Shown here piece by piece: positions 1 to 64,000 of a stretch of 64,000 nt of DNA; position 1 is the stretch's first letter; the number at the start of each line of letters is the position of its first letter. Position numbers and translations under genes: made by a program. This DNA comes from Dromaius novaehollandiae (lineage: Eukaryota; Chordata; Aves; Casuariiformes; Dromaiidae). The stretch lies in NCBI RefSeq assembly GCF_036370855.1, contig NC_088102.1:72239601-72303600 (forward strand). Reading direction: 5' to 3'. Under the pieces are notes generated by a model, which was not told where the DNA came from, ran no database searches, and was given only the letters and a program-made list of their open reading frames with translations.

Positions 1-510
1 CTGGGCAGCGCCTCCATCTGCCCACAGGCCACTGTGAGGGGCCCAGTCCCTCCTGCCAATGTGCCATGGAGCCTGGGGCTGGGCTTGACTTGGTGCCACC
101 CTGGAGCTTTCTAGCCCAGAGCCAGCCCCAGTGCCTGCCCCATGTGGAGGGCTGCAGTGCGGAGGGACCTGGTGCCAGAGGTCAGCCCCACAGCAGCAAG
201 GAGGCTGCAGCAGATGCTGCCCGCAGCACAGGACAGTCCCTGTCAAGGAAGGGCTCTTGTCATGCTCCCTGGCACAGTGTGACACACCCAGACCCATGCG
301 GGATCAGGCATAGGAAGGGCCCACACACCCTGCACCCACTGCAGCACCCAGGTGGGGAGCTCTGCTCAGATCATCATCAGGCTCCCCACGGGGACAGCCA
401 GGCAGGCACCCACCCACTGGTGGGGAGCGCATGATGCCAGAAGTGGAGCCGAGACGCATATATGGGCATGCACGGGGATGGAGAAGGTTATTGGAGGCTG
501 GGGCTCCGTC

Positions 511-606
511 AGATGGGAGATAACCCTCCTGATAACGTCTCAAAAGGTGCCTAATGCCGTTGATTGGCTCCCCTGGCAGCGGGGCCTGCACCTCTGCCTA
601 TATATT
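511..606 (+). promoter_or_regulatory. Promoter of SRCR gene 1
   Basis: The block 5' of the gene is highly conserved in all five units. It contains AGATAA at 518-523 and TGATAA at 530-535 (two GATA-factor-like sites 12 bp apart), ATTGG at 563-567 (an inverted CCAAT box) and TATATATT at 599-606. The TATA-like box lies 84 bp before the start codon at 690, leaving room for a 5'UTR of about 55-65 nt. The factor assignments are inferred from motif only. Confidence 0.6.
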
Positions 607-689
607 GCCCCCCCCACCACAGCAGTCTCTGGTGGCCCAGGAGGAGAGCGGGTGCTGGGGGCTGCACTGTGGGGCAGGAGGTGTTTGGG

Positions 690-3600
690 ATGGCCACCAT
701 CAGCCAGCTCCTTGCCAGCGCACTGGGGCTGCTGCTGTGCGTGCAGCTCTGCAGGGGTGAGTGCCTGTGGGCTCCCCGGGGCTGGAGCTGCCTGCCCTCA
801 TGCCGAGAGTGGGAGGCAGCCCTGGGGTTGGGGAGGCCACCGTGGGGCTGGGGTGGCCACCATGGGTCTGTGCGTGACCTGCTGGGAGGGCTTCCTAGGG
901 ACACCAGCGGAGACACCCCACCCAGGCAGCCCTCGGGGACTCGCAGTGCCTGCGCTGCGCTGGGGACAGGGCTTATGCCAGTGGGGCCAAACACTGAGCA
1001 CATGTGGCAGGACATGTGCTCTGCTGTGTTCACCTTGCATCGGGTGCTGGACATTCAGGAGAATGTCCTGCAGTGCGCCGAGGCTTTCCCCCCCAACAGC
1101 CATACATCGGGACCCAAAAGCCAGGCCCGCAGTGGGGAGTGGAGGCCATCAGGGCAGGGAACAGCTGTGGGACAGAGTCCCCCAGCCAGCCTGGTAGGGC
1201 AGGCTGTGCCAGGTGCCCGTGGCACCATGCTGGGACTCCATGTCCTCCTTTGTGGTCCCACATGGGCACCCACAGGCACCGGGGAGCTGCGACTGGTTAA
1301 CGGAGGCAGCCGCTGCGCCGGTCGGGTGGAGATGAAGCACGAGGGCCAGTGGGGCACCGTGTGCAGCTATGACTTCCTCTGGGATGTCCGTGGGGCCTCC
1401 GTGGTCTGCAGGCAGCTGGGATGCGGCACCGTGGCCAGGGCCTCCCCGTACACCCCATTTGGGGCTGGGACTGGCCGGATTTGGCTGCAACCCTTCTTAT
1501 GCCGTGGCACTGAGACAGCGCTCCACAACTGCCCCCACTTCGGCTGGGGCCAGCACTACTGTGGCCATGACACAGATGTTGGGGTGACGTGCTCAGGTGA
1601 GGGTTTGGGTGACCGTACTGTGGTGCAGCCCCTTGGCTGCTCACGGTTGGGAGCTGGCATGGCCATTACCAGGGACTTCCCAATGGGGACTGCCTGGGCA
1701 CAGATGGGGTGCAGGAGTGGGCTGCAGTGCACCACACTCATGCCCTGAGGGCACCTCTAATGCAGACGCCGTGGAGCTGAGGCTGGTGAATGGAGGTGGT
1801 CCCTGTGCAGGCAGAGTGGAGGTGAAGCTGCGGGGCCAGTGGGGGACGGTGGCAGACAACAGCTGGGAAATGGAGGACGCCGAGGTGGTGTGTCAGCAGC
1901 TGGGCTGTGGCTCGGCCAAAAGCGCACACGGCTCAACTCGCTTTGGGAAAGGGTCTGGACCAATCCATCTGGTTCGAGTTGACTGTCACGGGGATGAATC
2001 TGCCCTCTGGGAATGCACTGTCCAGGGGTGGGGGCCATACACTGGCCCCCATGACTGGGATGTTGGCGTGGTCTGCCAAGGTAAGAGCTGTGGTGGTCAC
2101 GGCCCAGGCTTTCTCGCAATTGGGGCCGTCTGTGCCAGCACCATGGCTCTGGTGGCAGCCCCTCCACAACCCCCCAGCGTGTCCCAGGGACCCCCAAGAG
2201 ATCCCAGACTCTCTCCTCCGGCAGGGTTTGTGCGGCTGGTTGGCGGAGACAGTGCCTGCTTGGGCCGCGTGGAGGTCAGGCAGGGCCGAGCCTGGGCCAC
2301 CCTCTGTGAAGCCCACATGGACCTCAACACCGCCCATGTCATCTGCAAGGAGCTGGGCTGTGGAGCAGCTCTGGCCATCACTGGGGCGGCACGCTTTGGG
2401 GCAGGAGCTGGGCCCATCTGGGATGGGGGCTTTGAGTGTGCAGGCAACGAATCCCTCCTGTCTGCTTGCACCCGCAGGCTGCCCCATGGCCAGGGCTGCA
2501 CCCACACCAGTGACGCTGCCATCATCTGCTCCCGTAAGAGAGCAGGGCACGGGACAGAGGCTGCAGCGGGAGGCGGGGGAGACGGGCAGCAGGGACAGGG
2601 GTGCCCAGGGCAGGGACGGGGCAGGGAGGCTGCGGGCTGGCTTGTGGCAGTCCCTAGGGGCACGAGAAGGCAGCGGGGTGTGGGAGGCAGAGGGCTGCCA
2701 TGCCTGCATGCCCCCACCATTGCAGAGCAGGGGACATGAGCCTTCATCTCCAGCGTCTTTTCTCCCTCCCAGCCTACACAGGCTTCAGGCTGGTGAATGG
2801 CAGCACAGAGTGCACAGGGCGGGTGGAGCTGGAGGCACGCGGCACCTGGGGCTCCCTCTGCGACGCCGGCTGGGACATGCCCGACGCCCAGGTGCTCTGC
2901 CACCACCTCGGCTGCGGCTTTGCAGCCTCTGTGCCTCGCAGAGGGTATTTTGGGACAGGGAGCGGCCCACTGTGGCAGGACACATTTCACTGCAGCGGGA
3001 CTGAGTCCCACCTGGGAGAGTGCCCTGCCACGGCGCTGGGGACCCCCGCCTGCTCACTGGGCCACGCTGCTGCAGTCAATTGCTCAGGTGCGTGCGGGGC
3101 AGGTGGCGTCAGACAGGAGGGCCTGCTGTGGGGAGGGGACCCAGCACCCCAAATGGAGGGGTGCCCCTCCTTCTCACTGCCACCAGGAGCTGTGGGGCAC
3201 AGGGCCCATCTGGGGAAGCAGGGCCATGTCAGGGCAGGAGGAGGGCTGAGCCCACACACAGGGTAGCAGGCACATGGGCAGGAGGAGGGCAGTGGGGCCG
3301 TGCTGTCCCCCGGCAAGCCGTGGGGCTTCTTGGCACCCCACGGTCCCCACAGCGTCTCAGGACATCTCCCCTCTGTGTGGGGCCAGGTGGAACTGAACCC
3401 CTGCGGCTGGTGGATGGGGAGAGCCGCTGTGACGGGCGCCTGGAGGTGGCCCTGGGTGGGGCCTGGGGCCGAGTCCAGCAGTGGGACGACAGCGGTGCCA
3501 GCGTGGTGTGCCGGCAGCTCCGGTGCGGCACGGTGCAGAAGGCCTACGCCGCCCCAGTGCTGCAGCCAGGCTCGAGTCCCCTGGGGCTGAGCGGGCTCTG

Positions 3601-6600
3601 GTGTGCAGGCACGGAGACCCACCTGGCCCAGTGCAATGCCACGCTGCCCAGCGCCGTGCCATCGGGCCACACTGAGGAGGCGGTGGTTGTGTGCTCAGGT
3701 GAGTGTGCCAGGAAGGGCCCCGGGGCGCCACAGGGGCCTGAGTGGCTGCCCCATCCCGGGCTGTCTCTGGCTGCAGGGAGCCGGCGGGTGCGGCTGGCAA
3801 GCGGCCCTGGGCGCTGTGCTGGGAGAGTGGAGGTCTACGTGCAGGGGGCCTGGATCCATGTCTGTGAGGATGCCTGGGACCTCTGGGATGCCACCGTCGT
3901 CTGCCGCCAGCTGGGCTGCGGCAAGGCCCTGGCAGTGCCCGACTCAGCCCGCTACGGCCGGGGCTCGGGGCCAGTGTGGCTGGGCGCTGGCGGGTGCTCT
4001 GGGGCCGAGGCGACACTCTGGGACTGCCCGGCCCCGGCCCCAGCCCCAGGGCAGCGTGGTTGCAAGCAGGGTGCTGGCGCAGCAGCCGTTTGCTCAGGTC
4101 AGTGGCATCCTCCACCGGGGCCAGAGGTAGCAGGGCTGTGGGACTGGCCGTGGTGCCAGCCCTCCCCACCGGCCTCCCTGACCAGCTCCCCACACCCTGG
4201 GCAGTCCCGGGGAGCGAGATGGTGCCTTTGCCCCACTGCCCCAGCGTGTCCACTGCTTGGGGTGCTTCTCTTGGTGCCCCGGGGAGGTGGGTGGCGTGGT
4301 CGTAAGAGTGGGGGTGTTGCCCAGCCCTGGCTCAGCTGTGCCCCGCCCCGCTCATGCTATCCCCTTGCAGAGCTCACAGTCCTGCGGCTGGCGGGTGGCA
4401 GCAGCTGCACCGGGCGCCTGGAGGTCTTCTACAATGGGACGTGGGGCAGCGTGTGCGCCAATGGCACCAGCCCCGCCACAGCCGCCGTGGTGTGCCAGCA
4501 GCTGGGCTGCGGGGCCACGGGCCGACTGGCATCTGCCCCAGCAACCACACAGGGCTCAGGCCCTGCGTGGCTGGCCTGGGTGCAGTGCGAGCTGGGGACC
4601 GACTCCCTCTGGCACTGCCCCTCGGCACCCTGGCACCTGCAGCCCTGCGACTCCCCTGGGGACACCCACATCACATGTGACGGGGACCCTGGCGGCACCA
4701 GAGTGACTCCCACGCCAGCCAGGGCAACTGGATGCCCAGACGGCACAGCTTGCACAGGTAGCTTTGCCAGCGCAGTGGCCCCAGGGACCCTCCAGCTCGG
4801 GCTGGCGCAGCCCAGTGGAGGGGGAGCAGCTCTGGCAAGGAGACCCCAGCTGCCCGGGCACTGTCACCCCTCGGCTTCATGCAGGGGTTGGCCCTTTGGC
4901 CCAGGGGTGCCCTCCTTGGCCTCCCTGTCCCTCAAGCTGCTCCCCTGCATCCTCCCATGCATCCACAGTGATGCAGGATGGGACAGGGTCCCCAGCCTCC
5001 CTCCAGCTCTGCCGTGTTTTGGTGTCCTCACAGGTGCCCACAGGAGCCCTGCGGGGGGTGCTGGGGCCATGGCAGTGCCCACCATCCTCTGCATCATCCT
5101 GGGGACCCTGCTCTGCCTGGCCCTGGGGGCTCTCGCCATGCAGGCATGGTGTGCCATGGCTCAGCACAGAGGTGGGTCGCACCGGGGTTCTCCGGGGCTG
5201 AATCTACCAGGACGAGGCACCAGGGCAGAGCCAGTCAGGGCTGGGGGCCACTGATGGCTCCCGGGACTGCCTGGCCATGGGGCGGCCCGGCTGCACAGGC
5301 TGGGGACAGGCATGGCGGTGGAGGCCAGGAGGCCAGTGCTGAAAGAGGGCAGGACGCGGCGCAGCACGAGGGCCAGGCAGGGGCACCAGAGCCACTCAGC
5401 AGATGGGGCACAGCAGTGGAGCTGGGCCACAGGGATATCGGGGGCACAGCTGGGGACCCCCACCATCCCATGTGCTGTGCCCATGGCCTGGGGTTATGGC
5501 TGCCCTTGCTTTCCAGGCCCTGGCAGAGCTGGGGACACAATCTCTGAGGCCGTCTATGAGGAGCTCGACTACACCCTGACGCCAGAGTACCAGGAGGTGC
5601 CCAGTGGCTCAGGTGCGTACACCCTGACTCCCGTGGGAAGAGGCCAGCCCAGCCCGGCACCTCTCCCTGGGGAAGGAGGTCTCTGTGCTGAGGCCCCCAC
5701 GCACCCGCTGCAGCAGCTGTGCTGGGAGCCCAGCCATGTGCTGACCACGGGGAGCTGCAGTGCAGGGCCGTATCCTGGCCCCTCACAGTCCCCGCTGTGC
5801 GGTGAGGCTGTCCTGCCCAGGGTGCTGGCTAGGCCGTGGGACTGGGCAGCCTCTCCTAACGCCCCATCCTCCAGGCTCTCCATCGGAGGGCTCAGCTACA
5901 AAGCTGCCGTATTACACCAGTGACAGTGTGGAGGTCAGCAGCCCCGCGACAGCAGCAGGTACGGGGCCGGAGTGCAGGGCCGTGCTGCAACGCGCCCAGA
6001 GGTGCAGCCGTCATGCCACAGCCAGTGCCAGCAGGGGCCTCACATGGTGCCTGTGCAGCATGGCCACGTGGCCCGCGGTTATTTTCTGGGCCAACACTCG
6101 TGGCTGGGGATGAGCCTCTGGGCTGCTGGCTCCATCCGAGAGCTGGCAGCCCCATGCAGCAGGCCTGGCCCCCATGTCGGCACCCGCAGCTCCTTGGCCA
6201 GTGGTGGCTGGCACAACACGTCCCTGCCCTGGCCTTCGTTTCACTGCCCTGTCTGTTGCAGACACCCCTGCCCAGGCATGGCCCCCCGGACGGGTATGAT
6301 GATGCTGCGGCTGTCCTGCACCCAGGAGAGGCCGCTTCTCCAGGGTCAAGCAACGGAGATGTTTCTGAGGTTGCAGTGCTGGAAGGTAAGAGGTGCCGCA
6401 GCCTGCACAGCAGCACTGCCATTCCCAGCACTGTGCCATCCCGCCGGGAGAGGTGGCTCCCCCGTGCTCTACTGCGGCGGTGGGTGGTGCCTGGGCATGG
6501 CGGGGACCACTGGCCTGGACCTGGCAGCCGGGGGATGAAATGCCCCCTAGAGGCACCGGCCATGCTGTCCGCAGCGGGGAGCCGGCCCTCGCTGAGCCAC

Positions 6601-6699
6601 CCGGAGCTGCCAGGAGCCACGACAGATGCACCAGCTTCAGCGCCCCAAGACATGGGCTACGACGATGTTGGTGTCAGTGGCCCCAGGACATCACCGTGA
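690..6699 (+). CDS. SRCR gene 1: WC1/CD163-like receptor with truncated tail
   Basis: Exons: 690-756, 1276-1596, 1766-2080, 2225-2533, 2773-3087, 3387-3698, 3777-4097, 4371-4757, 5034-5171, 5517-5612, 5875-5958, 6262-6385, 6575-6699. All introns are GT-AG and phase 1. Exon 1 encodes a signal peptide ending LCVQLCRG. Exons 2-8 encode seven SRCR domains, exon 9 the membrane helix (PTILCIILGTLLCLALGALA) and exons 10-13 the cytoplasmic tail with VYEELDY. SRCR5 lacks two codons present in the other copies. Exon 12 is 5 nt shorter than in genes 3-5, so the frame meets a stop at 6297-6299 and the protein would be about 900 aa. It loses the YDDA and YDDV motifs that remain encoded out of frame. Skipping exon 12 would restore the exon 13 frame. 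The family role, by analogy with WC1, is a lymphocyte co-receptor or pattern receptor. Confidence 0.85.
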
Positions 6700-6929
6700 G
6701 CATGGCGGGGCCGGGCTGTGGCAGTCCCTGAGGACACACACGGTGCCATGGGGATCTGCCCCCATGAGCCACAGGCCAGCCACAGCAGGTATCGTCTGTC
6801 TCACTAACGGCCCACTCGGGCTGGCCAGGGACTATGGGCACCATGGAGATGTGTCTCCATCATCCCCCCCACGCAGCCCTCCAGGCGCTGCCTGAGTTTG
6901 TGCTTCCACTGTCCATTTCTCTCTCTTCT

Positions 6930-6944
6930 ATTAAAAAAAATAAA
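6930..6944 (+). terminator. Polyadenylation signal of gene 1
   Basis: ATTAAA at 6930-6935 is followed by AATAAA at 6939-6944 in an A-rich run, about 240 nt after the exon 13 stop codon. The block is conserved in the paralogues. Confidence 0.65.
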
Positions 6945-7534
6945 AAAATGTTTGGAGCCTCGGCCCCAAGGTGAGGCCTTTGGGCACATTGCTATATCCC
7001 GGGGGTGGCTGGGGCGGACAAGGAGCATGTCCTGCTCAGAGTGAGCTCTGTTGCATGGAGCCAGTAACTCTCCTGCCGGCCTCACACGGCTCCAGTTAAT
7101 CGCTGTTGCTGCTACGGGTCTTTCGCCCGCACTGTCCTAAGCCGAGACGCCTCCCTACATGGCACCCTGGCTGCTGTTGCCCTCACCCGCCCCAGAGCAG
7201 CGCTGCACCAGGTCGACATTTGCCATTGCTGGTGGTGCACACTGCCCATGGCAGGGACTGCCATGGAGCGAGCGCTGCTCTATAGAAAGAGCCAAGCATG
7301 GGCAGCGCCGCCCGATGCAGCAGTGGTGGAGCAGCTGGCAGGCTTCCTCTCCTCGCTGGAGGTTTCCCTTGCTGTAAGGCAGGCCTGCAGCCCAAACACA
7401 AGGGCAGGACAACAGTGTGACAAGTGGAGATGTCTTGGAGGGAGGCTATGGTCTGCCTTCCTGCCTGCCACCTAGTAAAAGCCCCCATCTGGGAGAGCAG
7501 GGCAGATGCTTTGTCTCCTTGATTGGAGGCATCA
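6945..7534. other. Spacer A, first part: no gene seen
   Basis: Sequence after the polyadenylation signal, conserved in units 1, 2, 4 and 5. The part near 7,435-7,530 has a diverged relative elsewhere in the spacers (see findings). I see no supported gene. Confidence 0.6.
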
Positions 7535-8960
7535 CTGGGCACCAGTGAAAAGAGTCTGGCCCCATCCTCTTCACAAACTCCCTTCACATAGTTATACCCA
7601 TCAATAGAGACCCCCCGACCTCAGGCTTCTCTCCTCCACCATGAACAGGCCCAGCTCTCTCAGCTTTTCCTCGTATGATACATATTCCCATTCCTTCAGC
7701 ATCATAGGAGCCCTTTGCTGCACTTGCTCCAGGAGCTCCGTGTCTCTCTTGTCTTGGGGAGCCCAGAACTGCACATAGCACTCCAGACGTGGCCTCCCCA
7801 GGGCTCAGTAGAGGCACAGGATCACCTCCCTCCACCTGCTGACAACACTCTGCCTAATGCAGCCCAGCATACCCTTGGCCTTCTTGGCCACAAGGGCACA
7901 GTACTGGCTCACGGTCAGCTTGTTGTCCACCAGGCCTCCCAGGTCCTTCTCTGCACGGTTGCTTTCCAGCAGGTCAGCCACCACCCTCTACTGCTGCAGC
8001 GGGTATTCCTCCCCAGGGGCAGGCCTCTGCACTTCACCTGATTCAGCTTCATGAGGTTCCCATCTGCCCACCTCCCCAGACTGTCAAGCTCGCTCGCAAG
8101 GGCAGCACAGCCCCCTGGGCTATCAGCCACTCCTCCTGGTTTTCGATCATCAGCACACTTGCTGTGGGTGCACTCTGTCCCCTCATCCACGTCACTGAGG
8201 AAGAAGATGAACAGTACTGCACCCAGCATGGACCCCTGGCAGACACTGCCAGCTACAGTCCTCCAACGAGACTTTGTGCTGCTCATCACAACCCTCTGAG
8301 CTCTGCCAGACAGCCAGTTTTCAAGCCACCTCACTGTCTGCCCATCTAACCCACACTTCCTCAGCTTGCCTGTGAGGATGTGATGGGAGACAGCGTCCAA
8401 AGCCTTGCTCAAGTGAAGGGAGACAACTTGCCCTGCTCTCCCCTCATCTACCCAGCCAGGCGTCCCATCCTAGAAGGCTCTCACGTTGGTTAAGCATGAT
8501 TTCCCCCTTTGGGAATCCACACTTGCTACTCTGGATCTGGAAAAGTCAGCCTCTCTTGAGGCTTTCTCCCTGCTCTCCAGGGCCTGGGATATGCGGAGGG
8601 CCCGTCTTTGCAGGAAAGACTGCAGCAAAGCAGCATTTAGGATCTCTGCCTTTCCAACATGCTTTGTCACCAGGGCCCTTTCCCCGGTCAGCAGTGAGCC
8701 CACAACTTCCCTTCTCCTCCTTTGGTTATTGATGGATTTAAAGAAGCCCTGCTTGCTTCACATCCCTCAACACATTAAACTCCAAAGGGGCCGGGGTCTC
8801 GGCCTGGACCTTTTGAGCCACATCCTTCCTACTCGGACAACATCCCTCTATTCCTCCCACGTTTCCTGAGGCTGGCTCCACACAAGCCCTGCCTCAGCTT
8901 TTGGCAGTTCTCCTTAACCACGGTGTCAAACAGATGTCCCCTGGCATTGTAGTACTCTAA
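7535..8960 (-). mobile_element. CR1 LINE fragment, spacer A
   Basis: The minus strand encodes degenerate CR1 ORF2. From high to low coordinates it has the linker before the polymerase (KAEILNAALLQSFLQRRALR), a jump near 8,530, then reverse transcriptase (DTVSHHILTGKLRKCGLDG, GSMLGAVLFIFFLSDVDEGT, KCADD) and the C-terminal part (CEEDGARLFSLVPSD). The catalytic YADD-like site reads CADD, the N-terminal half of the polymerase is missing and the frame is broken. It is an old, dead, 5'-truncated insertion shared by all units. Confidence 0.85.
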
Positions 8961-9037
8961 GAGTAGTTCAGGAAACCACAAGTGTAAGCCAGACACATGC
9001 AGCCTCAGGCAACAAGCAAGCTAACGCTGCTGTTACT

Positions 9038-9275
9038 GTGGCACGGCTGTTTCAACCTCATGAAGAAGGACAAGCGCCACACACCACTGTGCTGCTGGGA
9101 GCTGCAGGGATGGGAAAGACAATGACAAGGAGGAAGATCACTGTGGAGTGGGCAGGAGCAGTATAAAGATACACAGTTTGACTATGTTTTCTACCTCAAC
9201 TGGAAAGAAATCAGCCCCACTACAGCAGGGAGTGCAGCACACTTGATTTCCAAGCTCTGTCATTGCCCCTACTTG
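9038..9275 (+). pseudogene. NLRP-type NACHT domain fragment, spacer A
   Basis: The translated sequence shows ARLFQPHEEGQAPHTTVLLG, then the Walker A loop GAAGMGKT and, after a frame change, FDYVFYLNWKEI. This order is typical of the start of the NACHT ATPase domain of NLRP proteins, which sense danger signals inside cells. It stops after about 75 residues, with no Walker B. The frame is broken between the two motifs by a small local rearrangement (near 9,161-9,171). It is a non-functional host-gene fossil lying directly next to the first CR1 fragment. Confidence 0.75.
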
Positions 9276-10974
9276 GACTCTTCCATCTGGGCTGGACCAG
9301 AAGTGCCTCTGCCTGGAGCCTGCACTTGCACTCGCTCCTCTGGCCTTCACGGTCTGGGTGGTATTTTTTGACAGGCACAGCCCACATGGAGCCATGAGCC
9401 ACCTGGGCCCTGCATGGCCAATGCCTTTTGCTCAGACAGCAAGCAGGTCCTGCGGTGTCCTAGTGGGATGCAAGTACGGAGTTGCACTCTCTGGACTTGT
9501 GCACCCCCGAGCTTAAGAGAAACCTGAAACGAGAGCTCAAGGCCCCTGTGACCTTCTGCCCAAACAAGAGCTGGCACAGAGCCTGGCTTTGATCAGAGTG
9601 GTTCAGGTGGGCCCTGTGGGACTCCTGCCACGTGCTTAACCCTGGCTCCCGTTCCCTGATTCAGAGCTGGAAAGCACTGAAACACAGATATGGTTCACCT
9701 GAGCAGACACTGAGACAGGACAACCAAAGTCTCCCCCTGTCACCTGCACTGCCCTGGGTGCACCATGGCTGCTTGGAGGCCAGTGTGGCAAACCCCGTGA
9801 GCTGTGAGGCTTTGGATACCTTCTGCCTCTTTTCCCCAGAAGCACCAGGGCAGTGAAAGCCATGGGCAGGGAGTGGGCATGGCAGCAGGGCTGTGGCCGT
9901 GCAGGCCCCCTGAGGTCAGATGCTGTGGGGCCGGGACAGTGTGTTGCCATCGAGGTGGACCATGCCGTGTGGTCTCAGGCAGCAGTGAATACCTAGGGTC
10001 ATTTTAGCAGTTCCTCTCCTTTTCCAGCTTGATTGAAAGATTGAACACATTGGGATTAAAGGAAGAAACGCAGCAGCAGTTGGCTGCACTCGAGGGAAGA
10101 AGGGAATTTTGCTGCTGTCATACCGGTGGGGGAGGATGGTGTCGTTATGGATGGGGGTGCTTTGAATCTCCACGCTCAGGCACACTAGATGCCTGTTGTG
10201 CTGCAGCTGGGGAAAAATGTCCCCACGTGGCAGCGGGGCTGTCTGGGCAGGGAAGGATTCCCACCAGCTGTGAAGCAACTGTGAGCAGGTGCTGGCCACC
10301 TTCGTTCCTGCCCTGGCAGAGGGCTCCCGGATGTCGGATGGAGGGTGCATTCCGAGGCGGAGCGAGGTGCTGGGAATTCCCCTGCCCTTGGGTGAGGGCT
10401 GCTGCCACAACTTAGAGGAGGCCCGAGAGACCTGCAAGGCATTGCTGGGCTGAACTGCTTTGCTGGTACAGCCAGCCACGAGCACAGGTCCCCTTGACCC
10501 CCCCAGTCCACCTAGCTACCTACTGCAGATGCTGAAGCAGCCACCCTTCCAGGCATTGTGTGGGAGGGAAACAAGGGGGCAGGGCTGGGGCCGTGCCTGA
10601 TTCACTGGACCTGAAAAGGACAGAGACCAGAAGTGCATCCTCCTATGTCCCCAGTGACTGCAGGGGGAGAAACAAGCCATACAGGGCGGGGATTGCAAGT
10701 GCAGGCTGGACTGAACCATCCCGGGCGCTGTCTCCCTCTGCCCTCCCAGTTCTGCACCAGCACCTGCACTAGCAGGGAGCAGGGCCTGATAGCTCAGCAG
10801 TGGCAGTGCCACCTCAGGCCAATGCCGCACAGGGTAAAGAAGCCCTTTGTGTCAGGAAGGCCTTGAAGTGGCCAGAGCTTTCCAGATCCTTTTGCCTTGG
10901 GCTGAGGATTAAATGCATCTGCACAGGGCCGACAGCGTGGCACGACTGACTCTGCCCTCCACCCTGCCTTGTGT
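9276..10974. other. Spacer A, middle part: no gene seen
   Basis: Short open frames in several phases do not match a family I know, and they change or break between units. Nearly identical to 35,801-37,498. No RNA gene is recognised. Confidence 0.6.
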
Positions 10975-11580
10975 TCACGGAAGCACAGAAGCACACAACG
11001 GCAGAGGTTGGAAGGGACCTCTGGAGATCATCGAGGCCAATGCCCCTGTCCATGAGGGTCATCTAAAGCCCATCACCCAGGACCCTATCCAGACGCCTCT
11101 GCAATGCCTCCAAAGATGGAGACTCCACAACCTCCCCAGGAAACCTGTTCCCGGGCTCCGTCACCCTCACAGGAAAGAAGCTTATCCTGCTGGGCAGACG
11201 GAACTTCCTGGGTTTCAGGTTGTGCCCGTTGCCTCTTGTCCTATTGCTGGGCACCACTGAAAAGCTCTTGACACCCTCCCTTCAGATATTTATGCCCACT
11301 GATAAAGATTCCCCCACAGCCTTCCCTTCTCCACCATGAACAGGCCCAGTTCTCTCAGCCTTTCCGCGTGTGACAGATGCTCCCATCTCTTAAGCATCGT
11401 AGGAGCCAAATGGGCCTTGACATTCCGAGCCCCATCCTTGCCTGCTTGGACAACATCCCTCCATTTCTCCCACATTTCCTGAGGCTGGCTCCACACCAGC
11501 CCTTCCTCAGCTTTTGGCAGTTCTCCTTAACCATGGTGTCAAACAGGTGTCGCATAGCATTGGTGTGCTGTTAGAGTAGC
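10975..11580 (-). mobile_element. Internally deleted CR1 LINE fragment, spacer A
   Basis: The minus strand joins the linker part (MWSQPQEMWEKWRDVVQ, KAHLA) directly to the C-terminal part (HAERLRELGLFMVEKG, VPSNRTRGNGHNLKPRKFRL, EVVESPSLEALQRRL). The polymerase core is absent. The plus strand shows the CR1 3' tail complement (GGTTGGAAGGGACCTCTGGA). The same deletion is present in spacers C and D and wherever spacers B and E are readable. Confidence 0.85.
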
Positions 11581-12456
11581 CCTACTGACAAGGAGCTCCT
11601 AAGAAATCGAGCTCCATTTCAAGCTGACTGTGCTTCCTCTTGCTTTAGCGTACAAACAGAAATGGAGAGCACACATGATAAGAGAGTTCTTGCAGGCAGT
11701 CTTGATTCTCATGCACTGCTGGACCCTCCTCTCCTGCCTGAGCCCTTTCCCTAAGCACAGCAGCCTGGGAGACCTCATTGGCAAAGCTCCTCCTCCCTTC
11801 CTCCTCCTCTATGTGCCCTTTTTCACTGGAGTTCGGGTCAGCTTATCCAGGCCACCCTCCTGAGACATCAGCTCATCTCCTGAGCCTCACGACAGACCAC
11901 TCTTGTGCTCGGCGGAGGCTCTCCTTCATTTCCTGCTTGCTGCTCTGCCCTCGGGCAGATGCTGGGGAGGTTAAATGTGATGACCACAAAGGCAAGGCCC
12001 TGCCAGGGACACCACCCATGCAGAGCAATGTTAACCTGGGGGAGGTCTCCACTCCTGGCCAGACTGTCCCCTTGACCAGCAGGCTCAAGGGAACCAACAC
12101 CGGTCTCCCATGACCCTCAGATTTGTCCAAGAGCCTCTCAGTTGCTCTGGATTTGCTCCAGGTCTCTGTGGCACTGGCACTGCAAAGAGATACTGATACA
12201 CAGAAGCCTAGCGTTATCATACTCTGAAATGCAGCTGGCTGAGCAGAAACAGAAGCAGGTGGTGAGATGCTGGCTGTTCAGCAGGCCCAGCAGATGCGTG
12301 TGCTCTGACACAGAGCAGCACTCGGGCTGCTGCTGCTGCTTCCGCGTGGGGGCTGGTGTGCAGTGGGGGAATCACCTCCTTCCTACCTCAGCGCTGTATG
12401 GGGCGAGCGTGGCTGTGTGGGGGCTCACAGGCTGAAGGGCACACACCTGCAGGCAA
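11581..12456. other. Spacer A, last part, upstream of gene 2
   Basis: Conserved distal 5' flank. An open stretch near 11,630-11,863 (LSCLSPFPKHSSLGDLIGKA) recurs in all spacers read in full but is not a family I recognise. This may include distal regulatory sequence for the next gene. Confidence 0.5.
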
Positions 12457-12973
12457 CTGGGCAGCGCCTCCATCTGCCCACAGGCCACTGTGAGGGGCCC
12501 AGGCCCTCCTGCCAATGTGCCATGGAGCCTGGGGCTGGGCTTGACTTGGTGCCACCCTGGAGCTTTCTAGCCCAGAGCCAGCCCCAGTGCCTGCCCCATG
12601 TGGAGGGCTGCAGTGCGGAGGGACCTGGTGCCAGAGGTCAGCCCCACAGCAGCAAGGAGGCTGCAGCAGATGCTGCCCGCAGCACAGGACAGTCCCTGTC
12701 AAGGAAGGGCTCTTGTCATGCTCCCTGGCACAGTGTGACACACCCAGACCCATGCGGGATCAGGCATAGGAAGGGCCCACACACCCTGCACCCACTGCAG
12801 CACCCAGGTGGGGAGCTCTGCTCAGATCATCATCAGGCTCCCCACGGGGACAGCCAGGCAGGCACCCACCCACTGGTGGGGAGCGCATGATGCCAGAAGT
12901 GGAGCCGAGACGCATATATGGGCATGCACGGGGATGGAGAAGGTTGTTGGAGGCTGGGGCTCCGTCAGATGGG

Positions 12974-13062
12974 AGATAACCCTCCTGATAACGTCTCAAA
13001 AGGTGCCTAATGCCGTTGATTGGCTCCCCTGGCAGCGGGGCCTGCGCTTCTGCCTATATATT
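12974..13062 (+). promoter_or_regulatory. Promoter of SRCR gene 2
   Basis: AGATAA lies at 12974-12979, TGATAA at 12986-12991, an inverted CCAAT box (ATTGG) at 13019-13023 and TATATATT at 13055-13062. All are kept although the gene body is damaged, so transcription could still occur. Confidence 0.6.
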
Positions 13063-13146
13063 GCCCCCCCCCACCACAGCAGTCTCTGGTGGCCCAGGAG
13101 GCGAGCGGGTGCTGGGGGCTGCACTGTGGGGCAGGAGGTGTTTGGG

Positions 13147-16100
13147 ATGGCCACCATCAGCCAGCTCCTTGCCAGCGCACTGGGGCTGCTGCTGTGCGTG
13201 CAGCTCTGCAGGGGTGAGTGCCTGCAGGCTCCCTGGGGCTGGAGCTGCCTGCCCTCATGCCGAGAGTGGGAGGCAGCCTTGGGGATGGGGAGGCCACCAT
13301 GGGGCTGGGGTGGCCTCCATGGGTCTGTGTGTGACCTTCTGGGTGGGCTTCTCAGAGGCACCAGTGGAGGCACACCACCTGGGCAGCCCTCGGGGCCCAC
13401 AGTGCCTGCACTGTGCTGGGGACAGGGTTTTTGCAGTGGGGCCGAACACTGAGCACATGTGGCAGGACATGTCCTCTGCTGTGTTCACCTTGCATCGGGT
13501 GCTGGACATTCAGGGTCTGGATATGGCCCTACCTTTCTTCACACCTGGTGTCCTGCAGTGCACCCAAGGCTTTTCCACCCACACAGCCATATGCCAGGGT
13601 CCAAAAGCCAGGCCCGCAGTGGGGAGTGGAGGCCATCAGGGCAGGGAACAGCTGTGGGACAGAGCTCCCTGGCCAGCCTGGCAGGGCATGCTACACCAGA
13701 CAACACTGACACCATGCTGGGACTCCATGTCCTCCTTTGTGGTCCCACATGGGCACCCACAGGCACCGGGGAGCTGCGACTGGTTGACGGAGGCAGCCGC
13801 TGCGCCGGCCGGGTGGAGGTGAAGCACGAGGGCCAGTGGGGCACCGTGTGCAGCTATGACTTCATCTGGGATGTCCGTGGGGCCTCCGTGGTCTGCAGGC
13901 AGCTGGGATGTGGCACCGTGGCAAGGACTTCCCCATACATGCCGTTCGGGGCAGGGGCTGGCCAGATTTGGCTGCAACCTTTTCTATGTCGTGGCAGTGA
14001 GACAGCACTCCACCACTGTCCCCACTACGGCTGGGGCCAGCACTACTGTGGCCATGACACAGATGTTGGGGTGACGTGCTCAGGTGAGGGATCAGGATAC
14101 TCTGCCAGGGAGCAGACCCTTGGCTGTGCGCAGTTTGGAGATGGCATGGCTATGCCCAGGGACTTCCCAATGGGGACTGCCTGGGCACAGATGGGGTGCA
14201 GGAGTGGGGCTGCAGTGCACCACACTCACGCCCTGAGGGCACCTCTAATACAGATGCTGTGGAGCTCAGGCTGGTGAATGGAGGTGGTCCCTGTGCAGGC
14301 AGAGTGGAGGTGAAGCTGCGGGGCCAGTGGGGAACGGTGGCAGATGACGTATGGGACATGGAGGATGCCGAGGTGGTGTGTCAGCAGCTGGGCTGTGGCT
14401 CGGCCAAAAGCGCCCATGACTCGACCCACTTTGGGAGAGGGTCTGGACCTACTCAACTGGCTCTTGTGGACTGTCGCGGGGATGAGTCTGCACTCTGGGA
14501 ATGCACTGTCCCGGGATGGGGGCCATACCCTGGCCCCCATGACTGGGATGTTGGTGTGGTCTGCCAAGGTAAGAGCCATGGGGTCCCTCTAGGCTGCCTC
14601 GCACTCAGGCCCCACTATGCCAGCACCATGGTTATGGGGGCAGCCCCCCTGCAAGCCCCCAGCGTGTTCCAGGGACCCCCAAGAGACCCCAGACTCTCTC
14701 CTCCGGCAGGGTTTGTGCGGCTGGTTGGCGGGGACTGCACCTGCTTGGGCCGCGTGGAGGTCAGGCAGGGCCGAGGCTGGGCCACCCTCTGCAAGGCCCA
14801 CGTGGACCTCAACACCGCCCACGTCATCTGCAAGGAGCTGGGTTGCGGAGCAGCTCTGGCCATCACTGGGGCAGCACGCTTTGGGGCAGGAGCTGGGCCC
14901 ATCTGGGACGGGGGCTTTGAGTGTGCATCAACGAATCCCTCCTGTCTGCTTGCACCCGAAGGCTGCCCCATGGCCAGGTCTGCACCCACGCCAGCGACGC
15001 TGCCGTCATCTGCTCCTGTAAGAGAGCAGGGTACGGGGCAGAAGCTGTAGTGGGAGGTGCGGGGAGACGGGCAGCAGGGACAGGGGTGCCCTGGGCAGGG
15101 ACAGGGTAGGGAGGCTGCGGGCTGGCTTGTGGCAGCCCCCAGGGGCACGAGAAGGCAGCGGGGCATGGGGAGGCAGAGGGCTGCCATGCCTGCATGCCCC
15201 CACCATTGCAGAGCAGGGGACATGAGGCCTTCATCTCCAGCGCCCTTTTCTCCCTCCCAGCCTACACGGGCTTCAGGCTGGTGAACGGCAGCACAGAGTG
15301 CACAGGGCAGGTGGAGCTGGAGGCACGCGGCACCTGGGGCTCCCTCTGCGATGCCGGCTGGGACATGCCCGATGCCCAGGTGCTCTGCCACCACCTCGGC
15401 TGCGGCTTTGCCACCTCCGTGCCCCGTGGAGGGTGTTTTGGGACAGGGAGCGGCCCGCTGTGGCAGGACACATTTCACTGCAGTGGGACCAAGTCCCACC
15501 TGGGAGAGTGCCCTGCCACGGTGCTGGGGATCCCTGCTTGCTCACCGGACCACGCTGCCGCAGTCAATTGCTCAGGTGCGTGTGGGGCAGGTGGCGTCAG
15601 ACAGGAGGGCCTGCTGTGGGGAGGGGACCCAGCACCCCAAAAAGGAAGGGTACCCCACTCCCCCTACTGCCACCAGGAGCTGTGGGGCACAGGGCCCATC
15701 TGGGGAAGCAGGGCCATGTCAGGGCAGGAGGAGGGCTGAGCCCAGACACGGCAGCAGGCACATGGGCAGGAGGAGGGCAGTGGGGCCGTGCTGTCCCCCA
15801 GCATCCTGTGGGACTCCTTGGCACCCCACGGTCCCCAAAGAGCCTCAGGACATCTGCCCTCTGTGCGGGGACAGGTGGCACTGAACCCCTGTGGCTGGTG
15901 GATGGGGAGAGCCGCTGCGACGGACACCTGGAGGTGGCCCTGGGTGGGGCCTGGGGCCGAGTCCTGCCACAGCAGTGGGATGACAGCAGTGCAAGCGTGG
16001 TGTGCCGGCAGCTCCAGTGCGGCACGGTGCAGAAGGCCTATGCTGCCCCAGTGCTGGGGCCAGGCTCGAGCCCCCTGGGGCTGAGCGGGCTCCGGTGTGT

Positions 16101-19100
16101 GGGCACAGAGGCTCGCCTGGCCCAGTGCAACTCCACGCTGCCCAGCGCCGTGCCGCCGGACCACGCCGAGGAAGCGGCAGTTGTGTGCTCGGGTGAGTGT
16201 GCCGGGAAGGGCCCCGGAACACTGTGGGGGCCCGAGCGGCTGCCCCAACCCAAGCTGTCTCTGGCTGCAGGGAGCCAGCGCGTGCGGCTGGTGAGTGGCC
16301 CTGGGCGCTGTGCTGGGAGAGTGGAGGTCTACGTGCAGGGGACCTGGAGCCGCGTCTGCGAGGACACCTGGGACCTGTGGGACGCCGCTGTCGTCTGCCA
16401 CCAGTTGGGCTGCGGCGAGGTCCTGGCAGTGCCCGGCTCGGCCCGCTACGGCCGGGGCTCGGGGCCAGTGTGGCTGGGTGCTGGCGCCTGCTCCGGGGCC
16501 GAGGCGACACTCTGGGACTGCCCAGCCCCGGCACCAGCCCCAGCCCTGGCCCCGGGGCAGCGTGGCTGTAAGGAGGGTGCTGGTGCGGCAGCCATCTGCT
16601 CAGGTCAGCACCGCGCTCCACCAGGGCCAGGGCCAGCGGGGCTGTGGGACCGGTTGTGGCATCAGCCCTCCCGACCGGCCTCCCTGCCCACCTCCCCACA
16701 CCCTGGGCAGTCCAGGGAGTGAGACGGCACCTTCGCCCCACTGCCCTGCCGTGTCCACTCCTTAGGATGCTTCTCATGGTGACCCGGGGAGGTGGGCGGA
16801 GTGGCCGGGACAGCAGGGGTGTTGCCCAGCCCCGCCTGAGCTGTGCCTACGCCCCCATGCTACCCCCTTGCAGAGCTCACAGCCCTGCGGCTGGCAGGCG
16901 GCAGCAGCTGCACCGGGCGCCTGGAGGTCTTCTACAACGGGACGTGGGGCAGTGTGTGCGCCAACGGCACCAGCCCTGCCACAGCCGCTGTGGTGTGCCA
17001 GCAGCTGGGCTGTGGGGCTGGGGGCCGGCTGTCACCTACACCCACAACCACACAGGGCTCAGGCCCCGCGTGGCTGGCCTGGGTGCAGTGCGAGCTGGGG
17101 GCCGACTCCCTCTGGCACTGCCCCTCGGCACCCTGGCAGCTGCAGCCCTGTGACTCCCCTGGGGACACCCACATCTTGTGCGACAGGGAGCCTGGAGGTA
17201 CCAGAGCAACTCCCACATCAGCCACGGCAACCAGCTGTCCAGATGGCACATCCTGCACAGGTAGCTCTGCCTGCACAGGGCAGCGCGGTGGCCCCAGGGA
17301 TCCTCCAGCTCGGGGTGGTGCAGCCTCTCTGTCCCGCCAGCCACTCCCCTGCATCCCGCTGTGTGTCCACAGTGATGCAGCATGGGATATGGCCAGACTC
17401 CCTCCAGCCGTGCAGCTCGTGTCGGTGTCGTCGCAGGTGCTCACAGGACCCACGCGGCAGGGGCTGGATCCATGCCGGTGCCCACCATGCTCTGCATCGT
17501 CCTGGGCACCCTGCTCTGCCTGGCCGCGGGGACCCTCACTGTGCAGGCATGGCGCGCCATGGCTCAGCACAGAGGTGGGTTGTGCCAGTGGTCTCTGGGG
17601 CTGAAGCTACTAGGACGAGGAGTCAGGGCAGAGCCAGTCAGGGCTGGGGGCTGCTGATGGCTCCGGGGACTGCCTGGCCATGGGGCGGCCCAGCTGCACA
17701 GGCTGGAGTTGGGTGTGGCAGTGGAAGCCAGGAGGCCAGCGCTGAGCGAAGGCAGGACCCGGCGCAGGACAGAGGCCAGGCAGGGGTGCCAGAGCCACTC
17801 AGAGGATGGGGCAGAGCAGTGGAGCTGGGCCACAGGGTTATCGCGGGCACAGCTGGTGACCCCCTCCATCCCACATTCTGTGCCCACGGCCTGGGGTTAC
17901 GGCTGCCCTTGCTTTCTAGGCCCTGGCAGAGCCACGGATGCAATCTCTGAGGCCGTCTATGAGGAGCTCGACTACACCCTGACACCGGAGTACCAGGAGG
18001 TGCCCAGTGTCTCAGGTGCATGCACCCTGGGACAGGAGCTTCAAGTGTTCAGGCAACGAATCTCTCCTGTCTGCCTGCACCCACAGACTGCCCCATGGCC
18101 AGGGCCACACACTCGCACCGATGCCAGTGTTGTCTGCTCTCATAAGAGCACGGAGCACGGGGAAAAGGCTGCAGAGGGAGGCACTGGGAGACGGGCAGTG
18201 GGGACAGGGGTGCCCTGGGCAGGGACGGGGCATGGAGGCTGTGGGCTGGCTTGTGGCACCCCCCAGGGGTGTGGGGAGGCAGAGGGATGCGGGAGGCAGA
18301 GGGCTGCAATGGCCTGGCAGGCCATGACTCCCAACAGCCCCTCCCTGGCCAGCCCGGCTCAGCCCAGTGCCTCTCCATGGGGAGGGAGGTCCCTGTACTG
18401 AGGCCCCCACGCACCCGCTGCAGCAGCTGGGCTGGGAGCCCGGCCACGTGCAGGCCATGGGGAGCTGCAGCGCAGAGGCATCTCCTGGCCCTCCACAGTC
18501 ACCGCTGTGTGGCAAGGCTGTCCTGCCCAGGGTGCTGGCCAGGCCATGGGTCCAGGCAGCCTCCCCTAACGCCCCATCCTCCAGGCTCCCCGTCGGAGGG
18601 CTCAGTGATGAAGCTGCCATATTGCACCTTCCACAATGTGGAGGCCACCAGCCCCGGGACAGCAGCAGGTACGGGGCCGGGGCGCAGGACTGTGCTGCGG
18701 TGTGCCCAGAGCTGCAGCCCTCTGAGGCAGCTGGTGCCAGCAGGGGCCTCACATGGTGCCTTGGCAGCATGGCCATGTGGCCCTCGGTTATTTTCTGGCC
18801 TGGCACTTGTGGCTGGGGACAAGTCTTGGGCTGCTGGCTCCATTCGAGAGCTGGCAGCCCCATGCAGCAGGCCCTAACATTGGCACCCCCAGTTCCACAG
18901 CCAGTGGGGGCTGGCACAACGCGGCCCCTGCCCCCGCCTTTGTTTCACTGACCATCTGTCGCAGACAACCCTGCCCAGGCACGACCTCCCAGATGGGTAT
19001 AATGATGCCGCGGCCACGCTGCGCCCTGGAGTGGCCCCTGCTCAGGGGCCGAGCAAGGAAGGTGTCTCCGAGGCAGTGGGGCTGGGAGGTAAGAGGCACC

Positions 19101-19402
19101 ACAGCCTGCGTGGCAGTGCTGCTGTTCCCAGCACCGTGCCATCCCACCAGGAGAGGCAGCTTCCCCGCGCTGTGCCGCAGTGGTGGGCAGCGTGTGGGCA
19201 TGGGGGGGATCCCCAGGCGGGTCCTGGCAGCCAGGGGATGAAACAGCCGCTACAGAAACTGGCCTTGCTGACCCCAGTGGGGAGCCCACCCTCGCTGAGC
19301 CACCTGGAGCTGCCGGGAGCTGTGACAAACGCCCTAGCCTCAGCGCCTGGGGACATGGGCTACGGCGACGTTGGCGTCAGCAGCCCCGGGACATCGCTGT
19401 GA
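13147..19402 (+). pseudogene. SRCR gene 2: damaged WC1/CD163-like receptor
   Basis: Exons: 13147-13213, 13763-14083, 14254-14568, 14710-15017, 15261-15575, 15875-16192, 16271-16603, 16874-17260, 17437-17574, 17920-18015, 18585-18668, 18965-19088, 19278-19402. Exon 4 (SRCR3) is 308 nt, not 309, because one base is lost near 14927, so the full-length frame fails. Exon 12 has the same 5-nt loss as gene 1, giving TAA at 19000-19002. Both faults could be bypassed. Skipping phase-1 exon 4 keeps frame, and an AG at 18991-18992 would give an in-frame exon 12 start reading DGYNDA, with a product of about 864 aa. SRCR4 has an extra cysteine (GGCF where the other copies have GGYF). It is probably a pseudogene, but an exon-skipped receptor is possible. 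Confidence 0.75.
18031..18311 (+). repeat. Displaced SRCR3 3' end plus intron 4 inside intron 10 of gene 2
   Basis: Just after the exon 10 donor, the intron contains a diverged copy of the end of an SRCR3 exon (readable as FKCSGNESLLSACTHRLPHG), followed by the early part of intron 4 with its donor-like context. On both sides the sequence returns to ordinary intron 10 as in unit 3 (GCACCCTGGG before, CCTGGCAGGC after). Only unit 2 has it. It lacks an obvious 3' splice site in front and is probably not expressed. Confidence 0.75.
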
Positions 19403-20612
19403 GCACGATGGGGCCACGCTGCAGCAGTCCCTGGGGATGCACGTGGTGCCATGGGGCTCTGCCCCCACGCAGCCACGGCCCAGCCTCAGAGGGCGTTGGC
19501 TGCCTGATTGACCACCCACTCAGGCCTGCCAGGGCCTACGGGCACTGTGGAGATCTGCCTCCATCATCCCGCCAACACAGCCCTCTGGCCATGCCAGACT
19601 TTGTGTGTCCTTCCACTGTGCATTTCTCTCTTTTCTATTGTTCTCATGGCCGGGGCACAGGGCCATGCTGCCACGTGCCCGGAGGTGCAGCCCTCTGATG
19701 CAGCTGGTGGTCTCACGTGGTGCCTGGGCAGCATGGCCATGTGGCCCTCGGTTATTTTCTGGCCTGGCATTCATGGCTGAGGACTAGCCTCAGGGCTGCT
19801 GGCTCCATCCGAGAGCTGGCAGCCCCACACAGTGGGCCCCAACATCGGCAGCCCCAGGTCCATGGCCAGTGGGGGCTGGCACAACGCAACGCCTGCCCCA
19901 GCCTGGGTTTCACTGTCCTGTCTGTTGCAGACACCCCTGCACTGCTCTGGCACAACCCTCCCCAAATGGGTACGGTGATGCTGCGGCCGTGGTGTACTCA
20001 GGAGAGGCCACTGCTCCGGGACTGAGCAACGGAGATGTCTCCGAGCCGGCGGCACTGGGAGGTAAGAGGCGCCGCAGCCCACACAGCAGCGCTGCTGTTC
20101 CCAGCACTGTGCTGTCTGGCCGGGAGAGGTGGCTCCCCCGTGCACTTCCGCGGCAGTGTGCAGTGCCTGGGCACAAGTGGAGCCCCGGGCCTGGACCTGG
20201 CAGACGGGGGATAAAACGGCCCCTAGAGGTACCAGCCATGCTGTCTGCAGAGGGGAGCCGGCCCTCGCTGAGCCACCCAGAGCTGCCGGGAGCCGCGACA
20301 GATGCACCAGCTTCAGCGCCCCAAGACATGGGCTACGACGATGTTGGTGTCAGCGGCCCCGGGACGTTGCTATGAGGATGGCAGGGCCACACTGCAGCAG
20401 TCCCTGAGGACACGCGTGGTGCCATGGGGATCTGCCCCCACGCAGCCACAGGCCAGCCACAGCGGGCATCGCCTGTCTCATTAACCGCCCACTTGGGCCA
20501 GCCAGGGACTATGGGCACCATGGAGATGGGCCTCCATCATCCCTCCTGCGCAGCCCTCCAGGCGCTGCCTGAGTTTGTGCTTCCACTGTGCATTTCTCTC
20601 TCTTCTATTAAA
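18672..20612 (+). repeat. Tandem duplication of intron 11 - exon 13 - 3'UTR in unit 2
   Basis: Two copies of about 970 bp, 18672-19640 and 19648-20612, each hold most of intron 11, exon 12, intron 12, exon 13 and the 3'UTR. The junction lies where the polyadenylation signal would be, so only the second copy keeps one. The copies have diverged, so the event is not very recent. Unit 2 is the only one with this layout. Confidence 0.8.
19931..20375 (+). pseudogene. Second copy of gene 2 exons 12 and 13
   Basis: Duplicate exon 12 spans 19931-20061 and duplicate exon 13 spans 20251-20375, both with intact AG acceptors, and exon 12 with a GTAAG donor. Duplicate exon 12 is 131 nt, two more than the 129 of genes 3-5, so from the usual phase it meets a stop at 20023-20025. 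Duplicate exon 13 is open and encodes the normal end with GYDDVGVSG. If exon 11 or the first exon 12 spliced straight to this exon 13, it could supply the terminal tyrosine motif. Confidence 0.7.
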
Positions 20613-20620
20613 AAAATAAA
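20607..20620 (+). terminator. Polyadenylation signal of unit 2 (second tail copy only)
   Basis: ATTAAA at 20607-20612 and AATAAA at 20615-20620 follow the duplicated last exons. The equivalent place after the first exon 13 (about 19,636-19,642) reads TCTATTGTTCTC and has no signal, so transcripts from gene 2 would run through the duplicate before ending. Confidence 0.6.
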
Positions 20621-21123
20621 AAAATGTTTGGAGCCTCGGCCCCAAGGTGAGGCCTTTGGGCACATTGCCGTATCCCGGGGGTGGCTGGGGTGGACACGGA
20701 GCACGTTCTGCTCAGCGTGAGCTCTGTTGCACGGACCAGTAACTCTCCTGCCGGCCTCACACGGCTCCAGTTAATCGCTGTTGCTGCTGCGGGTGTTTTG
20801 TCCGCACTGTCCTAAGCTGAGACGCCTCCCTACATGGCACCCTGGCTGCTGTGGCCTGCACCCGCCCCAGAGCAGCGCTGCACCAGGTCGACATTCTCCA
20901 TCGCTGCTGGTGCACACTGCCCACGTCAGAGACTGCCACAGAGCAAGTGCTGCTCTGCGGAAAGAGCCAAGCATTGGCAGTGAGGCCCGATGCAGCACTG
21001 GTGGAGCAGCTGATAGGCTTCCTCTCCTCGCTGGAGGTTTCCCTTGCTGTAAGGCAGGCCTGCAGCCCAAACGCAAGGGCAGGACAACAGTGTGACAAGT
21101 GGAGATGTCTTGCAGGGAGGTTA
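20621..21123. other. Spacer B, first part: no gene seen
   Basis: Equivalent of 6945-7440, ending at a deletion of about 240 bp before the CR1 copy. Confidence 0.55.
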
Positions 21124-22012
21124 TGACACATATTCCTGTCCCTTCAGCATCTTAGGAGCCCTTTACTGCACTCACTCCAGGAGCTCCATGTCTCTCTTGT
21201 CTTGAGGAGCCCAGAACTGCACACAGCACTCCAGACGAGGCCTCCCCAGGGCTCAGCAGAGGCACAGGATCACCTCCCTCCACCTGCTGACAACACTCTG
21301 CCTAATGCAGCCCAGCATACCCTTGGCCTTCTTGGCCACAAGGGCACGGTGCTGGCTCACGGTCAGCTTGTTGTCCACCAGGCCTCCCAGGTCCTTCTCT
21401 GCACGGCTGCTTTCCAGCAGGTCAGCCACCACCCTCTACTGCTGCAGTGGGTATTCCTCCCCAGGGGCAGGCCTCTGCACTTCCCTTGATTCAGCTTCAT
21501 GAGGTTCCCCTCTGCCCATCTCCCCAGACTGTCGAGCTCCCTCGGAAGGGCAGCACAGCACTCTGGGGTATCAGCCACTCCTCCTGGTTTTTGATCATCA
21601 GCACACTTGCTGTGGGTGCACTCTGTCCCTTCGTCCACGTCACTGAGGAAGAAGATGAACAGTACTGCACCCAGCAGGGACCCCTGGCAGACACCGCTAG
21701 CTTGCTAGCTACAGGCCTCCAACGAGACTTTGTGCTGCTCATCACAACTCTCTGAGCTCTGCCAGACAGCCAGTTTTAAGCCACCTCACTGTCTGCTCCT
21801 CTAACCCACACTTCCTCAGCTTGCCTGTGAGGATGTGATGGGAGACAGTGTCAAAAGCCTTGCTCAAGTCAAGGGAGACAACTTGCCCTGCTCTCCCCTC
21901 ATCTATCCAGCCAGGCATCCCATCCTAGAAGGCTGTCATGCTGCTTAATCCCTGCTTGCTGTCTTTCACATCCCTCAACACATTAAACTCCAAATGGGCC
22001 TTGACCTTTCGA
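21124..22012 (-). mobile_element. CR1 LINE fragment, spacer B
   Basis: This is the equivalent of the first CR1 copy in the other spacers but shorter. About 240 bp at the CR1 3' end and several hundred bp of the linker are missing compared with spacer A. The polymerase region (KCADDQKPGGVADTPECCA) is still clear on the minus strand. Confidence 0.82.
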
Positions 22013-22013
22013 C

Positions 22014-22210
22014 AAGCACCACACACCACTGTGCTACTGGGAGCTATGGAGATGGGAAAGACAATGACAAGGAGGAAGATCACCGTGGAGTGGGCAGGAG
22101 CAGTCCTTTATACACAGTTTGACTATGTTTTCTACCTCAACTGGAAAGAAATCAGCCCCACTACAGCAGGGAGTGCAGCACACTTGATTTCCAAGCTCTG
22201 TCATTGCCCC
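22014..22210 (+). pseudogene. NLRP-type NACHT domain fragment, spacer B
   Basis: The 5' part (ARLFQPHEEG) has gone, and the Walker A loop has changed from GAAGMGKT to GAMEMGKT, losing a key glycine. LYTQFDYVFYLNWKEISPTT follows in frame. It abuts the shortened CR1 copy. Confidence 0.72.
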
Positions 22211-24467
22211 TACTTGGACTCTTCCATCTGGGCTGGACCAGAAGCACCTCTGCCTGGAGCCAGCACTTGCATTCACTCCCCTGGCCTTCACAGTCTGGGT
22301 GGGTTTTTCCAGGCACAGCCCACATGGACTCACGAGCCACCTGGGCCCTGCATGGCCAATGCCTTTTGCTCAGACAGCAAGCAGGTCCTGCGGTGTCCTA
22401 CGGGACGCAGGTATGGAGTTGTGCTCTCTAGACTTGTGCGCCCCCAAGCTAAAGAGAAACCTGAAACAATAGCTCAAGGCCCCTGTGACCTGCTGCCCCA
22501 ACAAGAGCCGGCACAGAGCCTGGCTTGGGTCAGAGTGGTTCAGGTGGGCCCTGTGGGACTCCTGCCATGTGCTAGCCATGGCTCCCGTTCCCTGACTCGG
22601 AACTGGAAAGCACTGAAACACAGATGCAGTTCACCTGAGCAGACAGACAGGACAACCACAGTGTCCCTCTCTCGCCTGCACTGCCCTGGGTGCACCAGGG
22701 CTGCTTTGAGGCCAGTGTGGCAAATCCCAAAGTGAGCTGCGTGGCTCTGAGCCCCTTCTGATCTCTGTCACCTTTCCGCCGGCAGCCCCAGGACAGTAAA
22801 AGCCATGGGCAGGGAGTGGGCATGGCAGTAAGGCTGTGGCCGTGCAGGCTCCCTGAGGTCGGATGCTGTGGGCCTGGGTCAGTGTGTCACCATCGAGGTG
22901 GACCATGCCCTGCAGTCTTAGGTGGCAGTGAATACCTGGGGTCATTTTAGCAGTTCTTCTTTTCTTGCACTATTGAAAGATTGAACATATCGGGATTAAA
23001 GGAAGAAACACAGCAGGAGCTGGCTGCACTCAAAGGAAGAAAGGAATTTTGCTGCTGTCATACCGGTGGGGGAGGACGATGGCATTATGGATGGGGGTGC
23101 CTCAAAGGGAGGCTACGGCCTGCCTTCCTGCCTGCCACCAAGCGTTGGCCCCATCCGAGACAGCAAGGCACATGCTTTGTGTCTGTGATTGCAGGCATCA
23201 CCCACAAGGTGCACAAAGTGGGCCTGGGAAGAAAACTGAATGCACATCTCTCAATGCTAAATATCCCTCTCTGGCTTCCCAACTGCTGCACTTCCATCTC
23301 CATAATCAGCTCACAGCTTTGATACCTCCCATGATTGTCCCACCAGTTAAACACAGAAGGTCTATGTGGTCAGTGCATATGCTGCATGAGCTTTCTATGC
23401 CACTCTTGTCTCTCTGCAAGGCCTGCCAGCATTTGTACGCAGCCCATACTGGAATGCTGAGGTCTGACAAGCCCCTGCCACTAGTCCACTTCCCGACAGC
23501 TTCTGTTGCTGTGACCTGCTACTCTTTCAACTAGGGAAGCAAGTGGCTATGCACTGAGGTTTGCAGCCAAGGTAGGATGTGTTCTGTGAGAGCCCTGACT
23601 CAGTTGCTGGTCTGCACCTCGTCCCTGCTGTCTGTACACAGTGGGAAAATCCCCACACTGGGGCACTGGAGCTGTCTGTTGTGCTGCAGCTGCAAAATAT
23701 GTCCCCACGTGGCAGCTGAGCTTGCCTGGGCAGGGAGGGATTCCCACCAGCTGTGAAGCGACTGTGGGCAGGTGCTAGCCACCCTCGTCCCTGCCCTGAC
23801 AGAGGGCTCCCGGATGTTGGATGGAGGGCGCATTCTGAGGTGGAGCGAGGTGCTGGGAACTGCCCTGCCCTTGGGTGGGTGCTGCTGCCACAACTTAGAG
23901 GTGGCCCGAGAGACCTGCAAGGCACTGCTGGGCTGAACTGCTTTGCTGGTACAGCCAGCCACGAGCACAGGTCCCCTTGACCCCCCAGTCCACCTAGCTA
24001 CCTACTGCAGATGCTGAAGCAGCCACCCTTCCAGGCATTGTGTGGGAGGGAAACAAGGGGGCAGGGCTGGGGCTGTGCCTGATTCACTGGACCTGAAAAG
24101 GGCACAGACCGGAAGTGGCATCGTCCCATGTTCCCACTGCAGTCGGTGGGGAGAAACAGGCCGTAAAAGGGAGAATGCAGGTGCAGGCTGGGCTGAACCA
24201 TCCCGGGCGCTGTCTCCCTCTGCCCTCCCAGTTCTGCACCAGCACCTGCACTAGCAGGGAGTAGGGCCTGGCAGCTCGGCAGTGACATTACAACCTGAGG
24301 CCAATGCCGCACAGGGTAAAGAAGCTCTTTGTGTCAGGAAGGCCTTGAAGTGGCCAGAGCTTTCCAGATCCTTTTGCCTTGGGGTGACGTTTCAGTGCAT
24401 CTGCACAGGGCCGACAGCGTGGCACGACTGAAGCTGCCCTGCGCTCTGCCTTGTGTTCACGGAAGCA
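22211..24467. other. Spacer B, middle part: no gene seen
   Basis: Contains the block near 23,270-23,540 that is shared only with spacers D and E. No recognised gene. Confidence 0.55.
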
Positions 24468-25075
24468 CAGACGCACACAACGGCAGAGATTGGAAGGGAC
24501 TTCTGGAGATCATCGAGGCCAATGCCCCTGTCCATGAGGGTCATCTAAAGCCCATCGCCCAGGACCCTATCCAGATGCCTCTGCAATGCCTCCAAAGACG
24601 GAGACTCCACAGCCTCCCCGGGCAACCTGTTCCCAGGCTCCGTCACCCTCACAGGAAAGAAGCTTTTCCTTCTGGGCAGACGGAACTTCCTGGGTTTCAG
24701 GTTGTGCCCGTTGCCTCTCATCCTATCGCTGGGCACCACTGAAAAGCTCTTGACACCCTCCCTTCAGATATTTATGCCCACTGATAAAGATCTCCCCACA
24801 GGCTTCCCTTCTCCACCATGAACAGGCCCAGTTCTCTCAGCCTTTCCGCGTGTGACAGATGCTCCCATCCCTTAAGCATCATACGAGCCAAATGGGCCTT
24901 GACATTCCGAGCCCCATCCTTGCCTGATTGGACAACATCCCTCCATTCCTCCCACATTTCCTGAGGCTGGCTCCAAACCGGCCCTTCCTCAGCTTTTCAC
25001 AGTTCTCCTTAACCGTGGTGTCAAACAAGTGTCGCATAGGATTGGTGTGCTGTTGGAGTGGCCCTACTGATGAGG
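24468..25075 (-). mobile_element. Internally deleted CR1 LINE fragment, spacer B
   Basis: The minus strand carries the same joined linker and C-terminal parts as the second copy in spacer A (RDVVQSGKDGARNVKAHLA, VPSDRMRGNGHNLKPRKF). It is homologous by position and by the shared internal deletion. Confidence 0.82.
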
Positions 25076-25424
25076 AGATCCTAAGAAATAAGGCTCCATT
25101 TCAAGCTGACTGTGCTTCCTCTTGCTTTAGAGTACAAACAGAAATGCAGAGCACACACGATAAGAGAGTTCTTGCAGGCAAGCTTGATTCTCATGCACTG
25201 CTGGACCCTCCTCTCCTGCCTGAGCCCTTTCCCTAAGCACAGTGGCCTGGGAGACCTCACGGGCAAAGCTCCTCCTCCCTTCCTCCTCTTGTATGTGCCC
25301 TTTTTCACTGGAGTTCGGGTCAGCTTATCCAGGCCACCCTCCTGAGGCATTAGCTCATCTCCTGAGCCTCGCGACAGAGGCTTGTGCTTGCTGGAGGCTG
25401 TCCTTCATTCCCTGCATGGGAATG

Positions 25425-25740
25425 CCCTATCCAGACGCTTCTGCAATTTCTCCAAGAACAGAGATTCCACAACCTCCCCAGGCAACCTGTTCCAGGGCTT
25501 CCTCACAGGAAAGAAATTTTTCCTTCTGGGCAGACAGAACTTCCTGGCTCTTGATACCCTCCCTTCAAATATTTATACCCACTGATAAAGATCCACCCCC
25601 CCAGGCTTTTCTTCTCCACCATGAACAGGCCAAGCTCTCCCAACCTTTCCTCATGTGACTGATGTTCTCATCCCTTAAGCACCTTAGGAGCCAAATGGGC
25701 CTTGACCTTCCAAGCCCCATCCCTGCCTACTCGGATAAAA
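25425..25740 (-). mobile_element. Extra CR1 LINE 3' fragment, spacer B only
   Basis: A second stretch of CR1 3' sequence on the complement of the plus strand parallels the previous fragment: GAGATTCCACAACCTCCCC, then the part equal to ATTTATACCCACTGATAAAG, then ATGAACAGGCC. It is found only in unit 2 and is either an extra insertion or a local duplication of the neighbouring CR1. Confidence 0.7.
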
Positions 25741-26496
25741 TCCTGATCCTCTTGCACTACTGGACCCTCCTCTCCTGCCTGAGCCCTTTCCCTAAGCACA
25801 GCAACCAGGGAGACCTTGTTGGCAAAGCTCCTCCTCCCTTCCTCCTCCTCTATGTGCCCTTTTTCACTAGAGCTCAGGCCAGCTTAGCCGGGTCACCCTC
25901 CTGAGGAATCAGCTCATCTCCTGAGCCTCGCGACAGAGGCTTGTGCTTGGTGGAGGCTCTCCTTCATTCCCTGCTGGCTGTCCTACACTCAGGTAGGTGC
26001 TGGGGAGGTTAAATGTGATGATCACAAAGGCAAAGCCCTGACAGTGATGCCACCCACACAGAGCGATATTAAGCTGGGGGAGGTCTCCACTCCTGGCCAG
26101 ACCGTCCCCTTGACCAGCTGGCTCAAGGGAACCAACACCGGTCTCCCATATCCCTCAGATTTGTCTGAAGAGGCCCTCAATCACTCTGGATTTGCTCCAG
26201 GTCTCTGTGGCAGTGGCACTGCAAAGAGATACTGATACACAGAAGCCTAGCGTTATCGTACTCTGAAATGCAGCTGGCTGAGCAGAAACAGAAGCAGGTG
26301 GTGAGATGCTGGCTGTTCAGCAGGCCCAGCAGGTGCATGTGCTCTGACACACAGCAGCACTCAGGCTGCTGCTGCTGCTTCCGCGTGGGGGCTGGTGTGC
26401 AGTGGGGGAACCAACTCCTTCCTGCCTCGGCACTGCATGCGGCAAGCGTGGCTGCCATGGGGACTGTGGGGCTGAGGGGCACAGGCCTGCAGGCAA
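25741..26496. other. Spacer B, last part, upstream of gene 3
   Basis: A second copy of the LSCLSPFPKHS-type stretch follows the extra CR1 piece (the first is near 25,110-25,345), so about 600 bp here appears locally duplicated. The distal 5' flank of gene 3 follows. Confidence 0.5.
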
Positions 26497-27013
26497 CTGG
26501 GCAGCACCTCCATCCACCCACAGGCTGCTGTGAGGTGCCCAGGCCCTCCTGCCAATGTGCCATGGAGCCTGGGGCTGGGCTTGACTTGGTGCCGCCCTGG
26601 AGCTTTCTAGCCCAGAGCCAGCCCCAGTGCCTGCCCCATGTGGAGGGCTGCAGTGAGGAGGGACCTGGTGCCAGAGGTCAGCCCCACAGCAGCAAGGAGG
26701 CTGCAGCAGATGCTGCCCCCTGCAGAGGACGGTCCCTTTCAAGGAAGGGCTCTTGCCACACTCCCTGGCACAGTGTGACACACCCAGACCCATGCGGGAT
26801 CAGGCATAGGAAGGGCCCACACACCCTGCACCCACTGCAGCACCCAGGTGGGGAGCCCTGCTCAGATCATCATCAGGCTCCCCACGGGGACAGCCAGGCA
26901 GGCACCCACCCACTGGTGGGGTGCATGTGATGGCAGAAGTGGAGCCGAGACGCATATATGGGCATGCACGGGGATGGAGAAGGTTATTGGAGGCTGGGGC
27001 TCCGTCAGATGGG

Positions 27014-27102
27014 AGATAACCCTCCTGATAACGTCTCAAAAGGTGCCTAACACTGTTGATTGGCTGCCCTGGCAGCGAGGCCTGCACCTCTGCCTATATA
27101 TT
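27014..27102 (+). promoter_or_regulatory. Promoter of SRCR gene 3
   Basis: AGATAA lies at 27014-27019, TGATAA at 27026-27031, ATTGG at 27059-27063 and TATATATT at 27095-27102. The start codon follows at 27186. Confidence 0.6.
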
Positions 27103-27185
27103 GCCCTCCCCACCACAGCAGCCTCTGGTGGCCCAGGAGGCAAGCAGGAGCTGGGGGCTGCAGCATTGGGCAGGAGGTGTTTGGG

Positions 27186-30100
27186 ATGGCCACCATCAGC
27201 CAGCTCCTTGCCAGCGCACTGGGACTGCTGCTGTGCGTGCAGCTCTGCAGGGGTGAGTGCCTGTGGGCTCCCCGGGGCTGGAGCTGCCTGCCTTCATGTC
27301 GAGAGTGGGAGGCAGCCCTGGGGTTGGGGAAGACACGATGGGGCTGGGGTGGCCCCCATGGGCCTGTGTGTGACCTGCTGGGCAGGCTTCCCAAGGACAC
27401 CAGTGGAGACATCCCACCTGGACAGCTCTCGGGCACTCGCGGTGCCTGGGGTGTGCTGGGGACAGGGTTTTTGCAGTGGGGCCAAACACTGAGCACATGT
27501 GGCAGTATGCATGCCCCACAGTTTTCCCCTTGTGTCAGGTGCTGGACATTCAGGGGCTGGATACGGCCCTGCCTTTCTTCACAGCTCACATCCTGCAGTG
27601 CCCCCAGGGCTTTTCCACATACACGGCCATATGCCAGGGCCCAAGAACCAGGCCCGCAGTGGGGAGTGGAGGCCATCAGGGCAGGGAACAGCTGTGGGAC
27701 AGAGCCCCCTGGGCCAACCTGGCAGGGCAGGCTGCACCAGGCACCCGTGGCATCATGCGGGGGCTCCACATCCTCCTTTGTGGTCCCACATGGGCACCCA
27801 CAGGCACTGAGGAGCTGAGACTGGTTGACGGAGGCAGCCGCTGCGCCGGTCGGGTGGAGGTGAAGCACGAGGGCCAGTGGGGCACCGTGTGCAGCTATGA
27901 CATCCTCTGGGATGTCCGCGGGGCCTCCGTGGTCTGCAGGCAGCTGGGATGTGGCACCGTGGCCAGGACTTCCCCATACACCCCATTTGGGGCAGGGGCT
28001 GGCCGGATTTGGCTGCAACCCTTCTTCTGCCGTGGCACCGAGACAGCGCTCCACCACTGCCCCCACTATGGCTGGGGCCAGCACTACTGCGGACATGACT
28101 GGGACGTGGGGGTGACATGCTCAGGTGAGGGATTAGGTGACTGTGCTGGGGGGCAGCCCTTTGGCTGCACGCGGTTGGGAACCATTATGGCCATGCCCAG
28201 TGCCTCCCCACCAGGGACTCCCCGGGTGTGGGAGTGGCGCTGGAGGGCAGCACTCTCATGCCCTGAGGGCACCTCTAATGCAGATGCTGTGGAGCTGAGG
28301 CTGGTGAATGGAGGTGGTCCCTGTGCAGGCAGAGTGGAGGTGAAGCTGCGGGGCCAGTGGGGGACGGTGGCAGATAATGAATGGGACATGGAAGATGCCG
28401 AGGTGGTGTGTCAGCAGCTGGGCTGGGGCTCAGCCAAAAGCGCCCATGCCTGGACCCGCTTTGGGAAAGGGTCTGGACCAATTCATCTGGCTGTCGTTGA
28501 CTGTCGCGGGGATGAGTCCGCCCTCTGGGAATGTACTATCAAGGGATGGGAGCTGTACAATGGAAGCCATGGCTGGGATGTTGGCGTGGTCTGCCAAGGT
28601 AAGAGCTGTGGTGGTCACAGCCCAGGCTGTCTCGCCCCCGGGGGCCACCTGTGCCAGCACCAAAGCTCTGGTGGCAGCCCCTCCACAACCCCCCAACATG
28701 TCCCAGGGACCTCCAGGCGACCCCACACTCTCTTCCCCGGCAGGGTTTGTGCAGCTGGTCGGTGGGGACAGTGCCTGCTCGGGTCGTGTGGAGGTCAGGC
28801 AGGGCCGAGGCTGGGCCACCCTCTGCAAGGCCCATGTGGACCTCAACGCTGCCCATGTCATCTGCAAGGAGCAGGGCTGTGGAGCAGCTCTGGCCGTCAC
28901 CGGGGCAGCACACTTTGGGGCAGGAGCTGGGCCCATCTGGGACGGGGGCTTTGAGTGTGCAGGCAACGAATCCCTCCTGTCTGCCTGCGCCCGCAGGCTG
29001 CCCCACGGCCAGGGCTGCACGCACAGCAGTGACGCTGGCGTCATCTGCTCTCGTAAGAGCGTGGGGTGTGGGGCAGAGGCTGCAGCGGGGGGCATGGGGA
29101 GACGGGCAGCGGGGACAGGGGTGCCCTGGGCAGGGACGGGGCAGGGAGGCTGCGGGTTGGCTTGTGGCAGCCCCCAGGGCATGGGGAGGCAGAGGGCTGC
29201 CATGCCTGCGTGCCCCCGCCATTGTAGCTGCACAGGGCCTTTGTCTCCAGCACCCTTTCTCTCTCCCAGCCTACACGGGCTTCAGGCTGGTGAACGGCAG
29301 CACAGAGTGCACAGGGCGGGTGGAGCTGGAGGCACGTGGCACCTGGGGCTCCCTCTGCGACGCTGGCTGGGACATGCCCGATGCCCAGGTGCTCTGCCAC
29401 CACCTTGGCTGCGGCTTTGCTGCCTCCGTGCCCCGCGGAGGGTATTTTGGGACAGGGAGCGGCCCGCTGTGGCAGGACACTTTTCACTGCAGCGGGACCG
29501 AGTCCCACCTGGGAGAGTGCCCTGCCATGGCGCTGGGGACCCCCGCCTGCTCACCGGACCACGCTGCCGCAGTCAATTGCTCAGGTGCGTGTGGGGCAGG
29601 TGGCGTCAGACAGGAGGGCCTGCTGTGGGGAGGGGACCCAGCACCCCAAATGGAGGGGTGCCCCTCCTTCTCACTGCCAGCAGGAGCTGTGGGGCACAGG
29701 GCCCGTCTGGGGAAGCAGGGCCATGTCAGGGCAGGAGGAGGGCTGAGCCCAGGCATAGGGCAGCAGGCACACGGGCAGGAGGAGGGCAGTGGGGCCATGC
29801 TGTCACCCGGGATCCCATGGGGCTCCTTGGCACCCTGCGGTCCCCGCAGCACCTCAGGACATCTTCCCTCTCTGCGGGGACAGGTGGTGCTGAACCCCTG
29901 CGGCTGGTGGACGGGGAGAGCCGCTGCGATGGCCGCCTGGAGGTGGCCCTGGGTGGGGCCTGGGGCCGAGTCCTGGCTCAGCAGTGGGATGCCAGCAGTG
30001 CCAGCGTGGTGTGCCGGCAGCTCCGGTGCGGCACAGTGCAGAAGGCCTACACCGCCCCAGTGCTGGGGCCAGGCTCAAGCCCCCTGGTGCTGGGCGGGCT

Positions 30101-33100
30101 CCGGTGTGCGGGCACGGAGGCTCACCTGGCCCAGTGCAACGCCACGCTGCACAGCACCGTGCCACCGGGCCACGTCAAGGAGGCAGCGGTTGTGTGTTCG
30201 GGTGAGTGTGCCGGGAAGGGCCCCGGGGCGCCGCGGGGGCCCAAGCAGCTGCCCCGACCCGAGTGGTCTCTGGCTGCAGGGAGCCAGCAGGTGCGGCTGG
30301 CGAGCGGCCCTGGGCGCTGTGCTGGGAGAGTGGAGATCTACGTCCAGGGGACCTGGAGTCACGTCTGCGAGGATGCCTGGGACCTCCGGGATGCCGCCGT
30401 CGTCTGCCGCCAGCTGGGCTGCGGAGAGGCCCTGGCAGCGCCCGGCTCGGCCCACTACGGCCGGGGCTTGGGGCCAGTGTGGCTGGGTGCCGGCGGCTGC
30501 TCCGGAGCTGAGGCAATGCTCTGGGACTGCCCAGCCCCATCCCCGGCCCCAGCCCTGGGGCAGCGTGGTTGCAAGCAGGGCGCCAGTGTGGCAGCCATCT
30601 GCTCAGGTCAGTGCTGTGCTCCACCAGGGACGAGTGCAGCGTGGCTGTGGGACCGGCAGTAGCGCCAGCCCTCCCCACCAGACTCCCTGACCACCTCCCC
30701 ACACCCTGGGCAGTCCCAGGGGGCAAGATGCCGCCTTCACCCCACTGCCCCAGCGTGTCCGTTTCTGGGCGTGCTTCTCTTGGAGCCCTAGGGAGGTGGG
30801 CGGGGTGACCGGGACAGCAGGGGTGTCTGCCCACGCCCGCCTGAGCTGTGGCCCCCCATTCTGCCCCCTTGCAGAGCTCACAGCCCTGCGGCTGGCGGGC
30901 GGCAGCAGCTGCACCGGGCGCCTGGAGGTCTTCTACAATGGGACATGGGGCAGCGTGTGCGCCAATGGCACCAGCCCTGCGACAGCCGCCGTGGTGTGCC
31001 GGCAGCTGGGCTGCGGAGCCACGGGACAGCTGGCATCTGCACCGGCAACCACACAGGGCTCAGGCCCCGCGTGGCTGGCCTGGGTGCAGTGTGAGCTGGG
31101 GACCGACTCCCTCTGGCACTGCCCCTCAGCACCCTGGCACCTGCAGCCCTGTGACTTCCCTGGAGACACCCACATCACATGTGACGGGGACCCTGGCAGC
31201 ACCAGAGCAACTCCCACGCCAGCCATGGCAACTGGCTGTCCAGACGGCGCAGCCTGCACAGGTAGCTCTGCCTGCGCAGGGCAGCGTGGTGGCCCCAGGG
31301 ATCCTCCAGCTCCGACCAGCACAGCCCAGTGGAGGGGGAGCAGCTCTGGCAAGGAGACCCCAGCTGCCGAGCACTGCCACCCCTCGGCCTCATGCAGGGG
31401 TTGGCTCCCGGGCACAGGGGTGCCCTCCTTGGCCTCCCTGTCCCGCCAGCCGCTCCCCTGCACCCCCCCATGCATCCACAGTGATGCAGGACGGGACAGG
31501 GTCCCCAGCCTCCCTCCAGCTCCGCCGCATGTTGGTGTCATCACAGGTGCCCACAGGAGCCCCACAGCGGGTGCTGGGGCCATGCCAGTGCCCACCATCC
31601 TCTGCATCATCCTGGGGACCCTGCTCTGCCTGGCCCTGGGGGCTCTCGCCATGCAGGCATGGCGCACCATGGCTCAGCACAGAGGTGGGTCGTGCCGGGG
31701 GTCTCTGGGGCTGAATCTACCAGGACGAGGCACCAGGGCAGAGCCAGTCAGGGCTGGGGGCTGCTGATGGCTCCCGGGACTGCCCGGCCATGGGACGGCC
31801 CGGCTGCACAGGCTGGGGGCAGGCGCAGCAGCGGAGGCCAGGAGGCCAGTGCCGAGCAGGGGCAGGACCCGGCGCAGCATGGGGGCCAGGCAGGGGCACC
31901 AGAGCCACTCAGCGGATGGGGCACAGCAGTGGAGCTGGGCCACAGGGATATCGGGGGCACAGCTGGTGACCCCCACCATCCCACGTGCTGTGCCCATGGC
32001 CTGGGGTTATGGCTGCCCTTGCTTTCCAGGCCCTGGCAGAGCTGGGGACACAATCTCCGAGGCCGTCTATGAGGAGCTCGACTATACTCTGACGCCGGAT
32101 TACCAGGAGGTGCACAGTGGCTCAGGTGTGTGCACCCTGGGCCTGGCAGGCTGTGACTCCCAACGGCCCCTTGCTGGCCCAGCCTGGCCCGGCCTGGCAC
32201 CTCTTTCTGGAGAGGGAGGTCTCTGCACTGAGGCCCCCACGCACCCATTGCTGCAGCAGCTGGGCTTGAAGCCTGGCCACCTGCTGACCACGGGGAGCTG
32301 CAGCAGGGGGGTATCTCCTTGCCCTCCACAGTCCCCACTGTATGGCGAGGCTGTCCTGCCCAGGGTGCTGGCTAGGCCATGGGGCTGGGCAGCCTCCACT
32401 AACACCACATCCTCCAGACTCACCGTCAGAGGGCTCAGCAACGAAGCTGCCGTATTACACCGACAACAGTGTGGAGGCCAGCAGCCCTGTGACAGCAGCA
32501 GGTACAGGGCCGGGGTGCAGGGTCGTGCTACCATGTGCCCAGAGATGCAGCCCTTGCACCACAGCTGGTGCCAGCAGGGGCCACACGCAGTACCTGGAGC
32601 AGCATGGCCGTGTGGCCCTTGGTTATTTTCTGGGCCAGCACTCATGGCCAGGGTCGAGCCTCCAGGCTGCAGCCTCCATCCCAGAGTTGGCAGCCCCACG
32701 CAGCGGGCCCCCATGTCAGCACCCCCAGCTCCGTGGCTGGTGGCAGCTGGCACAATGCAACCCCTGCCCCAGCCTTCGTTTCACTGCCCCGTCTGTCACA
32801 GACACCCCTGCCCTGTCCAGGCATGACCCCCCGGATGGGTACGATGATGCCGTGGCCATGCAGCACCCGAGAGAGGCCGCTGCTCTGGGGCTGAGTGACG
32901 GAGATTTCTCTGAGGCAGCGGCGCTGGGAGGTAAGAGGCACTGCAGCCCGCGCAGCAGCCCTACCATACCCAGCGTCGTGCTGTCCCACCGGGTGAGGCT
33001 GCTCCCCTGCACTCTGCCGCAGTGGTGGGCCCCACGGTGGGGTGCCCCAGCCCAGGCCTGGCAGCCAGGGCATGAAACAGCCCCTACAGGCACCGGCCTT

Positions 33101-33236
33101 CCTGTCCCCAGTGGGGAGCCGGCCCTCACTGAGCCACCCGGAGCCGCCGGGAGCCACAACAGACGCCCCAGCCTCAGTGCCCAAGGACGTGGGCTACGAT
33201 GATGTTGGTGTCAGCGGCCCCAGGACGTCACTGTGA
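27186..33236 (+). CDS. SRCR gene 3: intact WC1/CD163-like receptor, 976 aa
   Basis: Exons: 27186-27252, 27804-28124, 28284-28598, 28744-29052, 29270-29584, 29884-30201, 30280-30606, 30875-31261, 31547-31684, 32030-32125, 32418-32501, 32802-32930, 33112-33236. They join to one open frame of 977 codons. Signal peptide: residues 1 to about 22. SRCR1-7 lie at about 23-129, 130-234, 235-337, 338-442, 443-548, 549-657 and 658-760, followed by a stalk with two extra cysteines. The membrane helix is at about 803-822. The tail has VYEELDY (Y846, Y851), PDYQEV, DGYDDA and a final GYDDVGVSG. SRCR1, 3, 4, 6 and 7 have eight cysteines; SRCR2 and 5 have the six-cysteine form. SRCR2 reads LGWG for LGCG, losing a core cysteine. 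N-glycosylation sequons include NGS, NGT and NAT. A surface receptor role is inferred from the family. Confidence 0.9.
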
Positions 33237-33459
33237 GCATGGTGGGGTCACGCTGCAGCAGCCCTGAGGACATGCGTGGTGCCGTGTGACTCTGCCCCCA
33301 CAGAGCCACAGCCTGGCCACAGAGGAAATCGTCTGCCTGATTGACCGCCTGCTCAGGCCTGCTGGGGACTACGGGCACTGTGGAAAACTGCCTCCATCAT
33401 CCCTTCCATGCAGCCCTCCATGCAGCCTTCCATGTGTGTGCTTCCACTGTGCATTTTCT

Positions 33460-33465
33460 ATTAAA
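33460..33465 (+). terminator. Polyadenylation signal of gene 3
   Basis: ATTAAA lies about 224 nt after the stop codon, in the position of the signals of the other genes. The downstream AATAAA found in units 1 and 2 is absent. Confidence 0.6.
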
Positions 33466-34057
33466 AAAACAAGAATTTTTGAGCCTTGGCCCCAGGGTCG
33501 GTGCTTTGGGCATGTTGCCATCTCCCAGGGGTGGCTGGGGCAGACACGAAGCACGTCCTGCTCAGCATGAGCCTTCTCGCGCAGAGCCAGTAACTCTCCA
33601 GCTGCCCTCACGCGGCTCCGGTTAATGACAGTCGCTGCTGCCGGTGTTTCGTCCACGATGCCCTACACCGGGACGCCTCCCTGCATGGTGCCCCAGCTGC
33701 TGTGGCCCACACCTGCCGTAGGGCAGTGCTGTACCAGGCTGACATTTGCCATCGCAGGTGGGGCACACTGCCCATGGCAGGGGCTGCCATGGAGTGAGTG
33801 CCGCTCTGCAAAAACAGCCGAGCATCAACAGTGCTGCCCGATGCAGCCATGGTGGAGCAGCTGGCAGACTTCCTCTCCTCACTGGAGGTTTCCCTTGCTG
33901 TAAGGCAGGCCTGCAGCCCAAACACAAAGGCAGGACAGTAGTGTGACAATTGCAAATGTCTCAGAGGGAGGCTACCACCTGCCTTCCTGCCTGCCAACAA
34001 GCAAAGGCCCCATCTGCAAGAGCAGGGCACACGCTTTGTCTCCTTGATTGGGGGCAT
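33466..34057. other. Spacer C, first part: no gene seen
   Basis: Same order as the other spacers but the most diverged version of this stretch. No gene supported. Confidence 0.55.
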
Positions 34058-35485
34058 CATTGGACACCACTGAAAAGAGTCTGGCCCCATCCTCTTCACA
34101 CACTCCCTTCACATAGTTATACTAATCAATAAAAATCCCCCCATTCAGGCTTCTCTCCTCCACCATGAACAGGCCCAGCTCTCTCAGCCTTTCCTCGCAT
34201 GACACATGCTCCCGTCCCTTCAGCATCTTAGGAGCCCTTTGCTGCACTCACTCCAGGAGCTCCATGTCTCTATTGTCTCGGGGAGCCCAGAACTGCACAC
34301 AGCACTCCAGACGTGGCCTCCCCAGGGCTCAGTAGAGGCAAAGGATCACCTCCCTCCACCTGCTGACAACACTCTGCCTAATGCAGCCCAGCATACCCTT
34401 GGCCTTCTTGGCCACAAGGGCACGGTGCTGGCTCGCGGTCAGCTTGTTGTCCACCAGGCCTCCCAGGTCCTTCTCTGCACGGCTGCTTTCCAGCAGGTCA
34501 GCCACCACCCTCTACTGCTGCAGCGGGTATTCCTCCCCAGGGGCAGGCCTCTGCACTTCACCTGATTCAGCTTCATGAGGTTCCCATCTGCCCACCTCCC
34601 CAGACTGTCAAGCTCGCTCGCAAGGGCAGCACAGCCCCCTGGGCTATCAGCCACTCCTCCTGGTTTTCGATCATCAGCACACTTGCTGTGGGTGCACTCT
34701 GTCCCCTCATCCACGTCACTGAGGAAGAAGATGAACAGTACTGCACCCAGCATGGACCCCTGGCAGACACTGCCAGCTACAGTCCTCCAACGAGACTTTG
34801 TGCTGCTCATCACAATCCTCTGAGCTCTGCCAGACAGCCAGTTTTCAAGCCACCTCACTGTCTGCCCATCTAACCCACACTTCCTCAGCTTGCCTGTGAG
34901 GATGTGATGGGAGACAGTGTCCAAAGCCTTGCTCAAGTCAAGGGAGACAACTTGCCCTGCTCTCCCCTCATCTACCCAGCCAGGCGTCCCATCCTAGAAG
35001 GCTCTCACGTTGGTTAAGCATGATTTCCCCCTTTGGGAATCCACACTTGCTACTCTGGATCTGGAAAAGTCAGCCTCTCTTGAGGCTTTCTCCCTGCTCT
35101 CCAGGGCCTGGGATATGCGGAGGGCCCGTCTTTGCAGGAAAGACTTTAGCAAAGCAGCATTTAGGATCTCTGCCTTTCCAACATGCTTTGTCACCAGGGC
35201 CCTTTCCCCGGTCAGCAGTGAGCCCACAACTTCCCTTCTCCTCCTTTGGTTATTGATGGATTTAAAGAAGCCCTGCTTGCTTCACATCCCTCAACACATT
35301 AAACTCCAAAGGGGCCGGGGTCTCGGCCTGGACCTTTTGAGCCACATCCTTCCTACTCAGACAACATCCCTCTATTCCTCCCATGTTTCCTGAGGCTGGC
35401 TCCACACAAGCCCTGCCGCAGCTTTTGGCAGTTCTCCTTAACCACGGTGTCAAACAGATGTCCCCTGGCATTGTAGTACTCTAAG
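34058..35485 (-). mobile_element. CR1 LINE fragment, spacer C
   Basis: It is nearly identical to 7535-8960 over most of its length, with the same jump in the polymerase and the same linker part ending QAGLL on the minus strand. The shared breakpoints show one insertion copied with the unit. Confidence 0.85.
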
Positions 35486-35561
35486 AGTAGTTCAGGAAAC
35501 CACAAGTGTAAGCCAGACACATGCAGCCTCAGGCAACAAGCAAGCTAACGCTGCTGTTACT

Positions 35562-35800
35562 GTGGCACGGCTGTTTCAACCTCATGAAGAAGGACAAGCG
35601 CCACACACCACTGTGCTGCTGGGAGCTGCAGGGATGGGAAAGACAATGACAAGGAGGAAGATCACCGTGGAGTGGGCAGGAGCAGTATAAAGATACACAG
35701 TTTGACTATGTTTTCTACCTCAACTGGAAAGAAATCAGCCCCACTACAGCAGGGAGTGCAGCACACTTGATTTCCAAGCTCTGTCATTGCCCCTACTTGG
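35562..35800 (+). pseudogene. NLRP-type NACHT domain fragment, spacer C
   Basis: Nearly identical to the spacer A copy, including the small rearrangement that breaks the frame between GAAGMGKT and FDYVFYLNW. Confidence 0.75.
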
Positions 35801-37498
35801 ACTCTTCCATCTGGGCTGGACCAGAAGTGCCTCTGCCTGGAGCCAGCACTTGCACTCGCTCCTCTGGCCTTCACGGTCTGGGTGGTATTTTTTGACAGGC
35901 ACAGCCCACATGGAGCCATGAGCCACCTGGGCCCTGCATGGCCAATGCCTTTTGCTCAGACAGCAAGCAGGTCCTGCGGTGTCCTAGTGGGATGCAAGTA
36001 CGGAGTTGCACTCTCTGGACTTGTGCACCCCCGAGCTAAAGAGAAACCTGAAACGAGAGCTCAAGGCCCCTGTGACCTTCTGCCCAAACAAGAGCTGGCA
36101 CAGAGCCTGGCTTGGGTCAGAGTGGTTCAGGTGGGCCCTGTGGGACTCCTGCCACGTGCTTAACCCTGGCTCCCGTTCCCTGATTCAGAGCTGGAAAGCA
36201 CTGAAACACAGATATGGTTCACCTGAGCAGACACTGAGACAGGACAACCAAAGTCTCCCCCTGTCACCTGCACTGCCCTGGGTGCACCATGGCTGCTTGG
36301 AGGCCAGTGTGGCAAACCCCGTGAGCTGTGAGGCTTTGGATACCTTCTGCCTCTTTTCCCCAGAAGCACCAGGGCAGTGAAAGCCATGGGCAGGGAGTGG
36401 GCATGGCAGCAGGGCTGTGGCCGTGCAGGCCCCCTGAGGTCAGATGCTGTGGGGCCGGGACAGTGTGTTGCCATCGAGGTGGACCATGCCGTGTGGTCTC
36501 AGGCAGCAGTGAATACCTAGGGTCATTTTAGCAGTTCCTCTCCTTTTCCAGCTTGATTGAAAGATTGAACACATTGGGATTAAAGGAAGAAACACAGCAG
36601 CAGTTGGCTGCACTCGAGGGAAGAAGGGAATTTTGCTGCTGTCATACCGGTGGGGGAGGACGGTGTCGTTATGGATGGGGGTGCTTTGAATCTCCACGCT
36701 CAGGCACACTAGATGCCTGTTGTGCTGCAGCTGGGAAAAATGTCCCCACGTGGCAGCGGGGCTGTCTGGGCAGGGAAGGATTCCCACCAGCTGTGAAGCA
36801 ACTGTGAGCAGGTGCTGGCCACCTTCGTTCCTGCCCTGGCAGAGGGCTCTCGGATGTCGGATGGAGGGTGCATTCCGAGGCGGAGCGAGGTGCTGGGAAT
36901 TCCCCTGCCCTTGGGTGAGGGCTGCTGCCACAACTTAGAGGAGGCCCGAGAGACCTGCAAGGCATTGCTGGGCTGAACTGCTTTGCTGGTACAGCCAGCC
37001 ACGAGCACAGGTCCCCTTGACCCCCCCAGTCCACCTAGCTACCTACTGCAGATGCTGAAGCAGCCACCCTTCCAGGCGTTGTGTGGGAGGGAAACAAGGG
37101 GGCAGGGCTGGGGCCGTGCCTGATTCACTGGACCTGAAAAGGACAGAGACCAGAAGTGCATCCTCCTATGTCCCCAGTGACTGCAGGGGGAGAAACAAGC
37201 CATACAGGGCGGGGATTGCAAGTGCAGGCTGGACTGAACCATCCTGGGCGCTGTCTCCCTCTGCCCTCCCAGTTCTGCACCAGCACCTGCACTAGCAGGG
37301 AGCAGGGCCTGATAGCTCAGCAGTGGCAGTGCCACCTCAGGCCAATGCCGCACAGGGTAAAGAAGCTCTTTGTGTCAGGAAGGCCTTGAAGTGGCCAGAG
37401 CTTTCCAGATCCTTTTGCCTTGGACTGAGGATTAAATGCATCTGCACAGGGCCGACAGCGTGGCACGACTGAAGCTGCCCTGCGCTCTGCCTTGTGTT
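35801..37498. other. Spacer C, middle part: no gene seen
   Basis: Nearly identical to 9276-10974 of spacer A. No gene supported. Confidence 0.6.
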
Positions 37499-38104
37499 CA
37501 CGGAAGCACAGAAGCACACAACGGCAGAGGTTGGAAGGGACCTCTGGAGATCATCGAGGCCAATGCCCCTGTCCATGAGGGTCATCTAAAGCCCATCGCC
37601 CAGGACCCTATCCAGACGCCTCTGCAATGCCTCCAAAGATGGAGACTCCACAACCTCCCCAGGAAACCTGTTCCCGGGCTCCGTCACCCTCACAGGAAAG
37701 AAGCTTATCCTGCTGGGCAGACGGAACTTCCTGGGTTTCAGGTTGTGCCCGTTGCCTCTTGTCCTATCGCTGGGCACCACTGAAAAGCTCTTGACACCCT
37801 CCCTTCAGATATTTATGCCCACTGATAAAGATTCCCCCACAGCCTTCCCTTCTCCACCATGAACAGGCCCAGTTCTCTCAGCCTTTCCGCGTGTGACAGA
37901 TGCTCCCATCTCTTAAGCATCGTAGGAGCCAAATGGGCCTTGACATTCCGAGCCCCATCCTTGCCTGCTTGGACAACATCCCTCCATTCCTCCCACATTT
38001 CCTGAGGCTGGCTCCACACCAGCCCTTCCTCAGCTTTTGGCAGTTCTCCTTAACCATGGTGTCAAACAGGTGTCGCATAGCATTGGTGTGCTGTTAGAGT
38101 AGCC
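37499..38104 (-). mobile_element. Internally deleted CR1 LINE fragment, spacer C
   Basis: It is almost the same as 10975-11580 at an offset of about 26,524, with the same internal deletion joining the linker to the C-terminal part of CR1 ORF2. Confidence 0.85.
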
Positions 38105-38979
38105 CTACTGACAAGGAGCTCCTAAGAAATCGAGCTCCATTTCAAGCTGACTGTGCTTCCTCTTGCTTTAGCGTACAAACAGAAATGGAGAGCACACATG
38201 ATAAGAGAGTTCTTGCAGGCAGTCTTGATTCTAATGCACTGCTGGACCCTCCTCTCCTGCCTGAGCCCTTTCCCTAAGCACAGCAGCCTGGGAGACCTCA
38301 TTGGCAAAGCTCCTCCTCCCTTCCTCCTCCTCTATGTGCCCTTTTTCACTGGAGTTCGGGTCAGCTTATCCAGGCCACCCTCCTGAGACATCAGCTCATC
38401 TCCTGAGCCTCACGACAGACCACTCTTGTGCTCGGCGGAGGCTCTCCTTCATTTCCTGCTTGCTGCTCTGCCCTCGGGCAGATGCTGGGGAGGTTAAATG
38501 TGATGACCACAAAGGCAAAGCCCTGCCAGGGACACCACCCATGCAGAGCAATGTTAACCTGGGGGAGGTCTCCACTCCTACCCAGAACGTCTCCTTGACC
38601 AGCAGGCTCAAGGGAACCAACACCGGTCTCCCATGACCCTCAGATTTGTCCCAGAGCACCTCGGATGCTCTGGATTTGCTCCAGGTCTCTGTGGCACTGG
38701 CACTGCAAAGAGATACTGATACACAGAAGCCTAGCGTTATCATACTCTGAAATGCAGCTGGCTGAGCAGAAACAGAAGCAGGTGGTGAGATGCTGGCTGT
38801 TCAGCAGGCCCAGCAGGTGCGTGTGCTCTGACACACAGCAACACTCAGGCTGCCGCTGCTGCTTCCCCTTGGGGGCTGGTGTGCAGTGGGGGAACCGTCT
38901 CCTTCCTACTTCAGCGCTGTATGGGGCGAGCGTGGCTGTGTGGGGGCTCACAGGCTGAAGGGCACAGACCTGCAGGCAA
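38105..38979. other. Spacer C, last part, upstream of gene 4
   Basis: Nearly identical to 11581-12456. Conserved distal 5' flank of gene 4. Confidence 0.5.
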
Positions 38980-39496
38980 CTGGGCAGCGCCTCCATCTGC
39001 CCACAGGCCACTGTGAGGGGCCCAGGCCCTCCTGCCAATGTGCCATGGAGCCTGGGGCTGGGCTTGACTTGGTGCCACCCTGGAGCTTTCTAGCCCAGAG
39101 CCAGCCCCAGTGCCTGCCCCATGTGGAGGGCTGCAGTGCGGAGGGACCTGGTGCCAGAGGTCAGCCCCACAGCAGCAAGGAGGCTGCAGCAGATGCTGCC
39201 CCCAGCACAGGACAGTCCCTGTCAAGGAAGGGCTCTTGTCATGCTCCCTGGCACAGTGTGACACACCCAGACCCATGCGGGATCAGGCATAGGAAGGGCC
39301 CACACACCCTGCACCCACTGCAGCACCCAGGTGGGGAGCCCTGCTCAGATCATCATCAGGCTCCCCACGGGGACAGCCAGGCAGGCACCCACCCACTGGT
39401 GGGGAGCGCATGATGCCAGAAGTGGAGCCGAGACGCATATATGGGCATGCACGGGGATGGAGAAGGTTATTGGAGGCTGGGGCTCCGTCAGATGGG

Positions 39497-39585
39497 AGAT
39501 AACCCTCCTGATAACGTCTCAAAAGGTGCCTAATGCCGTTGATTGGCTCCCCTGGCAGCGGGGCCTGCACCTCTGCCTATATATT
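39497..39585 (+). promoter_or_regulatory. Promoter of SRCR gene 4
   Basis: AGATAA lies at 39497-39502, TGATAA at 39509-39514, ATTGG at 39542-39546 and TATATATT at 39578-39585. The start codon follows at 39669. Confidence 0.6.
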
Positions 39586-39668
39586 GCCCCCCCCACCACA
39601 GCAGTCTCTGGTGGCCCAGGAGGAGAGCGGGTGCTGGGGGCTGCACTGTGGGGCAGGAGGTGTTTGGG

Positions 39669-42600
39669 ATGGCCACCATCAGCCAGCTCCTTGCCAGCGC
39701 ACTGGGGCTGCTGCTGTGCGTGCAGCTCTGCAGGGGTGAGTGCCTGCGGGCTCCCCGGGGCTGGAGCTGCCTGCCCTCATGCCGAGAGTGGGAGGCAGCC
39801 CTGGGGTTGGGGAGGCCACCGTGGGGCTGGGGTGGCCACCATGGGTCTGTGCGTGACCTGCTGGGAGGGCTTCCTAGGGACACCAGCGGAGACACCCCAC
39901 CCAGGCAGCCCTCGGGGACTCGCAGTGCCTGCGCTGCGCTGGGGACAGGGCTTATGCCAGTGGGGCCAAACACTGAGCACATGTGCCAGGACATGTGCTC
40001 TGCTGTGTTCACCTTGCATCGGGTGCTGGACATTCAGGAGAATGTCCTGCAGTGCGCCGAGGCTTTCCCCCCCAACAGCCATACATCGGGACCCAAAAGC
40101 CAGGCCCGCAGTGGGGAGTGGAGGCCATCAGGGCAGGGAACAGCTGTGGGACAGAGTCCCCCAGCCAGCCTGGTAGGGCAGGCTGTGCCAGGTGCCCGTG
40201 GCACCATGCTGGGACTCCATGTCCTCCTTTGTGGTCCCACATGGGCACCCACAGGCACCGGGGAGCTGCGACTGGTTAACGGAGGCAGCCGCTGCGCCGG
40301 TCGGGTGGAGATGAAGCACGAGGGCCAGTGGGGCACCGTGTGCAGCTATGACTTCGACTGGGATGTCCGTGGGGCCTCCGTGGTCTGCAGGCAGTTGGGA
40401 TGCGGCACCGTGGCCAGGGCCTCCCCGTACACCCCATTTGGGGCTGGGACTGGCCGGATTTGGCTGCAACCCTTCTTATGCCGTGGCACTGAGACAGCGC
40501 TCCACAACTGCCCCCACTTCGGCTGGGGCCAGCACTACTGTGGCCATGACACAGATGTTGGGGTGACGTGCTCAGGTGAGGGTTTGGGTGACCGTACTGT
40601 GGTGCAGCCCCTTGGCTGCTCACGGTTGGGAGCTGGCATGGCCATTACCAGGGACTTCCCAATGGGGACTCCCTGGACACAGATGGGGTGCAGGAGTGGG
40701 GCTGGAGGGCAGCACCCTCATGCCCTGAGGGCACCTCTAATGCAGATGCCGTGGAGCTGAGGCTGGTGAATGGAGGTGGTCCCTGTGCAGGCAGAGTGGA
40801 GGTGAAGCTGCGGGGCCAGTGGGGGACGGTGGCAGATAATGAATGGGACATGGAAGATGCCGAGGTGGTGTGTCAGCAGCTGGGCTGTGGCTCAGCCAAA
40901 AGCGCCCATGCCTGGAGCCGCTTTGGGAAAGGGTCTGGACCAATTCATCTGGCTGTCGTTGACTGTCGCGGGGATGAGTCTGCCCTCTGGGAATGTACTA
41001 TCAAGGGATGGGAGCTGTACAATGGAAGCCATAGCTGGGATGTTGGCGTGGTCTGCCAAGGTAAGAGCTGTGGTGGTCACAGCCCAGGCTGTCTCGCCCC
41101 CGGGGGCCACCTGTGCCAGCACCAAAGCTCTGGTGGCAGCCCCTCCACAACACCCCAACATGTCCCAGGGACCCCCAAGAGACCCCAGACTCTCTCCTCC
41201 GGCAGGGTTTGTGCGGCTGGTTGGCGGAGATGGTGCCTGCTTGGGCCGCGTGGAGGTCAGGCAGGGCCGAGCCTGGGCCACCCTCTGTGAAGCCCACATG
41301 GACCTCAACACCGCCCATGTCATCTGCAAGGAGCTGGGCTGTGGAGCAGCTCTGGCCATCACTGGGGCGGCACGCTTTGGGGCAGGAGCTGGGCCCATCT
41401 GGGACGGGGGCTTTGAGTGTGCAGGCAATGAATCCCTCCTGTCTGCCTGCGCCCGCAGGCTGCCCCATGGCCAGGGCTGCACCCACACCAGTGACGCTGC
41501 CATCATCTGCTCCCGTAAGAGAGCAGGGCACGGGACAGAGGCTGCAGCGGGAGGCGGGGGAGACGGGCAGCAGGGACAGGGGTGCCCAGGGCAGGGACGG
41601 GGCAGGGAGGCTGCGGCCTGGCTTGTGGCAGTCCCCAGGGGCACGAGACGGCAGCGGGGCATGGGGAGGCAGAGGGCTGCCATGCCTGCATGCCCCCACC
41701 ATTGCAGAGCAGGGGACATGAGCTTTCATCTCCAGCGTCTTTTCTCCCTCCCAGCCTACACGGGCTTCAGGCTGGTGAACGGCAGCACAGAGTGCACAGG
41801 GCGGGTGGAGCTGGAGGCACGCGGCACCTGGGGCTCCCTCTGCGACGCTGGCTGGGACGTGCCCGATGCCCAGGTGCTCTGCCACCACCTTGGCTGCGGC
41901 TTTGCTGCCTCTGTGCCTCGCAGAGGGTATTTTGGGACAGGGAGCGGCCCGCTGTGGCAGGACACATTTCACTGCAGCGGGACCGAGTCCCACCTGGGAG
42001 AGTGCCCTGCCATGGCGCTGGGGACCCCTGCCTGCTCGCCGGACCACGCTGCCGCAGTCAATTGCTCAGGTGCGTGCGGGGCAGGTGGCGTCAGACAGGA
42101 GGGCCTGCTGTGGGGAGGGGACCCAGCACCCCAAATGGAGGGGTGCCCCTCCTTCTCACTGCCAGCAGGAGCTGTGGGGCACAGGGCCCGTCTGGGGAAG
42201 CAGGGCCATGTCAGGGCAGGAGGAGGGCTGAGCCCAGGCACAGGGTAGCAGGCACATGGGCAGGAGGAGGGCAGTGGGGCTGTGCTGTCCCCCGGCAAGC
42301 CGTGGGGCTCCTTGGCACCCCACGGTCCCCACAGGACATCTCCCCTCTGTGTGGGGCCAGGTGGCACTGAACCCCTGCGGCTGGTGGACGGGGAGAGCCG
42401 TTGTGACGGGCGCCTGGAGGTGGCCCTGGGTGGGGCCTGGGGCCGAGTCCTGCCACAGCAGTGGGACGACAGCGGTGCCAGCGTGGTGTGCCGGCAGCTC
42501 CGGTGCGGCACGGTGCAGAAGGCCTACACCGCCCCAGTGCTGCAGCCAGGCTCGAGTCCCCTGGGGCTGAGTGGGCTCTGGTGTGCAGGCACGGAGACCC

Positions 42601-45600
42601 ACCTGGCCCAGTGCAATGCCACGCTGCCCAGCGCCGTGCCATCGGGCCACACTGAGGAGGCGGTGGTTGTGTGCTCAGGTGAGTGTGCCAGGAAGGGCCC
42701 CAGGGTGCCGCAGGGGCCTGAGTGGCTGCCCCATCCCGGGCTGTCTCTGGCTGCAGGGAGCCGGCGGGTGCGGCTGGCAAGCGGCCCTGGGCGCTGTGCT
42801 GGGAGAGTGGAGGTCTACGTGCAGGGGGCCTGGATCCATGTCTGTGAGGATGCCTGGGACCTCTGGGATGCCACCGTCGTCTGCCGCCAGCTGGGCTGCG
42901 GCAAGGCCCTGGCAGTGCCCGGCTCAGCCCGCTACGGCCGGGGCTCGGGGCCAGTGTGGCTGGGCGCCGGTGGGTGCTCCGGGACCGAGGCGACACTCTG
43001 GGACTGCTCGGCCCCGGCCCCGGCTCCAGGGCAGCGTGGTTGCAAGCAGGGTGCTGGCGCAGCAGCCGTTTGCTCAGGTCAGTGGCATCCTCCACTGGGG
43101 CCAGACGTAGCAGGGCTGTGGGACTGGCCGTGGTGCCAGCCCTCCCCACCGGCCTCCCTGACCAGCTCCCCACACCCTGGGCAGTCCCGGGGAGCGAGAT
43201 GGCGCCTTTGCCCCACTGCCCCAGCGTGTCCGCTGCTTGGGGTGCTTCTCTTAGTGCCTCGGGGAGGTGGGCGGCGTAGTCATAAGAGTGGGGGTGTCTG
43301 CCCAGCCCTGGCTCAGCTGTGCCCCGCCCCGCTCATGCTATCCCCTTGCAGAGCTCACAGTCCTGCGGCTGGCGGGTGGCAGTGGCTGCACTGGGCGCCT
43401 GGAGGTCTTCTACAATGGGACGTGGGGCAGCGTGTGCGCCAATGGCACCAGCCCCGCCACAGCCGCCGTGGTGTGCCAGCAGCTGGGCTGCGGGGCCACG
43501 GGCCGACTGGCATCTGCCCCAGCAACCACACAGGGCTCAGGCCCCGCGTGGCTGGCCTGGGTGCAGTGCGAGCTGGGGACCGACTCCCTCTGGCACTGCC
43601 CCTCGGCACCCTGGCACCTGCAGCCCTGTGACTTCCCTGGGGACACCCACATCACATGTGACAGGGACCCTGGCGGCACCAGAGTGACTCCCACGCCAGC
43701 CAGGGCAACTGGATGCCCAGACGGCACAGCTTGCACAGGTAGCTTTGCCAGCGCAGTGGCCCCAGGGACCCTCCAGCTCGGGCTGGCGCAGCCCAGTGGA
43801 GGGGGAGCAGCTCTGGCAAGGAGACCCCAGCTGCCCGGGCACTGTCACCCCTCGGCTTCATGCAGGGGTTGGCCCTTCGGCCCAGGGGTGCCCTCCTTGG
43901 CCTCCCTGTCCTGCCAGCCACTCCCCTGCATCCCCCCATGCATCCACAGTGATGCAGGATGGGACAGGGTCCCCAGCCTCCCTCCAGCTCTGCCGTGTTT
44001 TGGTGTCCTCACAGGTGCCCACAGGAGCCCCGCGGGGGGTGCTGGGGCCATGCCAGTGCCCACCATCCTCTGCATCATCCTGGGGACCCTGCTCTGCCTG
44101 GCCCTGGGGGCTCTCGCCATGCAGGCATGGCGCACCATGGCTCAGCACAGAGGTGGGTCGCACCGGGGTTCTCCGGGGCTGAATCTACCAGGACGAGGCA
44201 CCAGGGCAGAGCCAGTCAGGGCTGGGGGCCACTGATGGCTCCCGGGACTGCCTGGCCATGGGGCGGCCCGGCTGCACAGGCTGGGGACAGGCGTGGCGGT
44301 GGAGGCCAGGAGGCCAGTGCTGAAAGAGGGCAGGACGCGGCGCAGCACAAGGGCCAGGCAGGGGCACCAGAGCCACTCGGTGGATGGGGCACAGCAGTGG
44401 AGCTGGGCCACAGGGATATCGGGGGCACAGCTGGTGACCCCCACCATCCCATGTGCTGTGCCCATGGCCTGGGGTTATGGCTGCCCTTGCTTTCCAGGCC
44501 CTGGCAGAGCTGGGGACACAATCTCTGAGGCCGTCTATGAGGAGCTCGACTACACCCTGACGCCGGAGTACCAGGAGGTGCCCAGTGGCTCAGGTGCGTA
44601 CACCCTGACTCCCGTGCTCGGGCCAGCCCAGCCCGGCACCTCTCCCTGGGGAAGGAGGTCTCTGCGCTGAGGCCCCCACGCACCCGCTGCAGCAGCTGTG
44701 CTGGGAGCCTGGCCATGTGCTGGCCACGGGGAGCTGGAGTGCAGGGCCGTATCCTGGCCCCTCACAGTCCCCGCTGTGCGGTGAGGCTGTCCTGCCCAGG
44801 GTGCTGGCCAGGCCGTGGGACTGGGCAGCCTCTCCTAACGCCCCATCCTCCAGGCTCTCCATCAGAAGGCTCAGCAGCAAAGCTGCCGTATTACACCAGT
44901 GACAGCGTGGAGGTCAGCAGCCCCGCGACAGCAGCAGGTACGGGGCCGGAGTGCAGGGCCGTGCTGCAACGCGCCCAGAGGCGCAGCCGTCATGCCACAG
45001 CCAGTGCCAGCAGGGGCCTCACATGGTGCCTGTGCAGCATGGCCACGTGGCCCTCGGTTATTTTCTGGGCCAACACTCGTGGCTGGGGATGAGCCTCTGG
45101 GCTGCTGGCTCCATCCGAGAGCTGGCAGCCCCATGCAGCAGGCCTGGCCCCCATGTCGGCACCCGCAGCTCTGTGGTCAGTGGGGGCTGGCACAACGCGA
45201 CCCCTGCCCTGGCCTTCATTTCACTGCCCTGTCTGTTGCAGACACCCCTGCCCTGCCCAGGCATGGCCCCCCGGATGGGTATGATGATGCCGCGGCCGTG
45301 CTGCACCCGGGAGAGGCCGCTTCTCCAGGGTTGAGTGACGGAGGTGTCTCCGAGGTCACGGTGCTGGAAGGTAAGAGGCACCACAGCCCATACAGCAGCA
45401 CTGCCATTCCCAGCGCTGTGCCATCCCGCCGGGAGAGGTGGCTCCCCGTGCTCTACTGCGGCGGTGGGTGGTGCCTGGGCATGGCGGGGACCACTGGCCT
45501 GGACCTGGCAGCCGGGGGATGAAATGCCCCCTAGAGGCACCGGCCATGCTGTCCGCAGCGGGGAGCCGGCCCTCGCTGAGCCACCCGGAGCTGCCAGGAG

Positions 45601-45683
45601 CCACGACAGATGCACCAGCTTCAGCGCCCCGAGACATGGGCTACGACGATGTTGGTGTCAGTGGCCCCAGGACATCACTGTGA
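39669..45683 (+). CDS. SRCR gene 4: intact WC1/CD163-like receptor, 974 aa
   Basis: Exons: 39669-39735, 40255-40575, 40746-41060, 41206-41514, 41755-42069, 42361-42678, 42757-43077, 43352-43738, 44015-44152, 44498-44593, 44854-44937, 45242-45370, 45559-45683. They join to 975 codons with no breaks, and every junction is GT-AG, phase 1. The architecture is a signal peptide, seven SRCR domains, stalk, membrane helix (about 801-820) and tyrosine-rich tail ending GYDDVGVSGPRTSL. SRCR1 has FDWDVRG where genes 1 and 5 have FLWDVRG. SRCR2 (exon 3) and intron 3 match gene 3, while exons 2 and 4 match gene 1, so this exon looks converted. It has the full set of cysteines expected for each domain and is the best candidate, with gene 3, for a functional receptor. 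Confidence 0.9.
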
Positions 45684-45913
45684 GCATGGCGGGGCCGTGC
45701 TGTGGCAGTCCCTGAGGACACACACGGTGCCATGGGGCTCTGCCCCCATGAGCCACAGGCCAACCACAGCAGGCATCGTCTGTCTCACTAACGGCCCACT
45801 CGGGCTGGCCAGGGACTATGGGCACCATGGAGATGTGCCTCCATCATCCCTCCTGCGCAGCCCTCCAGGTGCTGCCTGAGTTTGTGCTTCCACTGTGCAT
45901 TTCTCTCTCTTCT

Positions 45914-45929
45914 ATTAAAAAAAATTAAA
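45914..45929 (+). terminator. Polyadenylation signal of gene 4
   Basis: Two ATTAAA hexamers at 45914-45919 and 45924-45929 lie about 231 nt after the stop codon. Confidence 0.6.
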
Positions 45930-46519
45930 AAATGTTTGGAGCCTCGGCCCCAAGGTGAGGCCTTTGGGCACACTGCTGTATCCTCAGGGGTGGCTGGGGC
46001 GGACAAGGAGCATGTCCTGCTCAGAGTGAGCTCTGTTGCACATAGCCAGTAACTCTCCTGCCGGCCTCACACGGCTCCAGTTAATCGCTGTTGCTGCTGC
46101 AGGTCTTTCGCCCGCACTGTCCTACACTGGGATGTTACCATGCACGGCACCCTGACTACTGTGGCCCTCACCCGCCCCAGAGCAGCTCTGCACCAGGTCG
46201 ACATTTGCCATCGCTGGTGGTGCACACTGCCCATGGCAGGGACTGCAGTGGAGCAAGCGTTGCTCTATAGAAAGGGCCAAGCATGGGCAGCGCCGCCTGA
46301 TGCAGCAGTGGTGGAGCAGCTGGCAGGCTTCCTCTCCTCGCTGGAGGTTTCCCTTGCTGTAAGGCAGGCCTGCAGCCCAAACACAAGGGCAGGACAATAG
46401 TGTGACAAGTGGAGATGTCTTGGAGGGAGGCTATGGTCTGCCTTCCTGCCTGCCACCTAGTAAAAGCCCCCATCTGGGAGAGCAGGGCAGATGCTTTGTC
46501 TCCTTGATTGGAGGCATCA
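45930..46519. other. Spacer D, first part: no gene seen
   Basis: Nearly identical to 58861-59450 and similar to 6945-7534. Confidence 0.6.
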
Positions 46520-47960
46520 CTGGGCACCAGTGAAAAGAGTCTGGCCCCATCCTCTTCACAAATTCCCTTCACATAGTTATACCCATCAATAGAGACCCCC
46601 CCGCCCTCAGGCTTCTCTCCTCCACCATGAACAGGCCCAGCTCTCTCAGCTTTTCCTTGTATGATACATATTCCCATTCCTTCAGCATCATAGGAGCCCT
46701 TTGCTGCACTTGCTCCAGGAGCTCCGTGTCTCTCTTGTCTTGAGGAGTCCAGAACTGCACACAGCACTCCAGACGTGGCCTCCCCAGGGATCAGTAGAGG
46801 CAAAGGATCACCTCCCTCCACCTGCTGACAACACTCTGCCTAATGCAGCCCAGCATACCCTTGGCCTTCTTGGCCACAAGGGCACGGTGCTGGCTCACGG
46901 TCAGCTTGTTGTCCACCAGGCCTCCCAGGTCCTTCTCTGCACGGCTGCTTTCCAGCAGGTCAGCCACCACCCTCTACTGCTGCAGCGGGTATTCCTCCCC
47001 AGGGGCAGGCCTCTGCACTTCACCTGATTCAGCTTCATGAGGTTCCCCTCTGCCCATCTCCCCAGACCGTCAAGCTACCTCAGAAGGGCAGCACAGCCCT
47101 CTGGGGTATCTGCCACTCCTCTCAGGATCACCCTTGGATCATCAGCACACTTGCTGTGGGTGCACTCTGTCCCCTCATCCACGTCACTGAGGAAGAAGAT
47201 GAACAGTACTGCACCCAGCATGGACCCCTGGCAGACACCGCCAGCTACAGGCCTCCAACGAGACTTTGTGCTGCTCATCACAATCCTCTGAGCTCTGCCA
47301 GACAGCCAGTTTTCAAGCCACCTCACTGTCTGCCCATCTAACCCACACTTCCTCAGCTTGCCTGTGAGGATGTGATGGGAGACAGTGTCCAAAGCCTTGC
47401 TCAAGTCAAGGGAGACAACTTGCCCTGCTCTCCCCTCATCTACCCAGCCAGGCGTCCCATCCTAGAAGGCTCTCACGTTGGTTAAGCATGATTTCCCCCT
47501 TTGGGAATCCACACTTGCTACTCTGGATCTGGAAAAGTCAGCCTCTCTTGAGGCTTTCTCCCTGCTCTCCAGGGCCTGGGATATGCGGAGGGCCCGTCTT
47601 TGCAGGAAAGACTGCAGCAAAGCAGCATTTAGGATCTCTGCCTTTCCAACATGCTTTGTCACCAGGGCACTTTGCCCAGTCAGCAGTGAGCCCACAACTT
47701 CCCTTCTCCTCCTTTGGTTATTGATGGATTTAAAGAAGCCCTGCTTGCTTCACATCCCTCAACACATTAAACTCCAAAGGGGCCGGGGTCTCGGCCTGGA
47801 CCTTTTGAGCCCCATCCTTCCTACTCGGACAACATCCCTCTATTCCTCCCATGTTTCCTGAGGCTGGCTCCACACAAGCCCTGCCTCAGCTCTTGGCAGT
47901 TCTCCTTAAGCATGGTGTCAAACAGATGTCCCCTGGCATTGTAGTACTCTAAGAGTAGTT
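46520..47960 (-). mobile_element. CR1 LINE fragment, spacer D
   Basis: It has the same insertion and polymerase jump as spacer A. A short local difference (near 47,120) gives CADDPRVILRGVADTPEG on the minus strand, shared only with spacer E. Confidence 0.85.
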
Positions 47961-48029
47961 CAGGAAACCACAAGTGTAAGCCACACACATGCAGCCACAG
48001 GCAACAAGCAAGCCAACGCTGCTGTTACT

Positions 48030-48262
48030 ATGGCACGGCTGTTTCAACCTCATGAAGAAGGACAAGCGCCACACACCACTGTGTTGCTGGGAGCTGCAGG
48101 GATGGGAAAGACAATGACAAGGAGGAAGATCACCATGGAGTGGGCAGGAGCAGTCCTTTATACACAGTTTGACTATGTTTTCTACCTCAACTGGAAAGAA
48201 ATCAGCCCCACTACAGCAGGGAGTGCAGCACACTTGATTTCCAAGCTCTGTCATTGCCCCTA
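48030..48262 (+). pseudogene. NLRP-type NACHT domain fragment, spacer D (open frame)
   Basis: An open frame from the ATG at 48030 runs through ARLFQPHEEG, the Walker A loop at residues 21-28 (GAAGMGKT), LYTQFDYVFYLNWKEI and HLISKLCHCP, then continues as unrelated sequence to 48467. The match to NLRP3-like NACHT starts ends at about residue 77. No PYD or CARD, Walker B or leucine-rich repeats are nearby, so it is a fragment and not a gene. The open frame shows only that this copy decayed less. Confidence 0.76.
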
Positions 48263-50404
48263 CTTGGACTCTTCCATCTGGGCTGGACCAGAAGTGCCTG
48301 GAGCCTGCACTTGCACTCTCTCCCCTGGCCTTCACAGTCTGGGTGGTTTTTTCCAGGCACAGCCCACATGGACTCACGAGCCACCTGGGCCCTGCATGGC
48401 CAATGCCTTTTGCTCAGACAGCAAGCAGGCCCTGCAGCGTCCTAGTGGGATGCAAGTACGGAGTTGAACTCTCTGGACTTGTGCACCCCCGAGCTAAAGA
48501 GAAACCTGAAACGAGAGCTCAAGGCCCCTGTGACCTTCTGCCCAACAAGAGCCGGCACAGAGCCTGGCTTGGGTCAGAATGGTTTGGGCTGGCCCTGTGG
48601 GACTCCTGCCACGTGCTTAACCCTGGCTCCTGTTCCCTGATTCAGAGCTGGAAAGCACTGAAACACAGATATGGTTCACCTGAGCAGACACTGAGACAGG
48701 ACAACCACAGTGTCCCTCTCTCGCCTGCACAGCCCTGGGTGCACCATGGCTGCTTGGAGGCCAGTGTGGCAAACCCCATGAGCTGTGAGACTTTGGATAC
48801 CTTCTGCCTCTTTTCCCCAGAAGCACCAGGGCAGTGAAAGCCATGGGCAGGGAGTGGGCATGGCAGCAGGGCTGTGGCCGTGCAGGCCCCCTGAGGTCGG
48901 ATGCTGTGGGGCCGGGACAGTGTATCGCCATCGAGGTGGACCATGCCGTGTGGTCTCCGGCGGCAGTTCTTCTCTTTTTCTTGTTCGATTGAAAGACTGA
49001 ACACATTGGGAGTAAAGGAAGAAACGTAGCAGGAGTTGGCTGCGCTCAAGGGAAGAAGGGAATTTTGCTGCTGTCATACCGGTGGGGGAGGACGGTGGCA
49101 TTATGGGTAGGCGTGCCTCAAAGGGAGGCCACGGCCTGTCTTCCTGCCTGCCACCAAGCGTTGGCCCCATCCGAGACAGCAAGGCACACACTTTATGTCC
49201 GTGATTGGAGGCATCACCCACAAGGGGTACAAAGGAGGGTTGGGAAGAAAGCTGAAGGCATGTCTCTCAATGCTAAATATCCCTCTCTGGCTTCCCAACT
49301 GCTGCACTTTCATCTCTATAATCAGCTCACAGCTTTGGTACCTCCCATGAATGTTCCGCCAGTTAAACACAGAAGGTCTACATGCTCAATGGTTACGCTG
49401 CATTAGTTTTCTATGCTGCTCTTTCCTCTCTATGTGGTCAGTGCATATGCTGCATGAGCTTTCTATGCCACTCTTGTCTCTCTGCAAGGCCTGCCGGCAT
49501 TTGTACGCAGCCCATACCGGAATGCTGAGGTCTGACAAGCCCCTGCCGCTAGTCCACTTCCCGACGGCTTCTGTTGCTGTGACCTGCTACTCTTTCAACT
49601 AGGGAAGCAAGTAGCTATGCACTGAGCTTTGCAGCCAAGGTAGGATGTGTCCTGCGAGAGCCCTGACTCAGCTGCTGATCTGCACCTCATCCCTGGTGTC
49701 TGTACACAGTGGGAAAATCCCCACACTGGGGCACTGGAGCTGTCTGTTGCACTGCAGCTGCAAAAAATGTCCCCACGTGGCAGCTGAGCTTGCCTGGGCA
49801 GAGGAGGATTCCCACCAGCTGTGACGCAACTGTGGGCAGGTGCTGGCCACCCTCGTCCCTGCCTTGGAAGGGGGTTCCGGGATGTTGGATGGAGGGTGCA
49901 TTCCAAGGTGGAGCGAGGTGCTGGGAACTCCCCTGCCCTTGGGTGGGTGCTGCTGCCACAGCTTAGAGGAGGCCTGAGAGACCTGCAAGGCATTGCTGGG
50001 CTGAACTGCTTTGCTGGTACAGCCAGCCACGAGCACAGGTCCCCTTGACAACCAAATCCACCTAGCTACCTACTGCAGATGCTGAAGCAGCCACCCTTCC
50101 AGGCGTTGTGTGGGAGGGAAACAAGGGGACAGGGCTGGGGCCGTGCCTGATTCACTGGACCTGAAAAGGGCACAGACTGGAAGTGGCATCCTCCCATGTT
50201 CCCACTGCAGTCGGTGGGGAGAAACAGGCCATACAGGGGGGGAATGCAGGTGCAGGCTGGACTGAACCATCCCGGGCACTGTCTCCCTCTGCCCTCCCAG
50301 TTCTGCACCAGCACCTGCACTAGCAGGGAGCATGAATGATGAAGTGCATCTGCACAGGGCTGACAGCATGGCACGACTGAAGCTGCCCTCCACTCTGCCT
50401 TGTG
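48263..50404. other. Spacer D, middle part: no gene seen
   Basis: Holds the block near 49,260-49,610 shared with spacers B and E. No recognised gene or RNA. Confidence 0.55.
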
Positions 50405-51010
50405 TTCACGGAAGCACAGAAGCACGCAACGGCAGAGGTTGGAAGGGACCTCTGGAGATCATTGTGGTCAATGCCCCTGCCCATGAGGGTCATCTAAAGC
50501 CCATCGCCCAGGACCCTATCCAGACGCCTCTGCAATGTCTCCTAGGACGGAGACCCCACAATCTCCCCAGGAAACCTGTTCCCGGGCTCTGTCACACTCA
50601 CAGGAAAGTTTTTCCCTCTGGGCAGACGGAACTTCCTGGGTTTCAGGTTGTGCCCGTTGCCTCTCGTCCTATCGCTAGGCACCACTGAAAAGCTCTTGAC
50701 ACCCTCCCTTCAGATATTTATGCCCACTGATAAAGATTCCCCCACAGCCTTCCCTTCTCCACCATGAACAGGCCCAGTTCTCTCAGCCTTTCCGCGTGTG
50801 ACAGATGCTCCCATCTCTTAAGCATCATAGGAGCCAAATGGGCCTTGACATTCCGAGCCCCATCCTTGCCTGCTTGGACAACATCCCTCCATTTCTCCCA
50901 CATTTCCTGAGGCTGGCTCCACACCAGCCCTTCCTCAACCTTTCGCACTTCTCCTTAACCATGGTGTCAAACAGGTGTCACACAGCATTGGTGTGCTGTT
51001 AGAGTAGCCC
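50405..51010 (-). mobile_element. Internally deleted CR1 LINE fragment, spacer D
   Basis: Homologous to 10975-11580, with the same internal join. A segment present in the other spacers just before it (near 50,330) is missing. Confidence 0.83.
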
Positions 51011-51864
51011 TACTGATGAGGAGCTCCTAAGAAATCAAGCTCCCTTTCAAGCTGACTGTGCTTCCTCTTCGTTTAGATTACAAACAAAAATACAAAGCGC
51101 ACATGACAAGACAGTTCCTGCAGGCAGTTATGATTCTAATGCACTGCTGGACCCTCCTCTCCTGCCTGAGCCCTTTCCCTAAGCACAGCAGCCTGGGAGA
51201 CCTTGTTGGCAAAGCTCCTCCTCCCTTCCTCCTCCTCTATGTGCCCTTTTTCACTGGAGTTCAGGCCAGCTTATCCAGGCCATCCTCCTGAGACATCAGC
51301 TCATCTCCTGAGCCTCACGACAGACCACTCTTGTGCTCGGCGGAGGCTCTCCTTCATTCCCTGCTGGCTGTGCTGCACTTAGGCAGATGCTGGGGAGGCA
51401 AAGCCCTACCAGTGACAACACCCATGCAGAGCGATATTCACCTGGGGGATGTCCCCACTCCTACCCAAAATGTCCCAAATGACCAGCAGGCTCAAGGGAA
51501 CCAACACCGGTCTCCTATATCCCTCAGATTTGTCCAAGAGCCTCTCAGTTGCTCTGGATTTGCTCCAGGTCTCTGTGGCACTGGCACTGCAAAGAGATAC
51601 TGATACACAGAAGCCTAGCGTTATCATACTCTGAAATGCAGCTGGCTGAGCTGAAACAGAAGCAGGTGGTGAGATGCTGGCTGTTCAGCAGGCCCAGCAG
51701 ATGCCTGTGCTCTGACACAGAGCAGCACTCGGGCTGCTGCAGCTGCTTCCCCTTGGGGGCTGGTGTGCAGTGGGGGAACCAACTCCTTCCTTCCCCGTCA
51801 CTGCATGGGGCAAGCGTGGCTGCCATGGGGACTGTGGGGCTGAGGGGCACAGGCCTGCAGGCAA
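51011..51864. other. Spacer D, last part, upstream of gene 5
   Basis: Conserved distal 5' flank, somewhat shorter than in spacer A. No gene supported. Confidence 0.5.
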
Positions 51865-52381
51865 CTGGATAGCACCTCCATCCACCCACAGGCTGCTGTG
51901 AGGAGCCCAGTCCCTCCTGCCAATGTGCCATGGAGCCTGGGGCTGGGCTTGACTTGGTGTCGCCCTGGAGCTTTCTAGCCCAGAGCCAGCCCCAGTGCCT
52001 GCCCCATGTGGAGGGCTGCAGTGCGGAGGGACCTGGTGCCAGAGGTCAGCCCCACAGCAGCAAGGAGCCTGCAGCAGATGCTGCCCCCTGCAGAGGACGG
52101 TCCCTGTCAAGGAAGGGCTCTTGCCACGCTCCCTGGCACAGTGTGACACACCCAGACCCATGCGGGATCAGGCATAGGGAGGGTCCGCACACCCTGCACC
52201 CGCTGCAGCACCCAGGTGGGGAGTCCTGCTCAGATCATCATCAGGCTCCCCACGGGGACAGCCAGGCAGGCACCCACCCACTGGTGGGGTGCGCGTGATG
52301 CCAGAAGTGGAGCCGAGACACATATATGGGCATGCACGGGGATGGAGAAGGTTATTGGAGGCTGGGGCTCCGTCAGATGGG

Positions 52382-52470
52382 AGATAACCCTCCTGATAAC
52401 GTCTCAAAAGGTGCCTAAAGCCGTTGATTGGCTCCCCTGGCAGCGGGGCCTGCGCTTCTGCCTATATATT
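52382..52470 (+). promoter_or_regulatory. Promoter of SRCR gene 5
   Basis: AGATAA lies at 52382-52387, TGATAA at 52394-52399, ATTGG at 52427-52431 and TATATATT at 52463-52470. The start codon follows at 52554. The spacing of all four elements is the same as in the other units. Confidence 0.6.
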
Positions 52471-52553
52471 GCCCTCCCCACAGCGGGGGCCTCTGGTGGC
52501 CTGGGAGGCAAGCAGGAGCTGGGGACTGCAGCATTGGGCAGGAGGTGTTTGGG

Positions 52554-55500
52554 ATGGCCACCATCAGCCAGCTCCTTGCCAGTGCACTGGGACTGCTGCT
52601 GTGCGTGCAGCTCTGCAGGGGTGAGTGCCTGCGGGCTCCCCGGGGATGGAGCTGCCTGCCCTCATGCCGAGAGTGGGAGGCAGCCCTGGGGTTGGGGAGG
52701 CCACCGTGGGGCTGGGGTGGCCACCATGGGTCTGTGCGTGACCTGCTGGGAGGGCTTCCTAGGGACATCAGCGGAGACACCCCACCCAGGCAGCCCTCGG
52801 GGACTCGCAGTGCCTGCGCTGCGCTGGGGACAGGGCTTATGCCAGTGGGGCCAAACACTGAGCACATGTGGCAGGACATGTCCTCTGCTGTGTTCACCTT
52901 GCATCGGGTGCTGGACATTCAGGGTCTGGATATGGCCCTACCTTTCTTCACACCTGGTGTCCTGCAGTGCACCCAAGGCTTTTCCACCCACACAGCCATA
53001 TGCCAGGGTCCAAAAGCCAGGCCCGCAGTGGGGAGTGGAGGCCATCAGGGCAGGGAACAGCTGTGGGACAGAGCTCCCTGGCCAGCCTGGCAGGGCATGC
53101 TACACCAGACAACACTGACACCATGCTGGGACTCCATGTCCTCCTTTGTGGTCCCACATGGGCACCCACAGGCACCGGGGAGCTGCGACTGGTTAACGGA
53201 GGCAGCCGCTGCGCCGGCCGGGTGGAGGTGAAGCACGAGGGCCAGTGGGGCACCGTGTGCAGCTATGACTTCCTCTGGGATGTCCGTGGGGCCTCCGTGG
53301 TCTGCAGGCAGCTGGGATGTGGCACCGTGGCAAGGACTTCCCCATACATGCCGTTCGGGGCAGGGGCTGGCCGGATTTGGCTGCAACCTTTTCTATGTCG
53401 TGGCACTGAGACAGCACTCCACCACTGTCCCCACTACGGCTGGGGCCAGCACTACTGTGGCCATGACACAGATGTTGGGGTGACGTGCTCAGGTGAGGGA
53501 TCAGGATACTCTGCCAGGGAGCAGACCCTTGGCTGTGCGCAGTTGGGAGATGGCATGGCTATGCCCAGGGCCTCCCCACTGGGGCCTGCCCAGGCACAGA
53601 TGGGGTACAAGAGTAGAGCTGGAGTGCAGCACCCTCATGCCCTGAGGGCACCTCTAATACAGATGCTGTGGAGCTCAGGCTGGTGAATGGAGGTGGTCCC
53701 TGTGCAGGCAGAGTGGAGGTGAAGCTGCGGGGCCAGTGGGGAACGGTGGCAGATGACGTATGGGACATGGAGGATGCCGAGGTGGTGTGTCAGCAGCTGG
53801 GCTGTGGCTCGGCCAAAAGCGCCCATGACTCGACCCACTTTGGGAGAGGGTCTGGACCTATTCAACTGGCTCTTGTGGACTGTCGCGGGGATGAGTCTGC
53901 ACTCTGGGAATGCACTGTCCCGGGATGGGGGCCATACCCTGGCCGCCATGACTGGGATGTTGGTGTGGTCTGCCAAGGTAAGAGCCATGGGGTCCCTCCA
54001 GGCTGCCTCGCACTCAGGCCCCGCTATGCCAGCACCAGGATTATGGGGGCAGCCCCCCTGCAAGCCCCCAGCGTGTTCCACAGACCCCCAAGAGACCCCA
54101 GACTCTCTCCTCCGGCAGGGTTTGTGCGGCTGGTCGGCGGGGACGGCGCCTGCTCGGGCCGTGTGGAGGTCAGGCAGGGCCGAGCCTGGGCCACCCTCTG
54201 CAAGGCCCACGTGGACCTCAACACCGCCCACGTCATCTGCAAGGAGCTGGGTTGCGGAGCAGCTCTGGCCATCACTGGGGCGGCACGCTTTGGGGCAGGA
54301 GCTGGGCCCATCTGGGACGGGGGCTTTGAGTGTGCAGGCAACGAATCCCTCCTGTCTGCCTGCGCCCGCAGGCTGCCCCATGGCCAGGGCTGCACCCACA
54401 CCAGTGACGCTGCCATCATCTGCTCCCATAAGAGAGCAGGGCACGGGACAGCGGCTGCAGCGGGAGGCAGGGGAGACGGGCAGCAGGGACAGGAGTGCCC
54501 AGGGCAGGGACGGGGCAGGGAGGCTGCGGGCTGGCTTGTGGCAGCCCCCAGGGGTGCGGGAAGGCAGCAGGGTGTGGGAGGCAGAGGGCTGCCATGCCTG
54601 CATGCCCCCACCATTGCAGAGCACGGGACATGAGGCCTTCATCTCCAGCGTCTTTTCTCCCTCCCAGCCTACACGGGCTTCAGGCTGGTGAACGGCAGCA
54701 CAGAGTGCACAGGGCGGGTGGAGCTGGAGGCACGCGGCACCTGGGGTTCCCTCTGCGATGCCGGCTGGGACATGCCCGACGCCCAGGTGCTCTGCCACCA
54801 CCTCGGCTGCGGCTTTGCTGCCTCTGTGCCCCGTGGAGGGTATTTTGGGACAGGGAGCAGCCCGCTGTGGCAGGACACGTTTCACTGCAGCGGGACCGAG
54901 TCCCACCTGGGAGAGTGCCCTGCCACGGTGCTGGGGACCCCCGCCTGCTCGCCGGACCACGCTGCCGCAGTCAATTGCTCAGGTGCGTGTGGGGCAGGTG
55001 GTGCCAGCCACAAGGGCTTCCTGGGGGGAGGGGACCCAGCACCCCAAAAAGGAAGGGTACCCCACTCCCCCTACTGCCACCAGGAGCTGTGGGGCACAGG
55101 GCCCATCTGGGGAAGCAGCGCCATGTCAGGGCAGGAGGAGGGCTGAGCCCAGGCATAGGGCAGCAGGCACATGGGCAGGAGGAGGGCAGTGGGGCCGTGC
55201 TGTCCCCCAGCATCCTGTGGGACTCCTTGGCACCCCACGGTCCCCAAAGAGCCTCAGGACATCTCCCCTCTGTGCGGGGACAGGTGGCACGGAACCCCTG
55301 CGGCTGGTGGATGGGGAGAGCCGCTGTGACGGACACCTGGAGGTGGCCCTGGGTGGGGCCTGGGGCCGAGTCCTGGCTCAGCAGTGGGATGCCAGCAGTG
55401 CAAGCGTGGTGTGCCGGCAGCTCCGGTGCGGCACGGTGCAGAAGGCCTATGCTGCCCCAGTGCTGGGGCCAGGCTCGAGCCCCCTGGGGCTGAGCGGGCT

Positions 55501-58500
55501 CCGGTGTGTGGGCACGGAGGCTCGCCTGGCCCAGTGCAACTCCACGCTGCCCAGCGCTGTGCCGCCGGACCATGCCGAGGAAGCGGCAGTTGTGTGCTCG
55601 GGTGAGTGTGCCGGGAAGGGCCCCGGGGCACTGTGGGGGCCCGAGCAGCTGCCCCATCCCGGGCTGTCTCTGGCTGCAGGGAGCCAGCGCATCCGGCTGG
55701 TGAGTGGCCCTGGGCGCTGTGCTGGGAGAGTGGAGGTCTACGTGCAGGGGACCTGGAGCCGCGTCTGCGAGGACACCTGGGACCTGTGGGATGCCGCTGT
55801 CGTCTGCCACCAGTTGGGCTGCGGCGAGGTCCTGGCAGTGCCCGGCTCGGCCCGCTACGGCCGGGGCTCGGGGCCAGTGTGGCTGGGTGCTGGCGCCTGC
55901 TCTGGCGCCGAGGCGACACTCTGGGACTGCCCAGCCCCGGCACCAGCCCCAGCCCTGGCCCCGGGGCAGCGTGGCTGTAAGGAGGGTGCTGGTGCGGCAG
56001 CCATCTGCTCAGGTCAGCACCGCGCTCCACCAGGGCCAGGGCCAGCGGGGCTGTGGGACCGGTTGTGGCATCAGCCCTCCCGACCGGCCTCCCTGCCCAC
56101 CTCCCCACACCGTGGGCAGTCCGGGGAGTGAGACGGCACCTTCGCCCCACTGCCCTGCCGTGTCCACTCCTTAGGATGCTTCTCATGGTGACCCGGGGAG
56201 GTGGGCGGAGTGGCCGGGACAGCAGGGGTGTTGCCCAGCCCCGCCTGAGCTGTGCCTACGCCCCCATGCTACCCCCTTGCAGAGCTCACAGCCCTGCGGC
56301 TGGCAGGCGGCAGCAGCTGCACCGGGCGCCTGGAGGTCTTCTACAATGGGACGTGGGGCAGCGTGTGCGCCAATGGCACCAGCCCCGCCACAGCCGTCGT
56401 GGTGTGCCAGCAGCTGGGCTGCGGGGCCACGGGCCGACTGGCATCTGCCCCAGCAACCACACAGGGCTCAGGCCCCGCGTGGCTGGCCTGGGTGCAGTGC
56501 GAGCTGGGGACCGACTCCCTCTGGCACTGCCCCTCGGCACCCTGGCACCTGCAGCCCTGTGACTTCCCTGGGGACACCCACATCACATGTGACAGGGACC
56601 CTGGCGGCACCAGATTGACTCCCACGCCAGCCAGGGCAACTGGATGCCCAGACGGCACAGCTTGCACAGGTAGCTTTGCCAGCGCAGTGGCCCCAGGGAC
56701 CCTCCAGCTCGGGCTGGCGCAGCCCAGTGGAGGGGGAGCAGCTCTGGCAAGGAGATCCCAGCTGCCCGGGCACTGTCACCCCTCGGCTTCATGCAGGGGT
56801 TGGCCCTTTGGCCCAGGGGTGCCCTCCTTGGCCTCCCTGTCCTGCCAGCCACTCCCCTGCATCCCCCCATGCATCCACAGTGATGCAGGATGGGACAGGG
56901 TCCCCAGCCTCCCTCCAGCTCTGCCGTGTTTTGGTGTCCTCACAGGTGCCCACAGGAGCCCCACAGCGGGTGCTGGGGCCATGCCAGTGCCCACCATCCT
57001 CTGCATCATCCTGGGGACCCTGCTCTGCCTGGCCCTGGGGGCTCTCGCCATGCAGGCATGGCGCACCATGGCTCAGCACAGAGGTGGGTCGCACCGGGGT
57101 TCTCCGGGGCTGAATCTACCAGGACGAGGCACCAGGGCAGAGCCAGTCAGGGCTGGGGGCCACTGATGGCTCCCGGGACTGCCTGGCCATGGGACGGCCC
57201 GGCTGCACAGGCTGGGGACAGGCGTGGCGGTGGAGGCCAGGAGGCCAGTGCTGAAAGAGGGCAGGACGCGGCGCAGCACAAGGGCCAGGCAGGGGCACCA
57301 GAGCCACTCGGCAGATGGGGCACAGCAGTGGAGCTGGGCCACAGGGATATCGGGGGCACAGCTGGTGACCCCCACCATCCCATGTGCTGTGCCCATGGCC
57401 TGGGGTTATGGCTGCCCTTGCTTTCCAGGCCCTGGCAGAGCTGGGGACACAATCTCTGAGGCCGTCTATGAGGAGCTCGACTACACCCTGACGCCGGAGT
57501 ACCAGGAGGTGCCCAGTGGCTCAGGTGCGTACACCCTGACTCCCGTGCTCGGGCCAGCCCAGCCCGGCACCTCTCCCTGGGGAAGGAGGTCTCTGCGCTG
57601 AGGCCCCCACGCACCCGCTGCAGCAGCTGTGCTGTGAGCCTGGCCATGTGCTGGCCACGGGGAGCTGGAGTGCAGGGCTGTATCCTGGCCCCTCACAGTC
57701 CCCGCTGTGCGGTGAGGCTGTCCTGCCCAGGGTGCTGGCCAGGCCGTGGGACTGGGCAGCCTCTCCTAACGCCCCATCCTCCAGGCTCTCCATCAGAAGG
57801 CTCAGCAGCAAAGCTGCCGTATTACACCAGTGACAGCGTGGAGGTCAGCAGCCCCGCGACAGCAGCAGGTACGGGGCCGGAGTGCAGGGCCGTGCTGCAA
57901 CGCGCCCAGAGGCGCAGCCGTCATGCCACAGCCAGTGCCAGCAGGGGCCTCACATGGTGCCTGTGCAGCATGGCCACGTGGCCCTTGGTTATTTTCTGGG
58001 CCAACACTCGTGGCTGGGGATGAGCCTCTGGGCTGCTGGCTCCATCCGAGAGCTGGCAGCCCCATGCAGCAGGCCCGGCCCCCATGTCGGCACCCGCAGC
58101 TCTGTGGTCAGTGGGGGCTGGCACAACGCGACCCCTGCCCTGGCCTTCATTTCACTGCCCTGTCTGTTGCAGACACCCCTGCCCTGCCCAGGCATGGCCC
58201 CCCGGATGGGTATGACGATGCCGCGGCCGTGCTGCACCCGGGAGAGGCCGCTTCTCCAGGGTTGAGTGACGGAGGTGTCTCCGAGGTCACGGTGCTGGAA
58301 GGTAAGAGGCACCACAGCCCATACAGCAGCACTGCCATTCCCAGCGCTGTGCCATCCCGCCGGGAGAGGTGGCTCCCCGTGCTCTATTGCGGCGGTGGGT
58401 GGTGCCTGGGCATGGCGGGGACCACTGGCCTGGACCTGGCAGCCGGGGGATGAAATGCCCCCTAGAGGCACCGGCCATGCTGTCCGCAGCGGGGAGCCGG

Positions 58501-58614
58501 CCCTCGCTGAGCCACCCGGAGCTGCCAGGAGCCACGACAGATGCACCAGCTTCAGCGCCCCAAGACATGGGCTACGACGATGTTGGTGTCAGTGGCCCCA
58601 GGACATCACTGTGA
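52554..58614 (+). CDS. SRCR gene 5: mosaic WC1/CD163-like receptor with lost exon 4 splice donor
   Basis: Exons: 52554-52620, 53172-53492, 53663-53977, 54119-54427, 54668-54982, 55284-55601, 55680-56012, 56283-56669, 56946-57083, 57429-57524, 57785-57868, 58173-58301, 58490-58614. The reading frame is open in every exon (978 aa if all are used). The base after exon 4 is A, so the donor reads ATAAGA where the paralogues have GTAAGA. SRCR3 is therefore probably skipped in frame (about 875 aa, six SRCR domains), or intron 4 is retained and ends at the stop at 54631-54633. SRCR6 has the longer Pro-Ala loop also seen in gene 2. Exon 8 begins like gene 2 and switches to the gene 4 sequence by about 56,345. 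The tail is complete, with the VYEELDY, YDDA and YDDV motifs. Confidence 0.87.
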
Positions 58615-58844
58615 GCATGGCGGGGCCGTGCTGTGGCAGTCCCTGAGGACACACACGGTGCCATGGGGCTCTGCCCCCATGAGCCACAGGCCAACCACAG
58701 CAGGCATCGTCTGTCTCACTAACGGCCCACTCGGGCTGGCCAGGGACTATGGGCACCATGGAGATGTGCCTCCATCATCCCTCCTGCGCAGCCCTCCAGG
58801 TGCTGCCTGAGTTTGTGCTTCCACTGTGCATTTCTCTCTCTTCT

Positions 58845-58860
58845 ATTAAAAAAAATTAAA
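58845..58860 (+). terminator. Polyadenylation signal of gene 5
   Basis: Two ATTAAA hexamers at 58845-58850 and 58855-58860 have the same layout as gene 4, as expected from the shared near-identical 3' block. Confidence 0.6.
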
Positions 58861-59450
58861 AAATGTTTGGAGCCTCGGCCCCAAGGTGAGGCCTTTGGGC
58901 ACACTGCTGTATCCTCAGGGGTGGCTGGGGCGGACAAGGAGCATGTCCTGCTCAGAGTGAGCTCTGTTGCACATAGCCAGTAACTCTCCTGCCGGCCTCA
59001 CACGGCTCCAGTTAATCGCTGTTGCTGCTGCAGGTCTTTCGCCCGCACTGTCCTACACTGGGATGTTACCATGCACGGCACCCTGACTACTGTGGCCCTC
59101 ACCCGCCCCAGAGCAGCTCTGCACCAGGTCGACATTTGCCATCGCTGGTGGTGCACACTGCCCATGGCAGGGACTGCAGTGGAGCAAGCGTTGCTCTATA
59201 GAAAGGGCCAAGCATGGGCAGCGCCGCCTGATGCAGCAGTGGTGGAGCAGCTGGCAGGCTTCCTCTCCTCGCTGGAGGTTTCCCTTGCTGTAAGGCAGGC
59301 CTGCAGCCCAAACACAAGGGCAGGACAATAGTGTGACAATTGGAGATGTCTTGGAGGGAGGCTATGGTCTGCCTTCCTGCCTGCCACCTAGTAAAAGCCC
59401 CCATCTGGGAGAGCAGGGCAGATGCTTTGTCTCCTTGATTGGAGGCATCA
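58861..59450. other. Spacer E, first part: no gene seen
   Basis: Nearly identical to 45930-46519. Confidence 0.6.
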
Positions 59451-60895
59451 CTGGGCACCAGTGAAAAGAGTCTGGCCCCATCCTCTTCACAAATTCCCTT
59501 CACATAGTTATACCCATCAATAGAGACCCCCCGACCTCAGGCTTCTCTCCTCCACCATGAACAGGCCCAGCTCTCTCAGCTTTTCCTTGTATGATACATA
59601 TTCCCATTCCTTCAGCATCATAGGAGCCCTTTGCTGCACTTGCTCCAGGAGCTCCGTGTCTCTCTTGTCTTGAGGAGTCCAGAACTGCACACAGCACTCC
59701 AGACGTGGCCTCCCCAGGGCTCAGTAGAGGCAAAGGATCACCTCCCTCCACCTGCTGACAACACTCTGCCTAATGCAGCCCAGCATACCCTTGGCCTTCT
59801 TGGCCACAAGGGCACGGTGCTGGCTCACGGTCAGCTTGTTGTCCACCAGGCCTCCCAGGTCCTTCTCTGCATGGCTGCTTTCCAGCAGGTCAGCCACCAC
59901 CCTCTACTGCTGCAGCGGGTATTCCTCCCCAGGGGCAGGCCTCTGCACTTCACCTGATTCAGCTTCATGAGGTTCCCCTCTGCCCATCTCCCCAGACCGT
60001 CGAGCTACCTCAGAAGGGCAGCACAGCCCTCTGGGGTATCTGCCACTCCTCTCAGGATCACCCTTGGATCATCAGCACACTTGCTGCAGGTGCACTCTGT
60101 CCCCTCATCCACGTCACTGAGGAAGAAGATGAACAGTACTGCACCCAGCATGGACCCCTGGCAGACACCGCCAGCTACAGGCCTCCAACGAGACTTTGTG
60201 CTGCTCATCACAATCCTCTGAGCTCTGCCAGACAGCCAGTTTTCAAGCCACCTCACTGTCTGCCCATCTAACCCACACTTCCTCAGCTTGCCTGTGAGGA
60301 TGTGATGGGAGACAGTGTCCAAAGCCTTGCTCAAGTCAAGGGAGACAACTTGCCCTGCTCTCCCCTCATCTACCCAGCCAGGCGTCCCATCCTAGAAGGC
60401 TCTCACGTTGGTTAAGCATGATTTCCCCCTTTGGGAATCCACACTTGCTACTCTGGATCTGGAAAAGTCAGCCTCTCTTGAGGCTTTCTCCCTGCTCTCC
60501 AGGGCCTGGGATATGCGGAGGGCCCGTCTTTGCAGGAAAGACTGCAGCAAAGCAGCATTTAGGATCTCTGCCTTTCCAACATGCTTTGTCACCAGGGCAC
60601 TTTGCCCAGTCAGCAGTGAGCCCACAACTTCCCTTCTCCTCCTTTGGTTATTGATGGATTTAAAGAAGCCCTGCTTGCTTCACATCCCTCAACACATTAA
60701 ACTCCAAAGGGGCCGGGGTCTCGGCCTGGACCTTTTGAGCCCCATCCTTCCTACTCGGACAACATCCCTCTATTCCTCCCATGTTTCCTGAGGCTGGCTC
60801 CACACAAGCCCTGCCTCAGCTCTTGGCAGTTCTCCTTAACCATGGTGTCAAACAGATGTCCCCTGGCATTGTAGTACTCTAAGAGTAGTTCAGGA
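59451..60895 (-). mobile_element. CR1 LINE fragment, spacer E
   Basis: It is nearly identical to 46520-47960, as part of the long block shared by units 4 and 5. Confidence 0.85.
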
Positions 60896-60959
60896 AACCA
60901 CAAGTGTAAGCCACACACATGCAGCCACAGGCAACAAGCAAGCCAACGCTGCTGTTACT

Positions 60960-61192
60960 ATGGCACGGCTGTTTCAACCTCATGAAGAAGGACAAGCGCC
61001 ACACACCACTGTGTTGCTGGGAGCTGCAGGGATGGGAAAGACAATGACAAGGAGGAAGATCACCATGGAGTGGGCAGGAGCAGTCCTTTATACACAGTTT
61101 GACTATGTTTTCTACCTCAACTGGAAAGAAATCAGCCCCACTACAGCAGGGAGTGCAGCACACTTGATTTCCAAGCTCTGTCATTGCCCCTA
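60960..61192 (+). pseudogene. NLRP-type NACHT domain fragment, spacer E (open frame)
   Basis: Same as the spacer D copy, with the frame open from 60960 to 61433. It belongs to the near-identical block of units 4 and 5. Confidence 0.76.
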
Positions 61193-63454
61193 CTTGGACT
61201 CTTCCATCTGGGCTGGACCAGGAGTGCCTCTGCATGGAGCCAGCACTTGCACTCTCTCCCCTGGCCTTCACAGTCTGGGTGGTTTTTTCCAGGCACAGCC
61301 CACATGGACTCACGAGCCACCTGGGCCCTGCATGGCCAATGCCTTTTGCTCAGACAGCAAGCAGGCCCTGCAGCGTCCTAGTGGGATGCAAGTACGGAGT
61401 TGCAGTCTCTGGACTTGTGCACCCCCGAGCTAAAGAGAAACCTGAAACGAGAGCTCAAGGCCCCTGTGACCTTCTGCCCAACAAGAGCCGGCACAGAGCC
61501 TGGCTTGGGTCAGAATGGTTTGGGCTGGCCCTGTGGGACTCCTGCCACGTGCTTAACCCTGGCTCCCGTTCCCTGATTCAGAGCTGGAAAGCACTGAAAC
61601 ACAGATATGGTTCACCTGAGCAGACACTGAGACAGGACAACCACAGTGTCCCTCTCTCGCCTGCACAGCCCTGGGTGCACCATGGCTGCTTGGAGGCCAG
61701 TGTGGCAAACCCCATGAGCTGTGAGACTTTGGATACCTTCTGCCTCTTTTCCCCAGAAGCACCAGGGCAGTGAAAGCCATGGGCAGGGAGTGGGCATGGC
61801 AGCAGGGCTGTGGCCGTGCAGGCCCCCTGAGGTCGGATGCTGTGGGGCCGGGACAGTGTATCGCCATCGAGGTGGACCATGCCGTGTGGTCTCCGGCGGC
61901 AGTTCTTCTCTTTTTCTTGTTCGATTGAAAGACTGAACACATTGGGAGTAAAGGAAGAAACGTAGCAGGAGTTGGCTGCGCTCAAGGGAAGAAGGGAATT
62001 TTGCTGCTGTCATACCGGTGGGGGAGGACGGTGGCATTATGGGTAGGCGTGCCTCAAAGGGAGGCCACGGCCTGTCTTCCTGCCTGCCACCAAGCGTTGG
62101 CCCCATCCGAGACAGCAAGGCACACACTTTATGTCCGTGATTGGAGGCATCACCCACAAGGGGTACAAAGGAGGGTTGGGAAGAAAGCTGAAGGCATGTC
62201 TCTCAATGCTAAATATCCCTCTCTGGCTTCCCAACTGCTGCACTTTCATCTCTATAATCAGCTCACAGCTTTGGTACCTCCCATGAATGTTCCGCCAGTT
62301 AAACACAGAAGGTCTACATGCTCAATGGTTACGCTGCATTAGTTTTCTATGCTGCTCTTTCCTCTCTATGTGGTCAGTGCATATGCTGCATGAGCTTTCT
62401 ATGCCACTCTTGTCTCTCTGCAAGGCCTGCCGGCATTTGTACGCAGCCCATACCGGAATGCTGAGGTCTGACAAGCCCCTGCCGCTAGTCCACTTCCCGA
62501 CGGCTTCTGTTGCTGTGACCTGCTACTCTTTCAACTAGGGAAGCAAGTGGCTATGCACTGAGGTTTGCAGCCAAGGTAGGATGTGTCCTGCGAGAGCCCT
62601 GACTCAGTTGCTGGTCTGCACCTCATCCCTGCTGTCTGTACACAGTGGGAAAATCCCCACGCTGGGGCACAGGAGCTGTCTGTTGTGCTGCAGCTGGGAA
62701 AAATGTCCCCACGTGGCAGCGGGGCTGTCTGGGCAGGGAAGGATTCCCACCAGCTGTGAAGCAACTGTGAGCAGGTGCTGGCCACCTTCGTTCCTGCCCT
62801 GGCAGAGGGCTCTCGGATGTCGGATGGAGGGTGCATTCCGAGGCGGAGCGAGGTGCTGGGAACTCCCCTGCCCTTGGGTGAGGGCTGCTGCCACAACTTA
62901 GAGGAGGCCCGAGAGACCTGCAAGGCATTGCTGGGCTGAACTGCTTTGCTGGTACAGCCAGCCACGAGCACAGGTCCCCTTGACCCCCCCAGTCCACCTA
63001 GCTACCTACTGCAGATGCTGAAGCAGCCACCCTTCCAGGCGTTGTGTGGGAGGGAAACAAGGGGGCAGGGCTGGGGCCGTGCCTGATTCACTGGACCTGA
63101 AAAGGACAGAGACCAGAAGTGCATCCTCCTATGTCCCCAGTGACTGCAGGGGGAGAAACAAGCCATACAGGGCGGGGATTGCAAGTGCAGGCTGGACTGA
63201 ACCATCCCGGGCGCTGTCTCCCTCTGCCCTCCCAGTTCTGCACCAGCACCTGCACTAGCAGGGAGCAGGGCCTGGCAGCTTGGCAGTGGCAGTGCCACCT
63301 CAGGCCAATGCCGCACAGGGTAAAGAAGCTCTTTGTGTCAGGAAGGCCTTGAAGTGGCCAGAGCTTTCCAGATCCTTTTGCCTTGGGGTGACGTTTCAGT
63401 GCATCTGCACAGGGCCGACAGCGTGGCACGACTGACTCTGCCCTCCACCCTGCC
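61193..63454. other. Spacer E, middle part: no gene seen
   Basis: Spacer-D-like up to about 62,545, spacer-B-like for a short stretch, then spacer-A/C-like. No gene supported. Confidence 0.55.
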
Positions 63455-64000
63455 TTGTGTTCACGGAAGCACAGAAGCACACAACGGCAGAGGTTGGAAG
63501 GGACCTCTGGAGATCATCGAGGCCAATGCCCCTGTCCATGAGGGTCATCTAAAGCCCATCACCCAGGACCCTATCCAGACGCCTCTGCAATGCCTCCAAA
63601 GATGGAGACTCCACAACCTCCCCGGGCAACCTGTTCCCGGGCTCCGTCACCCTCACAGGAAAGAAGCTTATCCTGCTGGGCAGACGGAACTTCCTGGGTT
63701 TCAGGTTGTGCCCGTTGCCTCTTGTCCTATCGCTGGGCACCACTGAAAAGCTCTTGACACCCTCCCTTCAGATATTTATGCCCACTGATAAAGATTCCCC
63801 CACAGCCTTCCCTTCTCCACCATGAACAGGCCCAGTTCTCTCAGCCTTTCCGCGTGTGACAGATGCTCCCATCTCTTAAGCATCGTAGGAGCCAAATGGG
63901 CCTTGACATTCCGAGCCCCATCCTTGCCTGCTTGGACAACATCCCTCCATTCCTCCCACATTTCCTGAGGCTGGCTCCACACCAGCCCTTCCTCAGCTTT
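63455..64000 (-). mobile_element. Internally deleted CR1 LINE fragment, spacer E (cut by window end)
   Basis: Homologous to 10975-11580 and closest to the spacer A and C copies, not D. The window ends inside it. Confidence 0.82.

Follow-up and report, generated by a model that had tools for sequence, protein, structure and literature searches.

Gene 5 of this locus resembles first one and then another of its neighbours along its length. This raises the question of which genes supplied its parts, and of when and where they were joined. The window, meaning the whole stretch of 64,000 nucleotides that was analysed (C5:72,239,601-72,303,600, on NC_088102.1), lies inside an array of SRCR genes and contains five tandem units, each 12-14 kb long. 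An earlier note had described gene 5 as a mosaic of three parents, namely genes 1/4, gene 2 and gene 4. The observation itself is confirmed and the general mechanism is supported; the parents, the time and the place are corrected. Gene 5 is probably the second copy of an older chimeric receptor gene of the WC1/CD163c-like type, made before a block duplication.

Gene 5 and the array around it

The coding span of gene 5 (52554..58614, + strand) has 13 exons and would encode 978 amino acids if all of them are spliced, in a model built on reading frame, splice sites and Pfam matches. Exons 1-7 lie at 52554-52620, 53172-53492, 53663-53977, 54119-54427, 54668-54982, 55284-55601 and 55680-56012, and exons 8-13 at 56283-56669, 56946-57083, 57429-57524, 57785-57868, 58173-58301 and 58490-58614, all on the + strand. 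Pfam finds SRCR above its cut-off in every one of exons 2-8, one domain per exon, and it finds 7 SRCR stretches in gene 4. The SRCR exons are followed by a membrane exon and then by four cytoplasmic exons with the motifs YEEL, YDDA and YDDV. A hydrophobic stretch, judged by eye, lies in exon 9 between the SRCR domains and the tail. The YEEL is located in exon 10 and fits the cytoplasmic tyrosine motif Y-(Q/E)-(D/C/E)-(I/L), which is defined in a passage of PMC2906472 where the YEEL type is described for WC1 and CD163c-alpha. Seven SRCR exons, a membrane exon and a YEEL/YDDV tail suggest that gene 5 is a WC1/CD163c-like receptor gene. An Rfam search of the window gave 0 matches; nothing in a phage collection matched either, which is unsurprising for an animal gene.

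The array was delimited in a single assembly of 1.47 Gb and 271 contigs, used without read data, by searching with positions 52,958-56,700 of gene 5. It extends from 72,090,314 to 72,605,542 on the same contig (about 515 kb) and holds at least 37 full-length copies, one truncated copy and four fragment matches; 40 of the 139 candidates were scored, so these counts are lower bounds. On the same scoring, at least 12 genes have heads of class A, with 95-100% identity to the query. All 16 units scanned with the HMM have seven SRCR exon matches, and three extra fragments bring the matches to 115 overall. Letter-level comparison rests on an alignment of 21 units (19 complete units, the gene at 72,425,035 and the partial 72,539,921) and leaves out about 250 kb of the array. 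The dN/dS ratios of exons 2-9 in nine representative genes are 0.18-0.35 and stay below 1 in every exon, which indicates purifying selection on the family.

Several other features were observed around the array and elsewhere in the assembly. In a search with the corneous beta-protein (Keratin) family, 150 matches were scored out of 211 candidates, a result that points to a bird or other sauropsid; a COX1 search gave four matches carrying stops, which are taken to be nuclear fragments. An NLR-type gene, recognised by open frames that encode NACHT, winged-helix and HD2 domains, precedes the SRCR genes of the array by about 10 kb (L010:7,918-9,666, that is C5:72,077,918-72,079,666). SRCR exons with near-identical scores and similar spacing are found at C5:77.55 Mb, C8:0.25 Mb, C9:35.87 Mb, C10:30.16 Mb, C48:0.50 Mb and C86:0.19 Mb, some of them no more than about 0.5 Mb from the end of a contig. 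They may represent a subtelomeric SRCR gene that has spread between chromosomes. Finally, very regular arrays of SRCR exons occur at C6:44.59-44.63 Mb and C32:1.28-1.30 Mb, the former mostly with a spacing of about 2.46 kb and equal scores. This regularity suggests recently amplified genes, which we take to be DMBT1-like or similar.

Switches along gene 5

The first switch lies in intron 1. At the positions that distinguish genes 2 and 4, gene 5 agrees with gene 4 at 25/25 sites in 52,633-52,853 and with gene 2 at 35/35 sites in 52,871-53,118. A change placed by the earlier note at 52,853-52,880 is thus present and can be narrowed to 52,853-52,871. The gene-4-like part is a class-B patch (52633..52853, + strand, outer bounds about 52,592-52,871), recognised from these sites, from array identities and from AU tests. 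It also has a 5' edge, which the earlier note lacked, at 52,592-52,672 when the class-A gene 72,425,035 is used for comparison. Across the array, the best matches to the patch after gene 5' (the upstream copy of gene 5, discussed below) are seven class-B genes at 98-99% and two at 95-96%, with ten class-A genes at 90-92%. Such a short tract, of 0.18-0.28 kb, is conversion-like.

The patch is followed by a class-A head (52871..56323, + strand), which takes in the remainder of intron 1, all of SRCR1-6 and the opening codons of SRCR7 and is defined by informative sites, windows and AU tests. In five 300-bp windows (starts 55,258-56,058), exons 6-7 and intron 7 have 96.3-99.0% identity to gene 2 and 83.0-90.7% to gene 4. 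The long Pro-Ala loop is found in exon 7 as described, this exon having 333 bp compared with 321 bp in gene 4. Among the 389 sites in the head where genes 2 and 4 can be told apart, 329 are as in gene 2, 57 as in gene 4 and 3 as in neither, so the head is not purely gene-2-like. The gene at 72,425,035 gives a cleaner picture: 366 sites agree with it, 26 with gene 4 and 2 with neither (394 sites). Its identity to the head is 97.7-99.7% in 17/17 windows (starts 52,858-56,058), compared with 91.6-100% for gene 2. By these window identities, the class-A head of gene 2 (13783..17181, + strand) would be a cousin of the gene 5 head rather than its donor, a closer class-A head being located outside the window at 72,425,035.

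One stretch of the head is ambiguous by sites, identities and trees. It covers the end of exon 4, intron 4 and the start of exon 5 (54282..54720, + strand) and has 21 gene-4 sites against 5 gene-2 sites, a gene-4-like run that the earlier note does not mention. Relative to gene 2 the stretch looks like class B, yet it has 97.7-99.3% identity to the class-A gene 72,425,035, with two class-B genes next at 97%. Since a class-A gene (98%) and class-B genes (97%) are this close together, the stretch probably reflects an older exchange common to several genes.

The second switch lies in exon 8, which encodes SRCR7. Gene 5 agrees with gene 2 at 39/39 differing sites in 56,129-56,323, and in 56,347-58,946 it agrees with gene 4 at 454 of 456, with one site as in gene 2 and one as in neither. 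These runs set the A-to-B breakpoint at 56323..56347 (+ strand), where the earlier note had exon 8 becoming gene-4-like by about 56,345. Both of that note's breakpoints hold to within a few bases. The class-B tail that begins here (56347..62450, + strand) contains the rest of exon 8, the membrane and cytoplasmic exons, the 3' end and some 3.8 kb of the spacer. It reaches to about 62,350-62,450, a length that had not been noted before. The swap joins SRCR1-6 of one class to SRCR7, the membrane exon and the tail of another.

Gene 4 with its spacer (40043..50332, + strand) is the immediate upstream neighbour of gene 5. Gene 4 and its copy 4' are the class-B genes closest to the gene 5 tail. Of 5,994 aligned sites in 56,450-62,449, 29 are different between genes 4 and 5 (0.48%). 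Within 56,362-58,614 the tail is 99.2% identical to both gene 4 and gene 4', and its identity to 72,116,077 is 98.0%. The other six class-A genes compared by letter, one of them partial, have 83.5-87.8% there, with gene 2 and 72,318,091 at 83.5%. A tail search across the array scored 9 of the 12 class-A tails. For genes 5 and 5' the match is 100%; the remaining seven give no more than pieces of about 73-88%, and three of these, outside the letter comparison, have pieces of 78-88%. The class-B gene 72,464,586 matches at 99% in this search. Among the 12 class-A heads, only those of genes 5 and 5' are joined to a class-B tail, 72,474,192 being outside this comparison.

Could these switches be scatter? 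A permutation statistic of the 3SEQ kind, computed on sites that resemble one parent or the other, did not reach the observed value in any of 2,000 site shuffles (0/2,000), in both directions and for each of five parent pairs. Placements of gene 5 in trees were compared as well, with 20-21 sequences per segment and AU p values for constrained positions. Its membership in the gene-4 clade is rejected for 52,871-54,250 (delta lnL 264) and 54,930-56,323 (delta lnL 309). Conversely, membership in the class-A sub-clade of the head is rejected for the intron 1 patch (delta lnL 48, p=9e-4) and for 56,362-57,690 (delta lnL 158, p=3e-4); for 57,690-58,946 the value is p=0.074, above the 5% rejection level. 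The stretch at 54,282-54,720 fits poorly with gene 4 or with the sub-clade (p about 0.02 each).

A constraint that joins gene 5 to class A as a whole is rejected both for the patch (p=0.024) and in 57,690-58,946 (p=2e-4); it is not rejected in 56,362-57,690 (p=0.20) or in 54,282-54,720 (p=0.09). The sub-clade placement was tested after the value of 0.20 had been obtained for 56,362-57,690. In our opinion, that value arises because gene 5 is able to sit at the base of a long branch. In the upstream flank at 51,860-52,600 both simple placements are rejected, and no simple class fits. A single history for the head, the patch and the first tail segment is rejected, and the tree tests mostly support both switches.

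Gene 5' and the order of events

Outside the window, 79,870 bp upstream at C5:72,212,688, lies an almost identical copy of gene 5, called gene 5'. The two genes have 99.95% identity over 7.3 kb, with 4 differences, each private to one copy among the 21 aligned. This copy changes the picture obtained from sliding windows of 250 bp (n=117, over 52,554-58,614). When the comparison is restricted to genes in the window, gene 2 is the sole best match in 57 windows, gene 4 in 46, gene 1 in 10 and gene 3 in 2, with 2 ties. A single in-window gene as best match throughout is thus ruled out, and the best match switches along gene 5. When the 20 other aligned units are all included, gene 5' is the sole best match in 100 windows, tied in 14 and not best in 3. 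The earlier note had held that its reading would fail if one unit matched best across the whole gene, and with 114/117 windows best or tied for gene 5', this is essentially what the whole array gives.

Gene 5' does not stand alone. Genes 3, 4 and 5 lie in a duplicated block X' (25370..62350, + strand), which is a copy of C5:72,185,100-72,222,300 at an offset of 79,870. Over 35 kb (27,323-62,322) the two blocks have 25 mismatches (0.07%). Next to it begins a second block, Y' (62350..64000, + strand), a copy of the region with genes 1 and 2 at an offset of 64,944, which runs past the window. Between the two offsets there is a difference of 14,926 bp, close to the length of one gene unit; for instance, the distance from unit 72,225,937 to the next unit is 14,727 bp. 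The simplest reading would be one block duplication of about 80 kb plus the loss or gain of one unit, with gene 5 in a three-gene part of about 37 kb.

The block also provides a relative date. The tails of genes 4 and 5 differ by 0.48%, about seven times the 0.07% between the blocks, so the fusion would predate the block copy if rates were equal. The three-parent proposal is correct in that gene 5 is a mosaic. Its assembly from genes 1/4, 2 and 4 does not hold, as gene 5' is a near-exact copy and a closer head is located outside the window. Because gene 5' carries the same mosaic at 99.95%, gene 5 was not newly built from the genes of the window, and since the patch and the tail both belong to class B, two lineages suffice in place of three parents.

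A history in three steps can be proposed. In the first, non-allelic recombination in exon 8 would have placed a class-A signal peptide and SRCR1-6 onto a gene-4-like class-B part, consisting of SRCR7, the stalk, the membrane exon, the cytoplasmic tail and several kb of spacer. The sequence evidence for such an event is strong. In the second, a class-B tract of 0.18-0.28 kb would have entered intron 1 in the style of a gene conversion; the tract is there to be seen, and its mechanism and its place in the order are our reconstruction. In the third, the chimera and its neighbours would have been copied at an offset of about 80 kb to give genes 5' and 5, as the presence of both copies indicates.

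A change of the donor after exon 4 from GT to AT would precede this duplication. The AT donor of intron 4 (54428..54429, + strand) occurs only in genes 5 and 5', 2 of the 21 aligned copies, and is absent from the other 19. With such a donor, a normal gene 5 product is doubtful. Skipping of exon 4 keeps the frame and, if it occurs, would result in a receptor with six SRCR domains, not seven. The product is likely a class-A ectodomain on a class-B membrane and tail module that keeps the YEEL and YDDA/YDDV tyrosines. Since these motifs are kept in both classes, no change in the type of signalling is evident from the sequence.

Which kind of recombination acted in exon 8? Unequal crossing-over best explains the tail, and gene conversion best explains the patch. 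On the downstream side no class-A flank reappears, which fits an unequal crossover followed by later spacer exchange better than a conversion. Past the end of the tract, gene 5' matches spacers of class B, D and b most closely, and class-A spacers are more distant. A class-B tail acquired in one long gene conversion is the less probable account, although a serious one. The tract of high identity between gene 5' and gene 4' starts in exon 8 and stops in the spacer some 6.7 kb further downstream; with an end at either side, it would also suit a very long conversion or a pair of crossovers. Against one long conversion stand the missing return to the class-A downstream flank and the extent of about 6.7 kb, which is long for a gene conversion tract. 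The earlier note had offered gene conversion or unequal crossing-over that shuffles SRCR domains. Recombination between paralogues is supported by the tree tests; the swap leaves the order of the SRCR domains unchanged.

The assembly itself may also be questioned. Gene 5' could be gene 5 counted twice through a false haplotype duplication, or near-identical units could have been misjoined. The difference of just 0.07% between the blocks is in a heterozygosity-like range, and a precedent exists in bovine WC1-2, given in part of PMC3511184 as a mis-assembled concatamer. An artefact is nevertheless improbable. The offsets of the two blocks are unequal (79,870 and 64,944, about one gene unit apart), the divergence of other array copies is graded (97.5-99.9%), the exon 8 and intron 1 junctions are found in both copies, and the array contains further chimeras.

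Construction of gene 5 on the spot, from window genes 1/4, 2 and 4, is more improbable still. Among the four other genes of the window the best match does alternate between gene 4/1, gene 2 and gene 4. Yet gene 5' carries the identical mosaic at 99.95%, in a block copied with genes 3 and 4, and a closer class-A head lies outside the window. As to when and where it happened, local assembly is refuted, unless gene 5' is a duplicate made by the assembly or was copied from gene 5 at a later date. Finally, a history with no recombination, in which uneven selection or rates mimic different paralogues, has a negligible chance: constraint over exons 2-9 of the nine genes is non-uniform (dN/dS 0.18-0.35), but the switches also lie in introns and spacer, take place within 18-24 bp and are contradicted as rate effects by the site runs (25/25, 35/35, 39/39 and 454/456) and the tree tests. 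The preferred account of gene 5 thus continues to be the copy of an older class-A/class-B chimera.

Other chimeras and known systems

Gene 5 is one of several mixed genes in the array. Class painting of the 21 units gives C5:72,157,006 a class-C head and a rest that is mostly class B, with the switch near 54.7 kb in gene 5 coordinates. The head and tail identities in the match table suggest that 72,345,991, 72,412,853 and 72,519,951 are probably C-head/B-tail genes of the same kind. In gene 2 and its copy, the sequence changes from class B to class A at about 52.6 kb. Gene 4 has a class-C patch across SRCR2, for which either direction of transfer is possible.

Several oddities were recorded in individual genes. 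Exon 12 is 5 bp shorter, with the frame shifted, in window genes 1 and 2 and in C5 72,129,107, 72,305,606 and 72,318,091. These five genes span both class A and class B and may be pseudogenes or have altered tails. Exon 4 of gene 2 is also one base shorter. The class-C genes C5 72,143,150 and 72,332,135 have GC, not GT, as the donor after exon 2. A second partial copy of the tail occurs about 4 kb downstream of five class-A genes, at C5:72,172,990-72,180,100 and after 72,425,035, 72,488,127, 72,539,921 and 72,583,748. The tail of gene 2 continues instead with sequence resembling this second copy, an arrangement that resembles the outcome of a deletion between two copies of the tail.

A tentative reading, and one that we consider more doubtful than not, is that the array is a system of modular diversification. 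Heads of at least three classes would be repeatedly re-joined, at varying points, to a shared class-B membrane and tail part, as in the A-head/B-tail genes 5 and 5' and the C-head/B-tail gene 72,157,006 with its three probable fellows, and multi-gene blocks would spread the results. If so, the pairing of recognition heads with signalling tails would vary between individuals. Gene 5 also illustrates how a comparison limited to five units may point to the wrong parents in an array of at least 37.

Hybrid genes in tandem arrays of immune receptors are a known kind, and the process that reshuffles them is textbook. In the KIR locus, for instance, fusion genes with a changed tail occur. That locus differs in that it encodes Ig-domain receptors and is known at the level of populations, whereas gene 5 comes from one assembly. 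Another example is the chicken BG family of butyrophilin-like genes. Part of PMC4046983 presents these as tandem immune genes that include many hybrids, with expansion and contraction, and suggests recombination and/or deletion as the source. They belong to another protein family, and the 5' end of BG genes tracks the expression pattern, whereas the swap in gene 5 parts the ectodomain from the membrane and tail.

Gene 5 also resembles WC1 and CD163c-alpha (SCART): like them it belongs to a multigene family, and it combines a series of SRCR exons with a single membrane exon, four cytoplasmic exons and a YEEL. Portions of PMC2906472 state that a YEEL-like motif is required in WC1 and infer gene conversion in the CD163/WC1 family. 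Ruminant WC1 members are described in sections of PMC3511184 and PMC2906472 as gamma-delta T-cell co-receptors and candidate pathogen sensors. A base-level hybrid of the WC1/CD163c family is described neither in the parts consulted of PMC2906472, PMC3511184, PMC2681482, PMC12032555 and PMC4988538 nor in the literature surveyed.

In chicken, at least 18 CD163 genes are reported in part of PMC2906472, six of them WC1/CD163c hybrids by domain organisation. The present array differs from these WC1-like genes in having at least 37 full-length copies in one stretch of about 515 kb, with seven SRCR exons in 16/16 scanned units. It also differs in the kind of hybrid, as the genes joined here are recent sub-classes of one gene and the junctions are resolved at base level. 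Gene 5 adds base-level junctions and an order of events, fusion and then block copy, for what looks like an avian counterpart of ruminant WC1.
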